DNA from: Qipengyuania gaetbuli | GTDB lineage: Bacteria > Pseudomonadota > Alphaproteobacteria > Sphingomonadales > Sphingomonadaceae | Assembly (NCBI RefSeq): GCF_020524765.1 | Contig: NZ_JAIVLR010000001.1 | Span: forward strand, 930,001 to 994,000 | Length of the DNA stretch: 64,000 nucleotides | Direction: 5' to 3' | In this document: piece by piece, positions 1 through 64,000 of the stretch | Position numbering within the stretch: the stretch's first letter is position 1 | Layout: the number at the start of each line of letters is the position of its first letter | Program-made: the position numbers and the translations under genes | The notes under the pieces: generated by a model | Seen by the model: the letters and a program-made list of their open reading frames with translations, nothing else | What the model was told of the DNA's origin: nothing | Database searches by the model: none

Positions 1-675
1 GACGGATCGCGCCCAGGTAGACAGGCCTCGGGTCGGTCCGCCGACCAGCCAGCGCGCCTCTCCGTCCTCCGACTTCCAGGACCAGTCACGCACCGTGTGC
101 CGGATCGCCCGGAAATGGGCGTGCTCGTTCTCGGTCCAGCCGCGCAGCTTGGCAAACCACCGCGACAGCCCTTCCACCGCGTCGCCTTCGAGCAGGATGG
201 CGAGGTCGTTCCAGCCATTGGCCTCGGGCGGCGCGAAATAGTCGTCCTCGATATTGAAGCCGCCGAACATGGCGCGCTCGCCGTCGGCGATGACCATCTT
301 CTGGTGGTTGCGGATGAGATAGCGGAAGCCGAGGCGCGGACTGAAATAATGATAGCGGCCGCCCGCCTCGCTCAGCGGTTTCAGGAACTCGTCCTTGGCC
401 GAAGCACCGAACCGGTCGATGATCAGCGTGACGTCGACCCCGCGCGAGGCGGCTTCGCAAAGCGCATCGCGCAGGCTGGTCGAGACCTCGTCCTCGGCAA
501 AGATGTAGAAGCAGACGTCGAGCGTTTCGCGCGCCGAAGCCACGAGTTCGAGCAGCGCGTCGCGGCGATCCTTGCCGGCGGGGAAAAAGGTCAGCGACTG
601 GCCCTGCGCCTCGGCCGAGAAGGGCGGCGGGTCGGTATATCCGCTTGCGGCGGGCACTGTCGCTTGCTCGGCCAT
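1..675 (-). CDS. Phospholipase D-like / cardiolipin synthase family protein (3' end outside window)
   Basis: The first 225 residues are visible; the gene runs off the left edge. Translation from the ATG at 675 shows one PLD catalytic motif, H124-x-K126-x4-D131 followed by a GGFN element at 138-141, preceded by the usual strand pattern (TLDVCFYIF, then DVTLIIDRFG). This family transfers phosphatidyl groups, in bacteria usually to make cardiolipin at the membrane; a second HKD motif would be needed and should lie beyond position 1. It lacks the N-terminal membrane helices of classical Cls, so it resembles the short ClsB/ClsC type. It is divergent from rpoZ. Confidence 0.8.
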   Translation of the reverse strand, partial: MAEQATVPAASGYTDPPPFSAEAQGQSLTFFPAGKDRRDALLELVASARETLDVCFYIFAEDEVSTSLRDALCEAASRGVDVTLIIDRFGASAKDEFLKPLSEAGGRYHYFSPRLGFRYLIRNHQKMVIADGERAMFGGFNIEDDYFAPPEANGWNDLAILLEGDAVEGLSRWFAKLRGWTENEHAHFRAIRHTVRDWSWKSEDGEARWLVGGPTRGLSTWARSV

Positions 676-716
676 GCAGCGCCAGCCTTAGCGCGGGTCG
701 CGCGCGGCGCAAATTC

Positions 717-745
717 TTGACCTTTCGCCCCCGGCAGCCTATCTG
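717..745 (+). promoter_or_regulatory. Candidate sigma70-type promoter for rpoZ
   Basis: A TTGACC box (717-722) and a weak TATCTG box (740-745) are separated by 17 bp, about 40 bp upstream of the rpoZ start in a 112-bp gap between divergent genes. The -35 is near consensus and the -10 is poor, so this is tentative. Confidence 0.3.
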
Positions 746-787
746 GCCCGCTTTCCCGGAATCACTTGATTTACATCGGAGTGCCCA

Positions 788-1132
788 ATGGCGCGCGTTA
801 CCGTCGAAGACTGCGTAGACAAGATCCCCAACCGTTTCGATCTCGTGCTGCTCGCTGCCCAGCGTGCGCGTGAAATTTCCGGCGGTGCGGAACTGACCAT
901 CGATCGCGATCGCGACAAGAACCCGGTCGTTGCCCTGCGCGAGATCGCCGAACAGACGATCAAGCCCAAGGATCTCCAGGAAGCCGCCGTCACTAATCTG
1001 CAGAAGATCCTGCCGGATGACGATGACGAAATGGATGAAATCGGCTCGCTCAGCCAGTCGGCAGAAGCCCTGCGCATCACTGCCTCGGCTCCGACCCGTT
1101 CGACCTCCATCGGCGCCGACTACGACGGCTAA
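788..1132 (+). CDS. rpoZ: DNA-directed RNA polymerase subunit omega
   Basis: Protein of 114 residues starting MARVTVEDC, with the conserved N-terminal omega signature ([25 protein letters not shown]) and an alphaproteobacterial acidic tail ([10 protein letters not shown], about residues 77-86). Omega binds the beta' subunit and helps assemble and stabilise RNA polymerase. It is a single gene with its own hairpin terminator 30 bp downstream. Length and sequence are typical, so confidence is high. Confidence 0.97.
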
Positions 1133-1160
1133 CCGACTGAAAAACGGCGGAAACCGGTTG

Positions 1161-1186
1161 AAAGGCCGCCCTTCGGGGCGGCCTTT
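1161..1186 (+). terminator. Rho-independent terminator after rpoZ
   Basis: Eleven-base perfect stem (aaaggccgccc / gggcggccttt) closed by a TTCG tetraloop and ending in a short T run, 29 bp after the rpoZ stop codon. Confidence 0.85.
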
Positions 1187-1238
1187 TGCGTTGCAGGCCC
1201 TGACGCGCCACAATAAGGCACCTGTGATAGGAGGGCCT

Positions 1239-2429
1239 ATGAGCGAGATCGGGGAAGCGCTGGGGACGGCCGTGGAAGGCGGGCTCTTCGCGCGCATGGT
1301 CGGCGGCAAAAAGGGTAACGGCCCCAAGGAAGGCCAACCGCTCGAGAAAGGCCATTTCGCCGAGGACGCCTGCCTCAATTGCGGCACCGCGCTGGTCGGG
1401 GCGCATTGCCATAGCTGCGGGCAGCAGGCGCACCTCCATCGGACCATCGGCGCTTTCCTTCACGACCTGCTGCACGGCGCGCTGCACTTCGACGGCAAGA
1501 CGTGGCGCACCCTGCCGATGCTGATGTTCAAGCCCGGCGAACTCACCCGCCGCTACATCGAAGGTGAACGCGCGCGGTTCGTTTCGCCCATGGGCCTGTT
1601 CCTTTTCTCGATCTTCCTGATGTTCGCGGTCTTCCAACTCGCCGGCATCAGCACGCCCACGAATATTCAGGGCGATACCGGCGCCCAGATGCGCGAACTT
1701 GCGGCGTCGGAAATCGCCAAGGTGGAAGAACGGCAGGCGTCGCTGGAACAGGATCTCGAGCAGCCCGACCTCGACCCGGCGGAACGGCAGCGCATCCAGC
1801 AACAACTGGTGGAGACGAAGGAGCAGCTCGATGCCATCCACCTCGCGGAAGAGCAGGTCCCGTTCCTGAAGAACGCTGCACGAGCGGATAGCGACAAGAC
1901 TGCCGCCAGTGGTCCGTCCGTCGCTGCGAACCCGGACGGTTCGACCGACGTCATGCTGGATGAGGACGAAGACCTCAGGATGAACGTCGGCGTCTCCGAC
2001 ATCGAGTGGATCGACAATGCGCTCGACAAGTGGCGCACCAACCCGGGTCTCATGCTCTACAAGCTGCAGACGAATTTCTACAAGTTCAGCTGGCTGCTGA
2101 TCCCGCTGTCGGTGCCCTTCGTATGGCTGCTGTTCGCATGGAAATGGCGCTTCGGCGCCTACGATCATGCGATCTTCGTGACGTATTCGCTCAGCTTCAT
2201 GACCTTGCTCACGCTCACGGTCACATTGCTGGGACTGGCCGGAGCCCCGCAGGCCCTGATAATCGCAGGCAGCCTGCTGATCCCGCCGATCCACATCTAC
2301 AAGCACCTACGCGGAGCTTACGGCCTGTCACGGTTCAGCGCCTTCTGGCGGCTCTCCGTGCTCTCGCTCTTCATCATGGTGGTACTGCTGATCTTCTTGC
2401 AGCTCCTACTACTGCTCGGAGCACTCTGA
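1239..2429 (+). CDS. DUF3667-family membrane protein with zinc-ribbon N-terminus
   Basis: Protein of 396 residues. I chose the ATG at 1239 because a clear TAGGAGG ribosome site lies a few bases before it; the frame stays open further upstream but through the rpoZ terminator. The N-terminus has two CxxC pairs (C45/C48 and C57/C60), a probable zinc ribbon, then a TRRYIEGERARFVSP-type motif typical of DUF3667. One hydrophobic helix follows near 110-128, then a charged coiled-coil-like segment (about 150-200), then four C-terminal helices. The biochemical role of this family is unknown. Confidence 0.8.
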   Translation: MSEIGEALGTAVEGGLFARMVGGKKGNGPKEGQPLEKGHFAEDACLNCGTALVGAHCHSCGQQAHLHRTIGAFLHDLLHGALHFDGKTWRTLPMLMFKPGELTRRYIEGERARFVSPMGLFLFSIFLMFAVFQLAGISTPTNIQGDTGAQMRELAASEIAKVEERQASLEQDLEQPDLDPAERQRIQQQLVETKEQLDAIHLAEEQVPFLKNAARADSDKTAASGPSVAANPDGSTDVMLDEDEDLRMNVGVSDIEWIDNALDKWRTNPGLMLYKLQTNFYKFSWLLIPLSVPFVWLLFAWKWRFGAYDHAIFVTYSLSFMTLLTLTVTLLGLAGAPQALIIAGSLLIPPIHIYKHLRGAYGLSRFSAFWRLSVLSLFIMVVLLIFLQLLLLLGAL

Positions 2430-2494
2430 CGCCAGCAGCTTGCGGAGCCGTCATGGCCTGCGCCGCCATGCCGAACAGGAATTAGCTACCCCGC

Positions 2495-2528
2495 AAAAAA
2501 CGCCCTCCCGTCAGGTGACGGAAGGGCG
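2495..2528 (-). terminator. Rho-independent terminator after ftsH
   Basis: Inverted repeat cgccctcccgtca / tgacggaagggcg with one mismatch, followed in the minus-strand direction by six T residues. It sits 29 bp beyond the ftsH stop. Confidence 0.8.
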
Positions 2529-2556
2529 CTATCGGTCTGAATGTTAACGGGTCCTG

Positions 2557-4521
<1,965 letters not shown>

Positions 4522-4602
4522 TGGCGGCATTCCTTTCAACGTATCCCGGAATGTAGGATGGCGCTGGTGAATGGCAAGTTTAGACCATCTGCCGGGCAGC
4601 GC

Positions 4603-5244
4603 CTAATTTCGATTACACTCTTCGACTGCGTAGGCCCTGCAAAAGACCTCCACCGCGCCGTCGATCCGCTGGCGATCGCGCACCGGATCGGCCGGGAAGC
4701 CGAACCTTCGTTCTAGGTCGCCCATGCCCTTGCACATGGATGCGAACTGTTCGACCGCGAGGTCGATATCCTCGATTTCTACCTCGCCCGCCTCTTTCAT
4801 CACGCCGAGCAGGCCGGAAAATGCCGCCTTCATCCGGTGCGGGCCGGCAGCAAGAAAGGCCGCGCCGATGGCCGGTTCGTGCTCAGTTTCCGCGGCGATC
4901 CGCCGCTCGAACTGGACCATTTCGGGCCGCGAAAGGAAGGCCATCATCGCCTCGCCGATAGCGGTCAGGCGCTGGCGCAGCGTGCCCGATGGCGAGGGCT
5001 GCACCGCAAAGGCTGACCGCATACGTTCACATTCGGCCTCTACCGCTGCAGTGAACAGGCCGCGTTTGTCGCCAAACTGGTTGTAGATGGTGACCTTGGA
5101 CACGTCGGCTTCGGCAGCCACGTGCTCGATCGCGGTCGCGGCATAGCCATGTTCGAAAAAGGCGCGCGTCGCGGCTGCGAGAATCGCCTCGCGCTTGGCC
5201 GTGCTGACCGGCCGGCCTGCCTTCTTCGATTTCGCAGTTGACAA
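4603..5244 (-). CDS. TetR/AcrR-family transcriptional repressor
   Basis: Protein of 213 residues with a typical TetR helix-turn-helix at about 20-62 (AILAAATRAFFEHGY, then ADVSKVTIYNQFGDK) and an AefR-like C-terminal ligand domain. The only reasonable start is a TTG at 5244; an in-frame stop lies at 5260-5262 and no ATG is near. The start is only 2 bp from the first of two palindromic operators, so binding would occlude its own ribosome site. It is divergent from a four-gene exporter operon, which implies that it represses both that operon and itself. Confidence 0.9.
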   Translation of the reverse strand: MSTAKSKKAGRPVSTAKREAILAAATRAFFEHGYAATAIEHVAAEADVSKVTIYNQFGDKRGLFTAAVEAECERMRSAFAVQPSPSGTLRQRLTAIGEAMMAFLSRPEMVQFERRIAAETEHEPAIGAAFLAAGPHRMKAAFSGLLGVMKEAGEVEIEDIDLAVEQFASMCKGMGDLERRFGFPADPVRDRQRIDGAVEVFCRAYAVEECNRN

Positions 5245-5246
5245 AA

Positions 5247-5280
5247 TGAACGGTCCCGTTCAGTTGAACGCCTGCGTTCA
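5247..5280. promoter_or_regulatory. Two tandem palindromic operators of the TetR repressor
   Basis: Two 16-bp palindromes with identical arms, TGAACG-N4-CGTTCA, lie at 5247-5262 and 5265-5280, centre to centre 18 bp apart. They fill the gap between the TetR gene and the exporter operon. Identical arms with different spacers are what a dimeric TetR protein would bind, here as two dimers on nearly the same DNA face. Confidence 0.8.
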
Positions 5281-5318
5281 CTAATGGACGAGTCGCAGCG
5301 GAAAGGCAAGAAAGCGCC

Positions 5319-6452
5319 GTGATCTGGATTGCCATCCGCATGCTGACCGGGGACGCACAGAAGTTCTACGGACTGGTCTTCGGGATTGCCTTCTCGACCC
5401 TGCTCATCACCCAGCAACTGACCATTTTCGTCAATCTGATCGAGCGCGGGGCGAGCGGTGTCTACAATGTTTCGAGCGCAGACGTTTGGGTCATGGACCC
5501 CGTCAGCCGCACGACGGACGTTGCCTATGCGATGCCTTCGACCGCCCTCGACAAGGTGCGTGGCGTGCCCGGCGTCGAATGGGCCGTGCCCCATCTCAGG
5601 GCACAGGCAAGCGTTCGCACGAAAGATGGCGACCTTGAAGGCGTGGCGGTCATCGGCGTCGACGATGCGACGCTGATCGGGCTTCCCAAGGCAATGGTCG
5701 AAGGTTCGCCCGACGTTCTCTCGCAGCCCGACAGCGTCATTATCGACGACGTTGGCACCACGCGCATGTTCCCCGACCAGTCGCCGATCGGCGAGCGGCT
5801 CGAACTCAACGACCAGCGCGCGGTGGTGCGGGGGATTGCCGATGCGATCCCCAGCTTTACCAGCACGGTCGTGCTCTACACCAAATACAGCAGGGCGCTG
5901 AATTTCGTACCCGGCACGCGCAACCGCCTGTCCTTCGTGCTCGTCGGCGCAGAAGACCCCGCGCAGGCCAAGGCCCTGTCCGAACGGATCGAGCGAGAGA
6001 CCGGCCTCAAGGCCCAGACCCGCGACGAATTCGCGCGCGACGGGGTGCAGTTCATCATCGAAAACACCGGCATTCCGCTGAACTTCGGGATTACGGTGGC
6101 ACTCGGTTTTATCGTCGGCGTCGCGATTGTCGGCCTCACCTTCAGCCTGTTCATCCGCGACAACATCAAGCAGTTCGGCGCGCTCAAGGCGATCGGCGTC
6201 ACGAACCGGAAGATCCGGCGGATGGTCATAGCCCAGGCAGGGCTTGTCGGGATTACCGGCTACGGCCTCGGGGTCCTCGGCACGATTGCCTTCATCTGGA
6301 GCTTTTCCGCCAATCCGACCTTCAAGGGTTTTTACATCCCCTGGCAGATCCCGCTCATCAGCCTTGCGGCAGTCGCGCTCATCCTCGCGCTGACCGGCTG
6401 GCTGGCGCTGCGCAACGTGCTCAAGACCGAACCTGCGGCGGTGTTCCGCTGA
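5319..6452 (+). CDS. ABC transporter permease, DevC/FtsX type
   Basis: Protein of 377 residues with the FtsX/MacB-like layout: one N-terminal helix (about 20-42), a periplasmic domain of about 200 residues and three C-terminal helices (about 250-272, 300-325, 345-365). It resembles DevC, the permease of DevBCA-type exporters in which ABC and membrane-fusion proteins feed a TolC-like channel. The start is a GTG at 5319. First gene of the operon, directly after the two palindromic operators, and its stop codon overlaps the next start. Confidence 0.88.
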   Translation: MIWIAIRMLTGDAQKFYGLVFGIAFSTLLITQQLTIFVNLIERGASGVYNVSSADVWVMDPVSRTTDVAYAMPSTALDKVRGVPGVEWAVPHLRAQASVRTKDGDLEGVAVIGVDDATLIGLPKAMVEGSPDVLSQPDSVIIDDVGTTRMFPDQSPIGERLELNDQRAVVRGIADAIPSFTSTVVLYTKYSRALNFVPGTRNRLSFVLVGAEDPAQAKALSERIERETGLKAQTRDEFARDGVQFIIENTGIPLNFGITVALGFIVGVAIVGLTFSLFIRDNIKQFGALKAIGVTNRKIRRMVIAQAGLVGITGYGLGVLGTIAFIWSFSANPTFKGFYIPWQIPLISLAAVALILALTGWLALRNVLKTEPAAVFR

Positions 6453-7195
6453 TGGGACGCATGCTCGACACCAGCGCCATCGGTGGCTGCAAGCCGGACT
6501 CCGCGATCTGCACGCGCGGCGTCACGCGCGATTTCACCGCCGGCCAGCAGACCATCACCGTATTGCACGGGATCGACCTCGACATTCGTGCGGGCGAAAT
6601 GACGTTCCTCGTGGGCGAGAGCGGATCGGGCAAGACGACGCTCATTTCGATCATGTGCGGCATTCTCTGGCCGACCCTTGGCGAAGTGAAGGTGTTCGGC
6701 ACCGACATCTACGATCTCGACGATACGGCGCTGGTCGAATTCCGCCTCAACAACATCGGCTTCATCTTCCAGCAGTACAATCTGATCCCGTCGATCGACG
6801 CTGCCAGCAATGCCGCCGTCCCCCTCATCGCGCAGGGCATGGACCGGCACGAAGCGCGCGAGCGGGCGGTAGAGATGATGGCCAAGCTCAACATCCGCGA
6901 TCAGGCCGACAAGCTGCCCAGCCAGCTGTCGGGCGGCCAGCAGCAGCGCGTCGCAATCGCCCGCGCGCTGGTCCATGAACCGCGCCTCGTGGTCTGCGAC
7001 GAGCCGACCGCAGCGCTCGATGCGGCATCCGGCCGTCGCGTGATGGACCTCCTGCGCGAAGTGGCCGTGGCCGAAGACCGCGCCTGCATCATCGTCACCC
7101 ACGACAACCGCGTTTTCGACCTCGCCGACCGTATCCTCATGCTCGAGGACGGCAAGATCATCCATGACGGCAGCGAAATGCCCGAGGACCACTGA
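6452..7195 (+). CDS. ABC transporter ATP-binding protein, DevA/LolD type
   Basis: Protein of 247 residues with Walker A GESGSGKT (55-62), a Q-loop (FIFQQYN), the ABC signature LSGGQQQR (about 158-165) and Walker B LVVCDEP. It belongs to the MacB/LolD/DevA group that drives mechanotransmission rather than ordinary substrate translocation. It overlaps the permease stop by 1 bp and is followed 1 bp later by the membrane-fusion gene, so the products are probably made in fixed ratio. Confidence 0.93.
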   Translation: MGRMLDTSAIGGCKPDSAICTRGVTRDFTAGQQTITVLHGIDLDIRAGEMTFLVGESGSGKTTLISIMCGILWPTLGEVKVFGTDIYDLDDTALVEFRLNNIGFIFQQYNLIPSIDAASNAAVPLIAQGMDRHEARERAVEMMAKLNIRDQADKLPSQLSGGQQQRVAIARALVHEPRLVVCDEPTAALDAASGRRVMDLLREVAVAEDRACIIVTHDNRVFDLADRILMLEDGKIIHDGSEMPEDH

Positions 7196-7196
7196 C

Positions 7197-8189
7197 ATGG
7201 CTTTCAATCTCCGCAATCTCAGCTTTTCGAGGCAGATCCTCCCGGTCATCGCGATTGTCGCCCTGTTGCTGGCGGCTATCTTCATCGTAAGCGGTCTTCC
7301 CGACCGGACATTGAGTGAGCCGGAACGCGATCCGCCCCGTGCCCCCGAAGAGCTTGCCGATGCCCCCCGCGTCGCCGGGTCGGGCGTGGTCGAGCCGTCG
7401 AGCGAACTCATCCAGATCGGTTCTGCACTGTCGGGCCTCATTACCGGCCTTTATGTCCAGCCGGGTGACCGGGTCACCCAGGGCCAGCTGCTGTTTACCG
7501 TCGACGACCGTGCCGCGCGCGCTGGGCTGCGCGAAGCGGAAGCAGCGATCGGCGAAGCACGGGCGGCAATCGCAGAGGCGCAGACCGCGCGCAGCACGGC
7601 CCTGCGCCAGCTCGATCTCTATCGCGGCGTCGACGATCCTGCCGCCGTCAGCCGTTCGGAAGTCATCCGCGCGGAAGGCGAAGCAAGCGCTGCAGGCGAA
7701 CGGCTCTCGCTTGCCCGTGCCCGCCTCGAAGCTGCGCAGGCGCGCGCAGCCAGCGCCCGCACCGAAATCGGCCGGCTGAGCATCCGAGCGCCGATTGCGG
7801 GCGAAATCCTGGCGGTGAACATCCGCAAGGGCGAATATGTCTCGACCATGGGCGGCGGTGGCTCCCAGCCCTTCATCGAGATGGGTCAGACCCAGCCGCT
7901 GTTCGTGCGGATCGACATCGACGAAGAGCAGGCCGCACGATTGAAGCTGGGCGCTCCTGCCACCGTCAGCCCGCGCGGCGCGTCCGATCGCCAGGTCCAG
8001 GCACGCTTCGTGCGCGCCGAGCCGCTGGTTGTTCCCAAGCGCTCGCTCACCAACTCCGCTGCAGAGCGCGTCGATGTGCGCGTGTTGCAGGTCCTCTATG
8101 CCCTGCCCGACGCAAACAGCGAGGAGGAACGCCTGTTCCGCGTGGGACAGCAGGTCGATGCCTATATCCCGGCGGTGAAGGCACGATGA
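7197..8189 (+). CDS. HlyD/DevB-family periplasmic membrane-fusion protein
   Basis: Protein of 330 residues. One N-terminal membrane helix (about 13-34), then a lipoyl half-motif (SGLITGLYVQPGDRVTQGQ), a long Ala/Glu-rich coiled-coil hairpin (about 110-195) and the second lipoyl half (IRAPIAGEILAVNIRKGEYV). Such adaptors link an ABC exporter to an outer-membrane channel. I chose the ATG at 7197, 1 bp after the ATPase stop, rather than a longer reading inside that gene. It overlaps the next gene by 4 bp. Confidence 0.92.
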   Translation: MAFNLRNLSFSRQILPVIAIVALLLAAIFIVSGLPDRTLSEPERDPPRAPEELADAPRVAGSGVVEPSSELIQIGSALSGLITGLYVQPGDRVTQGQLLFTVDDRAARAGLREAEAAIGEARAAIAEAQTARSTALRQLDLYRGVDDPAAVSRSEVIRAEGEASAAGERLSLARARLEAAQARAASARTEIGRLSIRAPIAGEILAVNIRKGEYVSTMGGGGSQPFIEMGQTQPLFVRIDIDEEQAARLKLGAPATVSPRGASDRQVQARFVRAEPLVVPKRSLTNSAAERVDVRVLQVLYALPDANSEEERLFRVGQQVDAYIPAVKAR

Positions 8190-9613
8190 GGCGCGCGTTC
8201 CTGATCGCGGCCTCCACCCTTGCGCTGGGCGCCTGTGCGGGCGGTCCGCCGCCCGAAGTGACAACGCCCGAGCCGGTCCTGCCTGCGCAATATCTTTACG
8301 CACCCGATACGGCGACGGACACTGCACTCGCCGCGTTGCTGCCTGCTAGTGATCCCGCATTCGACACGCTGGCTGCACAGGCGCTCGCCGGCTCCCCGAC
8401 GCTTGGTGAGGCGCTTGCCCGGATAGAGCAGGCACGCGCAGGCGCGGACCGTGCTGGTGCCGAACGCTTGCCCAGTGTCGGTGCCAATGCGAGTGTCGAA
8501 GGCAGGCGCAGCAATCCTGCGCAGTTCGGCGGCAACTTGCCCGCCGCCATTTCCTTCGACACCGAACAGATCGCCTATGCCGCGAATGTCACGGCCCGAT
8601 GGGATCTCGACCTGTTCGGCCGCCTGCGCGCACAGGAACGCGCGGCCCTGGCCCGCATCGATGCAGCCGACGCCTCCGCCCGCGGCGTGCGCAATGCGCT
8701 GTTGGCCGAGATCGCGGCGAGCGTGATCGACTGGCGCACGCTGGACGCCCGCAAGGCAGCGATCGAGGAAGACCTCGCCGCAGCGACCGAATTGGCAAGG
8801 CTGGCAGGCGTGCGCGAGCGCGCGGGCCTTGCGCCCGGTTTCGACCGGGTACGGGCCGAAAGCGCCGCAAACGCCTCGGGCAGTCGCTTGGCGGCGGTCG
8901 AGAGCGAGCGTGCCCGGATCATCGGGCGACTGGTCACGCTGACCGCCCAGGGCGGCGCGCAAGTACGCGCGGCACTCACCGCAAATGCGCCGGACGTCGG
9001 TCTGGCGAATGCACCGGCAAGCCTGCCGAGCGAATTGCTCGCCAATCGCCCCGACGTGCTGGCCGCAGCAGCCAATCTGGCAGCGGAAGACGCCGAACTG
9101 GCGGCAACCGCCCGCCGCCGCTTCCCGACTTTCGACCTGTCGGGCGTCATCGGCCTGCTGGCCTTCAGCCCGGGCGACCTGTTCGACGAGGATTCCATCG
9201 TTGGCTCGCTAGCTGCCGGCATTGCCGGTCCGCTGATGGATTTCGGTCGCATCGAGGCCGAGATCAATGGCGCGGCGGCGGAAAAGCGGGCCGCCTTCGA
9301 GGCGTATCGCGAGGCGGTCTATACCGCGCTGGGCGATACGGAGGCGGCGTACGGGCTCGTCGCTGCTGCGGATCTCGAGGCCTCGGCCGCAGCGCAGGAG
9401 GCCGCCAGCCTGTCGCGCGCGGCAGCGCTTGCCGAAACCCGCCAGCGCGCCGGTCTCGCTGATTTCCTGACCGTGCTCGAAGCCCGGCGTGCCGCCGATG
9501 CGAGCGGCGAGCGGGCAGCGGCTGCAGCCGGCCGTGCGGCACGGGCGCGGGTCATCCTTTGGCAGGCGCTCGGCGGCGACACTCAGCCGATCACGCGGTC
9601 GACCAGCCAGTAA
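8186..9613 (+). CDS. NodT/TolC-type outer-membrane efflux lipoprotein
   Basis: Protein of 475 residues with a lipoprotein signal ending LGAC (Cys17) and two Ala-rich TolC-like repeat halves. A conserved ARWDLDLFGRLRAQ element near 132-145 marks the NodT family. It would form the outer-membrane exit duct for the ABC permease, ATPase and membrane-fusion protein encoded just upstream, with which it overlaps by 4 bp. The 3' end overlaps the convergent HupE-like gene by 31 bp. Confidence 0.92.
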   Translation: MRRAFLIAASTLALGACAGGPPPEVTTPEPVLPAQYLYAPDTATDTALAALLPASDPAFDTLAAQALAGSPTLGEALARIEQARAGADRAGAERLPSVGANASVEGRRSNPAQFGGNLPAAISFDTEQIAYAANVTARWDLDLFGRLRAQERAALARIDAADASARGVRNALLAEIAASVIDWRTLDARKAAIEEDLAAATELARLAGVRERAGLAPGFDRVRAESAANASGSRLAAVESERARIIGRLVTLTAQGGAQVRAALTANAPDVGLANAPASLPSELLANRPDVLAAAANLAAEDAELAATARRRFPTFDLSGVIGLLAFSPGDLFDEDSIVGSLAAGIAGPLMDFGRIEAEINGAAAEKRAAFEAYREAVYTALGDTEAAYGLVAAADLEASAAAQEAASLSRAAALAETRQRAGLADFLTVLEARRAADASGERAAAAAGRAARARVILWQALGGDTQPITRSTSQ

Positions 9614-10554
9614 GCCCCGGTGATACCGATGGCGTAGGAGGCGAGCCGCAAGGCGGTTGCCTCGACGCCCGGACGCATTCGCCGGACAGCCCACAGCAGG
9701 CCCATTACGAGCGCGATCACGAGTAGCTGTCCTGCTTCGACGCCGAGGTTGAAGCTCACCAGCGCTGCCGGCACCTCGCCTTCGGGCAGGCCGATTTCGC
9801 GCAACGCCCCGGCAAAGCCGAAGCCATGGAGCAATCCGAACAGGAACGCGACAAGCCAGGGCAGGCGGCGGGTCAGCGTCTCGCGCGTGCCGCGCGCGAT
9901 CTCCACGGCGAGGAATACGATCGACAGCGCGATCAGGGCCTCGACCAAGCGCTGGGGCAGCCCGGCGAAGCCGAGCGTGGTTGCTGCCAGCGTGAGCGAA
10001 TGCGCCACGGTGAACGCCGTGGCCGCCTTCACGACCGCCCAGCCTCGGCCGACGAGCAGGACCAGCGCAATCACGAAGAGCAGGTGATCCCAGCCGGCCA
10101 GTATGTGTTCGACGCCGATCACGAAGTAGCTGCGCCACACCTGCGTACTCGACGGGACAGGCGAGATTTGCGCCAACGGCTTGGCAGCGGTCAGCCGGTG
10201 CACCTGCACGGGACGGTCCAGCGGTGCGACCCGCAGGACAGCGTCCGACTGGCCGACCAGCGCCGGCCAGCCCATCGCCTTGCCTGCCACCGGCCCATCG
10301 CAGCGAACGGCCGCGCGTCCGGTCACGGCAACGGCAGCTTTGTCGAGCACCGGCTCGCCATCGAACCCGCAGCTTTCAGGCAATTGCGGCCGTGCCCGAC
10401 TGGGCGCGTTGGGTCTCGACAGGGGCTCACGCCAGCCGATGTTCCAGCGCGTCTCGTCAACCTGTTCGAACTGGATGGATATGGGCCGAAGCTCGTCGGC
10501 CAGCGCCGGCGACGAAAGGAACACGGCCAGCAGGATCGCCAGCACGCGGATCAT
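9583..10554 (-). CDS. HupE/UreJ-family membrane protein
   Basis: Protein of 323 residues with a cleavable signal (cut after SPALA, about residue 19), a periplasmic domain of about 130 residues and six to seven helices. The HupE/UreJ signature is visible (GVEHILAGWDHLLFV, then AHSLTLAA, then GLLHGFGFAG), including histidines that may bind a metal. HupE/UreJ proteins are nickel or cobalt permeases in hydrogenase and urease operons, but no such enzyme is near. It overlaps the PPIase stop/start by 4 bp, so it is cotranslated with it. Confidence 0.85.
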   Translation of the reverse strand: MIRVLAILLAVFLSSPALADELRPISIQFEQVDETRWNIGWREPLSRPNAPSRARPQLPESCGFDGEPVLDKAAVAVTGRAAVRCDGPVAGKAMGWPALVGQSDAVLRVAPLDRPVQVHRLTAAKPLAQISPVPSSTQVWRSYFVIGVEHILAGWDHLLFVIALVLLVGRGWAVVKAATAFTVAHSLTLAATTLGFAGLPQRLVEALIALSIVFLAVEIARGTRETLTRRLPWLVAFLFGLLHGFGFAGALREIGLPEGEVPAALVSFNLGVEAGQLLVIALVMGLLWAVRRMRPGVEATALRLASYAIGITGAYWLVDRVIG

Positions 10555-11336
10555 TCGATTTCCACGCTATAGGCTTCGCGCAGCAGCCGGAAGGCTTCGG
10601 CTCGCCGGTTTGCCAACGTTCCGTTCCGCCAGTCGGCCTCGACCTTGTCGCGCACGCTCTCGAAGGGCTGCGTTGCGACACCGCTACGCTTCGTCAGGCG
10701 CACGAGATGCCAGCCGAAGCCCGAAGGCAACGGTCCTTGCCACTCGTCCGACACCGGCAATTGGGAAATCTCGCCGACAAATTGCGTACCGAATACGCGC
10801 GACACCTCGTCGATTGTGACGCCGTCCATCCCGCCGGGAAGGCTGATCGCCATTCCGCTTGGTTCTTGGTCGCCCGACGCACCGAGCGCGGCAGTCTGGT
10901 TGTCGAAGTAGAGCTGTTCGAACGTGACCTCGCCGCCGCCGCCGAACCGGTCCGCATTGGCGGAATGCCATTGGCGCAGCACCTCTTCCGAAGGGCTGGA
11001 GGTTTCGACCTCGGCACCCGCCAGCTCGTCCATCTTGGCAGCCAGGCGCCGACGGACTGCCGGGTCGCCCTGGTCGAGGCCGAGGCGCAGCGCCTCGCGG
11101 TAGAGAATTTCTTCGCGCACCCAGCGATCGACCTGGGCCGCAAGCTCGGCATCAGTCGGCGGCCTGCCCATGGTCCGTTCGAACCCGAGGGCGAGCGCGG
11201 CCTGTTCCTCGCGCGAAAGCACGATCGTGCGATCGGCAGGATCGACCGGCTCGCCCCGGAGCGCGATCAGCCCCCAGATGACCGCTCCGGCGATCAGGAA
11301 ATGCGCGAGCGGGTCGCGCAAGGCCTTGCGGATCAT
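10551..11336 (-). CDS. Peptidyl-prolyl cis-trans isomerase, PpiC/parvulin type
   Basis: Protein of 261 residues with one N-terminal membrane anchor (about 11-27), a SurA-like helical region and a C-terminal parvulin domain (LPSGFGWHLVRLTKRS). It is likely an inner-membrane-anchored periplasmic folding factor. It is in the middle of a three-gene operon, overlapping its neighbours by 4 bp on each side, so its natural client may be the DUF3604 protein or the HupE-like protein. Confidence 0.88.
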   Translation of the reverse strand: MIRKALRDPLAHFLIAGAVIWGLIALRGEPVDPADRTIVLSREEQAALALGFERTMGRPPTDAELAAQVDRWVREEILYREALRLGLDQGDPAVRRRLAAKMDELAGAEVETSSPSEEVLRQWHSANADRFGGGGEVTFEQLYFDNQTAALGASGDQEPSGMAISLPGGMDGVTIDEVSRVFGTQFVGEISQLPVSDEWQGPLPSGFGWHLVRLTKRSGVATQPFESVRDKVEADWRNGTLANRRAEAFRLLREAYSVEIE

Positions 11337-13255
11337 TTCATGATCGGCGGTGCATCGCCGGGTGTCTTTCGAGGCCGAAGCCAGACGGGCGAGGAATAGG
11401 CGCGTTCCTGCGTGACGCTGGCCTCGACCACCTCCGAAGGCAGCTTCAGGCCAAAGCGCTTGGCATCGAAGAGCACCCAGTTCGGCGTAGGGATCTCGAG
11501 CACGCGGACGTAATAGAAGGCCCGCTGACCCGCACGGTAGTCGGGATCGGTCCAGGTGGCCCGCAATTCTGCCGCACCGATGGAGTTCGCATAGCTCGCC
11601 TGTGCACGGTCAACCGTATCGCCGACCGGCGGCAGGGCATCGGCACTGGCGCCTTCGCGACCGCTCCAGGCGATATTATAGACCTTCTCGCGCTGGGTAC
11701 CGTCGGCATCGAGCCAGCCCTTCACGATCTGGACCCGGTCGAGGTTTGCCCCGTCCGGATCCTTGAGCGCGCTCACGAGGAACACGGGCGCTTTGCCCGC
11801 ATCGACAAGGTCGCCGCCCATGGGCACGCCGCGCGTGTATCCCGCGCGGACCCAGTCGCCTTCCCAGTCGCTTTCGCTGAAATCGAAGCCTGCAAAGAGC
11901 CGCACAACCATGCGCGAACCCGTGGTCGCATAGACTTCGCGCCGCATGAAGGCATCGAAGATTTCCGCACGCGTGTTTCCGCGCGCCCAGGCGGCCGCAT
12001 AGCCGCTGGCGAGGTAGTGCCAGCCGAAACGCCCCTGCCGTGTGCCGAGGTTCTGCGGCAGCATGGCGCGATCGCTTTTCGGCTCGTTACCCGTATGCTT
12101 GCCGAAAAAGTTGTCCTCGTCGGCAGTCGCTAGCGCCGTGTGGCTGTCGGTCGAACCGATCAGGCCGAAGGCGTAGGGATTTGCACCCAGCCGTTGCTCC
12201 AGCGTCAAGCCGCGCAAGAGGGCGGAACGCACGTAACTTCCCGCGAACATGTCCGGCGTCGTCTTGGCGGTAAGCGGCAGATTGCCAAGGTCCCATCCGG
12301 CATCGCCGAAACCGGCGAACTCGTCGTTCGGCGAGAGGAAGGAATGGGTCTCGCTGTCACCCTTGATCTGCGTCACCTCGACGACCGGTTCGCGGGCCGC
12401 TCTCCGGCGTGCGTATTCTGCGCTCATCGGGCCGCCATCAGGGCCAATCAGTTCGAACATCATGCCGTTCGACAGGTTCGAATTGTGCGGTATGGCGAGG
12501 ACCTTGCCCGAGGTCTTCTCCTCGTAAGCCTCCATGTAATCCCACAGGCCGCTCACGTCGCCATCTAGGCCGGGATAGGGCACGACCTCGCCCGTCTTGG
12601 CGCTCCCGTCGCGGAACATGACCACGCGGTGCAGATTGTTGCCGCCCGGCATGAGCGTCCATTCGAAGCCCGCAAAGGCCGTGAACGTGCCCGGATCGTT
12701 GTACCGGTCGAGCAGCGCAAGGTGCCGGTTCCACAGGTCGCGGGTCGCCTTTGCCTGCCGTTCCGGATCGCGCAGCGCCTCGGGAATCTCGTCATTCGCG
12801 GCTGCCGTGATGAGCTCTGCCACGGCCCGGGTCGATTGATCAGGGCTCTCGTGCATCATGTCGCGCCAGCGCCGCAGCGTGGGATCGCGCACCATCATTC
12901 GCGGTGCATCGTAAAGGCGGCGGGTTGCGCCCATCGCGTCCGAGTGGTCGGCAATGACGAGGAAATCGAGCGGCCGGTCGAGCCGCGCCGCGGTCCCGGT
13001 GGTGGCGATCACCTCCTCGCCGCGCGCGAATTTCAGCGCATCTTCCGCGCCCAGCCTGACGCCGAAACCGAAAGCATCGACCGACACGTCCGTATGCAAA
13101 TGGGTATCGCCCCAATAGGGCCGGTCGGGGAACTCGGCGAGTTCGATAGTGTCCGTCCCGTCGCCGCTCTTCGCCTCGTCTGCGCCGCCCGTACCGGGCA
13201 TGCCGCAGGATGCGAGCAGGAAGGGCGCAGCAAGCAACCCGAAGCGTTTCATCAT
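11333..13255 (-). CDS. DUF3604 lipoprotein with PHP-like metal motif
   Basis: Protein of 640 residues with a lipoprotein signal (LLASCGMPG, Cys17) and the DUF3604 opening YWGDTHLHTDVS, whose HxH resembles the first metal motif of PHP phosphoesterases; a DHSD element follows (VIADHSDAMG). The reaction is not known, but a metal-dependent hydrolase outside the inner membrane is likely. First gene of the operon with the PPIase and HupE-like protein; the latter could relate to metal supply, which is inference. Confidence 0.85.
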   Translation of the reverse strand: MMKRFGLLAAPFLLASCGMPGTGGADEAKSGDGTDTIELAEFPDRPYWGDTHLHTDVSVDAFGFGVRLGAEDALKFARGEEVIATTGTAARLDRPLDFLVIADHSDAMGATRRLYDAPRMMVRDPTLRRWRDMMHESPDQSTRAVAELITAAANDEIPEALRDPERQAKATRDLWNRHLALLDRYNDPGTFTAFAGFEWTLMPGGNNLHRVVMFRDGSAKTGEVVPYPGLDGDVSGLWDYMEAYEEKTSGKVLAIPHNSNLSNGMMFELIGPDGGPMSAEYARRRAAREPVVEVTQIKGDSETHSFLSPNDEFAGFGDAGWDLGNLPLTAKTTPDMFAGSYVRSALLRGLTLEQRLGANPYAFGLIGSTDSHTALATADEDNFFGKHTGNEPKSDRAMLPQNLGTRQGRFGWHYLASGYAAAWARGNTRAEIFDAFMRREVYATTGSRMVVRLFAGFDFSESDWEGDWVRAGYTRGVPMGGDLVDAGKAPVFLVSALKDPDGANLDRVQIVKGWLDADGTQREKVYNIAWSGREGASADALPPVGDTVDRAQASYANSIGAAELRATWTDPDYRAGQRAFYYVRVLEIPTPNWVLFDAKRFGLKLPSEVVEASVTQERAYSSPVWLRPRKTPGDAPPIMK

Positions 13256-13305
13256 CCCATTATCCCCTCTCCGCCGGCGAATGTGCCGGAGCGCAGGGGA
13301 TCAGG

Positions 13306-13959
13306 TCAAGCAGGTATGCTGTTTGAAACCCATTCGAGCCGCGCCATGCCCCCGTCACCACCCTCTTCCGAGGTGGAATAATAGTAGGTGCCGCCGCCCA
13401 GCGCAGCGACGGCGAGCAGCATGGACAGCAGCATGATGGCCCCGTCGCGGACGGTCAGCGCGAGCCCGATGGCGGCGATCGCCAGCATCGGCCCACTGCT
13501 GGCAAAGGGCAGGAATTCGAGCGGCGGTACGGTCAGGCAGAGCAAAATCACGACCGCAGCCGCAATCCGCACCCAGATGCCCTTGGTCAGCGCTTCGAGG
13601 CGGCCGTGGCTGTGTTCGTCAAGCCAGTGGGCAATACCGCGCAGCTTGCCGATGCCCTTGTGCAGCTTGCGGCTTTCGATTGCGCGGTCCTGCAGCCATT
13701 GCGGCATCCAGATGTGGTCCTTGCCGAACAGCAATTGCACCGCGACCAGGCCGATCACCACGGCAAGGAACGTCGGCACGCCCGGAATACCGCCGACCGG
13801 CGTGATCTCCAGCAGTGCGGGCAGCATGATGAAGGGCCCGAAGCTGCGCCCGCCGAAATCGTCGAGCACATCGCCGATACGGACCTTGCCGCCCTTGGCG
13901 GCAAGGTCGTCGAGTTCGCCCAGTACGTCCTCGACGCCTTCGGGTTCGTGATCGCTCAT
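13306..13959 (-). CDS. ExoD-family membrane protein
   Basis: Protein of 217 residues with the ExoD pattern: a short cytoplasmic N-terminus (IGDVLDDFGGRSFGP), an ALLEITPVGGIPGVPT hydrophobic loop and further C-terminal helices. ExoD was described in rhizobia as needed for normal exopolysaccharide production and alkali tolerance, with no known catalytic activity. It appears to be a single gene between the DUF3604 and MaoC operons. Confidence 0.88.
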   Translation of the reverse strand: MSDHEPEGVEDVLGELDDLAAKGGKVRIGDVLDDFGGRSFGPFIMLPALLEITPVGGIPGVPTFLAVVIGLVAVQLLFGKDHIWMPQWLQDRAIESRKLHKGIGKLRGIAHWLDEHSHGRLEALTKGIWVRIAAAVVILLCLTVPPLEFLPFASSGPMLAIAAIGLALTVRDGAIMLLSMLLAVAALGGGTYYYSTSEEGGDGGMARLEWVSNSIPA

Positions 13960-14003
13960 GCGCCTCTCCTCAAGCGGTCAGAACGCACGAACTGCCAAAA
14001 AGG

Positions 14004-14465
14004 CTACGCGGCGCCGGCAGGTGCCTTCTTGAGCAGCGCCGAACGTTCGCACCGGCAGACCACCTCGCCGCGCTGGTTCACAGCTTCGTGGAGGAAGGTC
14101 ACGATGCCGGTGTCGGGCCGCGACTTGCTTTCGCGAAGGCCCACGACCTCGCTCGTCGCATGGAGCGTGTCCCCGATGAAGACCGGCTTGGGCATGACCA
14201 GCTTGTCGTAACCGAGGTTCGCCACCAGCGTGCCCAGCGTCGTGTCGCCCACCGAGAGGCCCACCATCAGCGAGAAGGTATAGGTCCCGTTGACGAGGAT
14301 CTGCCCGAACTCGCTTTCCTTGGCCGCTTCCACGTCGAGGTGGAGCGGCTGCGGATTGTGGGTCATCACGGTGAAGAAGAGGTTGTCCGCTTCGGTCACC
14401 GTGCGCCGGATCTCGTGGGTCAGCTTGTCGCCGACCTGCCATTCATCGAAATAGCGGCCCGCCAT
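14004..14465 (-). CDS. MaoC-family (R)-specific enoyl-CoA hydratase-like protein
   Basis: Protein of 153 residues with a single hot-dog fold; the active-site signature ([18 protein letters not shown], then [13 protein letters not shown]) contains the expected Asp/Asn and His residues. It probably hydrates an enoyl-CoA. The ATG at 14465 overlaps the stop of the aldehyde dehydrogenase gene by 1 bp. With the aldehyde dehydrogenase and CoA transferase/racemase upstream it forms a three-gene catabolic cluster. Confidence 0.9.
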
Positions 14466-15886
14466 TACGTATCGAAGCCCATGACGGCCTTGACCTCGAG
14501 GAAGTCGTGGAAGCCCCACTCGCCCCATTCGCGGCCGTTGCCGGACTTCTTGTAGCCGCCGAACGCCGCGTTCATGTCGTAGCCGCCGTTGATAGCTACG
14601 CGGCCTGCGCGAATGCGCTTGGCCAGGCTTTTCGCGGTCTCGATATCCTCGCCCATGATGTGGCTGGCGAGCCCGTATTCGGTGTCGTTCGAGATGCGGA
14701 TCGCATCGTCGTAATCCTCGTAGCCGAGGATGCAGAGCACCGGCCCGAAGATTTCCTCGCGCGCGATGGTCATGTCGTTGGTGACATCGGCAAAGACGGT
14801 CGGCTTGACGTAATGGCCGGTCTCCAGGCCCTCGGGCTTGCCCGGACCGCCGGCGACCAGCGTCGCGCCTTCCTCGATACCCTTTTCGATAAGGCCCTGG
14901 ATCTTGTCCCACTGGGCTTTCGACACGACGGGGCCGATGGTGGCATTGCCCTTGGGATCGCCGGGGATCACGCCCTCGGCGGCTTCCTTCGCGGCGACCT
15001 TGGCCTCTTCCATCCGCTTGTGCGGTACGAGCATGCGGCTGGGCGCAGTGCAGGTCTGGCCCGAATTGCCCATCATGGCCGTGGTGCCGCGCATGACCGA
15101 CTTGGTGAAGGCGCTGTCGTCGAGGATGATGTTCGGGCTCTTGCCGCCCAGTTCCTGTGCCACGCGCTTGACCGTGTCGGCCGCATTCTTGGCGATCAGG
15201 ACGCCTGCGCGGGTCGAGCCGGTGAAGCTGACCATGTCGATGTCGGGGTGGCCCGAAATCGCCTCGCCCACGCCCGGTCCGTCGCCGTTGACGAGGTTGA
15301 AGACACCCGCCGGCACGCCTGCCGCATCCAGGATCTCGGCAAAGATATAGGCGTCGAAGGGCGCAATCTCGCTGGGCTTGAGCACCATGGTGCAGCCCGT
15401 CGCCAGTGCCGGGAAGACCTTGCAGGCGATCTGGTTCAGCGGCCAGTTCCACGGGGTGATCATGCCGACCACGCCGATCGGCTCCCACACGTGCAGCGTC
15501 GGGCCGTCCTGCCGTTCGAACTCGAACTTCTCGAGCACCTCGATGGCGGTCTGGCAGTGGCCGGCAAGAAGGCCCGTGTGCGGACCGTTCGCAAGACTCA
15601 TTGGCGCGCCCATTTCCTCGCTTACAGCAAGTGCGAGATCATCCTTGCGATTGGCGATCTCGGCCTGGATTGCGCGCAGCAGCTGGAGGCGTTCTTCCTT
15701 GCTCGCCTGGCTGAACGTCTCGAACGCACGGCGCGCGGCCTTGACCGCCTTGTCGACGTCGGCAGCACTGCCGAAGCTGATGTGACCGATGGTCTCTTCG
15801 GTGGCGGGATTCTCGACCGGCTGAGTATTGGCGGTGACCGGGTCGACCCACTGGCCGTCGATGTAGAACTTGGTGCAATCGCGCAT
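14465..15886 (-). CDS. NAD(P)+-dependent aldehyde dehydrogenase
   Basis: Protein of 473 residues with the full aldehyde dehydrogenase pattern: the NWP-type loop ([11 protein letters not shown]), the Rossmann-type FTGST near 222-226, the general-base region [10 protein letters not shown] and the nucleophile segment GNSGQTC. It oxidises an aldehyde to an acid, substrate not predictable. It lies between a CoA transferase/racemase gene and a MaoC gene on the same strand, which suggests degradation of an acyl-CoA-linked compound. Confidence 0.93.
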
Positions 15887-15913
15887 GGAAACTCTCTCCT
15901 TATGCGCGCTCCA

Positions 15914-17002
15914 CTAGCCCCCTTCGCTCCAGCGCGCCACCACCTCTTCGCCGTCCTGCGCACTGTCCCGGATCGTACCCGGCGTGCGGTCGAAACGCGG
16001 GGCGGGCGCGGTGTGCCAGCGCCCGCCGTGCTCGACGAAAGCGCCGCGCGCCTTCATGTGCGGATGGTCTTTCGCCTCGTCCAGCGGGACGACTGGGGCG
16101 AAGCAGGCGTCGGTGCCTTCGAGCAGGACGATCCATTCTGCCTGCGTCTTGGTCTTGAACATGGCCGCAAGGCGGTCGGTGTAGTCGTCCCAATTGGCGG
16201 GGTTCATCTGGCCTTCGCGCAATTCCTCGGGCGCATCGGCACGCTGGAGCAGTTCGGCATAGAACTGCGGCTCGATCGCACCGACGCTGACTTCCTTGCC
16301 GTCGGCACATTCGTAGCAGCGATAGAAATGCGCCGCCCCGCCGAGCAGGCCCGCCCCGCGTTCGGTCGTGCGCAGGGCGCTGTGCGGCTGGCCGAAGAAG
16401 AAGCTCATCAGGCTGGTCACGCCATCGACGATTGCCGCGTCGACGACCTGCCCCTTGCCGCTGCGCTCACGTTCGTAGAGCGCGGCAAGGATGCCCATGG
16501 CACAGTACATCGAACCGCCGCCGAAATCGCCGACGAGGTTCTGCGGCGGGATCGGCAATTCACCCTTCGCACCGATGGAATCGAGCGCGCCGGTGATCGC
16601 GATATAGTTGAGGTCGTGACCGGCGGCCTGCGCCAGCGGCCCGTCCTGCCCCCAGCCGGTCATGCGGGCATAGACGAGCCGCGGGTTGGCTTCGAGCAGG
16701 ACATCAGGACCCAGCCCCAGCCGCTCCATCACACCGGGCCGGAAGCCTTCGATCAGCACGTCGGCATGGGCCAGCGCCGCACGGACGAAATTCTGCCCTT
16801 CCTCGCTCTTGAGGTCGACCGCTGCGCGGTGGCGGGCGCGTTCGACCACGGGGTTCATGGGCTGGTGGCCGGGCCGTTCGATCCGCACGACTTCCGCGCC
16901 CAGGTCGGCAAGCATCATCGCCACGTGGGGGCCGGGTCCGATGCCCTGGAATTCGACGACCCTGAGGCCGGTAAGCGGTCCGTTGGCGGCGTGTTCGCCC
17001 AT
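15914..17002 (-). CDS. CaiB/BaiF-family CoA transferase, alpha-methylacyl-CoA racemase-like
   Basis: Protein of 362 residues from the ATG at 17002, which has a strong GAGGAGAG ribosome site; a longer reading to 17056 adds 18 poor residues. The N-terminus (GLRVVEFQGIGPGPHVAMMLADLGAEVVRIERP) and the family Asp in the GHDLNYIAITG element fit alpha-methylacyl-CoA racemases, which epimerise 2-methyl branched acyl-CoAs for beta-oxidation. Head of the ALDH/MaoC operon. Confidence 0.9.
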   Translation of the reverse strand: MGEHAANGPLTGLRVVEFQGIGPGPHVAMMLADLGAEVVRIERPGHQPMNPVVERARHRAAVDLKSEEGQNFVRAALAHADVLIEGFRPGVMERLGLGPDVLLEANPRLVYARMTGWGQDGPLAQAAGHDLNYIAITGALDSIGAKGELPIPPQNLVGDFGGGSMYCAMGILAALYERERSGKGQVVDAAIVDGVTSLMSFFFGQPHSALRTTERGAGLLGGAAHFYRCYECADGKEVSVGAIEPQFYAELLQRADAPEELREGQMNPANWDDYTDRLAAMFKTKTQAEWIVLLEGTDACFAPVVPLDEAKDHPHMKARGAFVEHGGRWHTAPAPRFDRTPGTIRDSAQDGEEVVARWSEGG

Positions 17003-17071
17003 GATTCTCTCCTCGTTTCCGGCTGGGAAACAAGGCGAAACGGTTCGCAATTGCAACGCTTTTCGATGCGG

Positions 17072-18067
17072 TCAGCCGCCGGTGACGCTCATGTGCCTGT
17101 GCGTGGCAGGTTCGGGTCGGGCGATATCGAACAGGTGCCGCTGCGGCTTTCCCGCCAGCAAGAGGTCAAGTGCATCGTCGAGCGCGCCTGCGCCCGACGA
17201 CCGCATGATATCGCGCAGCTCGACCTTCTGGTCGTGGCCGAGGCAACCGAAGACGGTCCCGGTAGCCGCGATGCGGATGCGATTGCACCCCGCGCAGAAA
17301 TTGTCGCTCAAGGGGGTGATGAACCCGATCTTCCGACCGGTTTCGGCCACATCGACATAGCGCGAGGGGCCGCCCGTCCGGTGGAGCGAGGGGGTCAGCG
17401 TCAGCTCTCTCTCCAGCAGCTCGCGCGCTTCGGAGAGCGGCAGGTAGGTGTCGCCGCGCTCCCCCTCGACATGGCCCAGCGGCATCGTCTCGATCAGCGA
17501 GAGGTCGCAACCGCGCGCGCCGCACCATCGTGCCATGGTGACGATCTCGCCATCGTTGACACCGCGCAGGGCGACCATGTTGACCTTCACCGCCATTCCC
17601 GCAGCAAGGGCGGCATCGATGCCCGCGACCACTTTCGCAACGTCGCCGCCGCGGGTGATGCGCGCGAAGGCATCGGGATCGAGCGTGTCGAGGCTGACGT
17701 TTACGCGGGCGATCCCGGCGGCGCGCAATTCCTGCGCCATCGCGGGTAGGCGCGTCCCATTGGTCGTCAGCGTCAGTTCCTCGAGGCCGCTGTCGAGCAA
17801 TCGTCCAAGCATCCGCGCGAGATCCGTAAACCCCTTGCGGACCAGCGGTTCGCCGCCGGTCAGCCTGATGCGTTTCACGCCGCGCGCCACCAGATGCGCG
17901 GCAAGCTGCGAGATTTCTTCCAGCGTCAGCAGGTCGCGGCGCGGGAGAAACTCCATCTCTTCGGCCATACAATAGGTGCAACGAAGGTTGCAGCGGTCCG
18001 TGACCGATAGCCGGACGTAATCGATCCGGCGGCCGAAGCTGTCGACCATGGAGGAGGCTGCGCTCAT
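17072..18067 (-). CDS. moaA: GTP 3',8-cyclase (molybdenum cofactor biosynthesis)
   Basis: Protein of 331 residues. The N-terminal radical-SAM motif CNLRCTYC and the C-terminal second cluster ligands (NFCAGCNRIRIAATG) are intact, and the chain ends in the required Gly-Gly. With MoaC it converts GTP to cyclic pyranopterin monophosphate, the first step of Moco synthesis. I used the ATG at 18067 (MSAASSMVDSFGR); a second ATG six codons later is possible. No other moa genes are adjacent. Confidence 0.97.
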   Translation of the reverse strand: MSAASSMVDSFGRRIDYVRLSVTDRCNLRCTYCMAEEMEFLPRRDLLTLEEISQLAAHLVARGVKRIRLTGGEPLVRKGFTDLARMLGRLLDSGLEELTLTTNGTRLPAMAQELRAAGIARVNVSLDTLDPDAFARITRGGDVAKVVAGIDAALAAGMAVKVNMVALRGVNDGEIVTMARWCGARGCDLSLIETMPLGHVEGERGDTYLPLSEARELLERELTLTPSLHRTGGPSRYVDVAETGRKIGFITPLSDNFCAGCNRIRIAATGTVFGCLGHDQKVELRDIMRSSGAGALDDALDLLLAGKPQRHLFDIARPEPATHRHMSVTGG

Positions 18068-18147
18068 GCCGGCAACGATAAGGCCAGTTCGCCGGAAGTC
18101 GAGGCGGGACTTGAGGGGGACCCCGCCTTGATGCACAAGTCGTGGCG

Positions 18148-19488
18148 ATGGGAGATTCTTCGATAGAGCTGGCTGAAGGGCTGGCCCGCGCGATCGCTCG
18201 CGCCGGCCTTCCCCGCCCCGGCACACAAGAACGCCTTACAGGCGGCGCAACGATGGAAAGCTGGCGCTTCTCGGCCGGAGGCGAGGATTTCGTCCTGCGC
18301 CGTGCGCCCAGCCTCGAATTCATGAAGGATCGCCCCTTCGGCCATGCGACCGAGGCGGCGGTAATCGAGGCTGCCCGCGGTGCCGGAGTTACCGCCCCCG
18401 AAGTGGTCTGCGTGCTGGAAGAGGCCGACGGCATCGGCAGCGGTTTCGTCATGCGCACGCTTCCCGGAACGCCCGACCCGCGCGCCATCCAGGCGATGGA
18501 CGGGCAGGACGCGCTGCTGGCCGAATGCGCTTCGCAGCTTGCCCGGATTCATTCGCTCGGTGCCGGGGACCTGCCTGCCGATGTGCCGGTGATGGATTAC
18601 CGCGAGGCGATCGCCCGCCTGAGCGACCAGTTCGAGGAAGCGGGTTCTGACCGCCCGATCATCGCGCTGGGCCTGCGCTGGCTGGAGGACAATTGCCCCG
18701 ATCCGGTCGAGCCCGTGCTCAATCACGGCGATTTCCGGCTTGGCAATCTGCTGGCCAAGGATGGCGGGCTGACCGGCGTGCTCGACTGGGAGCTCGCCCA
18801 CCTCGGCGACTGGCACGAGGATCTCGCCTTCGGCTGCATGGCGGTCTGGCGCTTTGCCCGGTACGACCGCCCCGGCCTCGGCCTCGGCAGCATGGAGCAT
18901 TATCTCGAGGCCTACGAAGCGAATGGCGGCCGGCAGGTAGACCGCGCCCGGTTCCGCTTCTGGACGATCTACCGCACCGTCTGGTGGGCCATCGGCTGCC
19001 TGCGCATGGCCTCCTACTGGCGCAGCGGCGAGGACCGGATGCTTGAACGCACCGTCATCTCGCGCCGGACCAGCGAGCAGGAGGTCGACCTGCTCCTGCT
19101 GCTCGAACAGGACGCGCCGGAAGAAGAACGCGCCCGCCCGGTCATGCTGCCCGAAATGGCAGAGGAAACCGGCGAGGCGAGCGACGGCGAAATCGCCACA
19201 GCGATCTCCGAATGGCTCGGCACGATCAAGGACCGGATGGAAGGGCACGACCGCTTCCAGCTGGCCGTGGCCCGCAATGCGCTGGGCATGATCGCGCGCA
19301 GCCAGGCAGCCCGCATCGGCATCGGCGACCCGGCACTTTCGGGCGCCTTACTGGACGGCGAGGTCGATTTGTCATCGCCAGGGCTGCTCGCAGAACTGAG
19401 AAGCGCCGCGCTTGCCAAGCTGGCCGCCGACGTGCCCAAATATCCCGCGCTGGCGGTTGCCCGCAAACTCTGGACCGGAGCAGATTGA
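18148..19488 (+). CDS. Aminoglycoside phosphotransferase-like kinase linked to acyl-CoA dehydrogenase
   Basis: Protein of 446 residues with APH kinase motifs: the Brenner-type catalytic loop HGDFRLGN (about 193-200) and the metal-binding DWE (about 213-215). Proteins of this type are often fused to or next to ACAD10/11-like acyl-CoA dehydrogenases and phosphorylate hydroxyacyl-CoA. Here the next gene encodes an acyl-CoA dehydrogenase, with a 1-bp stop/start overlap. A GTG at 18142 is an alternative start. The C-terminal 130 residues are an extra helical part seen in this group. Confidence 0.88.
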   Translation: MGDSSIELAEGLARAIARAGLPRPGTQERLTGGATMESWRFSAGGEDFVLRRAPSLEFMKDRPFGHATEAAVIEAARGAGVTAPEVVCVLEEADGIGSGFVMRTLPGTPDPRAIQAMDGQDALLAECASQLARIHSLGAGDLPADVPVMDYREAIARLSDQFEEAGSDRPIIALGLRWLEDNCPDPVEPVLNHGDFRLGNLLAKDGGLTGVLDWELAHLGDWHEDLAFGCMAVWRFARYDRPGLGLGSMEHYLEAYEANGGRQVDRARFRFWTIYRTVWWAIGCLRMASYWRSGEDRMLERTVISRRTSEQEVDLLLLLEQDAPEEERARPVMLPEMAEETGEASDGEIATAISEWLGTIKDRMEGHDRFQLAVARNALGMIARSQAARIGIGDPALSGALLDGEVDLSSPGLLAELRSAALAKLAADVPKYPALAVARKLWTGAD

Positions 19489-20768
19489 TGGACTTCACGA
19501 TCCCGCAGGACCTCGAAGACTATTACGCCGAACTCGTCGCCTTCATCGAAGCCGAGATCGAGCCGCTGGTCGCGAAGGATGACAACATCCGCTTCTTCGA
19601 CCACCGCCGCGAATGGGCGCGGACCGATTTCGAGGAAGGCGGCCTGCCGCGCCACGAATGGGAAGACCTGCTGCGGCAGGCGCGCAAGGTTGCCGACAAG
19701 GCCGGGCACTGGCGCTTCTCCGCGCCGAAGAAATACGGCGGCAAGGACGGGTCGAACCTGTGGATGGCAGTCATCCGCGACCGTTTCGCCCAGCGCGGCC
19801 TCGGCCTGCACAACGACCTCCAGAACGAACATTCGATCGTCGGCAATTTCCCTTTCGTCGCCATGTTCGAGACCTTCGGGACCGAGGAACAGAAGCAGGA
19901 ATTCATCCTCGGCGGTTTCGAAGGCACGCGCCGCGTCGCCTTCGGCCTGACCGAACCGCATCACGGCTCCGACGCCACGCACATGGAAACCCGCGCGGTC
20001 CGCGAAACGCGGGGCGGCGTCGAAGGCTGGCGCATCGACGGCGAGAAGATGTGGATCACCGGCATGCACGTCGCCACCCACTGCGCGCTCTTCGCCCGCA
20101 CCGACGGCGAGGACGGCTCGGCCCGCGGTATCACCTGCTTCCTCGTCCCCAACCCGACAGAGGGCCTGGAAATCGAGGAGTGGCTGTGGACCTTCAACAT
20201 GCCCACCGACCACCCGCGCCTGTCGTTGAACAATGTCTGGGTGCCGGACAGCGCGATCCTGGGGCAGGAAGGCCGCGGCCTCGCGCTGGCGCAGAGCTTC
20301 GTCCACCAGAACCGCATCCGGCAGGCCGCTTCCTCGCTCGGCGCGGCGCAGTATTGTGTCGAAGAGAGCGTGAAATACGCCCGCGAGCGCAAGCCCTTCG
20401 GCGAGGAACTGGCGCGCAACCAGGCGATCCAGTTCCCACTGGTCGAACTGGCGACCCAGTGCGAAATGCTGCGCCTGCTGATCTACAAGACCGCGTGGGA
20501 GATGGACAACATGCCCCACGAGGAGATCGAGCGGACCATCTCCGACAAGGTGTCGATGTGCAATTACTGGGCGAACCGTCTCGTGTGCCAGGCTGCCGAC
20601 TGCGCCATGCAGGTGCACGGCGGGATCGGCTATTCACGGCACAAGCCCTTCGAACACATCTATCGCCACCACCGCCGCTACCGCATCACGGAAGGCGCGG
20701 AGGAGATCCAGATGCGGAAGGTGGCGGCCTACCTGTTCGGCTATCTCGGGCCGAGGCGTAAGGGCTAG
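19488..20768 (+). CDS. Acyl-CoA dehydrogenase (ACAD10/11-like)
   Basis: Protein of 426 residues with FAD-binding and dehydrogenase signatures ([13 protein letters not shown], the WITGMH loop, and the C-terminal [19 protein letters not shown]). It introduces the C2-C3 double bond in an acyl-CoA. The ATG at 19488 overlaps the phosphotransferase stop; the frame is open further left but only inside that gene. Its pairing with the kinase suggests handling of 4-hydroxyacyl-CoAs. The 3' end overlaps kbl (opposite strand) by 4 bp. Confidence 0.93.
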
Positions 20769-21943
20769 AGCCGCTCCTTTACCCGCGCGAAGGCGGCCAG
20801 CGTCTCGTCGACGTCGGCTTCGCTCAGTGCAGAGGACATCTGCGTGCGGATGCGCGCCTTGCCCTTGGGCACCACGGGGTAGGAGAAGGCGGTCACGTAG
20901 ACGCCCTCGACCATGGCTTCGGCCGCGAAACGCTGCGCGATCTCGGCATCGTAGAACATGATCGGGATGATCGGGTGTTCGCCCGGGATGAGGTCGAAGC
21001 CGAGCTTTTCCAGCCCTTCGCGGAAGCGGGCCGTATTGCGCCGCAGCCGTTCGAGCGCCGCACCTTCGCGCACCAGTTCCATCGCCTTGAGGCTGCCGGC
21101 GACGACTGGCGGAGCCACGGTGTTCGAGAACAGGTAGGGCCGCGAGCGCTGGCGCAGCAGCGCGACGATTTCCTTCTTCGCGGAAGTGTAGCCGCCGCTC
21201 GCCCCGCCCAGCGCCTTGCCGAGCGTGCCGGTGGTGATGTCCACCCGGTCCATGCAGCCGCGGTACTCATGCGTGCCGCGGCCGGTTTCGCCAAGGAAGC
21301 CGGTGGCGTGGCAGTCGTCGAAATGCACCAGCGCGCCGTATTTTTCAGCGAGGTCGCAGATCCTGTCGAGCTGGGCGATGTGCCCGTCCATCGAGAACAC
21401 GCCGTCGGTGGTGATCAGCTTGAAGCGCGCACCGGCCTCGTCGGCCGCCTTCAGCTGCGCTTCGAGATCGGCCATGTCGTTGTTCTTGTACCGATAGCGC
21501 ATTGCCTTCGACAGGCGAATGCCGTCGATGATGCTGGCATGGTTGAGCTCGTCCGAAATGACTGCGTCTTCGGGGCCGAGCAGGGTTTCGAACAGGCCGC
21601 CATTGGCATCGAAGCAGGACGGGTAGAGGATCGTGTCCTCCATCCCGAGGAAGTCGGACAGCTCCGCTTCCAGCTGCTTGTGGATGTCCTGCGTACCGCA
21701 GATGAAGCGCACCGAGGCCATGCCGAAGCCGCGCTCGTCGAGGCCTTCGCGCGCGGCCGCCATGATCTGGGGATTGTTGGCAAGGCCGAGGTAGTTGTTG
21801 GCGCACAGATTGATCAGCTCGCGCCCGTTCACTTCCACCCGCGCCGACTGCTGCGAGGCGATGAACCGCTCGTTCTTGGTCAGGTTCTGCGCTTCGATGG
21901 AATCGAGTTCGGCCTGCAGATGGGCCTGGAATTCACCGTACAT
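20765..21943 (-). CDS. kbl: Glycine C-acetyltransferase (2-amino-3-ketobutyrate CoA ligase)
   Basis: PLP enzyme of 392 residues in the alpha-oxoamine synthase group. The PLP-lysine region ([16 protein letters not shown]) and the [12 protein letters not shown] opening are clear. It cleaves 2-amino-3-oxobutyrate with CoA to glycine and acetyl-CoA, the second step of threonine degradation. It follows tdh by 9 bp on the same strand, so the two steps are one operon. Confidence 0.97.
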
Positions 21944-21952
21944 GTTGCGTTC

Positions 21953-22978
21953 CTATTCCCAGTTCAGCACGACCTTGCAGGCTTCGCCCGAAAGCATCGC
22001 CTCGAAGCCCTGCTCGAAATCGTCCGCCGGAAGGCGGTGGGTGATGATGGGCGAAAGGTCGAGCCCGCTCTGCACGAAGACCTGCATCTTGTACCATGTC
22101 TCGAAAATCTCGCGGCCGTAGACGCCCTTCAGCGTAAGCATGTTGAAGATGACCTTGTGCCAGTCGATCCGCACGTCGCCGGCGGGCAGGCCGAGAATGG
22201 CGATCTTGCCGCCATGCGCCATGTTGTCGACCATGGAGGCAAAGCCCGGCTCGCTGCCCGACATCTCGAGGCCCACGTCGAAGCCTTCGGTCATGCCGAG
22301 TTCGGCCTGCACGTCTTCCAGTTTCTCGCGGGTCACGTTGACGGTGCGCGTTGCGCCCATACGCTTGGCAAGCGCCAGGCGCTCGTCGTTGAGGTCGGTC
22401 ACGACCACGTGGCGCGCGCCCGCATGGCGGCAGACCGCTGCGGCCATAATGCCGATCGGGCCGGCACCGACGACAAGCACGTCCTCGCCCAGCACGTCGA
22501 ACTGCAGCGCGGTGTGCACCGCATTGCCATAGGGGTCGAACAGCGAGGCGACGTCGAGGTCGATCTTGGGATCGTGGACCCACACATTGGCCGCCGGAAG
22601 CGAGAGATATTCGGCAAAGGCACCCGCGCGGTTCACGCCGATGCCCTGCGCATGGGCGCACATGTGGCGGCGGCCCGCCATGCAGTTGCGGCAGCGGCCG
22701 CACACCACGTGGCCTTCGCCCGACACGATCTGGCCGACCTGGAAGTCACCGGCATTGTCGCCCACGTCGACGATCTCGCCGACGAATTCATGGCCGACGA
22801 TCATGGGCACCGGAATGGTCTTCTGCGCCCAATCGTCCCATTTCCAGATGTGCATGTCGGTGCCGCAAATGGCGGTGCGTCGCACTTTGATGAGGACGTC
22901 GTTGATGCCCATTTCGGGCTTGGGGCTGTCCTGCATCCACAGGCCGGGTTCGGCCTTGGCCTTGACCAGTGACTTCAT
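21953..22978 (-). CDS. tdh: L-threonine 3-dehydrogenase
   Basis: Protein of 341 residues, a zinc medium-chain dehydrogenase: catalytic Cys in [16 protein letters not shown], a structural zinc cluster ([15 protein letters not shown]) and the NAD-binding [10 protein letters not shown]. It oxidises threonine to 2-amino-3-oxobutyrate, which Kbl then cleaves. First gene of tdh-kbl. Its promoter region now lies about 150 bp from the left end of a genomic island. Confidence 0.97.
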
Positions 22979-23130
22979 CGAATTCTCTCTCCTGGCACGG
23001 CCGCGTCAGGAATCGCTCGCGACCGGCTGCGAGCCCTCTAGGCCCGCTGCACGGTGCAACGCAAACTCAACCGGACCGCGGATTGGAAACGAACATTCCG
23101 TCCGCGTTTCTTGAATTTTTCGAAAAGTAG

Positions 23131-23149
23131 TGGTGCCAGAAGAGGACTC
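23131..23149 (+). repeat. Left attachment site (partial tRNA-Leu duplicate)
   Basis: TGGTGCCAGAAGAGGACTC matches the last 20 bases of the tRNA-Leu gene (reverse strand) with a single missing C. The rest of a tRNA is absent, so this is the far attachment site left by integration. Confidence 0.82.
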
Positions 23150-23622
23150 CCATTACGCACCCCAAGAACCGCAGAAATCCGCCATTCTGTGCACTCTCGA
23201 TCAGCGTCGTGTGTACCGATTGTGTGTACGAGTTTCAATACTCTAGCTAAATTCGAGTCCTCGTTAGGGACTCAAATCGACGACAATTTCCGATAGGGAA
23301 ATTAGCCTCCAAAAATATGCATCTCTGGCGAGCAACTCTCAGTCTAAATCGTTCCATCATTGGCTCAAAACAATCGAACCGGCGGTGGTTCGCTAGGTGT
23401 CGTTCAATTCAGGCTTGTGGGGCCAGTGCGAGATCTTGCTGTGTACCTGAGCGAAAGCTGGTATTGGGAATAAATCATCAAGAGAAGGGTGCTCCCTCAC
23501 CAACCTGCCCGCCCGGGTAAGGTGGTATTGCGAACGCAGATGTGGCCAAGTCGGCAAATGATCGGGCTAATATCGGAACCGCATGTGGGCCAACCCTTCA
23601 GTACTTTGAAGGAGCGCGTCCA
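23150..23622. other. Island left end, no gene recognised
   Basis: About 470 bp of lower-G+C sequence with only short unconvincing open frames. It contains the left pair of TGTGTAC repeats (23210-23229), and the ribosome site of the first island gene near 23608-23616. I see nothing else I can name. Confidence 0.5.
23210..23235 (+). repeat. Left arm-type repeats, probable integrase binding sites
   Basis: Two TGTGTAC direct repeats start at 23210 and 23223, 61 bp inside the left attachment site. The 13-mer TGTGTACGAGTTT (23223-23235) is found again, in the same orientation, at 43440-43452 beside the other end. Confidence 0.55.
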
Positions 23623-24003
23623 ATGCTGAGATCCGAGAAATGGACCTATCCCCTTGCCTCTGCCGCAAGAGACTTACGCCTTGCAGCCGTTCGCAGATGC
23701 ATGGAAGAACTTCCTCCACCCCATAACTACGCCACCCATTGCAGACGAAAGATACTCGTCGATCGCCTCGAGCTCGAGCTATCTGAGTTTGATTTCCGCT
23801 ACCGTCAGGTCTGGCAGAAACCTGCTAGTTTAGATCAGCTAATATGTATGGGAACGTTATTACTTGAGAGTACTGGCGGTACGGCTCCAAGAGAGGTCAT
23901 GCCTTTAAACGAAGATCTCCTAATAAACAGGCATAGCTTGCCACTACTCGTACGCTGGATGGAGGAGCGTCTACGCAACAATGCAGAAGCGAGATCAGAT
24001 TGA
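23623..24003 (+). CDS. Hypothetical island protein
   Basis: Protein of 126 residues, not recognised. The ATG at 23623 is preceded by a GAAGGAG ribosome site; the frame is open 27 codons further upstream but without one. The sequence is basic and mostly helical in pattern, with no signal peptide or membrane segment and no cysteine pairs. It is the first gene inside the left end of the island, with a lower-G+C composition than the chromosome. It could be a small accessory or regulatory protein of the element; nothing in the sequence decides this. Confidence 0.55.
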   Translation: MLRSEKWTYPLASAARDLRLAAVRRCMEELPPPHNYATHCRRKILVDRLELELSEFDFRYRQVWQKPASLDQLICMGTLLLESTGGTAPREVMPLNEDLLINRHSLPLLVRWMEERLRNNAEARSD

Positions 24004-24112
24004 ATGATTAAAGTGCCAAATGGGAATTGGACATCGACGCCCCAAAATCCCCAGATTTCATGCACTTTCTGCCGCTCGCGAATCTAGCAATAAGAAAGCA
24101 TGGAGATAAACG

Positions 24113-24619
24113 TTGAAGAAGCCTCATGTACCCATGTCTCCTTCTGAGCTGCCACAACAGCGCCTAGTGCCGGTGGTGGAACTCGAAGAGCGTCCGGTGG
24201 CCTTTGATGCGGTGGTGGGCTTCGATGTGAAGCCCCCGGGCGTCGCTCTTCCGAAAGGCCCCTCAAATGCTGAGTATCTGGGGCAAGTGGAATGGGCGTG
24301 GTCACCTAGGCACGTTAGGCTCGATGCGTATTATCTGAGCCGGGGCCGCAAAGACTGGATGCTCTGGATCTACCACGAGGACGAATTCGACTCTTGGGTT
24401 TGGTTGCCCGTTGGGTATGTGCCCAAGAAGCAAGCCAGCGACAGGCAGGCTGCAATTCATCTCTTGCTCGATTTTTGGAGGCTTGACCGGGAGGAAAGCG
24501 ATCTTGATTGCTATCACTGGATTAATGAGGGAGGCCTGCTGACGGTAGCTGACCTTGATGCGATCGCCCGCCAGGTCTGGCCTGAGAAATTCGACTTCGA
24601 CACAAACGGTAAACCATGA
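24113..24619 (+). CDS. Hypothetical soluble protein, first of an overlapping pair
   Basis: Protein of 168 residues, not recognised. The likely start is a TTG at 24113 with a GGAG site 7 bp upstream; an ATG seven codons later is the alternative. It is rich in Trp, Tyr and acidic residues (for example DWMLWIYHEDEFDSWVW near 82-98), suggesting a compact globular domain. No membrane segments. Its stop codon overlaps the next start by 4 bp (ATGA), so the two proteins are probably produced together. Confidence 0.6.
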   Translation: MKKPHVPMSPSELPQQRLVPVVELEERPVAFDAVVGFDVKPPGVALPKGPSNAEYLGQVEWAWSPRHVRLDAYYLSRGRKDWMLWIYHEDEFDSWVWLPVGYVPKKQASDRQAAIHLLLDFWRLDREESDLDCYHWINEGGLLTVADLDAIARQVWPEKFDFDTNGKP

Positions 24620-25401
24620 CGACAACACCGGAGGCGACCTCCAGCAGCACCGCTATATCCACTCCACCGCCGTCGCCCATCCAGTACTCGGGAACCACTA
24701 CCCCAGAGACCCCAGAGATGGCGACAGATGCTTTGTCGAGCTTGGGGTCACTTGAGATAGCGCTGCTGGCCGCTGCGATTGGCGCACTAATTGCTGGTGG
24801 TTTCGTATACAATCAGACGCACCAAATGCGGAAATTGGACGCGGCCAATAAGGCCCGAAAGCTTCGCGCGGTCCGAGCGGTCCTTCCACTATCTCTCAGC
24901 AATCTTTCGGAATGGTCGGCCGACTGTATCCATGAGCTCTTACAGATCTATCATCGGGTCGACGGTGGAGGAGCTGCTGTCCCCCTTCAGGCCCTAGAAG
25001 TTGTGCCCTCGCTGCCTTCGGAGGTTCTTCCCCAGCTCGAGCAATTCGCCGAATTCGGTAATGAGGGGGCTGCCAAATCCGTGGCGAACCTGTTGGGGAA
25101 CATTCAGGTCTTCACAGCCCGGATGCGAAGCCGGGGAGGAAGGCATCGAACAAACGTGCTCACCCTCCATGAAGTCAATAGCCATCTCATCACTGCCGCA
25201 GGGATCGCTGCTCACGTTGATGCACTTTACAGCTACAGTCGACGCGAGAGTGAGGATACTCCGCCCCACGGGGAGTGGGAAGGTGTCCGATCCACTTTGA
25301 GGCGCCAAGGAGCCGGAGAAGACTTGGAAACGCCCTTATTCGACGCGATTTCTAGACGGGAAGCTTCGGGCAGGAAACCAACTCACATTGGCGCCGAGTA
25401 G
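24616..25401 (+). CDS. Hypothetical single-span membrane protein, second of pair
   Basis: Protein of 261 residues. A Thr/Ser/Pro-rich N-terminus of about 45 residues precedes one membrane helix (about 47-69, LEIALLAAAIGALIAGGFVY), then a basic stop-transfer segment and a cytoplasmic helical domain of about 180 residues. That order resembles the N-out one-helix proteins seen in many islands, but I cannot assign a family. It overlaps the soluble partner by 4 bp. A membrane-anchored effector with a soluble partner is one possible reading. Confidence 0.6.
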   Translation: MTTTPEATSSSTAISTPPPSPIQYSGTTTPETPEMATDALSSLGSLEIALLAAAIGALIAGGFVYNQTHQMRKLDAANKARKLRAVRAVLPLSLSNLSEWSADCIHELLQIYHRVDGGGAAVPLQALEVVPSLPSEVLPQLEQFAEFGNEGAAKSVANLLGNIQVFTARMRSRGGRHRTNVLTLHEVNSHLITAAGIAAHVDALYSYSRRESEDTPPHGEWEGVRSTLRRQGAGEDLETPLFDAISRREASGRKPTHIGAE

Positions 25402-25827
25402 GATCGGAGGGGGCTTGGGGCAGATTGAAACACGCCATTGCTCCAGAACTTGTGCCTTTTAGTTAACCCGTCAGCATGGCCTAAAACATCGGTCGCATGC
25501 CGCTTGCCGCTCAGAAAGCTGAGCCATACTCTTTCGAGCAATCTCGCGAAGTGTTAAGGATCCCACCTGTCTGAGCGATGTGCAGTGAAGCCATCGATTG
25601 TGAAGTCGTATCTTCATCAATCCTGACGGTACCATCAAGCTTGGCCAAAGGGACCCATTGGGACCCAAAGGAGCTAAACCCGCAAGCTCCAGAAGACTTC
25701 TGGACGTCCGCAGGGTATACCCTAAAGATACGTCACCTTGAGACACTATCGGTGTCTCATTAGCATTGACGTGAACATTCCGGACATTCAGAGCCAATGG
25801 TCCAGACGCTATTGGAACAGTTTCATC
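25402..25827. other. Intergenic region upstream of the resolvase with a palindrome
   Basis: About 425 bp without a convincing gene. A perfect inverted repeat, TGAGACAC-TATCG-GTGTCTCA (25739-25759), lies about 70 bp before the resolvase start and could be a resolution subsite or an operator. A reverse-strand open frame (25471-25995) runs through here but overlaps the resolvase start and looks spurious. Confidence 0.45.
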
Positions 25828-26373
25828 ATGGCCACAACTATAGGCTACGCACGGGCGAGCTCCGACGATCAAGACTGCACAGTCCAGGAGGAGAAGCTCA
25901 AAGCTGCCGGCTGCACTATTGTCCGTTCTGAAAAGAAGAGCGGAGCCTCCAGGCAAGGTCGCGAGCAGTTGGATACGATCTTGGAATTCTTGCACGAGGG
26001 CGACACCCTGATGGTGACCCGGATCGATCGTCTCGCGCGTTCCGTCAGGGATCTGGAGGACATCGTAGGAACGATCAGGAAAAAGGGAGCCAACCTTCAG
26101 GCGTCAGAGCAGCCAATAGATACCGCCACTCCAGCGGGCGTCGCCTTCCTCCAGATGCTCGGCGTATTTGCGCAGTTCGAAACCGCTCTACGTCGGGAGC
26201 GCCAGATGGAGGGTATCGCAAAGGCTAAAGCTAAGGGTGTATACAAAGGCCGAAAACCCTCAGTCCCTGTGGAAGAAGTTAGGCGACTGAGGCGTGAGGG
26301 CCTAAATCCCACGGAGATCAGCAGGCAGCTAAAAATTGGCAGAGCTTCTGTCTATCGAGCTCTCGGCAGCTAA
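25828..26373 (+). CDS. Serine recombinase, Tn3-resolvase/invertase family
   Basis: Protein of 181 residues: catalytic Ser11 in GYARAS, the conserved VTRIDRLARS motif (about 66-75), a long E helix (AQFETALRRERQMEGIAKAKAKG) and a C-terminal helix-turn-helix (about 155-178) that binds DNA. The length is that of resolvases and invertases, not of large serine integrases. The frame is open upstream to 25738 but the ATG at 25828 begins the family domain. It may resolve dimers or cointegrates of the island; no matching transposase was seen. Confidence 0.92.
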   Translation: MATTIGYARASSDDQDCTVQEEKLKAAGCTIVRSEKKSGASRQGREQLDTILEFLHEGDTLMVTRIDRLARSVRDLEDIVGTIRKKGANLQASEQPIDTATPAGVAFLQMLGVFAQFETALRRERQMEGIAKAKAKGVYKGRKPSVPVEEVRRLRREGLNPTEISRQLKIGRASVYRALGS

Positions 26374-26518
26374 ACTCTCTCCAAAGAATAATCGGGCGGA
26401 TTAGAAGCCTGAAGTCGACTGTGCTGGCCGAATTCTGGCGAAAATGGCAAAGAGGCATAGTGGCGTTGAGCGCGCCCCACGGACCGTTAGATCGTTGGCT
26501 AAGCCGGGACTCTTTCGT

Positions 26519-27985
26519 CTAGCTCAGTCTTGGCTCGGGGCCTGCTGCCAGGCCCAGCGTCTCCCGAAAGTACCGGGTAAACGCCCCCGTGAGGGCACTT
26601 TTGGCCAACCTAATATTCGGCTTGGCAACTATGAGGGCATCATGGACCGGTAGGAAACCGACCTTATGGTCGATCATCAATTCCTCCATGGCCAGCCGAA
26701 GGATCTCCGCCTCATGAAATTGGAGGTCTAGCGGGCCTATGCCCAAGCTTGGGAGGCCAGCCAAGAATGGATATCGACCAAGGCCTGCCCTCCTAGCTAG
26801 ATTATGCTTCGAGCCACCCGCTGCTGGGTCGGAGGTACCCAGAGCGATGAGTAGCCATGCCTTCATCCTTTCCCGATCGACCTTAGGGCCGGAGAAGCCA
26901 TGGGGCGTTCCAGAGTCTCTGACCGACCCCGCTCCCGGTGCAAGGTCGTAGACCTCATATGGGTCGCGCGAATTATCGAAAGGCATCCCCAATAGACCAT
27001 GAAGGATCGTGAGGTGCGAAGCGCTGATATCGACCTCCTCAACCTCCTGCTCATCGATGCGAATAACGCGTTTCCGAGTCTCGGCGGATCCCTCCATCCG
27101 CTCATAGGGGTCGGCCTCCGGCATAGAATAGTATCGTCCGTGCCACTGCCAATTGAAATCGGGGCGGTCGCCATTGTTGAAGACCCGTCGCAACCCAGAA
27201 AATGCGATGCCTTCGATCCGCCCAGGCGCCCTTAAGTGCTCATTGAGACGCTGAAGGTCAGCCACGATCTTTGCCGCCATTGGCTCAGTCAGATTGACCG
27301 CAAGACGCCTAGGTTCCGAACTCTTCGACTTCTTCTCCCCCCTCTTCTCCAGGAGGTCAGTCGCTCCTGGGGCGGCCGGACGACCCATATCGAAATGCTT
27401 GTGCCACTCCGTAAGAGCGATGCCTTGGCTCTCCGCTAGTTCCACGAGCTTCGCAGTGGGTCGAAAACTAGTTCGAGCCGCTTTCGTCTGCTTCCCTCCA
27501 AACAGTGAAAATGTGCGGATATACCCGGGCAGCTCTTCAATCAATTCGGCTTCACCAAGAGCATCCCTCATCGTCTTGAAGGCTTGCGGCCCACCTGGGC
27601 GTCCCGATTGGGCGTTAGTGTTGGTTGCTAACTTGCACCAAACATCAACGGATGCGGCCGCGAGCAAATCTGCCAGGAAAGCGCCTGTAATCGCGCGGTA
27701 CTTAAGGATCGAAGAGGGCCTGAGTTGCCCCTGCATTGCCTTGTAGGGTGAGATCACCTCATCCACGATCAGACCAACCAACCGGGTACCCTCCGGTGAC
27801 CTGGGGCTACCCGTGAGCATCATGGAGCGGCTGTAGGTTCGAGCATCACGCCTTTGTGCCTCTTCCATAATGGGAAGCGGTGTCGATAAGTGCATTGAGA
27901 TAGGGGCTTTCAGATCATAAGGTTTCGTGGGTCGGCGCAAGTCGTCATGAAGGGTAGGCGGAAGTTCCCACCACCCCTGCCACAA
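26519..27985 (-). CDS. Uncharacterised protein with polymerase-A-like palm motifs
   Basis: Protein of 488 residues (TTG start at 27985; an ATG at 27895 is the alternative). A central LRRVFNN segment (265-271) and GRYYS (283-287) match what I recall of a widespread uncharacterised alphaproteobacterial family. Three elements then follow in the order of family-A polymerases: D319-I-S-x2-H (motif A-like), R371-x3-K375 (motif B-like) and PVHDALIV with H448-D449 (motif C-like). A polymerase or primase-like activity is inference. There is no exonuclease or helicase domain. It is divergent from brxA with a 205-bp shared gap. Confidence 0.65.
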   Translation of the reverse strand: MWQGWWELPPTLHDDLRRPTKPYDLKAPISMHLSTPLPIMEEAQRRDARTYSRSMMLTGSPRSPEGTRLVGLIVDEVISPYKAMQGQLRPSSILKYRAITGAFLADLLAAASVDVWCKLATNTNAQSGRPGGPQAFKTMRDALGEAELIEELPGYIRTFSLFGGKQTKAARTSFRPTAKLVELAESQGIALTEWHKHFDMGRPAAPGATDLLEKRGEKKSKSSEPRRLAVNLTEPMAAKIVADLQRLNEHLRAPGRIEGIAFSGLRRVFNNGDRPDFNWQWHGRYYSMPEADPYERMEGSAETRKRVIRIDEQEVEEVDISASHLTILHGLLGMPFDNSRDPYEVYDLAPGAGSVRDSGTPHGFSGPKVDRERMKAWLLIALGTSDPAAGGSKHNLARRAGLGRYPFLAGLPSLGIGPLDLQFHEAEILRLAMEELMIDHKVGFLPVHDALIVAKPNIRLAKSALTGAFTRYFRETLGLAAGPEPRLS

Positions 27986-28190
27986 GCAGGCCTCAAAAGG
28001 CCTTAAGGTAACCTATAGCCATAGTGGTATGAAAACTCTCTCGATTGAACCCGCTAGACCGTCGCTCTGCGAATGGGCAGAGACTTTCGTCCCCGCATGA
28101 GCTGTGGGTGTCGTTTTGAAACCATTCACTAGCCTGACGGGTCTCAGAAAATTTCCCTACCGATACATTCAAGCCTGATAAACACGACCG
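27986..28190. promoter_or_regulatory. Divergent promoter region of BREX with a small inverted repeat
   Basis: The 205-bp gap between the polymerase-like gene and brxA must carry promoters in both directions. An inverted repeat CTCTGC-GAATGG-GCAGAG lies at 28065-28082, about 110 bp before brxA. There is no T run after it, so it is more likely an operator or leader hairpin than a terminator. I see no confident -35/-10 pair. Confidence 0.35.
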
Positions 28191-28784
28191 ATGTCCGCAA
28201 AGAATCCTTATCGCCTATCATTCTCGACCGGAGGCCTATTTGCACCAGCCTCAGTAGAGCTTGCTTCCATTTATGAGGATCTTGGCGATTGGGAAGCGGT
28301 GAAGAAAATTGCTGGAGAGAGAGGTCTGACTGGCTTTCAGGCAAAATCATCTTCCACCAGAACAATCCGAGAGCTGGTAACTCGCCTCTCGTTCCTCAAC
28401 GACGACGAGCGATCGCTCCTCCTGTCCGGGAGTAGTGTTGAGCAGAGCGCCCTACTGTGGCTGGCACTTTGCCGGACCTATCCTTTTATCCGAGAATTTT
28501 CGATCGAAGTCCTGGGCGAGCGCCTTGCTCATTTCCGAACCGACCTCAACTACGAACACTTCGACGCCTACGTGGCATCAAAATCTCAGTGGAACGAGGA
28601 TCTGGATGACCTCTCCGAAACTACCTTGAAAAAGCTTCGGCAGATCTTGTTTCGCTACATGCGCGAAGCAGGGGTTCTAGTCGAAGGTGACCGGATTGCC
28701 GCCTATCTTCTTCCAAGCTCGGTTCGCGCCCTTTTGGAGCAGCAGGACCCAACCGAGTTGCGCTTTTTCCCTGGCGTGACCTAA
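28191..28784 (+). CDS. brxA: BREX protein BrxA (DUF1819)
   Basis: Protein of 197 residues, the usual BrxA length, opening with KNPYRLSFSTGGLF and followed in order by brxB, brxC, pglX, pglZ and brxL. BrxA is a small DNA-binding BREX protein; its precise role in phage exclusion is not settled. First gene of the operon, 9 bp before brxB. No strong ribosome site is visible before the ATG at 28191. Confidence 0.9.
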   Translation: MSAKNPYRLSFSTGGLFAPASVELASIYEDLGDWEAVKKIAGERGLTGFQAKSSSTRTIRELVTRLSFLNDDERSLLLSGSSVEQSALLWLALCRTYPFIREFSIEVLGERLAHFRTDLNYEHFDAYVASKSQWNEDLDDLSETTLKKLRQILFRYMREAGVLVEGDRIAAYLLPSSVRALLEQQDPTELRFFPGVT

Positions 28785-28793
28785 GGAGCATAA

Positions 28794-29405
28794 ATGGCAT
28801 TGCGCACAGACACATACGAACCACGTGAGCTCCTAGATCACCTTTGCAAAGTGATATCTTCCCAGCGCTTTTTGAATATGGAGAGCCTCAACAACGAAGT
28901 GCCTTTCTTCATATGTCCTTATGACATCGCTCGTCAGAAGGACATCGACGAGGTCTACGTGAGGCTCCTGAAGCATCTCGAAGGCTCAAACTTAAGTGTT
29001 TTGGAGATAAACCTCTATAATACCTGCATCGATATTCTTCGCGCTAGGAACATTTGGAGCCAAGTACTCGATGCAGAGGAGCTGAGTGCAAAATCTGAAT
29101 TATTGGAGCTACTACAAGGGGTCCTCGACCCTCAAGATCATCTAGTGCCCGCCATCTCCGAACGGATCACTTCCACCAATCCGGATGTGATGTTCATTAC
29201 AGGTGTCGGGGAAGTATTCCCGTTTATTCGCTCGCATAACGTGCTCAACAATCTTCAGAGCGTCGCAAAGGGGTTTCCTACAGTCATGTTCTTTCCGGGT
29301 CGCTACACGCACGAAATTGCCAGCGGCGCATCCCTTGACCTCTTTGGTCGCCTTCATGACGACAAATACTATCGCGCATTCAACATCCTGCACGTCGAGG
29401 CATGA
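28794..29405 (+). CDS. brxB: BREX protein BrxB (DUF1788)
   Basis: Protein of 203 residues with a DUF1788-like C-terminus (TGVGEVFPFIRSHNVLNNLQ, then PTVMFFPGRYTHE). It has an AAGGAG ribosome site. BrxB is needed for type I BREX defence and modification, with no known enzymatic activity; it may link other components. It sits between brxA and brxC with a 6-bp gap to the latter. Confidence 0.92.
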   Translation: MALRTDTYEPRELLDHLCKVISSQRFLNMESLNNEVPFFICPYDIARQKDIDEVYVRLLKHLEGSNLSVLEINLYNTCIDILRARNIWSQVLDAEELSAKSELLELLQGVLDPQDHLVPAISERITSTNPDVMFITGVGEVFPFIRSHNVLNNLQSVAKGFPTVMFFPGRYTHEIASGASLDLFGRLHDDKYYRAFNILHVEA

Positions 29406-29411
29406 CGCATT

Positions 29412-32400
29412 ATGGCACTAAAACTAAAAGAAATTTTTGATAAGCCTGTCGATCGCAGAATTGAGGGGGTCATCAAGGCGGATGATGACGCCAGCTTACT
29501 TAATGAGCTTGAGGAATATGTCATCACCGATGAGGTGGAGAAGCACCTCAATATCTTCCTCGACGCCTATTTGAACGCAGAAAACTCAAATGGCGTATGG
29601 ATTTCCGGATTCTTTGGTTCGGGCAAATCGCATCTACTGAAGATGCTTGCGTTGCTCCTCGAAAATCACGAGGTCGATGGGGTAAACGCCCTCGCGGTGT
29701 TCAGCGAGAAGGTAAAGCAGAACCAATTTCTTAAGGCTGATATTGAACGCGCCGCATCGATCCCTTCGATGAGCATTCTTTTCAATATCGACCAGAAGGC
29801 CGATGTGATCTCAAAGGCACAGGTCGATGCTCTCCTCGCTGTATTTCAGAAGGTCTTTGACGAAGCCTGCGGCTATTATGGGAAGCAGGGGCACGTTGCT
29901 CAGTTTGAGCGCCACCTCGATGAGAACGGAAACTTTGCGGCCTTCAAGACCGCATACGAGGAAATTGCCCTAAAGCCGTGGGAGCGAGGTCGCGAACAAC
30001 ACATTCTAGAAGAAAAATCGATTGCGGCTGCTTACGCGAAAGCGACTGGGGGAGATCCGTCCGAAGCTGCTGGCGTACTCAAAAAGTATCGCGAGACCTA
30101 TAAGGTATCAATCGAGGATTTCGCCGACCAGATTAACAAGTTCGTGGAGCGCCAGCCCAAGGGGTTTCGGCTTAATTTCTTCGTTGATGAGGTAGGGCAA
30201 TACATCGCCGATAACACCAAGCTGATGACCAATCTGCAAACTATTGCAGAGTCATTGGCGACGCGCTGCAAGGGCAAAGCGTGGATTATTGTTACCGCAC
30301 AGCAGGAGATGGGCGGCATTGTCGGAGACATGTCGAAGCAACAGGATTTGGATTACTCAAAGATCCAGGCCCGCTTTGCCACGCGCATGCCATTGACCAG
30401 TGCGAATGTAGCCGAGGTAATCCAAAAACGATTGCTAAAAAAAGCCGAGGAGGCCGAGGGGGCTGTCGGCGAGCTCTATGATGCCCATGAAAACGACATG
30501 CGGACATTGTTCGGCTTCTCGACGGGCGTGCAATTTAAGACCTATCGAGATCGCGATCACTTCATCGCAAGTTACCCATTCCTCCCGTACCAATATGATC
30601 TTTTCCAGGAAGCCATAAGAGAGCTATCAAACCATAACGCCTTTGAGGGACGGCACGCGTCAGTTGGCGAACGCTCTATGTTGGGCGTCTTCCAGCAGGT
30701 CGTGAGGCAAATCAAAGATTACGAACTTGGTGCCGTTGCGCCGTTCGATTTGATGTTTGAGGGAATTCGTTCTGCGCTGAAAGCGGGCGTTCAATCTTCG
30801 ATTTTGCTGGCAGAGCGAAACATCGAGAATGAACTTGCACAACGCATCCTCAAAGCCCTCTTCCTTGTTAAGTATGTTAAGCAGTTCAAACCAACACTCG
30901 AGAACATTGCCGTGCTCGTCCGAGAGCGTTTCGACGGCGATGCGGTCAAGTTGACCCGTGACGTAGAGGCGGCGCTCAACCTACTCGAACAACAAACCTA
31001 CATTCAGCGTAACGGTTCGGTCTACGAGTTCCTCACGGACGAAGAGAAGGATGTCGAGGAAGAGATCAAGAACACCGAGGTCGACAACTCTGAGATCTCC
31101 GCCGCACTCGACCAGATGCTTTTCGGGATCGGTCTGAGGACTAACAAGATCCACCACGAGATCGCTGGCGCAGACTACCCTTACGCAAAACATGTAGACG
31201 ATCAGTTGTCGGGCCGGGACTACGAGCTGAAGATCAATATGATCACCCCCTTTCATCCGGAAGGCGGCCAGGTTGAGCGCTTTCGAATGCAGACCATGAA
31301 CCGGAACGAGCTCTGCGTTATCTTGCCCGAGGAGGAACGCTTCCTAAGAGACCTGATCCAGCTAAAGAAAACTGAAAAGTACGTCCGACAGGCCTCTACG
31401 ACTAACCTACAGCCAACTCTCCAGCGGATCATTAGCGAGAGGAGGGAGCAGATTGAACAACGCGGTCGCGCGTTAGAGCTAAGCGCCAAGAGGCTTCTTG
31501 CCGACGCGAGGCTGTTCGTGAGGGGTCAGGAACTCGATATCCCCGGCGAAGACGGAGCCGGTAGGATTGTCCGTGGTTTCGGCAGTCTAATCGATAAGGT
31601 CTACACTAGCCTCGGCCAGCTTCGCGGGATCTCCTATACCGAGAGCCATATTTCTGAGGCTCTGTCGAAAGCGGATGATGGCCTTTTCGGTGCTGACGGA
31701 TCTCCGTTGCCCGAGCCTGAGCAAAGCGTTCTCAATCACCTGCAGATGAATAAGAGTCGTGCCCTTCGATCCACAGTGAAATCTGTGACGGAAGAATTCG
31801 AGAAGGCTCCCTACGGCTGGCCTCGAATGGCTATCCTCGCTCAGCTTGCCGCTCTCTACGCAAGGGGGCGCATCGAAGCCAAAAAGGACGGGAGCAGCCT
31901 CTCCTCGAGCGAATTCGGCAAGGCTCTCCGGAACACGCACGAATTCTCGAACATCGTTCTCGAGCCGCAGGTCGAATTCACCCAAGGGCAGGTCACGGCA
32001 CTAAAAACTTTCTACAAGGAGTTCTTCGATACATTGCCCCGAGCTGCCGAGGCAAAGGCATTGGCAGAAGAAACGCTTGCTGACCTCAAAAGGGAAGCGG
32101 ACGAGCTCAGGACACTTGCGCAGAGCTCCAGCCGCTATCCATTCTCGAGCAAGTTGGAGCCGGTTGCCCAACAGTTGTCCGAATTGGCGAGCTTGGGAGT
32201 GAACGGGCTTTTCGCCGAACTCGCCACGAGGCAGGACAAAGTCTTGGACGCCAAGGAGGACGTCTCGGGGCCAATCAAGCAGTTCCTCAAAGGAGACCAA
32301 GGAAAGATCTGGGATCAAGGACACGACTTCCTGCAAAAGCAGGGGACGAACATTGCCTATCTTCCAGGTGTTTCGACCGAGCCAATCCAGTCAATTTTGG

Positions 32401-32924
32401 ACGATCCCGAATGTTATCGCGGGGACAAGATGCGTCGCCTCCGAGGCGAGATCGATGCACTCAAAGCAAAGGTCGATGAAGCGCTCGATGCCGCACGGCA
32501 ATCCGCGCGAGCAGACCTCGATGCTTTGAAAACATATCTGACAACGGGTGAAGGATACGCGGCCGCTGCAACAGAGATCGACATCGCGTTTACCAGCGCT
32601 GAGGCAGGCCTACGCGATGCCGACACCATCCCCTTGGTCGAGCGTACCGTGGATCTGTTCAAGCGTAACGAGTACCCTGCCCTGCTCGCAAAGGCAGAAG
32701 GTACCGAAGACAGGGTCAAACAGTCTGCAGCGGACGGCTTTGACAACACCGGTGCAGAGGGGAGTGGGCAATCGGGCGCGAAGCCATTGACCCCGATTTC
32801 TTCGCTGAGGCCCGCGCACTCTAAACCCGTCCTGTCATCAGAAGAGGACGTCGAACAATACCTGCAGGAGCTGCGTGAAAAGCTTCTTGCGGAAATCCAA
32901 TCTGGCAAGCGGATCTCGCTCTAA
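29412..32924 (+). CDS. brxC: BREX P-loop ATPase BrxC
   Basis: Protein of 1170 residues, standard for BrxC. Walker A GFFGSGKS is at 66-73; a Walker-B-like hydrophobic strand with acidic residues (LNFFVDEVGQYI, about 250-261) follows. The C-terminal half is helical with long coiled-coil-like stretches (about 880-960 and 1010-1060). BrxC is an AAA-like ATPase of the core BREX complex and is required for methylation and defence. Its stop overlaps the pglX start by 1 bp. Confidence 0.95.
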   Translation: MALKLKEIFDKPVDRRIEGVIKADDDASLLNELEEYVITDEVEKHLNIFLDAYLNAENSNGVWISGFFGSGKSHLLKMLALLLENHEVDGVNALAVFSEKVKQNQFLKADIERAASIPSMSILFNIDQKADVISKAQVDALLAVFQKVFDEACGYYGKQGHVAQFERHLDENGNFAAFKTAYEEIALKPWERGREQHILEEKSIAAAYAKATGGDPSEAAGVLKKYRETYKVSIEDFADQINKFVERQPKGFRLNFFVDEVGQYIADNTKLMTNLQTIAESLATRCKGKAWIIVTAQQEMGGIVGDMSKQQDLDYSKIQARFATRMPLTSANVAEVIQKRLLKKAEEAEGAVGELYDAHENDMRTLFGFSTGVQFKTYRDRDHFIASYPFLPYQYDLFQEAIRELSNHNAFEGRHASVGERSMLGVFQQVVRQIKDYELGAVAPFDLMFEGIRSALKAGVQSSILLAERNIENELAQRILKALFLVKYVKQFKPTLENIAVLVRERFDGDAVKLTRDVEAALNLLEQQTYIQRNGSVYEFLTDEEKDVEEEIKNTEVDNSEISAALDQMLFGIGLRTNKIHHEIAGADYPYAKHVDDQLSGRDYELKINMITPFHPEGGQVERFRMQTMNRNELCVILPEEERFLRDLIQLKKTEKYVRQASTTNLQPTLQRIISERREQIEQRGRALELSAKRLLADARLFVRGQELDIPGEDGAGRIVRGFGSLIDKVYTSLGQLRGISYTESHISEALSKADDGLFGADGSPLPEPEQSVLNHLQMNKSRALRSTVKSVTEEFEKAPYGWPRMAILAQLAALYARGRIEAKKDGSSLSSSEFGKALRNTHEFSNIVLEPQVEFTQGQVTALKTFYKEFFDTLPRAAEAKALAEETLADLKREADELRTLAQSSSRYPFSSKLEPVAQQLSELASLGVNGLFAELATRQDKVLDAKEDVSGPIKQFLKGDQGKIWDQGHDFLQKQGTNIAYLPGVSTEPIQSILDDPECYRGDKMRRLRGEIDALKAKVDEALDAARQSARADLDALKTYLTTGEGYAAAATEIDIAFTSAEAGLRDADTIPLVERTVDLFKRNEYPALLAKAEGTEDRVKQSAADGFDNTGAEGSGQSGAKPLTPISSLRPAHSKPVLSSEEDVEQYLQELREKLLAEIQSGKRISL

Positions 32925-35900
32925 TGGACACCTCTATCCTGAAGAAGTTCGCACCGCAGGCTCGCAAGCTGCTGATCGATCAAGTGTCGGTGAAGCTGCG
33001 GTCAGTTTTGGCATCTGACAGTGCGGCCCGCCGCGAGCAGCCGAAAGCTGTAACTGAGCTCGAAAAGCAGCTTGCTGCGTTGGGCGAAGAAGAGCTGATT
33101 GAGAAGGTTGCCTACACTTGGTTCAACCGGCTGAGCGCCTTGCGTTTCATGGATGCAAACGGTCTCAACACTATCCGGGCGGTCACACCGGCCGAGGGCC
33201 AATCGCAGCCGGAGATCCTGGCGGAAGCCATGGCCGAGCATATCGACCCGGCCATTGTGCCAAAGGATGTGGCAGACCGCGTTCGGGCACTGCTGAGTGG
33301 CGCCGCCACCAGCTCAGACCCGCAGGCGGAAGCCTATCAGCTGCTGCTCGTGGCTGTTTGCAACGCCTGGCACAGCACCATGCCGTTCATGTTCGAACGG
33401 ATTGCGGACTATACCGAGCTGCTGATGCCGACAGGACTGCTTGCCCCGGACTCCATCATGGTCCGGCTGCGCGAGGTGATGAACGACGAGGCTTGCCAGG
33501 ATGTCGAGATTATTGGCTGGCTCTACCAGTTCTACATCTCCGAGAAGAAGGACGAGGTCTTCGCGGGGCTGAAGAAAAATAAGAAGATTACGGCGGAGAA
33601 CATCCCTGCTGCCACTCAGCTGTTCACGCCGCACTGGATCGTGCGGTACCTGGTGGAGAATTCGCTTGGGCGCCTGTGGATGCTCAACCACCCGAATTCC
33701 AGGCTGGTTGAGCGGATGGACTACTACATTGCGCCAGAGGAGCCAGAAACCGACTTCCTCAGGACATCCTCGCCTGAAGAAATTCGCATCTGTGATCCAG
33801 CCTGCGGCTCAGGCCACATGCTCACCTACGCCTTCGATCTACTTTACGCGATCTATGAAGAACAGGGCTATGAGCCCAGCGAGATCCCGGCCAAGATCAT
33901 TACGCACAACCTGACCGGCATCGAGATCGATGATCGCGCAGGAGCGCTGGCGGCCTTTGCGCTTGCTATGAAGACTGCAGCCAGACTTGGGCGACGCCGA
34001 TTCATGCGAATGGAGGCAAAGCCTGACATTGTGGTGATGCAGGACGTGGCGTTCACGCCTGCTGAGATGCAAGATGTGGCGGCTGTGGTGGGCGAAGACC
34101 TGTTTACGGACGAACTCCAAGAAACGCTGGGACAATTCACAGACGCGAAAAACTTCGGCTCGCTGATCGTGCCAAAACTTCGCGACCCGGCGGAGGCACT
34201 ACGCGTAGTAGAAGCTCGGGATTTTGCTGATGACTTGTTGCTGAGAGAACTTCAAAAACGAGTTTTAGCTGTTCTGCTAATGTCCGAGGCGCTTCGGTCG
34301 ACGTATCACGTAGTGGTGGCCAACCCCCCATACATGGGCGCTCAGAACTTTGATGCGGTATTGAAAACATTCGCTAGCGAAAATTTCACAGAGAGTAGAG
34401 CCGATCTTTTCTCAATGTTTATGGAGCGCGGCCTAAATCTCTTAAAAGCAAAATGTTATGCCTCGTTCGTCACTATGCAGACATGGATGTTTATATCATC
34501 ATTTGAAGATCTTCGCTATAAAGTGACGACAGATTATCAAATCAGAGGCTTGATCCAGATTGGATTTAATAGTTTTCCGGAAATGAATTCGAAGGTCGCT
34601 CAGGCCGCAGCATTCATAATTCAGAGAAGTGCCGAGCGAGTCAAGGGGGCTTTCTTCGACCTCAACGACGCCCCACAATCCGCAAACAAAAGGGTCGTGC
34701 TCGAAGAAAAGATCGAAGCTAGGGATTGGTTTGCAGTTGAGCCATCTGGCTTCTCTAAAATGCCCGAAAACCCCATTGCCTACTGGGCCACCGAAAAGGA
34801 GATTAAGGCGTTTGAGAATGGCTATGCCCTCAACACGGAAGCAAACCCTAGAGTTGGCCTTTCGACATCAGATACGGCGAGATTTGTTCGACCATGGCAT
34901 GAGCTGAATTTCGCAACTATTGGATTGGGATTTTCTAATAAGGAAGACGCTTCTGCGAGTTCCAAAAAATGGTTTCCGCTTAACAAAGGTGGTGAATTTC
35001 GTCGCTGGTATGGCAATAATGACTTTGTTCTAAACTATATGAACGATGGAGCTGAGTTAAAACATTGGCTCATCAACAATCCAAACGACCCAACAACTAC
35101 CAGCTGGGCTCGATATATACGGAGTCCGGAATTTTACTTCCGAGAGTCTGCAACTTGGTCGAAAATCAGCAGCTCAAAATTCTCTGTTCGATATTCTCCA
35201 GAAGGATTCATTTTTTCTGACGCTAGCAATGGGATATTTCCTGAGCCCGGGCGCCTCAATTTTTATTTGGGCCTTCTTAATTCTAGCGTCTCTCACAGTC
35301 TTCTGAAGATCCTCTCTCCTACTTTAAACTTCAAGTCGGGAGATATTGGCCGCATTCCCGTACTTTCGGTTCCAAAATTTTCTGACAATGTAGTTCTAAA
35401 CTTAGTCAAGCTCGCCAAATTTGATTGGGACGAATCCGAAACGTCGTGGGATTTCGAGAGACACCCCTTGCTGTCGGAAGAGAATGGAAGTCGCTCTTTG
35501 GAGATGACTTATTCTGACCTTCGTGCTGATTGGGGGTCAAGGACAAATGAAGTGAAAATGCTGGAGGAAGAGAACAATCGCATTTTCATAGACGCCTACG
35601 GCCTTCAAGACGAGCTGAACCCGGATGTGCCGCTTGCGGAAATCACCCTCAATTGCAATCCAACTAGTCGCTATAGCCCAAAACTCAACAGAGAGGAGCA
35701 TGAGAGGCGGCTTCTTTCGGACACCATGGCTGAGTTCCTTAGCTATAGCGTGGGCTGCATGTTCGGCCGCTACAGCCTGGAAGAGCGAGGCCTGATCCTC
35801 GCTAATCACGGTGAGACACTCCAGGATTATCTCGCCCGCGTGCCCTCACCATCATTTATGCCGGACGAGGACAATGTGATCCCGATCCTCGATCGCGATT

Positions 35901-36442
35901 GGTTCGCGGACGACATCACAGGACGCTTCCGCACATTCCTACGCACGACTTTCGGTGAGGATCATTTCACCGAAAACCTCCGATTCATCGAGAGCGCGCT
36001 CGGCAAGGATATCCGGAAATACTTCCTCCGAGATTTCTACAACGATCACGTCAAACGCTACAAGAAGCACCCGATCTACTGGCTGTTCTCCAGCCCCAAA
36101 GGTAGCTTCAATGCGCTGATCTACATGCACCGCTATCGCCCTGACACGATCAGCGTGGTGCTGAATGACTATCTGCGCGAATATATCCGGAAGCTCGAAG
36201 CCCATCGCGAACAGCAAGAGCGGATCCAGGCGGACCCTTCATCAGCAGCGTCCGCGAAGACAAAGGCGGCCAGAGAGATCGAGGAAGCCAGCAAGGTACT
36301 GGCTGAGCTCGAGGCATATGAGAAGGATGTACTCTATCCACTGGCGACACAGCGCGTGGGGATCGATCTCGATGATGGCGTGAAAGCGAACTATCCGAAG
36401 TTCGGCGCTGCGCTGAAGCGGATCCCGGGGCTCTCGGAATAG
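32924..36442 (+). CDS. pglX: BREX site-specific adenine DNA methyltransferase PglX (BrxX)
   Basis: Protein of 1172 residues, intact. SAM-binding motif I DPACGSGH is near 291-298 and the catalytic NPPY at 467-470, typical of N6-adenine methyltransferases. PglX marks host DNA and gives BREX its sequence specificity; the region after NPPY contains the target-recognition part. Composition changes within the gene: roughly 60-70% G+C up to about 34.2 kb, often below 45% between about 34.2 and 35.5 kb, then above 50% again. This suggests recombination of the recognition region. Confidence 0.96.
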   Translation: MDTSILKKFAPQARKLLIDQVSVKLRSVLASDSAARREQPKAVTELEKQLAALGEEELIEKVAYTWFNRLSALRFMDANGLNTIRAVTPAEGQSQPEILAEAMAEHIDPAIVPKDVADRVRALLSGAATSSDPQAEAYQLLLVAVCNAWHSTMPFMFERIADYTELLMPTGLLAPDSIMVRLREVMNDEACQDVEIIGWLYQFYISEKKDEVFAGLKKNKKITAENIPAATQLFTPHWIVRYLVENSLGRLWMLNHPNSRLVERMDYYIAPEEPETDFLRTSSPEEIRICDPACGSGHMLTYAFDLLYAIYEEQGYEPSEIPAKIITHNLTGIEIDDRAGALAAFALAMKTAARLGRRRFMRMEAKPDIVVMQDVAFTPAEMQDVAAVVGEDLFTDELQETLGQFTDAKNFGSLIVPKLRDPAEALRVVEARDFADDLLLRELQKRVLAVLLMSEALRSTYHVVVANPPYMGAQNFDAVLKTFASENFTESRADLFSMFMERGLNLLKAKCYASFVTMQTWMFISSFEDLRYKVTTDYQIRGLIQIGFNSFPEMNSKVAQAAAFIIQRSAERVKGAFFDLNDAPQSANKRVVLEEKIEARDWFAVEPSGFSKMPENPIAYWATEKEIKAFENGYALNTEANPRVGLSTSDTARFVRPWHELNFATIGLGFSNKEDASASSKKWFPLNKGGEFRRWYGNNDFVLNYMNDGAELKHWLINNPNDPTTTSWARYIRSPEFYFRESATWSKISSSKFSVRYSPEGFIFSDASNGIFPEPGRLNFYLGLLNSSVSHSLLKILSPTLNFKSGDIGRIPVLSVPKFSDNVVLNLVKLAKFDWDESETSWDFERHPLLSEENGSRSLEMTYSDLRADWGSRTNEVKMLEEENNRIFIDAYGLQDELNPDVPLAEITLNCNPTSRYSPKLNREEHERRLLSDTMAEFLSYSVGCMFGRYSLEERGLILANHGETLQDYLARVPSPSFMPDEDNVIPILDRDWFADDITGRFRTFLRTTFGEDHFTENLRFIESALGKDIRKYFLRDFYNDHVKRYKKHPIYWLFSSPKGSFNALIYMHRYRPDTISVVLNDYLREYIRKLEAHREQQERIQADPSSAASAKTKAAREIEEASKVLAELEAYEKDVLYPLATQRVGIDLDDGVKANYPKFGAALKRIPGLSE

Positions 36443-36446
36443 CCCG

Positions 36447-38957
36447 ATGAAAGACAAGCTCGAGTATGCGTTGAAGGCGAAATTTTCAGGCGGTGAGCGC
36501 CAGATCGTCTTCTGGTACGACACCGCCGAGGAGTTCGCCGACGATTTCGCCGCCCTCGATTTACCGGGCGTCGAAAAGGTGGAGGTGCAAAACAACGAAT
36601 TTGCTTTGAAGCACCGCATGCTTCGGGAGCAGCCGGAGCAGCATTTCCTGGTCTACGCTCGTGGCTCCCAACCGGAAGACATCGACAACTGGCTGTTGGA
36701 CGTTCTCTTGTCCCACTCTCAGTTCCGAACCGACAAGGTCCAGATGTGGCTGGACGAGCTCGGATTGCCCGGACCTTTTGCTGGTCTTCTGGAGGAACAC
36801 CAAGCATTCTTCGGAGCGAATGCTCGTTACGAAGAACTTAAACGCCTGATCGAGCCAAGCGACAGTCGCACACGCGTCCGAATGAAGATGGTTGCCGTAT
36901 GCCTTGGCGTCCACCCGGATATCGACGCTATCGTTGAAGCATTGCTTGGTGGATTGGCCAAGGGTGAGGAGAACTTGGCTCGGACGATGGGGCTGCTCGA
37001 ACGTTGCCGCCTCGCTGAATTCCTGTGGGAGCAGTTCGCCGAACGGTTTGGCTACCGCGCGGAAACTCCGAGCATCGGTGATTTCGCTATCGCTCTATTT
37101 AGAGCCTCGTACGCAGCGGATCTCGGCGCAGAAGCTGAACTCACATCCGATGCACACATCTGCTTCAAACGCTGGAAAAATGGTCGCACTACTGCAGCCG
37201 ATTTCGAAATTCTATCCGCCGAATTTGCCGAGGCTCTGAACGTCGAAGAGGATCTCGAACGGCGAGATTTTCGCGACCTTATGCGGCTTGATCAGTACGA
37301 GGCAATCGACCGCAAAATCATTCGGGCGTTAGTCCACGAGGTCGCCGAACAGACGGTTTCTCATGCAGAGGTCGAGCGCTGGGTCCGCGAGCGAAAAGGT
37401 CTCCATTGGTTCGCCACGTTTGAACCAATTTATGAAGCCATCCTGGCTGCAGCTCGGTTCCTTTACGAGCTTGCCCACACGTCACTGGAGGTGAAGGGCT
37501 TTGATCAAGGGATAGACCTTTACGCAACGCGCTGGTTCCGATTGGACCAATTGTACCGAGAATTCATCAAGAATGCCGACCAGTCGAAACAGGCCACGAG
37601 CTTGCTTTCAGAGCTCACCGAACAGGTCGAAAACCGCTATTCTAATCAATTCCTCTTGACCTTGAATGACAACTGGCAGGCTCAGGTTGACGCAGCCGAT
37701 ACTTGGAATTCCGCAGCCGTTACGATGCAGACGGATTTCTACAGGTCGAAGGTCCGTCCCGTTCGCCATAATGGGCAAAAAGTGTGCGTAATCATTTCTG
37801 ATGCTCTACGCTACGAAGTCGGCGAAGAGCTTCAGCGAAGGATACGCTCGTTAGACCGCTTTACGGCGGAGCTCGAACCAGGCCTCAGCGCATTGCCAAG
37901 CTACACCCAATTGGGAATGGCAGCTCTTCTCCCCCACCGCGAGCTTAAGATAGAAGACAAGGCGACAGTTCTTGTCGACGGTCAATCGGCTTCAGGCCTC
38001 CAGAACCGTGAGAAAATCCTGACTGCCGGTGCGAGCGGAGAACGGTGCAAGGCTCTCAAGTTTGAAGAGCTAATGGAGCTGGTGAAAGATGACGCTCGAG
38101 AACTGATCCGCGAGCATGACGTCATCTATGTCTACCACGATCGGATCGATGCGATGGGAGACAAGCCGGGGACCGAACGCCAAGTTTTCGAAGCCGTCGA
38201 AGACACCTTCAAGGATCTCGAAAGCGCGGTCCGCAAACTCATGTCAGCAAATGCAAGTAAGATCCTGATCACAGCTGACCACGGGTTTCTCTTCCAGGCA
38301 CGCAAGATTGACGAAAGTGATTACGCTTCCGCTGGGGTTACCGGCAAAGACGTTGTCTTTGTTAACCGCAGGTATGCCCTGGGGCGAGGGCTTGAACCTA
38401 GCGCCAGCGTAAAGACCTTCACGTCGGCCGCTGCTGGACTTTCCGGTGACCTTGAGGTGCAAATTCCGAAGTCGATCAATCGCCTCAGAAAAAGCGGATC
38501 GGGCGCCAGGTTCGTACACGGCGGCGCGAGCCTCCAAGAAATTGTCATCCCGATCCTGACCGTTAGTAAGTCTCGCGCAAGTGATGTGGAGTTGGTCGAG
38601 GTTGAGATTTTGGCTGGCGACAGCCGCCTCATCACGACCAGCCAACTCGGCGTGAAACTGTATCAGAGCGAACCCGTCGACGATAAAATCCAATCCCGGG
38701 AACTCAAAATCGGGATCTACTCGCTAGATGGGGACTTGCTTTCCGACGAGCAAACGCTGGTTTTTGACAGCACATCGATCGACCCAAGAGATCGAGAGCG
38801 CTCGATCCGCCTACTTCTCACCCGGAAAGCTGATGATCACAACAACCAAGAAGTGATCTTAAAGCTCTCTGAGCGTCACAAGAACACGAGCGCCTTCAAG
38901 GACTACCGAACCGTTCGGTATACGCTGCGCCGCCGACAAACCGATTTCGACTTCTAG
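36447..38957 (+). CDS. pglZ: BREX alkaline-phosphatase-fold protein PglZ
   Basis: Protein of 836 residues, the type I PglZ length. The alkaline-phosphatase-superfamily core is in the middle: CVIISDALRYEVG (metal Asp, about 449-461) and LITADHGF (about 607-614). PglZ is required for BREX modification and exclusion and acts with PglX; nuclease activity of metal-dependent type has been reported for the family. It starts 4 bp after the pglX stop. Confidence 0.94.
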   Translation: MKDKLEYALKAKFSGGERQIVFWYDTAEEFADDFAALDLPGVEKVEVQNNEFALKHRMLREQPEQHFLVYARGSQPEDIDNWLLDVLLSHSQFRTDKVQMWLDELGLPGPFAGLLEEHQAFFGANARYEELKRLIEPSDSRTRVRMKMVAVCLGVHPDIDAIVEALLGGLAKGEENLARTMGLLERCRLAEFLWEQFAERFGYRAETPSIGDFAIALFRASYAADLGAEAELTSDAHICFKRWKNGRTTAADFEILSAEFAEALNVEEDLERRDFRDLMRLDQYEAIDRKIIRALVHEVAEQTVSHAEVERWVRERKGLHWFATFEPIYEAILAAARFLYELAHTSLEVKGFDQGIDLYATRWFRLDQLYREFIKNADQSKQATSLLSELTEQVENRYSNQFLLTLNDNWQAQVDAADTWNSAAVTMQTDFYRSKVRPVRHNGQKVCVIISDALRYEVGEELQRRIRSLDRFTAELEPGLSALPSYTQLGMAALLPHRELKIEDKATVLVDGQSASGLQNREKILTAGASGERCKALKFEELMELVKDDARELIREHDVIYVYHDRIDAMGDKPGTERQVFEAVEDTFKDLESAVRKLMSANASKILITADHGFLFQARKIDESDYASAGVTGKDVVFVNRRYALGRGLEPSASVKTFTSAAAGLSGDLEVQIPKSINRLRKSGSGARFVHGGASLQEIVIPILTVSKSRASDVELVEVEILAGDSRLITTSQLGVKLYQSEPVDDKIQSRELKIGIYSLDGDLLSDEQTLVFDSTSIDPRDRERSIRLLLTRKADDHNNQEVILKLSERHKNTSAFKDYRTVRYTLRRRQTDFDF

Positions 38958-38966
38958 GGGACTGCA

Positions 38967-41045
38967 ATGACGCCGCTCGACAAGAAAATTAACGAGCATT
39001 TTGCCGGGTTGGTCGTGCGCAAGGATCTCGTGAAGGCCGTCAAAGGCAACGCGATCGTACCTTCGTATGTCCTTGAGTATCTACTGGGACAGTACTGCGC
39101 GACAAGCGATGAGGCCTCAATCCAATCGGGCATCGAAACCGTCAAAGAGATCCTCGCAAAGCACTACGTCCACCGCAACGAAGCAGGCCTGGTGCGCTCA
39201 AACATCAGGGAAAAAGGGCGCTACAAAGTCATCGACAAAGTAAGCGTGGCCCTGAACGATAAGAAGGACGTTTACGAGGCAACGTTTGCCAACCTCGGGA
39301 TCAAAGAGGTTCTAGTCGACACGTCGACAGTCAAAGCTCACCCCAAGATGCTGGTGAGCGGGGTTTGGTGCATTGCAGACGTCGAGTACGAGTATTCGGA
39401 AGACAAGAGCGTCTCCCCTTGGGTCCTAGGGTCCCTGAAGCCCATTCAGCTATCCAACTTTGATTTTGATGCGTATCTCGCGGCTCGCCAGCAGTTCACA
39501 TCGGACGAGTGGATCGATCTGCTCATTCAAAGCATTGGGTTTGATCCGGAGATGCTCGGACGGCGGAGCAAGTTCATCCAGCTCGTGCGCTTGATCCCGT
39601 TCGTGGAACGGAACTACAATCTCATCGAGCTTGGCCCCAAGGGCACCGGTAAGTCACATATCTTCTCCGAGTTTTCGCCGCACGGTATTCTGATCTCGGG
39701 CGGGGAAGTTACCGTTCCAAAACTCTTTGTGAACAACGCGACGGGCAAAATCGGGCTGGTTGGATATTGGGACGTTGTAGCTTTCGACGAATTCGCTGGT
39801 CGCCAAAAAAGGGTCGATAAGGCCTTGGTCGACATCATGAAGAACTACATGGCCAACAAGAGCTTTTCACGCGGAGTGGAAACGCTTGGTGCCGAGGCAT
39901 CGATGGTATTCGTTGGCAATACCAAACACACCGTACCCTACATGCTGAAGCACACCGACCTCTTCGATGAACTTCCTGAAAAGTATTACGATTCAGCGTT
40001 TATCGATCGACTTCACGCGTATATTCCCGGCTGGGAGGTGGACGTAATCCGAGGAGAAATGTTCTCCGGTGGATACGGATTTGTGGTCGACTACATAGCT
40101 GAAATCCTTCGCCACTTACGTGCCCAGGATTTTTCCGACCAATATAAGGCGCTCTTCACGCTCTCTTCCGACATCTCGACCCGCGATCGCGATGCCGTTC
40201 ACAAGACCTTTTCAGGATTGATGAAGATCCTGTTCCCGGCTGGCGGAGCTACCGATGAGGAACTCGAGGAAGTACTTCGTTTTGCGATGGAGTGCCGCAA
40301 GCGCGTCAAAGATCAGCTCATGCGTATCGACGCGACCTACCCCAAGGTCGATTTCAGAATAACAAAGTCTGATGGCACTAAGCTCAACGTCCGGACGCTG
40401 GAAGAGGAAGAGTATCCAAACTTCTACTACCGTACCGCTGAAGGTGACCAAGAGGGCCAATCTGGCGAAAGCGGCAACGGATCGAAGGAAGAGGCCTCCG
40501 AGCCGGGTGATAGCTCGGCAGACTCATCTCAGCCGCACGAGAAGCCAGCAAGCGATAGGCCAAAGGAAGGTCATAGAGAGGTTCAGGAGAACCAAAAAGG
40601 CATAACCTTTGCCAACCTGTTCGGCCAGCACTTGATGGGCGCTACCGAGGTAACCGTCCATGACCCTTACATCAGAATGTTCCATCAATTGCGCAACTTT
40701 TCCGAATTTCTCGAACTGCTGATTGGACAGAAGAAACCCGAAGATGAAATCTCTGTCCGCCTGCGTACGGGCAAAGACGAAATGGCGCCGGAGCGTCAGG
40801 AGGAGAACCTGACGAAGATGGCGGACTATGTCCGTGGCCATGGTATCCACCTCGAGTGGGAGTTTGATGACCTCCTCCATGACCGAAGTATCGAGACGGA
40901 TACCGGGTGGAAAATTATCCTGGGTCGTGGCCTCGACATTTTCCAGCGCTATGACAGCCGCGACGCATTCAATCCTGCCAACCGCATGCAGGAGACGCGA
41001 GGGTGCAAAGGTTTTGGCATCACCTTTGTGCGTCAGGAAGTTTAG
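38967..41045 (+). CDS. brxL: BREX Lon-like AAA+ protein BrxL with MIT_C-like tail
   Basis: Protein of 692 residues. Walker A LGPKGTGKSH is near 221-230 and a Walker-B-like VVAFDEFAG near 270-278. BrxL is a ring-forming AAA+ protein related to Lon/MCM that acts in phage exclusion and is dispensable for methylation. A low-complexity acidic linker (about 490-530) precedes a C-terminal domain (about 540-690) with GATEVTVHDPYIRMF and LLHDRS/GWKIILGRGLDIF, which resembles the PLD-like MIT_C domain of eukaryotic MITD1. Last gene of the operon. Confidence 0.92.
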   Translation: MTPLDKKINEHFAGLVVRKDLVKAVKGNAIVPSYVLEYLLGQYCATSDEASIQSGIETVKEILAKHYVHRNEAGLVRSNIREKGRYKVIDKVSVALNDKKDVYEATFANLGIKEVLVDTSTVKAHPKMLVSGVWCIADVEYEYSEDKSVSPWVLGSLKPIQLSNFDFDAYLAARQQFTSDEWIDLLIQSIGFDPEMLGRRSKFIQLVRLIPFVERNYNLIELGPKGTGKSHIFSEFSPHGILISGGEVTVPKLFVNNATGKIGLVGYWDVVAFDEFAGRQKRVDKALVDIMKNYMANKSFSRGVETLGAEASMVFVGNTKHTVPYMLKHTDLFDELPEKYYDSAFIDRLHAYIPGWEVDVIRGEMFSGGYGFVVDYIAEILRHLRAQDFSDQYKALFTLSSDISTRDRDAVHKTFSGLMKILFPAGGATDEELEEVLRFAMECRKRVKDQLMRIDATYPKVDFRITKSDGTKLNVRTLEEEEYPNFYYRTAEGDQEGQSGESGNGSKEEASEPGDSSADSSQPHEKPASDRPKEGHREVQENQKGITFANLFGQHLMGATEVTVHDPYIRMFHQLRNFSEFLELLIGQKKPEDEISVRLRTGKDEMAPERQEENLTKMADYVRGHGIHLEWEFDDLLHDRSIETDTGWKIILGRGLDIFQRYDSRDAFNPANRMQETRGCKGFGITFVRQEV

Positions 41046-41078
41046 GGGAACAAGGCAACCTCGCGAAGGGAGGCCACG

Positions 41079-41756
41079 CTAGCGCTTAGAGCGGTACTGA
41101 GCAGCTCGCCTCACTTTGCGGTTTCTTCCTTTGGGCTTTTGAGCCCTCTTTGGCACACTCTTTTTACGGCGCTCATCCAGCGCCTTCATCATGCTAGTCA
41201 TGAACCACTTGTCGTACTTCCAGCCCCAAATTCTCTCGGGCGACATGTACTCGTCCAGAAATTCCAGAGACGTCCAAAATTTCTCATCCCACGGCTGGAT
41301 GTAAATCAAGCCTCCCCTTTCCGGGGTCCGAAGCACGTCGCTGAGTACCCTTAGGGGCTGATCAGTCTCGAGCAGCGTGAGATACAGAACGTTCCAACCA
41401 TCCTCGCGCTTACTTTTTTCATAGATCGCGGGGATCCATCCTGCGTCGCGCCAAGGGGTGTACTCCGGCGCAGGAGGTTTAACTCGGACGCGAGGGCCGG
41501 ATGGCGCAGGATTGTCGGTGCAAGGGTGCTTTGGCCAGGGCGGTCCTAGATCGTCGAAGAAAACCCGGCTTCCCTTGTCGTTCCAGTAGAAGAATACCTG
41601 ATCGCCGCAGACAGGACATTTCGCGTTGGGTACCGTCAGGCTGCTCATGCCAAAGCGGACTGGCTCCTTGGGCTTTGTAGGAGTACGCCGAGTGATGCCC
41701 CTACGTTTGAGGCACCACCCACAGCTGCAATCAGGATAATGATTGTGTCCGGGCAT
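41079..41756 (-). CDS. Hypothetical zinc-ribbon protein with basic tail
   Basis: Protein of 225 residues, function unknown. It opens MPGHNHYPDCSCGWC and has a further pair in AKCPVCGDQVFF (about 46-57), likely two metal-binding elements. The last 30 residues are strongly basic (RRKKSVPKRAQKPKGRNRK), suggesting nucleic-acid binding. I recall similar openings in other integrated elements, but no function. It converges on brxL (33 bp between stops) and lies next to the integrase gene on the same strand. Confidence 0.7.
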   Translation of the reverse strand: MPGHNHYPDCSCGWCLKRRGITRRTPTKPKEPVRFGMSSLTVPNAKCPVCGDQVFFYWNDKGSRVFFDDLGPPWPKHPCTDNPAPSGPRVRVKPPAPEYTPWRDAGWIPAIYEKSKREDGWNVLYLTLLETDQPLRVLSDVLRTPERGGLIYIQPWDEKFWTSLEFLDEYMSPERIWGWKYDKWFMTSMMKALDERRKKSVPKRAQKPKGRNRKVRRAAQYRSKR

Positions 41757-41809
41757 CCTACTCCGTGGGCTAACCGGAAAGAACTTCGTTAGAGTAAATC
41801 TGACGGCAT

Positions 41810-43429
41810 TTAGATGTCGACCTGAAACCGCGGTATCAGCTCAATCTCACGAGACAGGACATCGACAAAATCCCCAATGTGCTCATAGTCTCCATGAACG
41901 TCGGAAGCAGAGTGGCCTGTCAGCGCTCGGGTTACTGCGGGATCGAAGCGATAGCGAATAGCCTGACTGCTAAAGTAGTGCCGCCATGCGTGGTTCGGCA
42001 TAACTCCATCAATGCCAAGTGAGCGGACCCAGGTGGCGAGCTTCGAACCCAGCCTGTTCGCCTGGCGGTTGATAGCATTGTCGCTCCGCCGCTTCGTCGG
42101 GTCATAGAAGAGAGGCCCCTCGCTACGTCTCTCGACAAATTCGAGAAAGCCCTGGTCGAGCAGATGGCTGTGCAGCGGTACAAGGCGCGGCTCCTTGTTC
42201 TTTACCGTGCCAGCCTCTGGTGTGATCCGCATGACCCATATACCATCTTTTTCGAAGATGTCCTGCCTTCGCAGCTGGGTGATTTCGTTCACCCGGGCCC
42301 CAGAGTAGGCCATCAGCCACGGGCACCAGCGCTTGGCGTTTCGCAAATCCTCTTTTTCCCGAGAGCTTGATGTAACCAAAGATGCCCGAAGGATTGTGAG
42401 TGCTTCTTCGTTTGTAAATCCTTTGCTTCGCGTACGAGGCTTCTTGGGCAGCTTGACCTTAGCAACTTCAAGCATGGGATTGCTTGGGATAATCCCGTCA
42501 CCCTTGGCCCAAGCAAGAACAGCTGACACTGCGCCGAGGTAGCTCCCGTTGATCGTTTTTGCGGAAAGCCGCTTGCCTTTGTAGGTCTCATGGTCTCGCA
42601 AGTGATTTCGCCATGCGACCATGTCGTCGTGGCTGATTGCGAGAATGTTATCCGTATTGAGGAACGCGATGAGATGCTCGATATACCGGCGCCACTGTGC
42701 GACCGTTTTCATGCTCCTGCCTGGGACCGCAGCATAGCGTTCATAGAGATCCAAAATGCTCATCGCCTCACCAGCCGGACGAGGAGCCGAAGCTGGTCGT
42801 GCGGCTATCTTAGGTGTGCGCACGAGATCGCCCTGAAGCCTCTGGAGGGTGCCCTCGCTCGCCTCAATCTGGGCGTCGTGAACAGCAGAGCAAAGCTCGG
42901 CGAATGAGGCCGAGGTGCGATCGACGCGATAGCCCTCCGCTTCCGCTAGGCTCTCCGCCTCATCGCCCCACATCGCAATCATGCCCGTGATGTCGCCGAT
43001 CGCTCTCATCTCTTTCCAATCAGAGAGATCTTCGGATGTTACCTTTGTGAGATTTTCGGCGCGGAGCCTCTTTCGATCAGCAGGCTCAGGTAGCAGCCGG
43101 ATCTCGGCGTCGATCTCCAATCCCTCATTGGCGACATGAGAAGCCAGGTAGGCGATTGTTTCAGCATCGAGTGGGTCATAGGTACCGCTCGCTCGCTTTT
43201 GAGCCCTGAGGACAATCTCTTCCCACTGTCGGTCAATCTGATTGTACCTTTCGGTTGCCCCCGGTTCGCGCATGTCTTTGGCGCCGAGCGAAACTTTAAG
43301 TTCCGTGCGGCCACGACCGGTTGGGCTCCGGCTGGGAAGGTGGGGAATCAGATCTGTCGGGAAACGCCTGCGGTAGCTCAAGATACCGCTTTTCTTGTCA
43401 CGCTGCAGGTGCATCAACACCACTTCCAT
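41810..43429 (-). CDS. Tyrosine recombinase (island integrase)
   Basis: Protein of 539 residues from the ATG at 43429; a longer frame to 43504 runs through the putative arm repeats and is less likely. Catalytic residues are visible: Arg in AYSGARVNEI, H480-x2-R483 (HAWRHYF), H506 (TGHSA) and the nucleophile Tyr515 (DYEHIG). A SAM-like core-binding domain lies around 255-340 and a long N-terminal arm-binding part before it. Its position directly beside the 3' end of tRNA-Leu fits a site-specific integrase for that gene. Confidence 0.95.
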   Translation of the reverse strand: MEVVLMHLQRDKKSGILSYRRRFPTDLIPHLPSRSPTGRGRTELKVSLGAKDMREPGATERYNQIDRQWEEIVLRAQKRASGTYDPLDAETIAYLASHVANEGLEIDAEIRLLPEPADRKRLRAENLTKVTSEDLSDWKEMRAIGDITGMIAMWGDEAESLAEAEGYRVDRTSASFAELCSAVHDAQIEASEGTLQRLQGDLVRTPKIAARPASAPRPAGEAMSILDLYERYAAVPGRSMKTVAQWRRYIEHLIAFLNTDNILAISHDDMVAWRNHLRDHETYKGKRLSAKTINGSYLGAVSAVLAWAKGDGIIPSNPMLEVAKVKLPKKPRTRSKGFTNEEALTILRASLVTSSSREKEDLRNAKRWCPWLMAYSGARVNEITQLRRQDIFEKDGIWVMRITPEAGTVKNKEPRLVPLHSHLLDQGFLEFVERRSEGPLFYDPTKRRSDNAINRQANRLGSKLATWVRSLGIDGVMPNHAWRHYFSSQAIRYRFDPAVTRALTGHSASDVHGDYEHIGDFVDVLSREIELIPRFQVDI

Positions 43430-43439
43430 AGCTCTACCC

Positions 43440-43461
43440 TGTGTACGAGTTTGTGTACGAC
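43440..43461 (+). repeat. Right arm-type repeats, probable integrase binding sites
   Basis: Two TGTGTAC direct repeats start at 43440 and 43452, 67 bp inside the tRNA attachment site and immediately upstream of the integrase start. They mirror the left pair in spacing and distance; binding here could also control integrase transcription. Confidence 0.55.
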
Positions 43462-43524
43462 CAGAGCGTTGAGAAATGGCTGATAAGCGGGAAATTATTC
43501 CCAATCAAACACTTAGAGTGTGTG

Positions 43525-43544
43525 TGGTGCCCAGAAGAGGACTC
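43525..43544 (+). repeat. Right attachment site within tRNA-Leu
   Basis: TGGTGCCCAGAAGAGGACTC, the reverse complement of the CCA end, acceptor stem and part of the T arm of the tRNA. It is repeated, minus one C, at 23131-23149. Confidence 0.82.
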
Positions 43545-43611
43545 GAACCTCCACGCCCTTGCGAGCGCCGCCACCTGAAGACGGTGCGTCTACCAATTCC
43601 GCCATCTGGGC
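43525..43611 (-). tRNA. tRNA-Leu (anticodon CAG)
   Basis: Eighty-seven bases including an encoded CCA. The acceptor stem pairs GCCCAGA with TCTGGGC, the anticodon stem pairs CCGTC with GGCGG around a TTCAGGT loop (anticodon CAG at 43575-43577), a long variable arm (GCTCGCAAGGGC) marks a class II tRNA, and the T loop reads GGTTCGAGTCC. It reads CUG leucine codons. Its 3' end is the integration site of the island and remains complete. Confidence 0.97.
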
Positions 43612-43792
43612 ACACTTTGCGGGGCCGGTCATCTGCGCCGGTCCGCGGGTAGGAGCGCGCCACTAGCGAAGGGGGGCGATTCTTGTCAACTGCAATCGCG
43701 TCGCGGCGAAAGGCAGGAACGCTTGCAGGAGCGCAAGGGTTACGGCTAGGGGCGCAGCGACAGTTCCAGACCAGGAAAGACAGGCAATTTCG

Positions 43793-44743
43793 ATGGCGAA
43801 AGACAGCGCGTTGAACGGCAAGCTCGTGGTGCTCATGGGCGGCAGCGGATTCATCGGCAATTACGTGGCACAGGCCCTGCTCGAACGCGGTGCGCGCCTG
43901 CGGATCGCCAGCCGCAATCCGGAAAAGGCCTTCAAGCTGAAGCCGCTCGCCAATCTCGGCCAGATGCAGTTCGCCCGCTGCGATGCAACGAACCGTGCCA
44001 GCGTGGAACGGTGCATCGAAGGCGCGGATGCGGTGGTCAACCTCGTCGGCTCGTTCGAGGGCAATCTGCGCAGGCTCATGGGCGAAGCGCCCGGCTGGAT
44101 GGCCGAAGCTGCGAAAAAGGCCGGTGCCATGTCCTTCGTGCACGTCAGCGCCATCGCTGCCGAGCCGGACGAGGATACGAGCAACGAATACGCCTCGGCA
44201 AAGTGCCTGGGCGAAAAGCGCGTGCGCGAGGCATTCCCCGAAGCGACCATCCTGCGGCCCTCGATCCTGTTCGGGAAGGACGACAATTTCCTCAACATGT
44301 TTGCCGGCCTGATCTCTACCTTGCCGGTCCTGCCGGTGTTCGGGCCTGACAAGAAGCTGCAGATCGTCTATGTCGACGATGTTGCCGAGGCGGTCGCCCG
44401 TTCCTTGGAGGATCCCGCGCAGTTCGGCGGCAAGACTTTCGAACTCGGCGGCCCCGAGGAAGTGACCATGCTCGAAATCAACGAGCGCATTGCCGAGGCG
44501 CAGCGCCGCAAGCGCACGTTCCTGCCCATGCCCGACGCACTGTCGGCCACTTTCGCTGCCCTGCCCGGCACGCCGATGAGCCGCGACCAGTGGGACCTGT
44601 TGGCGCAGGGCAACACCGTCTCGGGCGAGCATCCGGGCTTCGAGAGGCTCGGCATCGAACCCAAGCCGGTGGGCCTGTTCCTCGACAAGTGGATGACCCG
44701 CTACCGCAAGCACGGCCGCTTCGCCGAGCGGCTCAGCGCCTGA
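43793..44743 (+). CDS. NDUFA9-like NAD(P)H-binding epimerase/reductase (SDR)
   Basis: Protein of 316 residues with an extended SDR Rossmann fold: GGSGFIG near 16-22, then an NLVGSFEGN segment, and an EYASAKCLGE element with the SDR Tyr-x3-Lys. It matches the complex-I NDUFA9 group, which binds NADPH and is structural in mitochondria; bacterial members are mostly uncharacterised. It appears to be transcribed alone, just beyond the tRNA. Confidence 0.87.
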   Translation: MAKDSALNGKLVVLMGGSGFIGNYVAQALLERGARLRIASRNPEKAFKLKPLANLGQMQFARCDATNRASVERCIEGADAVVNLVGSFEGNLRRLMGEAPGWMAEAAKKAGAMSFVHVSAIAAEPDEDTSNEYASAKCLGEKRVREAFPEATILRPSILFGKDDNFLNMFAGLISTLPVLPVFGPDKKLQIVYVDDVAEAVARSLEDPAQFGGKTFELGGPEEVTMLEINERIAEAQRRKRTFLPMPDALSATFAALPGTPMSRDQWDLLAQGNTVSGEHPGFERLGIEPKPVGLFLDKWMTRYRKHGRFAERLSA

Positions 44744-44758
44744 GGTAGCGGTTACCCG

Positions 44759-45628
44759 TCAGAGCGCCGCCCGGTAGAGGGCGAGCTTGTCGGCATAGGC
44801 GCGTTCGGCGGCCTCGGGCGCATAGGCGGGGCTGTCGGGCACGCACCAGCCGTGATCCCCGGCATAGACGTCGACCTTGGCGGTGGCCCCTGCCTCGCGC
44901 ATCGCCATGCGCAAAACGTCCTTCTGGTCGGGCGCTTCGGCATCGTCGTCCTGCGCGATCGCGATGAGGTAATGCGCATCGCCGCGCAGCATCTTGTGCG
45001 GACTGGTATCGGCATCGCGGACAAGCCCGCCGCCGTGGAAACTGGCGGCTGCGCGGATGCGCTGGTCGGCAGCAACGCTCCACACCGTGAAGGGTCCACC
45101 CATGCAATAGCCTTCGGTCCCGATGCTGCGGCTGCTGTCGACCGGCGCCTGCCCGAAGAGCCATGAGGCTGCGGCTTTCGCATCCGATCCGACTGCCGCC
45201 GAATCGAGCCGCTGGCGCCACGGGCGCACTTTCTGGAAGCCGTTGTCCGCGGCAAAGCTGGCGAAGTCGGCATATTGCTGCCCTGCGACATCGCGGTAGT
45301 AGGGGTTGATGACGAGGACGGCATAACCCTCCCCTGCGAGCCGGCGGGCCATCTGCCGCTTCGATTCCCTCAGCCCCGCGACGTCCGGCCAGAAGATCAC
45401 GCCGGGATAGCTGCTTTCGCCGGGATGGACGAAGAAGCCGTCCATCACCCCGTCGGGCGTGCGGAAACTGACCGTGCTTTCCACGAGAGCCGGAGCATCG
45501 GCAGCGCTTTCCGTTGCGCCATCCATCGAAGTGCAGGCTGCTGCTGCGGTAGCGAGGGCGCCTGCCCCGAAGGTGCGGCGGTTCAAGGATTGGCGGGCCC
45601 ACCGGGCCAGCTGGTTCTCATCGCACAT
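44759..45628 (-). CDS. Dienelactone hydrolase family protein with Tat-like signal
   Basis: Protein of 289 residues from the ATG at 45628. The N-terminus has a twin-arginine-like NRRTFGAGALA followed by a possible lipobox (AAAC), so the mature protein is probably exported. The alpha/beta-hydrolase core shows the DLH nucleophile in GTEGYCMGG and a C-terminal histidine in AGDHGWC. DLH proteins hydrolyse lactones or related esters; the substrate is unknown. Divergent from the PQQ dehydrogenase gene. Confidence 0.86.
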   Translation of the reverse strand: MCDENQLARWARQSLNRRTFGAGALATAAAACTSMDGATESAADAPALVESTVSFRTPDGVMDGFFVHPGESSYPGVIFWPDVAGLRESKRQMARRLAGEGYAVLVINPYYRDVAGQQYADFASFAADNGFQKVRPWRQRLDSAAVGSDAKAAASWLFGQAPVDSSRSIGTEGYCMGGPFTVWSVAADQRIRAAASFHGGGLVRDADTSPHKMLRGDAHYLIAIAQDDDAEAPDQKDVLRMAMREAGATAKVDVYAGDHGWCVPDSPAYAPEAAERAYADKLALYRAAL

Positions 45629-45756
45629 GCGTGCATTCTCCCATTGCCCGTCCGCGGCGCACCCTAGCGAAGCTTCGATTATGGACAAGGGGGCGGATGC
45701 ACGGCAGGATTGCTTCCGGAGTAAGCGGGCACGAGTCCCGCCTCGGGGAGAGAAAA

Positions 45757-47895
45757 ATGCTGAAACACGGAATCGCGGCGCTCGCCGCGCTGCTGCTCGT
45801 CGGATGCAACTCGGGCGAGAGCGAGGGTGGCATCGATGAAATGCGCCTCATCAACGCAGGCGATGACAGCGCCAATTGGATAACCCACGGGCGCACCTAT
45901 TCCGAACAGCGATACTCCCCGCTCGACGCGGTGAACCGCGAGACCGTCGCGAACCTCGGCCTTGCTTGGTATGCCGACATGGACACCGCGCGTGGCCAGG
46001 AAGCGACGCCGCTGGTGATGGACGGCAAGCTTTACGTCACCACCGCCTGGAGCAAGGTCTTCGCCTTCGACGCCGCCACCGGCGAGCCGCTGTGGAGCTA
46101 CGATCCCCAGGTGCCCGGCGAAACCGGCGTCAAGGTCTGCTGCGACGTGGTGAATCGCGGCCTTGCGGCCTGGGGCGACAAGCTGTTCCTCGGCACGCTC
46201 GACGGCAGGCTCGTGGCGCTCGACCGCGAAACCGGGAAGGTCCTGTGGGAGAAGGTCACGGTCGACCAGTCCAAGGCCTATTCGATCACCGGCGCGCCGC
46301 GCGTGATCGACGGCAAGGTCCTGATCGGCAATGGCGGCGCCGAATTCGGCGTGCGCGGCTACATCGCCGCCTATGATGCCGACGACGGGTCGGAGCTGTG
46401 GCGCTTCTACACCGTCCCGGGCGGCGAAGGAGAAGACCAGCCCGAATATTTGCAGAAAGCTGCCGAAACCTGGACGCAGGGCACCGGCGAGATCGGCGGC
46501 GGCGGCACCGTGTGGGATTCGATGGCCTACGATCCGGAGCTCGACCTGCTCTATTTCGGCGTCGGCAACGGTAGCCCATGGAACCGCGCCTATCGCAGCC
46601 CCGGCGCAGACGGGAAGGGTGAAGGCGACAACCTCTACCTGTCCAGCATCGTCGCGATCCGTCCCGATACGGGCGAATATGTCTGGCATTACCAGACGAC
46701 GCCGGGAGAAACCTGGGACTACACCGCCACGCAGCACATCATCCTCGCCGACATGAATATCGGCGGGAAGGACCGCAAGGTCCTGATGCAGGCGCCCAAG
46801 AACGGTTTCTTCTATGTCCTCGACCGCGAAACCGGCGAGTTCATCAGCGGCAAGCCCTATATCCCGCTGAACTGGGCGACAGGCATCGATGAGAACGGCC
46901 GCCCGATCGAGAACCCGGAAACGCGCATCGACCGCACGGGCAAGCCGGCGCTGGTGATGCCCGGCCCGCTGGGCGGCCACAACTGGCACCCGATGGCCTA
47001 TCACCCCGGCGAAAACCTGGTCTACATCCCCGCTTTCGAAGCCGCGATGCTCTACGCACCCGAAGCCAACTGGAAGCCCGACATGAAACGCGGCTTCAAC
47101 GTCGGTTTCGACATCGGCGCAGGCGACCTGCCGCCCGATCTCGGCTTCCGGCGCGAAGTGGGCAGCACAATCAAGGGCAAGCTGGTCGCCTGGGATCCGG
47201 TGAAGCAGGAACCGCGATGGACCGTCGAACATCCGGGCGCGTGGAACGGCGGGCTGCTGGCAACCGGCGGCGGCCTCGTCTTCCAGGGCACGCAGGAAAG
47301 CACCTTCAACGCCTATGACGCGGCAAGCGGCGACAAGCTGTGGAGCTTCGATGCCCAGACCGGCGTCGTCGCCCCGCCGATGACCTACATGGTCGGCGGC
47401 GAGCAATATGTCGCCGTGCTGGCAGGCTGGGGCGGCGCGCTCGCCATTACCGCGGACGGCGGGATCATCGCCAAGGACAAGCCAGTGCGCAACGTCAGCC
47501 GCCTGCTGGTGTTCAAGCTGGGCGGCAGCGCGCAGCTTCCTGCTGCGAGCGAATTCGCCGCGACCCCGCTCGACCCGCCGCCGAGCAAGGCGAGTGCTGC
47601 GGTCATCGAGGAAGGGCGCAAGTCCTACGCCCGTTACTGCGCGGTTTGCCATGCGCCGGGTGCGGTCGGCTCCACCGTCCTGCCCGACCTTCGCCGCTCG
47701 GGCGCGCTGGAAAATCCGGCCGTCTGGCTGCAGATCGTCCATGACGGAGCGCTCAAGGACAATGGCATGGTGAGCTTCAAGGATTCGCTCACGAAGGAGC
47801 AGATGGAAGCCATCCGCCAGTACGTCATCAAACGCGCCAACGAGGACAAGGCGATGGAGGCGCAGGTAGCCAAGGGCCGCGTCGCGCGGCGCTGA
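45757..47895 (+). CDS. PQQ-dependent alcohol dehydrogenase with C-terminal cytochrome c domain
   Basis: Protein of 712 residues, a lipoprotein by its signal (LLLVGCNSG). The eight-blade beta-propeller carries the vicinal disulfide Cys128-Cys129 of quinoprotein dehydrogenases; the C-terminal domain has a haem-binding site C628-x2-C-H632 with a likely Met ligand. It oxidises an alcohol or related compound in the periplasm and passes electrons to the respiratory chain. I chose the ATG at 45757, which has a GGGGAGAG site; the frame is open upstream. No PQQ synthesis genes are in the window. Confidence 0.93.
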   Translation: MLKHGIAALAALLLVGCNSGESEGGIDEMRLINAGDDSANWITHGRTYSEQRYSPLDAVNRETVANLGLAWYADMDTARGQEATPLVMDGKLYVTTAWSKVFAFDAATGEPLWSYDPQVPGETGVKVCCDVVNRGLAAWGDKLFLGTLDGRLVALDRETGKVLWEKVTVDQSKAYSITGAPRVIDGKVLIGNGGAEFGVRGYIAAYDADDGSELWRFYTVPGGEGEDQPEYLQKAAETWTQGTGEIGGGGTVWDSMAYDPELDLLYFGVGNGSPWNRAYRSPGADGKGEGDNLYLSSIVAIRPDTGEYVWHYQTTPGETWDYTATQHIILADMNIGGKDRKVLMQAPKNGFFYVLDRETGEFISGKPYIPLNWATGIDENGRPIENPETRIDRTGKPALVMPGPLGGHNWHPMAYHPGENLVYIPAFEAAMLYAPEANWKPDMKRGFNVGFDIGAGDLPPDLGFRREVGSTIKGKLVAWDPVKQEPRWTVEHPGAWNGGLLATGGGLVFQGTQESTFNAYDAASGDKLWSFDAQTGVVAPPMTYMVGGEQYVAVLAGWGGALAITADGGIIAKDKPVRNVSRLLVFKLGGSAQLPAASEFAATPLDPPPSKASAAVIEEGRKSYARYCAVCHAPGAVGSTVLPDLRRSGALENPAVWLQIVHDGALKDNGMVSFKDSLTKEQMEAIRQYVIKRANEDKAMEAQVAKGRVARR

Positions 47896-47896
47896 C

Positions 47897-48346
47897 ATGA
47901 CCGACCCGGTCGATATCCGTGGCTGGCAGCGATTGTCGGCGCGGATATCGACCTCGGGCAAGCTCGGGCCGGATGACCCCGCGCGCCTCGCCGCCCTCGG
48001 CGTGGGCCACGTCATCAATCTGGCGCTGGACGATCATCCTGAAGCTCTTGCGGACGAGGCTGCGCTGATGGCGGCCGAAGGCATCGCCTACACGCATATA
48101 CCGATACCGTTCGACCGCCCGGAAGCCGGCCACTTCGAGGCATTCAAGCAGGCGCTCGCAGCGGCACAAGGGCCGGTCCACGTCCATTGCATCATGAACT
48201 GGCGCGTCTCGGCCTTCTTCTACCTGCTCCACCGCGAACAGGGCATGGATGAGAGCGAGGCGCGCGCGCTGATGGCACAGCAGTGGGATCCGCTGGCCAG
48301 CGACGATCCGCGGACACGGCCCTGGCGGGACCTGCTCAGCCCTTGA
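47897..48346 (+). CDS. Protein tyrosine phosphatase-like protein (DUF442/BLH type)
   Basis: Protein of 149 residues with a cysteine phosphatase-like loop: [11 protein letters not shown], a C-x4-R arrangement as in DUF442/beta-lactamase-hydrolase-like proteins, but without the usual glycine. The preceding [13 protein letters not shown] segment fits the fold. Phosphatase activity is uncertain. It begins 1 bp after the dehydrogenase stop, so it is in the same operon. The 3' end overlaps purU by 11 bp. Confidence 0.75.
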
Positions 48347-49190
48347 AGACCACCGTGCGCTTGCCGTTGAGGAGCACCCGCTCCTCGAGGTGAAGTCGCA
48401 CTGCTTCGGCGAGTACCCGGCTCTCTATCTCGCGCCCTTTGCGGACCAGTTCGTCCGGACTGTCGGCATGGCTGATCGGTTCGGCCGCCTGGTGGATGAT
48501 CGGCCCTTCGTCGAGATCGGCGGTCACGTAATGTGCGCTCGCCCCGATCATCTTCACCCCGCGCTCGTAGGCCTGGTGATAGGGCTTCGCACCCTTGAAG
48601 CCGGGCAGGAAGGAATGGTGGATGTTGATGCAGCAGCCGGCGAAATGCGCCGCCTGCTCGTCCGACAGGATCTGCATGTAGCGCGCCAGCACCACCAGTT
48701 CCGCACCGGCCTGTTCGGCAATGGCGCGCACCTGCGCTTCCTGCTCGGCCTTCGTGTCGCGCGTGATCGGCAGATGGTGGAACGGGATATCGCCAAGGTG
48801 CGTGTGTTCGATCGCCTCGCGCGGGTGGTTCGACACGATCGCCACCGGATCCATCGGCAATTCGCCGATGCGCCAGCGATAGAGCAGGTCGGCAAGGCAG
48901 TGGTCGAACTTGCTGACCATGATGAGGACACGGCGCGGGCGGTCGCGCAGGGCGAGCTTCCACTGCATTCCCAGTTCTTCGGCGAGCGGGGTGAAGTCTT
49001 CCCGGATCCTCTCCCGCGAGGTTTGTCCCGGATCGAACTCCACGCGCATGAAGAAAGCATCGGACTGGCGGTCGTTGAACTGCTGCGCTTCGAGGATGTT
49101 GCCGCCCCGCTCGAACAGGAAAGAGGCGACGCGCGCGGTGATGCCGGGACGGTCGGCGCAGGACAGGGTCAGGACAAGGGGCTGTGACAT
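48336..49190 (-). CDS. purU: Formyltetrahydrofolate deformylase
   Basis: Protein of 284 residues with an N-terminal ACT domain ([26 protein letters not shown]) and a formyltransferase-type domain with [10 protein letters not shown] and its catalytic Asn/His. It hydrolyses 10-formyl-THF to THF and formate, which regulates the one-carbon pool and supplies formate to PurT, encoded here at 54.2-55.4 kb. I used the ATG at 49190, [11 protein letters not shown] longer reading to 49220 adds a weak leader. Confidence 0.96.
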
Positions 49191-49287
49191 GGCGCCTTGG
49201 TCGGGCGCGGGCGGCGCCAAGGCAAGCGCTATTGGCTTTAGGGGCGCACAGGCGGGGTTCTTGCCCCTGCAGCCTGCCGGGCAAACG

Positions 49288-49322
49288 AAAAAGCGGCCCG
49301 GGGATAGTACCCGGGCCGCTTT
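49288..49322 (-). terminator. Rho-independent terminator after the adhesin gene
   Basis: Twelve-base stem aagcggcccggg / cccgggccgctt with a 7-base loop, ending on the minus strand in five T residues, about 30 bp beyond the adhesin stop. Confidence 0.85.
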
Positions 49323-49352
49323 CCCTGGACGGATCGTCCGTCTGGTCGGAGT

Positions 49353-51098
49353 TTACCAGCCGAAGATCACACCGACGCGGCCGCCAACCTTGCCGTCCTT
49401 GTTCAGGCCACCGCCGATACCGGCAGTGATGGCAATGTTGTTGCTGACGCGGATACCCGCGTTGGCGGCGATGGCATTGGCGCCTTCATAGAAGCCGCCG
49501 GCCACCGAGAGATTGAACTTGGTGTCGGGCAGGAAGCCCATGCCACCAAGGGCAATCGCCGTAGCGGTCGAGCTCGAAATGCGGTCATCGAGCTGGTCGA
49601 TACGGGTTTCGATCGCGCCGACGCGGCCACCCAGGTCGGTGATCTGTGCCATCATCGCATTGTCTGCAGCGATGCGGGCGTTTTCTTCTGCCGTGATACG
49701 CTCGAGCAGCTGCGCGTCGGCAGCGGCGCGGGTTTCGGCTTCAGCGACGATCGCAGCCGAGTTGGCCGTGATACGCTCGTCATGCTCGACGAGGGTAGCT
49801 TCTGCCACCACGATACGGGCGGTGTTGCTGGCGATGTTGGCTTCGTTGGTCGTGATGCGACCTTCGTGGTCGACGAGCGTTGCTTCGTTCGCCGTGATGC
49901 GGGTTTCGTGATCGACGAGGGTCGCTTCGTTGGCGGTGATGCGGACTTCGTGGTCAGCGAGCGTCGTTTCGTTGGCGGTGATACGGCCTTCGTGGTCGAC
50001 GAGGGCTGCGATCACTTCGACTTCCGAATTGGTTTCGTCGGCGCGCGGATCGCCGAGGAGAGCCTGCGAAGCGGCTGCGATGGCAGCGTTTTCGTTTTCG
50101 GCAGCTGCAACCAGCACTTCCTGGGCACGGATGTAGGTGTTGGTCGCATCGTCGAGAGCGTTGAACTGCTGCTGTTCGACCGTTGCGGCAACCGTGGCTG
50201 CTTCGGCATCGCCGGTCAGCGTGGTCAGGCCCGCAGCGTCAGCCGTGTAGCCGGCGTCGGTGATCGCATCGACGAACTCGTCATTCGAAGCGAGCGAGGT
50301 GTCGAGTGCGGTCAGCGCGTCCGACAGGTCGTCGGCAGCGGCAACGCGTGCGTCGACTGCGTCGTTGAACGCGGTCTGGGCAGCGGTGAGGTCAGCCGAA
50401 GCGGCGTTTGCAGCGGCGAGCGCGTCAGCGCGAGCTTCTTCCGCGTCAGCAAGGGCCAGCTGGGCATCGGCACGATCGGCCAGCGCATCGTTCAGAGCAG
50501 CCAGGTTCTCCGGCGTCTGGTCGGCGTCGTAAGCGGCCTGGGCAGCGTCGACAGCGTCCTGCGCGTCCGAAATCGCGACCTGCGCATCGGTGACACCCTG
50601 GTTGGCGTCGGTCAGGTCATCTGCAGCAGCGTCGAAAGCGACCTGCGCATCGGTAAGGTCGCTACCGGCAGCGGCTTCGGCATCCTGCGCACCGGCGAGA
50701 GCTGCTTCGGCGGTGTCGACATCGGCGAATGCTTCACGGTTTTCGTCGGTCAGCGCCGCTTCGACAGCCGACTGAGCGTCGGTCAGGGTGGTGGCGTTTT
50801 CGTTGGCGGCGTCGAGTTCGGCCTGGGCGGCTTCGACTTCGGCTTCGCTCGGAGCGGTCTGTTCGATCTTGGTGTCGAGGTTGTCGTATGCGCCGTCCGC
50901 AATGCCGGAGTAGGCAAAGTCGTTCGACTGGAAGTCGCTGTCGCCGGGCTCGTAGCAGGACACGCTGCCAGAGGCCGAACGGAAGCAGGTCTCAGCAGAC
51001 TGGGCCGAAGCCGGGACTGCGACGATCAGCGCGCCCCCTGCGACGCTGGTCATCAGGCCTGCGCAGATGGCGCGGCCCGCATTATTCATAGTACGCAT
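49353..51098 (-). CDS. YadA-like trimeric autotransporter adhesin
   Basis: Protein of 581 residues: a signal peptide (cut after PASA, about 32), a short head with two cysteines (C38, C48), an Ala/Asp-rich coiled coil (about 65-300), six 14-residue stalk repeats (about 364-446) and a C-terminal anchor (about 505-581) ending in GRVGVIFGW, aromatic-terminated as outer-membrane proteins are. Such proteins trimerise and adhere. The ATG at 51098 has a GAGGGG site. The head lacks the YadA left-handed beta-roll, so adhesion is uncertain. Expression may be controlled from the AT-rich gap upstream. Confidence 0.88.
   Translation of the reverse strand: MRTMNNAGRAICAGLMTSVAGGALIVAVPASAQSAETCFRSASGSVSCYEPGDSDFQSNDFAYSGIADGAYDNLDTKIEQTAPSEAEVEAAQAELDAANENATTLTDAQSAVEAALTDENREAFADVDTAEAALAGAQDAEAAAGSDLTDAQVAFDAAADDLTDANQGVTDAQVAISDAQDAVDAAQAAYDADQTPENLAALNDALADRADAQLALADAEEARADALAAANAASADLTAAQTAFNDAVDARVAAADDLSDALTALDTSLASNDEFVDAITDAGYTADAAGLTTLTGDAEAATVAATVEQQQFNALDDATNTYIRAQEVLVAAAENENAAIAAASQALLGDPRADETNSEVEVIAALVDHEGRITANETTLADHEVRITANEATLVDHETRITANEATLVDHEGRITTNEANIASNTARIVVAEATLVEHDERITANSAAIVAEAETRAAADAQLLERITAEENARIAADNAMMAQITDLGGRVGAIETRIDQLDDRISSSTATAIALGGMGFLPDTKFNLSVAGGFYEGANAIAANAGIRVSNNIAITAGIGGGLNKDGKVGGRVGVIFGW
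49761..50010 (-). repeat. Six 42-bp tandem repeats in the adhesin stalk
   Basis: About 250 bp of near-identical 42-bp units, each encoding 14 residues of the type TLVDHEGRITANEA. The unit equals two heptads, with the I-x-x-N spacing (IxxN) expected for N@d core layers. Units differ mostly at a few positions; the unit nearest the C-terminus (HDERITANSA) is more diverged. Confidence 0.85.
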
Positions 51099-51353
51099 AA
51101 GTAAAACCCCTCAAAAGGTAACATGTCATTTGTTAAAAACTAGGCGACCCTAGGGCCCAGTTGGAGAGGGGCTACGCGATTTGATTTACTATTGATATTT
51201 GTTTTGAGGTCCTATATTAGATATACAAGATGCACTTGATGCCGGATTATTCATAAAATAACCGGTAAGCGCTATTGGTCTCTACGCCTTCAAGTCGTCG
51301 ACCGAGAGTAAACTGGGGATATGATTTATACTGCGCCGTAATTTGCGCAGTTA
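51099..51353. promoter_or_regulatory. AT-rich divergent regulatory region
   Basis: The 255-bp gap between the adhesin and the winged-helix gene is much richer in A+T than its surroundings, especially 51175-51265. It contains a short inverted repeat CTAGG-CGAC-CCTAG (51140-51153). Promoters for both genes must be here; I cannot place them with confidence. Confidence 0.4.
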
Positions 51354-51656
51354 TTGTTTTGGTCGGGGCAAGTGAAGAAGATTTTATCGCAATTCGCCGC
51401 CGCCTTCGGGCAGGCGGGCATACAGGTATTCACCGTGGAGGGGCGGATCATCATCCACCTTATTTCGCACGGTGAATCGAGGATTAAGGAATTACTTCTG
51501 GCGTCCGGCTCTTCCTACCGCGGGTTCTACCTCGCGTTGGAACGGCTGAAGGCCAAGGGTATCGTCACCTCGGAACTCGACCCGCACGACCGGCGCGCGC
51601 GCCGGATCAAGCTCACCCAGCACGACGCGACGCGCAAGCTGGACGAGCTCGCCTGA
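51354..51656 (+). CDS. Winged-helix (MarR-like) DNA-binding protein
   Basis: Protein of 100 residues at most. The pattern ISHGESRIKELLLASGSSYRGFYLALERLKAKGIV followed by a DPHDRRARRIKLT wing is that of a MarR-like winged helix. The start could be the TTG at 51354 or the GTG at 51372. It lies divergent from the YadA-like gene and is a likely regulator of that adhesin, which is inference from position. Very short for MarR, with the dimerisation helices reduced. Confidence 0.7.
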   Translation: MFWSGQVKKILSQFAAAFGQAGIQVFTVEGRIIIHLISHGESRIKELLLASGSSYRGFYLALERLKAKGIVTSELDPHDRRARRIKLTQHDATRKLDELA

Positions 51657-51674
51657 CGGCCTTTCCCTTACAAG

Positions 51675-52691
51675 TCAGCGGCGGCTGAGCGCTTCCTCGC
51701 TCTGCGCCATGAGCTTGGCGATGATGTCCGCCACCGGCTCTTCTTCCTTGAGCATGCCGACCGACTGACCGGCCATCAGGCTGCCGTTCTCCACATCGCC
51801 GTCGATGACCGCGCGCCGCAGGGCGCCGGCCCAGTAATGCTCGATCTGCAGTTGGGCCTCGTCCATCGCCACTTCCTCGCGGTCGAGCCTTCCGGCGACT
51901 TCGATCTGCTTGGCGGTGAATTCTTCCGTGCCCTTGTTCTTCAGCGCGCGCACCGGGATCACCGGCAGGCGCGGATCCACCTGGACGCTGGCCACGGCAT
52001 CGCGGGCACTGGCGCGGAAGAAGGCTTTCTTGAAGTTCTCGTGTGCGATGCTTTCCTTCGCCGCGGCAAAGCGCGTGCCCAGCTGCACACCGGCTGCCCC
52101 CATTTCGAGGTAGCCGGCAATCGCCTGACCGCGGCCGATGCCGCCCGCCACGAAGATGAGGTGTTCCTCCGCCAGTTCGGGCAGCATTTCCTGCGCCAGC
52201 ACGCTGGTCGAGACAGGACCGATATGGCCGCCTGCCTCCATCCCTTCGATGACGAGCGCGTCCGCGCCCGAACGCAGCAGCTTCTTGGCGAGCGCCAGCG
52301 TCGGCGCAAAGCAGATGACCTTGGCCGGGTTGGCCCCGCCCTTGATCGCCTCGACGCTGCCCTTGGGCGGGATGCCGCCCGCCAGCACCACGTGGCTGAC
52401 GCCCGCACGGTCGCACACGTCGATCAGCTCGAACAGCTGCGGATGCATGGTGATGAGGTTCACGCCAAAGGGCTTGTCCGTCAGCTTCTGCGTTTCGGCA
52501 ATCTCGGTCTCGAGCAGTTCGGGCGTCATCGCGCCGCAGGCGATCACGCCGAAGCCACCGGCATTGGAAATGGCCGACACGAGGTTGCGTTCGGATACCC
52601 AGCTCATCGCACCGCACAGGATGGCGGTTTCGCTGCCGAGGAATTCAGCGCCGCGCTGCATCAGGCGCGCTGTCTTGGGATAAGTCGTCAT
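51675..52691 (-). CDS. Nitronate monooxygenase / FabK-like flavin oxidoreductase
   Basis: Protein of 338 residues, a TIM-barrel FMN enzyme: GAMSWVSERNLVSAISNAGGFG near the start, GMEAGGHIG (FMN phosphate region) and VAGGIGRGQAIAGYLEMGAAGVQLGTRFA later. This family includes nitronate monooxygenases and enoyl-ACP reductase FabK; the sequence fits the former or a broader nitropropane-dioxygenase-like group. It is a single gene between the winged-helix and LytTR genes. Confidence 0.88.
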   Translation of the reverse strand: MTTYPKTARLMQRGAEFLGSETAILCGAMSWVSERNLVSAISNAGGFGVIACGAMTPELLETEIAETQKLTDKPFGVNLITMHPQLFELIDVCDRAGVSHVVLAGGIPPKGSVEAIKGGANPAKVICFAPTLALAKKLLRSGADALVIEGMEAGGHIGPVSTSVLAQEMLPELAEEHLIFVAGGIGRGQAIAGYLEMGAAGVQLGTRFAAAKESIAHENFKKAFFRASARDAVASVQVDPRLPVIPVRALKNKGTEEFTAKQIEVAGRLDREEVAMDEAQLQIEHYWAGALRRAVIDGDVENGSLMAGQSVGMLKEEEPVADIIAKLMAQSEEALSRR

Positions 52692-52731
52692 ACGGGGCCG
52701 CTTACGGCGGGCCGGACCTTACGGCAAGCGG

Positions 52732-53538
52732 CTACAGCCAGCCTGCATCCCTGAGATCGTTTGCACGGTTGCGAGATACCGGCGCCTCGATCCCGTTGGA
52801 CAGCAGCAGGCGGAGATTGCGATCCTCGCGCCTGACATCCTCCACCGCGTCGCGGGCGACCCACCAGCTGCGATGGACCTGCATGCCCTCGATGGCGGTC
52901 AGTTCGGCGATGGCATCGCCAAGGCGCATAAGCACAAGCTCGCTGCCCAGCGCGGTGTGGGCGCGGACGTAATGGTCTTCCATCTCCAGCGCGAGGAGCT
53001 GCGTGCCGAGCTGCGGCGGCAGACGGTCGAGAAAGCGCGGAACGTCCAGCGCATTCGGCGATGGTGCCGTATCCGCAAGGGGAGCGGGATTGCCGCCGTC
53101 CCGGTCGGTCAGCACGAAAAAGCCGGTAATCCCGCCGCCTATCACGAACACATAGAGGTAGAGTTCGAAAAACCGTTCGAGCGAGGGCCACGGAACCGGG
53201 CCACCGATGTGGTTCATGATCCACACCACTGCCGTCATGGGGAAGGTCGCCAGCATGGCGCCCGCCAACCACAAACCAGCGGTCGGCAATTCAAGCCAGG
53301 CATGCAGCCGCGAAACAAGCAGGCTGACAGGCGAATAGATCGCATATCCGATCCAGGCAAAGGCCACCCAGCTGACCAGCCGCATTGCAAGCGGGAGTTC
53401 GAAACTGCCGAACGGTCCGATCAGGGCCAGGATAACCCCGATCACGGTCATGATCGCCAAATCGACCACGATCTTGCGAACGATGTGCTTACCGCCTGCT
53501 TGCGTCGATCCCGTCATCCGCGACAAACTAGCGCCCAT
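52732..53538 (-). CDS. Membrane-anchored LytTR transcriptional regulator
   Basis: Protein of 268 residues: four hydrophobic helices in the first 150 residues, then a LytTR DNA-binding domain (about 168-262: LLALEMEDHYVRAHTALG, then MQVHRSWWVARDAVED). It is a one-component regulator with its sensor in the membrane. The start is ATG at 53538; a second ATG at 53517 is possible. It is divergent from a DUF2306 membrane gene, a pairing I recall in sphingomonads, so it may regulate it. Confidence 0.9.
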   Translation of the reverse strand: MGASLSRMTGSTQAGGKHIVRKIVVDLAIMTVIGVILALIGPFGSFELPLAMRLVSWVAFAWIGYAIYSPVSLLVSRLHAWLELPTAGLWLAGAMLATFPMTAVVWIMNHIGGPVPWPSLERFFELYLYVFVIGGGITGFFVLTDRDGGNPAPLADTAPSPNALDVPRFLDRLPPQLGTQLLALEMEDHYVRAHTALGSELVLMRLGDAIAELTAIEGMQVHRSWWVARDAVEDVRREDRNLRLLLSNGIEAPVSRNRANDLRDAGWL

Positions 53539-53672
53539 TCACGCATCGTAAAGTGGCAAGCACGCGGAATTACGCGCATTTCGCGAAGTCAATGTGCGGT
53601 CGGCGAAGGGCGCGTTGAACGCGAACGGCAAGCTGCCAGCAAGGGGGCAGACGACATCGAAAGGACCCCTGA

Positions 53673-54212
53673 ATGACCTCGCTTGCAATCCCGGCCGACA
53701 AGAACAAGGCAACGCCCGCTGCGGGCTTCGACATCGGAACGCGCACGAGGATCGGCGTCATGCTGGTCGCCGCTGCCCTGACTTCGTTCGCGCTCATTGC
53801 CCTGTTTCGCGGACTGACCGGACTGGCGCCGGCTCATCCCAACATCCGCGAACTGGCCATCGTCATCCATGTCAGCACGGTGGTGCCGGCCATTCCCGTG
53901 GGAGGTTACCTCCTGCTTTCAAGAAAGGGCGGCGCGCGGCACAAGCAGTTCGGCAAGATCTGGATCGCGTTGATGGTCACCACCGCCCTGTCCGCGATCT
54001 TCATCCGGACCGGTGGCAGTTTCAGCTTCATCCATATCTTCGTGCCACTGACCCTGTGGTCGAGCTACAAGGTGATCGCCAGCGCGCGCCGCCGCGATTT
54101 CAGAACCCACCGCAACGAGATCCTCGGCCTATATCTCGGTGCGCTGACGATCCCGGGCGTGGTCGCCTTCGCGCTCCCGGGCCGGCTCATGAATGTCTGG
54201 CTTTTCTGGTAA
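53673..54212 (+). CDS. DUF2306-family membrane protein
   Basis: Protein of 179 residues with four to five helices and conserved histidines at their ends (VIHVSTVVPAIPVGGY, FSFIHIF). The conserved His suggests binding of haem or metal, but no function is proven for DUF2306. Its start lies 134 bp from the divergent LytTR gene, and the stop falls 1 bp before that of purT on the opposite strand. Confidence 0.85.
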   Translation: MTSLAIPADKNKATPAAGFDIGTRTRIGVMLVAAALTSFALIALFRGLTGLAPAHPNIRELAIVIHVSTVVPAIPVGGYLLLSRKGGARHKQFGKIWIALMVTTALSAIFIRTGGSFSFIHIFVPLTLWSSYKVIASARRRDFRTHRNEILGLYLGALTIPGVVAFALPGRLMNVWLFW

Positions 54213-54213
54213 G

Positions 54214-55374
54214 TCAGTCGCCGTAGACGATCCGGACCCGGTGAGCGGCGTCGCGCGCCTTGCTGCGCGCCTCGTCGGTATCGCCTCCGGTCGCCAGTGC
54301 AACGCCCATGCGGCGGTATGGCCGGCTGGTCGGCTTGGCGAAAATGCGGATGTCGGCACCCTGCGCCATGGCATCGGCGAGCCCTTCGTAGCCAAGCTGC
54401 TCGCTGTCTCGATCGGCGAGGATGACGGCAGAGGCCGAAGGGCGTGCCAGCATCCGGTCGGGGATCGGCAGACCAAGTACTGCGCGCGCATGAAGATCGA
54501 ATTCAGTGAGGTTCTGGCTGACCAGCGTGACCATCCCCGTGTCGTGCGGCCGCGGCGAGAGTTCGGAGAAGATGACCTCCTCGCCCCTGACGAAGAACTC
54601 CACTCCGAACAAGCCGAAACCGCCCAGATCGTCGACCACCTTGCGCGCCATGTCTTGCGCCTTGGCGATGGCACCATCCGACATGGGGGTCGGCTGCCAG
54701 CTTTCCTGGTAATCGCCGCGTTCTTGCCGGTGGCCGATGGGCGGACAGAAGGTGACGCCACCTGCGTGCCGGACGGTCAGCAGGGTGATCTCGTAATCGA
54801 AATCGACGAACTGCTCGACGATCACGCGTTGGCGGTCGCCACGCATATTGGCGCAGGCATAATCCCACGCGCCTTCTAGCTCGTCCTCGCCGCGGGCTGT
54901 GCTCTGGCCCTTGCCCGAAGACGACATGACCGGCTTGATCACGCAGGGAAAGCCGGTGTGCGCGGCGGCTGCGCGCACTTCGTCGAGGTTCTTGGCGTAG
55001 CGGTATTTCGACGTCACGAGGCCGAGTTCGTTAGCCGCAAGGTCGCGGATGGCATCGCGGTTCATGGTCAGCTGGGCTGCCCGGGCCGAAGGGACGACGG
55101 TAAAACCTTCGTTTTCCAGTTCGGCCAGCACCTCGGTGCGGATCGCCTCGATCTCTGGGACGATGTAGTCGGGCCGGTGCTTCTCGGCCACTTCGCGCAG
55201 CCGCTCGCCATCGAGCATGGAGAAGACCTCGCGCGCATCGGCAAGCTGCATGGCCGGCGCATCGTCATAGGCATCGCAGGCGATGACATAGGCACCGAGC
55301 CGCTTGGCAGAGATGACAAATTCGCGCCCCAGCTCGCCCGAACCGAGAAGCAGAATCCTAGCCGTGTGTGCCAT
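54214..55374 (-). CDS. purT: Formate-dependent phosphoribosylglycinamide formyltransferase
   Basis: Protein of 386 residues, an ATP-grasp enzyme: N-terminal LLLGSGELGREFVI, the ATP-binding region (PCVIKPVMSSSGKGQ) and the catalytic EQFVDFDYEITLL and FGVEFFVRGEEVIFSELSPRPHDTGMV. It uses formate and ATP to formylate GAR in purine synthesis. PurU at 48.3-49.2 kb makes the formate it needs. It overlaps the upstream methyltransferase gene by 17 bp, which suggests cotranslation. Confidence 0.97.
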   Translation of the reverse strand: MAHTARILLLGSGELGREFVISAKRLGAYVIACDAYDDAPAMQLADAREVFSMLDGERLREVAEKHRPDYIVPEIEAIRTEVLAELENEGFTVVPSARAAQLTMNRDAIRDLAANELGLVTSKYRYAKNLDEVRAAAAHTGFPCVIKPVMSSSGKGQSTARGEDELEGAWDYACANMRGDRQRVIVEQFVDFDYEITLLTVRHAGGVTFCPPIGHRQERGDYQESWQPTPMSDGAIAKAQDMARKVVDDLGGFGLFGVEFFVRGEEVIFSELSPRPHDTGMVTLVSQNLTEFDLHARAVLGLPIPDRMLARPSASAVILADRDSEQLGYEGLADAMAQGADIRIFAKPTSRPYRRMGVALATGGDTDEARSKARDAAHRVRIVYGD

Positions 55375-56062
55375 TCGGGGCCTCCTGTTGCGATGCGCGA
55401 AGCGCGCGGCCTTCCATGCGCCAGATTGCGACCTGCTTGCCAGCCTCGAATGCGCTTTCCTCGATAACGGCGTCGGGCGGGCGCAGCGAGAATGGGGGCA
55501 GGGTCAAGTTGAGTGGCCGATAGCGGAAGGATGCCGGTTGCTCCACATTGGTGGTGCACTCGGGATAATGCGTCACCAGCAGGAAACGCCGTGCCGCCTG
55601 TTCCAGATGCCCCAGCGCCTTGGCAGCATCTTCGAGCGGGAGATGGTTGAGGCATTCGCGGCACAGCACGAGTTCGGCGCTCGGCAGTTCGTCTTCTACA
55701 AGGTCGACCACCTCGAAGCCGGTCTTGTCGCTACCGTAACGCCGGCGGTTCTCGTCGATCAGCTCGGGCACAATATCGACGCCGGTATAATGGCCCACAA
55801 AGCCCAGCGCCGGCTGCCAGTTGTAATCCCCGCACGGCGCATCGAGGATCGAACGGACACCTTCGTGCTCGATCAGGGCAACCAGCCCGCGTCTCAGTTC
55901 GCCGGTCGCAGAAAGGGTGCTGCCGAAGCCCGACGCGGTTTCGGGGTTCTGCCAGATCCGCTCCTCGTAGATGGCCGAAAAACGCTGCGCCCGCGTCGCG
56001 TGGCGACGAAGAAACAGGTGTTCCTTGAACGAGAACCAGAGGCTGCGCGCCTGCCGGATCAT
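55358..56062 (-). CDS. Class I SAM-dependent methyltransferase
   Basis: Protein of 234 residues with a SAM-binding motif DAPCGDYNW (about 74-82), an acidic VVDLVEDELP and LVLCREClNHLPLED-type motif IV. The substrate is unknown; it is not UbiG-like. Its last 17 bp overlap the start of purT and it begins 8 bp after lysC ends on the same strand, so lysC, this gene and purT may be one transcript. Confidence 0.82.
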   Translation of the reverse strand: MIRQARSLWFSFKEHLFLRRHATRAQRFSAIYEERIWQNPETASGFGSTLSATGELRRGLVALIEHEGVRSILDAPCGDYNWQPALGFVGHYTGVDIVPELIDENRRRYGSDKTGFEVVDLVEDELPSAELVLCRECLNHLPLEDAAKALGHLEQAARRFLLVTHYPECTTNVEQPASFRYRPLNLTLPPFSLRPPDAVIEESAFEAGKQVAIWRMEGRALRASQQEAPNGTHG

Positions 56063-56070
56063 CGTGTCGA

Positions 56071-57351
56071 TCAGGCGGCTTCGTCCGCCGCGTCGAGGCC
56101 GTAGGCGGTGTGGAGCACGCGCACGGCGAGTTCCGTCTCGTCCTCGTCGATCATCACGCTGACCTTAATTTCCGAGGTGGTGATCGCCTGGATGTTGATG
56201 CCGCGGTCGGCCAGCGCCTGGAACATGGTCGCGGCAACACCGGCGTGGCTCTTCATGCCCACGCCGACGACACTGATCTTGGCGATCTTGCTGTCGGTGA
56301 TGAGGCGGTTGTAGCCGATCTCGTCACGCTTGTCCTCGAGCAGTGCCTGCGCGCGGGCAAGGTCTGCCTGGGGCACGGTGAAGGTGACGTCGGTCTCGCC
56401 CTTGTCGCGGCCCACGTTCTGGATGATCATGTCGACGTTGATGCCGGCCTTGGCCAGCGGGTCGAAGATATGGGCCACCGCGCCGGGCTTGTCGGGCACG
56501 CGGGTGAGGATCACCTTGGCCTCGTTCTTGTCGTGCGCGATGCCGGTCACGTGCTGGCGTTCCATTTCGCCCTTCTCCACCAGTTCGTTCATTTCCTCTT
56601 CCGACACGATCATCGTGCCCGGAAGCTCGTCTGCAGGGATGGCGTCGTCGCCCACGAAGCTGGAAAGGACCTGCACACGCACGCCTTCCTTCATCGCGAG
56701 GCCGACGGAGCGCGTCTGGAGCACCTTGGCCCCCACGCTCGCCAGTTCGAGCATTTCTTCGTAGGTCACCGCCTTCAGCTTCCTCGCCTTGGCGACAATG
56801 CGGGGGTCGGTGGTATAGACGCCGTCGACGTCGGTATAGATGTCGCAGCGATCCGCCTTGACCGCCGCTGCCACCGCCACCGCCGAGGTGTCCGATCCGC
56901 CGCGACCCAGCGTGGTCACGCGGCCGGTTTCAGCAAGGCCCTGGAAGCCGGGAATGACGGCAATCTCGCCGCGCTCCATCGAGGCGATGACCTCGTCCGC
57001 GTCGATACCGTCGATGCGCGCCTTGGCATGCGCTTCGATCGTGCGGATCGGCAGCTGCCAGCCGAGCCAGCTGCGCGCCTTGCAGCCGAGCGACTGCAGC
57101 GTGAGCGCGAGCAGGCCGCTCGTCACCTGTTCGCCGCTGGCGACGACCACGTCGTATTCGGCGGGGTCGTACAGCGCGTTCGCCTCGCGGCAGAAATTCA
57201 CCAGACGGTCGGTCTCGCCCGCCATCGCGCTGACGACCACCGCGACCTGGTTGCCGCCCGCCGCCTGCTTGCGCACGAGGTTCGCCACGCGCCGGATGCG
57301 TTCGGTCCCCGCCATGGAGGTGCCGCCGAATTTCATCACGATACGGGCCAA
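56071..57351 (-). CDS. lysC: Aspartate kinase
   Basis: Protein of 426 residues with the kinase motif KFGGTSMAG, the VTTLGRGGSDTSAVA substrate segment and two C-terminal ACT domains (about 265-340 and 345-420) that give allosteric control by lysine and/or threonine. It catalyses the first step to lysine, threonine and methionine. It lies divergent from ubiG. Confidence 0.96.
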   Translation of the reverse strand: MARIVMKFGGTSMAGTERIRRVANLVRKQAAGGNQVAVVVSAMAGETDRLVNFCREANALYDPAEYDVVVASGEQVTSGLLALTLQSLGCKARSWLGWQLPIRTIEAHAKARIDGIDADEVIASMERGEIAVIPGFQGLAETGRVTTLGRGGSDTSAVAVAAAVKADRCDIYTDVDGVYTTDPRIVAKARKLKAVTYEEMLELASVGAKVLQTRSVGLAMKEGVRVQVLSSFVGDDAIPADELPGTMIVSEEEMNELVEKGEMERQHVTGIAHDKNEAKVILTRVPDKPGAVAHIFDPLAKAGINVDMIIQNVGRDKGETDVTFTVPQADLARAQALLEDKRDEIGYNRLITDSKIAKISVVGVGMKSHAGVAATMFQALADRGINIQAITTSEIKVSVMIDEDETELAVRVLHTAYGLDAADEAA

Positions 57352-57403
57352 GCCGATAGTCTCCGTGCTGGAATGCTCGAGAACAGGCTGCTAGCCACCC
57401 CTC

Positions 57404-58162
57404 ATGAGCGATGCAACAACCGTCACGCCAAGCAATACTTCAGGCGGCCAAACGATCCGGCCCGAAGAGGCTGCCCATTTCGGCAAGCTGGCGAAGGACT
57501 GGTGGGACCCGAAGGGGTCTTCCGCCATGCTTCACAAGCTCAATCCAGTGCGCCTCGGCTTCCTGCGCGAGGCGATCGACATCCACTGGGCAGGCGACGT
57601 GCGCAACACCCGCCCCCTCGACGGCAAGAGCGCGCTCGACGTCGGCTGCGGCGCGGGCCTCCTGTGCGAGCCGCTGGCGCGCATGGGGGCGGCAGTGACC
57701 GGCGTCGATGCCGCGCCCGAGAACGTGGCCGCCGCTGCGATCCATGCAGAGGGCGTGGGCCTCGACATCCGTTACATCGCCGGGGAGATTGGCGCGCAGG
57801 ACCTGGGGACCTTCGATCTCGTCACCTCGATGGAGGTGGTGGAACACGTCGCCGACAAGCGCGCCTTCCTCGCCCAGCTTGCCGAGCGGCTCGCACCCGG
57901 CGGGCTGATGGTGCTCTCCACCCCCAACCGCACCCCGCAATCGCGCCTCCTCATGATCGGGGCAGCGGAGGGCGTCGGGTTGATCCCGAAGGGCACCCAC
58001 CACTGGGACGATTTCGTCACGCCCGAGGAGCTTGCCGATCTGCTCGAGAGCGTCGGTCTCCACATGGGCGAAGCGCGCGGCATCGCGTTTTCGCCGATGA
58101 AGGGCCTGCACCTGTCCGGCGACCTTTCGCTCAATTACATCGTCACCGCCCGCGCGGCCTAG
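57404..58162 (+). CDS. ubiG: Ubiquinone biosynthesis O-methyltransferase
   Basis: Protein of 252 residues. The UbiG-type opening AAHFGKLAKDWWDPKGSSAMLHKLNP, SAM motif LDVGCGAGLL (about 77-86), SMEVVEHV and GTHHWDDF are diagnostic. It performs the two O-methylations of ubiquinone synthesis at the membrane. Divergent from lysC; its end overlaps the deaminase gene by 4 bp. Confidence 0.96.
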   Translation: MSDATTVTPSNTSGGQTIRPEEAAHFGKLAKDWWDPKGSSAMLHKLNPVRLGFLREAIDIHWAGDVRNTRPLDGKSALDVGCGAGLLCEPLARMGAAVTGVDAAPENVAAAAIHAEGVGLDIRYIAGEIGAQDLGTFDLVTSMEVVEHVADKRAFLAQLAERLAPGGLMVLSTPNRTPQSRLLMIGAAEGVGLIPKGTHHWDDFVTPEELADLLESVGLHMGEARGIAFSPMKGLHLSGDLSLNYIVTARAA

Positions 58163-58650
58163 TCGTTGGCCTGGTCCTCCTCGGGCACGTCGTCCCAAGG
58201 GCGGTAATAGAGTTCTGCGCATTCCCCGGCGAGCACGCCGCCAACCAGTTCGAGATCGTCCTTGTAGGCATCTGCCACGAAGTCGAGCGTCGAGAGATGC
58301 CGGTCCTCGAAGTACATTTCGTGCACCTCCTCGCGGCCTGCGCCGTAGACGATGCGGCTCACTCCCGCCCAGATGCTGGCAAAAGTGCACATGCCGCAGG
58401 GCTGGAGCGTGGAATAGAGCGTCGCGCCCTCGATCCGCATGTCGCCATGCGCCTTGCCGGCCGCGCGCAGGGTGACCACTTCGGCATGGGCCGTGGCATC
58501 GCAGCATTCGGCAGTCCGATTGACCCCGCGGGCAATTTCCTTGCCATCGAGCACCAGGATTGCGGCGATCGGCGTATCGGCGGGATCGGTGCCTTTTTCC
58601 GCCACCGCATGATCGTGCGCGGCGCGCATCCAGTCCTCGTCGCTCTTCAT
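58159..58650 (-). CDS. Zinc-dependent nucleoside/guanine deaminase family protein
   Basis: Protein of 163 residues with the zinc-deaminase motifs HAE (about 55-57) and PCGMC (about 83-87). It is more similar in layout to guanine deaminase/TadA-like enzymes than to cytidine deaminase, but the tail (FEDRHLSTLDFVADAYKDDL) is specific to an unnamed subgroup. It is convergent with ubiG, with a 4-bp overlap. Confidence 0.85.
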   Translation of the reverse strand: MKSDEDWMRAAHDHAVAEKGTDPADTPIAAILVLDGKEIARGVNRTAECCDATAHAEVVTLRAAGKAHGDMRIEGATLYSTLQPCGMCTFASIWAGVSRIVYGAGREEVHEMYFEDRHLSTLDFVADAYKDDLELVGGVLAGECAELYYRPWDDVPEEDQAND

Positions 58651-58716
58651 GATGAAGGCCCGCCAACCAAAGGCGTTAACCGGCTATTGAGGATATCTGC
58701 GTAGGCTAACCCGGTC

Positions 58717-58884
58717 ATGCTCAAGAAGCTTCTCCTGTGCTCCGCGATCGCCCTGGGCCTGCTTTACGGGTCCGGCAGCAATCTGGGCGCCGTCAAACGG
58801 CAGATCACCAGCGCCGCCAACGACAATGCGCGGGCCGTGACGCAGGGCAGCAATGGCAATTGGGGCAACGAGAGCGGTTACTGA
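58717..58884 (+). CDS. Small secreted protein, 55 residues
   Basis: An ATG at 58717 opens 55 codons: a basic start (MLKK), a hydrophobic stretch (LLLCSAIALGLLYG) like a signal peptide, then a polar Asn/Gly/Ser-rich tail (NDNARAVTQGSNGNWGNESGY). No ribosome site is strong. It sits in the gap between the divergent deaminase and the ArsC-like gene, overlapping the latter's end by 7 bp. A possible small envelope or secreted peptide; the alternative is that it is not translated. Confidence 0.5.
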   Translation: MLKKLLLCSAIALGLLYGSGSNLGAVKRQITSAANDNARAVTQGSNGNWGNESGY

Positions 58885-59225
58885 AGCGCAGCTGCCCAAT
58901 CGGCTTGCGAAAAGCCAACCAGCAGCCCGCCATCGTGTTCCACGACGGGTCGCTTGATCATGCTGGGATGCTCCACCATCAGCGCGATCGCGCGGTCCCG
59001 GTCGATGCCGTCCTTCTGCTCGTCGGGCAGCTTGCGGAACGTCGTGCCGCGCCGGTTCAGCAGCACTTCCCACCCCGCCGCATCGACCCATTGCGCCAGC
59101 CGGTCAGGATCGGCCCCTTCCTTCTTGTAGTCATGGAAGACGTGGTCGATGCCCGCCTCCTCCAGCCACTTGCGGGCCTTCTTGACGGTGTCGCAATTGG
59201 GAATGCCGAAGAGCTGGATGGTCAT
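58878..59225 (-). CDS. ArsC/Spx-family thioredoxin-fold protein
   Basis: Protein of 115 residues with the opening IQLFGIPNCDTVKKARKWL (Cys11) and the RPVVEHDGGLLVGF tail of the ArsC/YffB group. The motif is CxxV/T rather than CxxC, so it is likely a YffB-like glutathione- or thiol-dependent reductase and not a true arsenate reductase. No ars genes are nearby. Confidence 0.88.
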   Translation of the reverse strand: MTIQLFGIPNCDTVKKARKWLEEAGIDHVFHDYKKEGADPDRLAQWVDAAGWEVLLNRRGTTFRKLPDEQKDGIDRDRAIALMVEHPSMIKRPVVEHDGGLLVGFSQADWAAALQ

Positions 59226-59344
59226 AAGCCCCTTCCTACAGGGTGGAACACTTGGAACACGGTCCAGAGAGAAAATGCCCCGGACTACGGAAACCGCCCG
59301 TTTCCCGCCGTTCCGGGCCGTTCATGGGCGATTGCGAGGCCTGC

Positions 59345-59827
59345 CTAACGCGAGGTCGGCGTGTAGGAAAGGTGCGCGTCCGCGATCGCCACGGCGAGCG
59401 CATCGGCGGCATCGGCCCCGGCGATCTGCGCGCCGGGCAGCAACACCTTGAGCATGGCCTGGACCTGCGCCTTGTCCGCGCCGCCCGTGCCGACGACCGC
59501 CTTCTTGACCAGCCGCGCGGCGTGTTCGTTGACGGTGAGGCCTGCCGCCCCGCAGGCCGCCAGCACGCAGCCGCGGGCCTGCGCCAGCTTGAGCGTTGAT
59601 TGCGGGTTCTTGTTGACGAAGACTTCTTCCGCCGCCGCACGGTCGGGCCGGTATTCGGCGATCACCGCGCCCAAAGCCGCCTGCAGAGCTGCGAGCCTTT
59701 CGGCCATCGGCGCCTTCGCATCGGTCGGCACCTGCCCGTTGGCGATGTGCGAAATGCGGCTGCCCTCGGCCCGGATCAGGCCCCAGCCGGTGCAGGAGAG
59801 CGAAGGGTCGAGGCCGAGGATCAGCAC
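59345..59827 (-). CDS. ruvC: Crossover junction endodeoxyribonuclease RuvC
   Basis: Protein of 160 residues with the RNase H-fold acidic residues: Asp7 in ILGLDPSL, Glu in AAEEVF, and the C-terminal [14 protein letters not shown]. It resolves Holliday junctions with RuvAB. The correct start is a GTG at 59827; the longer reading is inside yebC. It begins 10 bp after yebC on the same strand, so both are cotranscribed, as in many alphaproteobacteria. ruvA and ruvB are not beside it. Confidence 0.95.
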
Positions 59828-59837
59828 CGTGCCGGGC

Positions 59838-60584
59838 TCAACCGCCGAGCTTCTCCATGATCTCGTCCGAGATCTCGTAATTGCCCCAGACGGTCTGCAC
59901 GTCGTCATCGTCATCGAGCGCGTCGACCAGCTTCAGCAGCGTGCCCGCGCTGCCTTCGTCCATGTCGACGGTGATGTTCGGCTTCCACGCAAGCTTCACG
60001 TTCTCGGCCTCGCCCAGCGCCTTTTCGAGGTCCGTTGCGACCTGGTGGAGATCGTCGGCGGCGGTCCAGATGGTGTGGCCGTCCTCGCTGCTTTCCACAT
60101 CCTGCGCCCCGGCTTCGATGGCGGCTTCGAGGACCTTTTCCTCGTCGCCCGCACTCGCCGGGTATTCGATCAGGCCGAGCCGTTCGAACCCGTGCTGCAC
60201 GCTGCCTTCGGTGCCGAGGTTGCCGCCGTTCTTGCTGAAGGCGGTGCGCACGGCAGTGGCGGTGCGGTTGCGGTTGTCGGTCAGCGCCTCGACGATCAGG
60301 GCAACGCCTGCCGGGCCATAGCCTTCGTAACGCACTTCCTCGTAGTTCTCGCCGTCACTGGCCGATGCCTTGTCGATCGCGCGCTGGATATTGTCCTTCG
60401 GCATCGACTGGGCCTTGGCGGCGTTCACTGCCAGGCGCAGGCGCGGGTTCATGTCCGGGTCGGGCATGCCCATTTTCGCTGCCACGGTGATTTCGCGGCT
60501 GAGCTTCGAAAACAGGTTGGAGCGCTTCTTGTCCTGCGCACCCTTGCGATGCATGATGTTCTTGAATTTGGAATGGCCGGCCAT
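59838..60584 (-). CDS. yebC: YebC/PmpR-family transcriptional/translational regulator
   Basis: Protein of 248 residues with the family opening [21 protein letters not shown], and the [14 protein letters not shown] segment. YebC proteins bind DNA and have been tied to regulation and, as TACO1 homologues, to translation of proline stretches. The ATG at 60584 begins the family motif; the frame is open to 60680 without it. First of the yebC-ruvC operon. Confidence 0.96.
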
Positions 60585-60827
60585 GGCTGACGATCTGCCT
60601 TGCTTGGGAATGGGTTGAATCGCCGGGTCCCTTAGCCCTTGTCGCACCGCGCCGACAAGCCTTGCGGACGGACACATCATTTGTGAATTCGCCTATTCAA
60701 TGCCGGTTCATGGCCAAAGCTGTACAAGTCATGACATTCGCTGGCAGATTGTCTTGGGGAAAGGGCAGGCTGCACCATGAAAACCAAATCGTGTAAGCTC
60801 ATCGCCAAGACGCGAAAGGACCGAGCC

Positions 60828-61520
60828 ATGACTACCCGCAAGCAGGGTTTGGGGCGCACACTCAAGCTGGCCTCCGTACCCGTAATCCTCGCAAGCCTCG
60901 CCGCCTGCGCCACGCCGTTCAAGGCCGACGTGACCCGCTTCGAAACGCAACTTCCCGCCCCCACGGGCGAAAGCTTCTTCGTGGTGGCGGACGATCCGGC
61001 ACTGGCCGGCGGTCTCGAATTTTCCATGTACGCCGACCAGGTCGAAGCGCAGATGGAGCGTCTCGGCTATGTCCAGGCGGCTTCGGCCGATGCGGCCTCG
61101 CTGCTGGTCCGGTTCGACTACGGCGTCGACAAGGGCCGCGAGCGCGTGCGCACGACCGGCTTTGCCGACCCGTTCTACGACCCGTGGTACGGCTATCGCG
61201 GCTATTATGGCTCGCGCTATTATCGCACCCACCCGGGCTTTTACCGTCCGCGCTATTTCGGTAGCCGCTGGGGATTCGGCTTCTACGACCCGTGGTTCGG
61301 CAGCCCCGAAGTTCGCAGCTACACGGTCTATACCAGCGGCATCGACATGAAGATCGACCGCGCCGCCACGGGCGAGCGGCTGTTCGAAGGCAAGGCGCAG
61401 GCCCTGTCGACCTCGAACCGCCTGCAGTATCTGGTGCCGAACTTGGTCGAGGCCATGTTCACCGACTTCCCCGGCAATTCGGGCGAAACGGTGCGCATCT
61501 CGATCAAGCCGGAAAAGTGA
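60828..61520 (+). CDS. DUF4136 lipoprotein
   Basis: Protein of 230 residues with a signal ending VPVILASLAAC (Cys27), then a DUF4136-type beta-rich domain and a Tyr/Gly/Arg-rich low-complexity stretch (about 110-150, YRGYYGSRYYRTHPGFYRPR). DUF4136 proteins sit in the outer envelope and have no known activity. The ATG at 60828 has an AAGGA site; the frame is open to 60777. It is followed by a terminator, as a single gene. Confidence 0.86.
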   Translation: MTTRKQGLGRTLKLASVPVILASLAACATPFKADVTRFETQLPAPTGESFFVVADDPALAGGLEFSMYADQVEAQMERLGYVQAASADAASLLVRFDYGVDKGRERVRTTGFADPFYDPWYGYRGYYGSRYYRTHPGFYRPRYFGSRWGFGFYDPWFGSPEVRSYTVYTSGIDMKIDRAATGERLFEGKAQALSTSNRLQYLVPNLVEAMFTDFPGNSGETVRISIKPEK

Positions 61521-61576
61521 TGCTCCGCCGCTCCATGTGAGCGGACCGGTATCGCCTCCTTGAGGGGAGGCACACG

Positions 61577-61606
61577 AAGGGCGGCCATGGATCGGGCCGC
61601 CCTTTT
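61577..61606 (+). terminator. Rho-independent terminator after the DUF4136 gene
   Basis: Ten-base stem aagggcggcc / ggccgccctt with an 8-base loop, then TT and a C-rich end, about 55 bp after the DUF4136 stop; it may also block readthrough toward the convergent regulator gene. Confidence 0.78.
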
Positions 61607-61616
61607 CGTATCCGCC

Positions 61617-62612
61617 TCAGCTGCGCGCCGCGATCCGGTGGGCGGCGGCGATAGAGGCGGTGAACAAGACGGCTTCGAACAGGATGGCCCCCGTGCCGAG
61701 CGCGGGCGAACCCAGCCCGTCGAGCAGCAGGCGCGAATCGGGAAATCGGCCCTGCAGTTCGTAAAGGCTTCCGGCGAAGAGGCGTCCCCCGGCAATCGCG
61801 ATGAGCGCACCTGCCGCAAGGCCGGCGGCGAGCGTGCCTGCCGATCTGGCGACAACGCTGGCCCGTGACCGCACGAGTGCCGCGCCCGTACCGGCGGCCA
61901 GCCCCAGCACCAATCCTTCGAACAGCCCCGTGACCTGGCCCAGCGACTGGCCGGTCAGCAAGGCCACCCCGTCGAGGCTGAGCACCTTGCCGAAACCGCC
62001 GACAACGAGGCCGCCCAGCCCCGCGCCAGCGACCAGCCAGAGCGGTTTTTCAGGCCGCAGCATACGCACGGCTGCCATGCCCAGCCCGATGCCCGCCCCG
62101 CCCAGCACGCCGAGGCAGGCTGCCAGAAGTGCGAGGAGCAGCGCCGCCTGCCCGCTCCCGCTCGCCGCGATGCCGTAGACGAGGCCGCCGACCATGCCCG
62201 CAGCCCCGCCGCCCAGCGTCGTCGCCCCGGCGAGGCGGCCGGCATCGCTGCGCGCCGGGGTGGGCGCGGGTCGCCGATGCGACGCTTCGCCGTTATCGAC
62301 CTCGCACAGGAAGCGGTAGCCGTGCTTGGGCACCGTCTGGATGAAGCGCGGGGCCGATGCCTCGTCCTCCAGCGCGCGGCGCAGCGTGCGCACGCATTGC
62401 GTCAGCGCCTCGTCGGTCACGGGAATGCCCTGCCACACCTCGTCCATGAAGCGGTCCTTGGTGACGAGCGCGCCGCGCGCCTCGACCAGCAGGACCAGCG
62501 CATTGAAATAGCGGCTGCCCAATTCCACCGGCTCGCCCGCGCGCGCCAGCCGGCGGTTCGCCAGGTCGAGCGTGAAGGCGTCGAACCGCAGGATGTCGCT
62601 TCTGTCTCCCAT
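61617..62612 (-). CDS. OmpR-type winged-helix regulator fused to polytopic membrane domain
   Basis: Protein of 331 residues. Residues 5-105 form an OmpR/PhoB-type winged helix (LVTKDRFMDEVWQGIPVTDEALTQCVRTLRRAL, then PKHGYRFLCEV). After a linker the rest is about six Gly/Ala/Leu-rich membrane helices. It resembles CadC/ToxR one-component regulators, but with a multi-span rather than a single-span anchor and no large periplasmic sensor. The start is ATG at 62612; a longer reading to 62642 is less likely. Target unknown; it is divergent from a small membrane gene. Confidence 0.82.
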   Translation of the reverse strand: MGDRSDILRFDAFTLDLANRRLARAGEPVELGSRYFNALVLLVEARGALVTKDRFMDEVWQGIPVTDEALTQCVRTLRRALEDEASAPRFIQTVPKHGYRFLCEVDNGEASHRRPAPTPARSDAGRLAGATTLGGGAAGMVGGLVYGIAASGSGQAALLLALLAACLGVLGGAGIGLGMAAVRMLRPEKPLWLVAGAGLGGLVVGGFGKVLSLDGVALLTGQSLGQVTGLFEGLVLGLAAGTGAALVRSRASVVARSAGTLAAGLAAGALIAIAGGRLFAGSLYELQGRFPDSRLLLDGLGSPALGTGAILFEAVLFTASIAAAHRIAARS

Positions 62613-62736
62613 CGCCAGACGCTTAGGCGATGAGGCGGGCATGATGAAGGGTTTCAGTGATTGCTCACGAATTGCTCATGCCGCTCATCCCCGTTTCGGG
62701 CAGGCCGAAGTCATTGTTACACAAGGACCAACGACC

Positions 62737-63291
62737 ATGACCCAAGACAGGATTTCGAGCCGCGGCTGGCTGAACGGCTGGCGCATTGCCGGATGGGGCG
62801 CGCTGCTGGCGCTGCTCGCCCTGCCCGCCATCGCGATGCAGTTCACCGCCGAGGTCCAGTGGACGCCGATGGACTTCGTGTTCGCAGGCGTTCTGCTCAC
62901 CGCGCTCGGCACGGGTTTTGAACTGGCGGTCCGGTTCGGCGGGGCGGGTGCCAAGGGGATCGGCATGGCGATTGCCTCGCTCGCAGGCTTCCTCACTGTC
63001 TGGGCCAATGCCGCAGTGGGCTTCATCGGGCACGAGGGCGAGCCGGTGAATGCAGGCTTCACCCTGCTGGTGGTCGCCGGCGCGCTTGCCGGCCTTGCCG
63101 TGTGGTTCCGCCCTTCTGTGATGCGCTGGATCATGGCCGCGATTGCGCTGGGCCAACCGCTGCTGGGCGTGGCCGCGCTATGGATGATGCCGGGCCACGC
63201 GGTCGAATGGGGCATCCTGGTGATTTTCGCAGGCCTGTGGGGCGCAGCGGCGCTGTGCTTCCACCGCGCGCACCTGCGCACGGCGGGATAG
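62737..63291 (+). CDS. Small polytopic membrane protein of unknown function
   Basis: Protein of 184 residues with an AAGGA site before the ATG at 62737; a longer frame to 62572 exists but overlaps the divergent regulator. Five helices are visible (about 14-33, 47-63, 70-95, 105-125, 135-175). I do not recognise the family. It is divergent from the membrane-anchored winged-helix gene (124-bp gap), a likely regulator of it. The stop is 3 bp from that of dut on the opposite strand. Confidence 0.65.
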   Translation: MTQDRISSRGWLNGWRIAGWGALLALLALPAIAMQFTAEVQWTPMDFVFAGVLLTALGTGFELAVRFGGAGAKGIGMAIASLAGFLTVWANAAVGFIGHEGEPVNAGFTLLVVAGALAGLAVWFRPSVMRWIMAAIALGQPLLGVAALWMMPGHAVEWGILVIFAGLWGAAALCFHRAHLRTAG

Positions 63292-63294
63292 CTG

Positions 63295-63756
63295 TCAGGC
63301 GAGTTTCGCGTGTCCGCCGGTGGAGCCGAAACCGCCGACGCCGCGGCTGGTATCGTCGAGTTCCTCGACCTCGTCCCAGGCAGCCTGCACCACCGGGGCG
63401 AGCACCAGCTGCGCGATGCGATCACCGCGCGCGATAGCGAAATTGTCCGGCCCGTGGTTGATCAGGATGACCTTCAGCTCGCCGCGATAGTCGCTGTCGA
63501 TCGTGCCCGGCGTATTGGGCACGGTTATGCCGTGCTTGAGCGCGAGGCCCGAGCGCGGGCGGACCTGGATTTCGAAGCCTTCGGGGATCGCCATGGCAAG
63601 GCCGGTCGCGACCGCGTGGCGCTGGCCGGGCTTGAGCGTCACCGCTTCGGCAGAGAGCACGTCCATGCCCGCTGCCCCGCCGGTTGCGTAATGCGGAAGG
63701 TCGAGGCCATGCCCGTGGGGCAGGCGCTTCACCTTCACGCCGACCGGATCACTCAT
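63295..63756 (-). CDS. dut: Deoxyuridine 5'-triphosphate nucleotidohydrolase
   Basis: Protein of 153 residues, trimeric dUTPase type: motif [12 protein letters not shown], motif [16 protein letters not shown], motif [11 protein letters not shown] and the C-terminal glycine-rich motif V GFGSTGG. It hydrolyses dUTP to dUMP, keeping uracil out of DNA. The start at 63756 overlaps the end of coaBC by 8 bp, a common alphaproteobacterial arrangement. Confidence 0.96.
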
Positions 63757-64000
63757 GCTCGTCCTCTTCCGCGGTCTCGACCAGCGCTTCGGCGGCGCGG
63801 CGCACCAGTTCGCGGGCAACGTCGTCCTTGGCCATTTCGGGCAGGCTCTCGACGCCCTTGTTGGTAACGATGTGGACCTGGTTCAGATCGCCGCCCATCA
63901 CGCTTTCGCCCACGGCGCCCGAGACGTTGTTGGCGATGATCCAGTCCGCGCCCTTGCGCTTGCGCTTGGTCTTGGCGTTCTCGACCACGTTTTCCGTCTC
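63749..64000 (-). CDS. coaBC: CoaBC C-terminus, 5' end outside window
   Basis: The last 83 residues are visible, including [19 protein letters not shown] and [13 protein letters not shown], which match the phosphopantothenate-cysteine ligase (CoaB) half of the bifunctional enzyme of CoA synthesis. The remainder runs off the right edge. It overlaps dut by 8 bp on the same strand, so dut follows it in an operon. Confidence 0.9.

Follow-up and report, generated by a model that had tools for sequence, protein, structure and literature searches.

An intact type 1 BREX operon with an HKD-type BrxL variant on an island at tRNA-Leu(CAG) in Qipengyuania gaetbuli

The BREX operon and its island

The 64,000-nucleotide stretch of Q. 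gaetbuli DNA analyzed here (the window) carries six plus-strand open reading frames between positions 28191 and 41045, arranged in the order brxA-brxB-brxC-pglX-pglZ-brxL (Table 1). Each of them has one terminal stop and no internal stop, and the intergenic distances, from brxA through brxL, are 9, 6, -1, 4, and 9 bp. The first-pass annotation had described all six core genes as intact, in canonical order and on one strand, and the open frames and the BREX profile matches bore this out; the tight spacing it reported also stood, but its range of 0-10 bp was replaced by a measured one of -1 to 9 bp. The search with BREX models that it had suggested recovered PADLOC, NCBIfam, and Pfam matches for the six genes. 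The best PADLOC profile of every protein was found at E <=1.1e-62, with nearly the full profile length covered. Above the NCBIfam cut-offs were BrxC (NF033441, 1157 bits), BREX-1 PglX (NF033452, 1402 bits), PglZ type A (TIGR02687, 840 bits), and BrxL (TIGR02688, 647 bits); BrxA and BrxB had no NCBIfam match, and both matched their Pfam families (BrxA, BrxB). In addition, solved BREX proteins in the PDB were matched by PglX (8c45, 8zek, and 9ewz; E 7.7e-220), PglZ (9nv3 and 9zn5; E 4.6e-105), and BrxC (9zdx; E 9.3e-142). The ATP (nucleotide), AdoMet, and PglZ site motifs were all found in the operon proteins, judged at the residues that we take to be the key ones. The six-gene set with a type A pglZ, the single strand, the canonical order, the unbroken frames, the spacing, and the BREX-1 PglX model are those of BREX type 1, and the assignment to this type is well outside what chance could give. 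It differs from that type in the C-terminus of BrxL and in the absence of a regulator gene adjoining brxA; apart from the BrxL variant, which is a published one, the operon is ordinary type 1.

Table 1. Features of the island and of the BREX operon, with positions in the window.
Feature	Position	Strand	Evidence or remark
Whole island, 20415 bases (20.4 kb)	23130..43544		G+C 0.538; empty site in L122
Left att repeat copy, 20 bases (one shorter than right copy)	23130..23149	+	
Serine resolvase/invertase (PF00239)	25738..26373	+	True start perhaps downstream
Divergent family-A DNA polymerase-like protein	26519..27985	-	Start codon uncertain; palm motifs A, B, C kept
brxA	28191..28784	+	PADLOC 1.4e-65; Pfam BrxA
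brxB	28794..29405	+	PADLOC 1.1e-62; Pfam BrxB
brxC	29412..32924	+	PADLOC E 0; P-loop GFFGSGKS, aa 66
pglX (brxX), N6-adenine methyltransferase	32924..36442	+	PADLOC E 0; DPACGSG aa 291, NPPY aa 467
pglZ type A	36447..38957	+	PADLOC 2.1e-298; SDALR aa 451, TADHG aa 609
brxL (BrxL-family N-terminal and AAA+ parts)	38967..41045	+	PADLOC E 0; P-loop GPKGTGKS aa 223
MIT_C / PLD-like domain of BrxL, aa 545-688	40599..41030	+	HDRSIETD at aa 638-645
225-aa cysteine-containing ORF, convergent with brxL	41079..41756	-	Relatives near BREX in L076 and plasmid L218
Tyrosine integrase, beside tRNA-Leu(CAG)	41810..43504	-	
Right att repeat copy, 21 bases	43524..43544		tRNA-Leu 3' end plus one base
tRNA-Leu (CAG), insertion site	43525..43611	-	

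All six BREX proteins were also matched on plasmids pSS05631d of Sinorhizobium (L218) and pTomMM15c of Sphingobium (L219), in an order identical to that of the window, with BrxL matching at 70% over nearly the whole protein and the other five at 46-58%. Upstream of brxA these plasmids have a gene that is not seen at this place in the window, annotated as a WYL-domain protein and lying just upstream in pSS05631d, and as a transcriptional regulator in pTomMM15c; in the latter, brxC and pglX are also separated by two extra genes, which is not so in the window. Here, the gene immediately upstream of brxA is the polymerase-like one, on the opposite strand. Expression of the operon in the window is uncertain because the WYL-domain gene of pSS05631d has no counterpart in this position. 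A decayed or silent copy was weighed. The missing regulator would fit such a copy, as would the observation that the only BrxL found in 60 genomes of the genus was the window's own; however, the lack of internal stops in any gene, the intact motifs, and the preserved spacing argue against it, and we regard it as very improbable.

The operon lies on an island inserted at tRNA-Leu(CAG), with the tyrosine integrase beside the tRNA and the repeat GTGGTG(C)CCAGAAGAGGACTC at both ends. Its G+C content is 0.538 versus 0.65 at either side of the window. Among 20 tRNA-Leu sites compared, only L122, from the relative G430, had both flanks together; these are 96% and 99% identical to those of the window and join at one repeat copy, which makes it an empty site. 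In the next closest genome (G408, L123), a different integrase adjoins the tRNA, and genes for type I restriction HsdM, HsdS, and HsdR were found within 18 kb. The other 18 sites were uninformative on the insertion because the left flank was not beside the tRNA. As in a tRNA-integrated island, the integrase adjoins a tRNA, the end of this tRNA is repeated at the flanks, and a relative has the site empty; the tRNA-Leu island proposed at first pass was confirmed; nevertheless, its span had been drawn too small, and the resolvase and polymerase-like genes overlooked. BREX was most likely acquired horizontally. Collectively, we assign a probability of about 0.93 to the reading that the stretch holds an intact type 1 BREX with a published BrxL variant, on an island at tRNA-Leu(CAG).

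The C-terminal domain of BrxL

The C-terminus of BrxL had been passed over at first, and it is MIT_C/PLD-like rather than Lon-like. The alignment with the solved Acinetobacter BrxL (8emc, E 1.1e-145) was confined to query aa 4-456, and the Lon-related BrxL model TIGR02653 scored 603 versus a cut-off of 628, covering aa 4-466 only. A Lon-like C-terminus of the 8emc type was discarded, since this homology ends at aa 456 and aa 545-688 correspond instead to Pfam MIT_C (E 4.2e-39), where the motif HxRxxxxD is found. When the PDB was searched by sequence, the only convincing match of the domain was MITD1, which we take to be the human protein, with E 2e-22 for the single sequence and 6e-26 for a seven-row profile; the sole other match of this profile up to E 1 was the 77-residue chain Peak6, at 0.32. 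An AlphaFold2 model of BrxL aa 440-692, built from 60 sequences, had a mean pLDDT of 79.2 and a pTM of 0.62, with ten-residue means of 86-98 for model residues 91-210 and 63-79 for residues 211-240. The top five PDB folds for this model were MITD1 chains (E 2.0e-16 to 5.5e-15), with a TM-score of 0.55-0.56 over the query and, when normalized to the MITD1 chain, of 0.88-0.90 for three isolated-domain chains and 0.60-0.61 for two longer ones. Mouse Zucchini/PLD6 (4.4e-4) and PLD2 (8.3e-4) came after them. The C-terminal domain of MITD1 (2ymb, 4a5z) shares with BrxL the fold and the blocks DPYIR...Q...N, H.R, and GW...RGLD; it is preceded by an MIT domain, whereas the AAA+ part precedes it in BrxL, and it retains the H and R of the motif, with N in place of D.

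A BrxL of this kind has been described before. According to the available text of PMC12839542, 1030 of 2913 type 1 BrxL proteins carry an HKD-type domain with K replaced by R, the motif being published as HRD. The window protein has the same PLD-superfamily C-terminal domain with H-x-R, likewise replacing the Lon-like domain in a type 1 BREX. The terms 'MIT domain' and 'MIT_C' are absent from the main text of that paper, in its available parts, and a literature search for MITD1 together with BREX gave only one match, unrelated by title and abstract. The variant is thus already known; as far as these searches reach, the MITD1 link and an uneven motif D are what is added here.

The distribution of the domain was surveyed in two ways. 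Among 398 genomes of the phylum, the BrxL ATPase was over the cut-off in 17 and MIT_C in seven, in all of which it shared an ORF with the BrxL ATPase. The idea that MIT_C commonly stands alone in this phylum was therefore rejected for matches over the cut-off; in four further genomes it fell below the cut-off (E 2.8e-4 to 5.8e-4). A scan of genome contigs gave 220 relatives of the BrxL tail, the best 80 of which were examined; its patterns were drawn from BrxL tails, so it is uninformative on stand-alone MIT_C. Within the best 80 of 220, the tail-bearing ORF contained the BrxL P-loop in 74, and pglZ was present in 74 stretches. Of the six loci outside the P-loop count, BrxL was intact and in one frame in L083, split over frames in L066, L090, and L093, ended by the contig edge in L084, and reduced to aa 460-691 in L041. 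Five of the six stretches with no pglZ had the tail match less than 1.8 kb from the stretch start, and the sixth was L041. A search of phage records for the MIT_C tail gave no match. In the 81 aligned tails (the best 80 of 220 plus the window), H and R of the motif were found in 81/81 and D in 74/81, with N in four, E in one, S in one, and G in one of the remaining seven, and the lysine position of the HKD motif was occupied by arginine in every tail. The scan patterns partly built in the invariance of the ENQKG and DPY blocks; the HxR region was not among them. The window copy keeps the D.

What the domain does was considered under two readings. PMC12839542, in its available text, predicts and argues that the HKD-type domain is still active as an endonuclease of the HKD family and degrades phage DNA. 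The constancy of H and R and the presence of D in most tails agree with such activity, as does the fold match to mouse Zucchini/PLD6. The latter is a PLD-family member with nuclease activity. On the other hand, arginine stands for lysine throughout, and lysine-to-arginine is the usual way of inactivating mammalian PLD, a point for which our literature search found no support; moreover, D is lost in seven tails, and MITD1, the close solved relative, has N at this position. Since D is lost in these copies and MITD1 is the sole convincing PDB match by sequence and leads the fold matches, we regard catalysis as less certain than the paper does. Both the relationship to MITD1 and the variable D weaken the nuclease reading, and we give it a little under an even chance. 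The other reading is that the domain binds and does not cut, a pseudoenzyme that would hold DNA phosphates or, as in MITD1, membranes, and would position BrxL at the site of phage DNA entry or replication. The rank of MITD1 as the only convincing sequence match and the top fold match points to it, and the PLD fold of MITD1, in 2012 work ascribed to Hadders, reportedly binds membranes; nonetheless, the aspartate is retained in 74/81 tails, beyond the needs of pure binding. We hold this reading, too, to be slightly short of an even bet.

The carrier genes and their relatives

Between the left end of the island and brxA sit the resolvase and polymerase-like genes. The 488-aa polymerase-like protein had no Pfam, NCBIfam, or PADLOC match, and matched phrog_4756 at 1.2e-9. 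Its model, built from eight sequences, had a mean pLDDT of 79.9, and ranks 1-15 among the PDB folds were proteins that we take, partly from recall and partly by name, to be family-A DNA polymerases; these were weak matches, with a best E of 4.7e-3, none <1e-3, TM up to 0.30, and a large rmsd. Of the 27 sequences in the family, 26 reach the palm region, and E317, D319, K375, H448, and D449 were invariant in all of them; R371 was found in 24 of the 26 covering it. D319, K375, H448, and D449 presumably act as polymerase palm residues. As in family A, the palm has motifs A, B, and C and the two catalytic aspartates, and these motifs support the weak fold ranking, suggesting that the protein resembles family A.

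The window genome has two PF00239 resolvase genes and two polymerase-like genes, which form two pairs with spacings of 146 and 138 bp, and the second pair adjoins an apparent type I restriction system, called with home-made profiles to which the genes of this system contributed. The polymerase-like gene was rejected as a BREX component, being present in none of the stretches around the best 80 of 220 BrxL loci. When seven genomes with this BrxL form were searched in full, it was found in one, on a contig that differs in length from the one bearing the BrxL (71,264 versus 66,835 bases). A viral origin found little in its favor: the single-protein search gave one weak match, and 0/67 candidate stretches were confirmed with the two-row alignment. 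Elsewhere, the protein was detected in two Klebsiella phages at 21-22% and in one plasmid at 26%.

Searches for the polymerase-like gene gave 1/289 genomes of the class with the single protein, this being the window genome; 13/249 genomes of the family with a two-row alignment; and 21/266 genomes of the order with eight rows, the window genome being counted in both. The family and order searches yielded 30 different genomes, 26 of which were examined, giving 27 loci with the two of the window genome; G730, G801, G824, and G929 were left out as weak or partial matches. A resolvase was found in the stretch in 22/27 loci, at <=2 kb in 17, with a profile built from five of the loci, which match by construction. 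A tyrosine integrase was likewise found in 22/27, with a profile from four of the loci and two integrases of L123, the source loci again matching by construction. The integrase was <=250 bp from a tRNA in 10/27 loci, and L163 is an eleventh case, as its integrase begins in the neighboring stretch L169, at a distance of 36 bp from tRNA-Leu(CAG). This tRNA is the target in the window, L162, L163, and L210. Restriction or defense-type genes were found in 12/27 loci (the window, L145, L161, L162, L163, L164, L166, L197, L198, L202, L207, and L208), a count that comes with no background rate and, for Hsd genes, from a profile built on L145, L161, L162, and L123, so that these match by construction. 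PADLOC was applied to ten chosen ORFs from six loci, and no family was assigned to four of these ORFs. BREX was found in one of the 27 loci, the window, which is also the one whose element ends are established. The pairing of the polymerase-like gene with a resolvase is well supported, and the data are suggestive of defense genes as cargo of polymerase-bearing elements.

Pipolins, as described in the available text of PMC7385651, are integrative elements that encode a family-B polymerase themselves. The island resembles them in having a tyrosine recombinase and a DNA polymerase-like gene of its own, and restriction-modification parts are frequent cargo in both kinds, but its polymerase-like gene resembles family A, with a serine resolvase alongside. 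Identity with pipolins was rejected: no piPolB was found in Pfam scans of 14 island ORFs, which list no polymerase, and family A ranks first, weakly, for the fold of the polymerase-like protein. A literature search for a family-A equivalent of pipolins gave no evident match among the matches listed, and the island family is possibly new. We tentatively propose, at somewhat less than even odds, that BREX is here the cargo of unnamed tRNA-targeting Sphingomonadales elements built around a divergent family-A polymerase along with a serine resolvase and a tyrosine integrase. These would be a PolA counterpart of pipolins, replicate themselves after excision, and carry interchangeable defense, which is BREX in this element and, in others, restriction of type I, type IIG, or the GmrSD type.

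Proposed mechanism and significance

What was observed directly is the gene set, the intact state of each gene, and the island; how the system would work is drawn step by step from published BREX work. PglX would methylate host DNA at an asymmetric site, and BREX methylation motifs are described in the available text of PMC11341690 as non-palindromic and of 6 bp. Unmethylated phage DNA would be sensed by the machinery of PglX, BrxB, BrxC, and PglZ, and BrxL rings would next assemble on DNA, halting phage replication. In the Acinetobacter protein, the C-terminal domain mediates the tail-to-tail dimerization of two rings (PMC10164562, available text). This ring-joining part is replaced by the PLD-like domain in the window BrxL. 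Single-motif domains of the PLD superfamily usually pair, forming one site. Because of this pairing, two BrxL rings may be expected to meet via the PLD-like domain, and the phosphate-binding sites at the interface would then nick or hold DNA; we give this step about even odds.

The locus provides one more chromosomal BREX that is intact and has a PLD-type BrxL, a protein whose structure and activity are published as predictions in the available literature. Given the relationship to MITD1 and the variable motif, experiments can decide between a nuclease and a binding role. Moreover, the island hints at a carrier that may shuttle defense systems from genome to genome and use a PolA-type enzyme of its own for replication. 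If this is true, a PolA-bearing carrier would broaden the known range of integrative elements that replicate themselves, which the available text of PMC7385651 describes as family-B based.

Genes flanking the BREX operon

The family-A polymerase-like gene and the serine resolvase were also found as a pair at other Sphingomonadales loci, and restriction genes were present at several of these. The source genome has a second copy of the polymerase-like gene. It adjoins the only PF00239 resolvase of this genome apart from that in the window, and a putative type I restriction system is also next to it.

Positions of the genes flanking the operon and of the second polymerase-like copy
Feature	Location	Strand	Remark
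Serine resolvase	window 25738-26373	+	adjoins polymerase-like gene
Family-A polymerase-like gene	window 26519-27985	-	divergent sequence; adjoins resolvase
Polymerase-like gene, second copy	G000:C1:213157-214542 (source genome, locus L145)
225-aa ORF	window 41079-41756	-	convergent with brxL; contains cysteines

A family match was sought for the 225-aa ORF, and none was found. Relatives of it were observed near BREX in Hyphomicrobium (L076) and on the Sinorhizobium plasmid pSS05631d (L218, 22601-23101).

BREX and MIT_C genes at other loci

On the Sphingobium plasmid pTomMM15c (L219, 7285-8957), brxC and pglX are separated by two extra genes annotated as hypothetical. A 222-aa ORF of Stutzerimonas stutzeri KOS6 (L041) corresponds to the MIT_C tail of BrxL without the AAA+ part, and at three loci (L066, L090, L093) brxL is broken into two or three frames, either because the gene has decayed or because the sequence contains errors. 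MIT_C matches under the cut-off (E 2.8e-4 to 5.8e-4) were given by four proteins (L026-L029), encoded in genomes of the source organism's class.

Use of the tRNA-Leu site

In the relative G408 (L123), the integrase adjoining the same tRNA-Leu differs from that of the window, and a type I restriction system lies within 18 kb of this tRNA gene; because of this, the site seems to be used by unlike defence-bearing islands.
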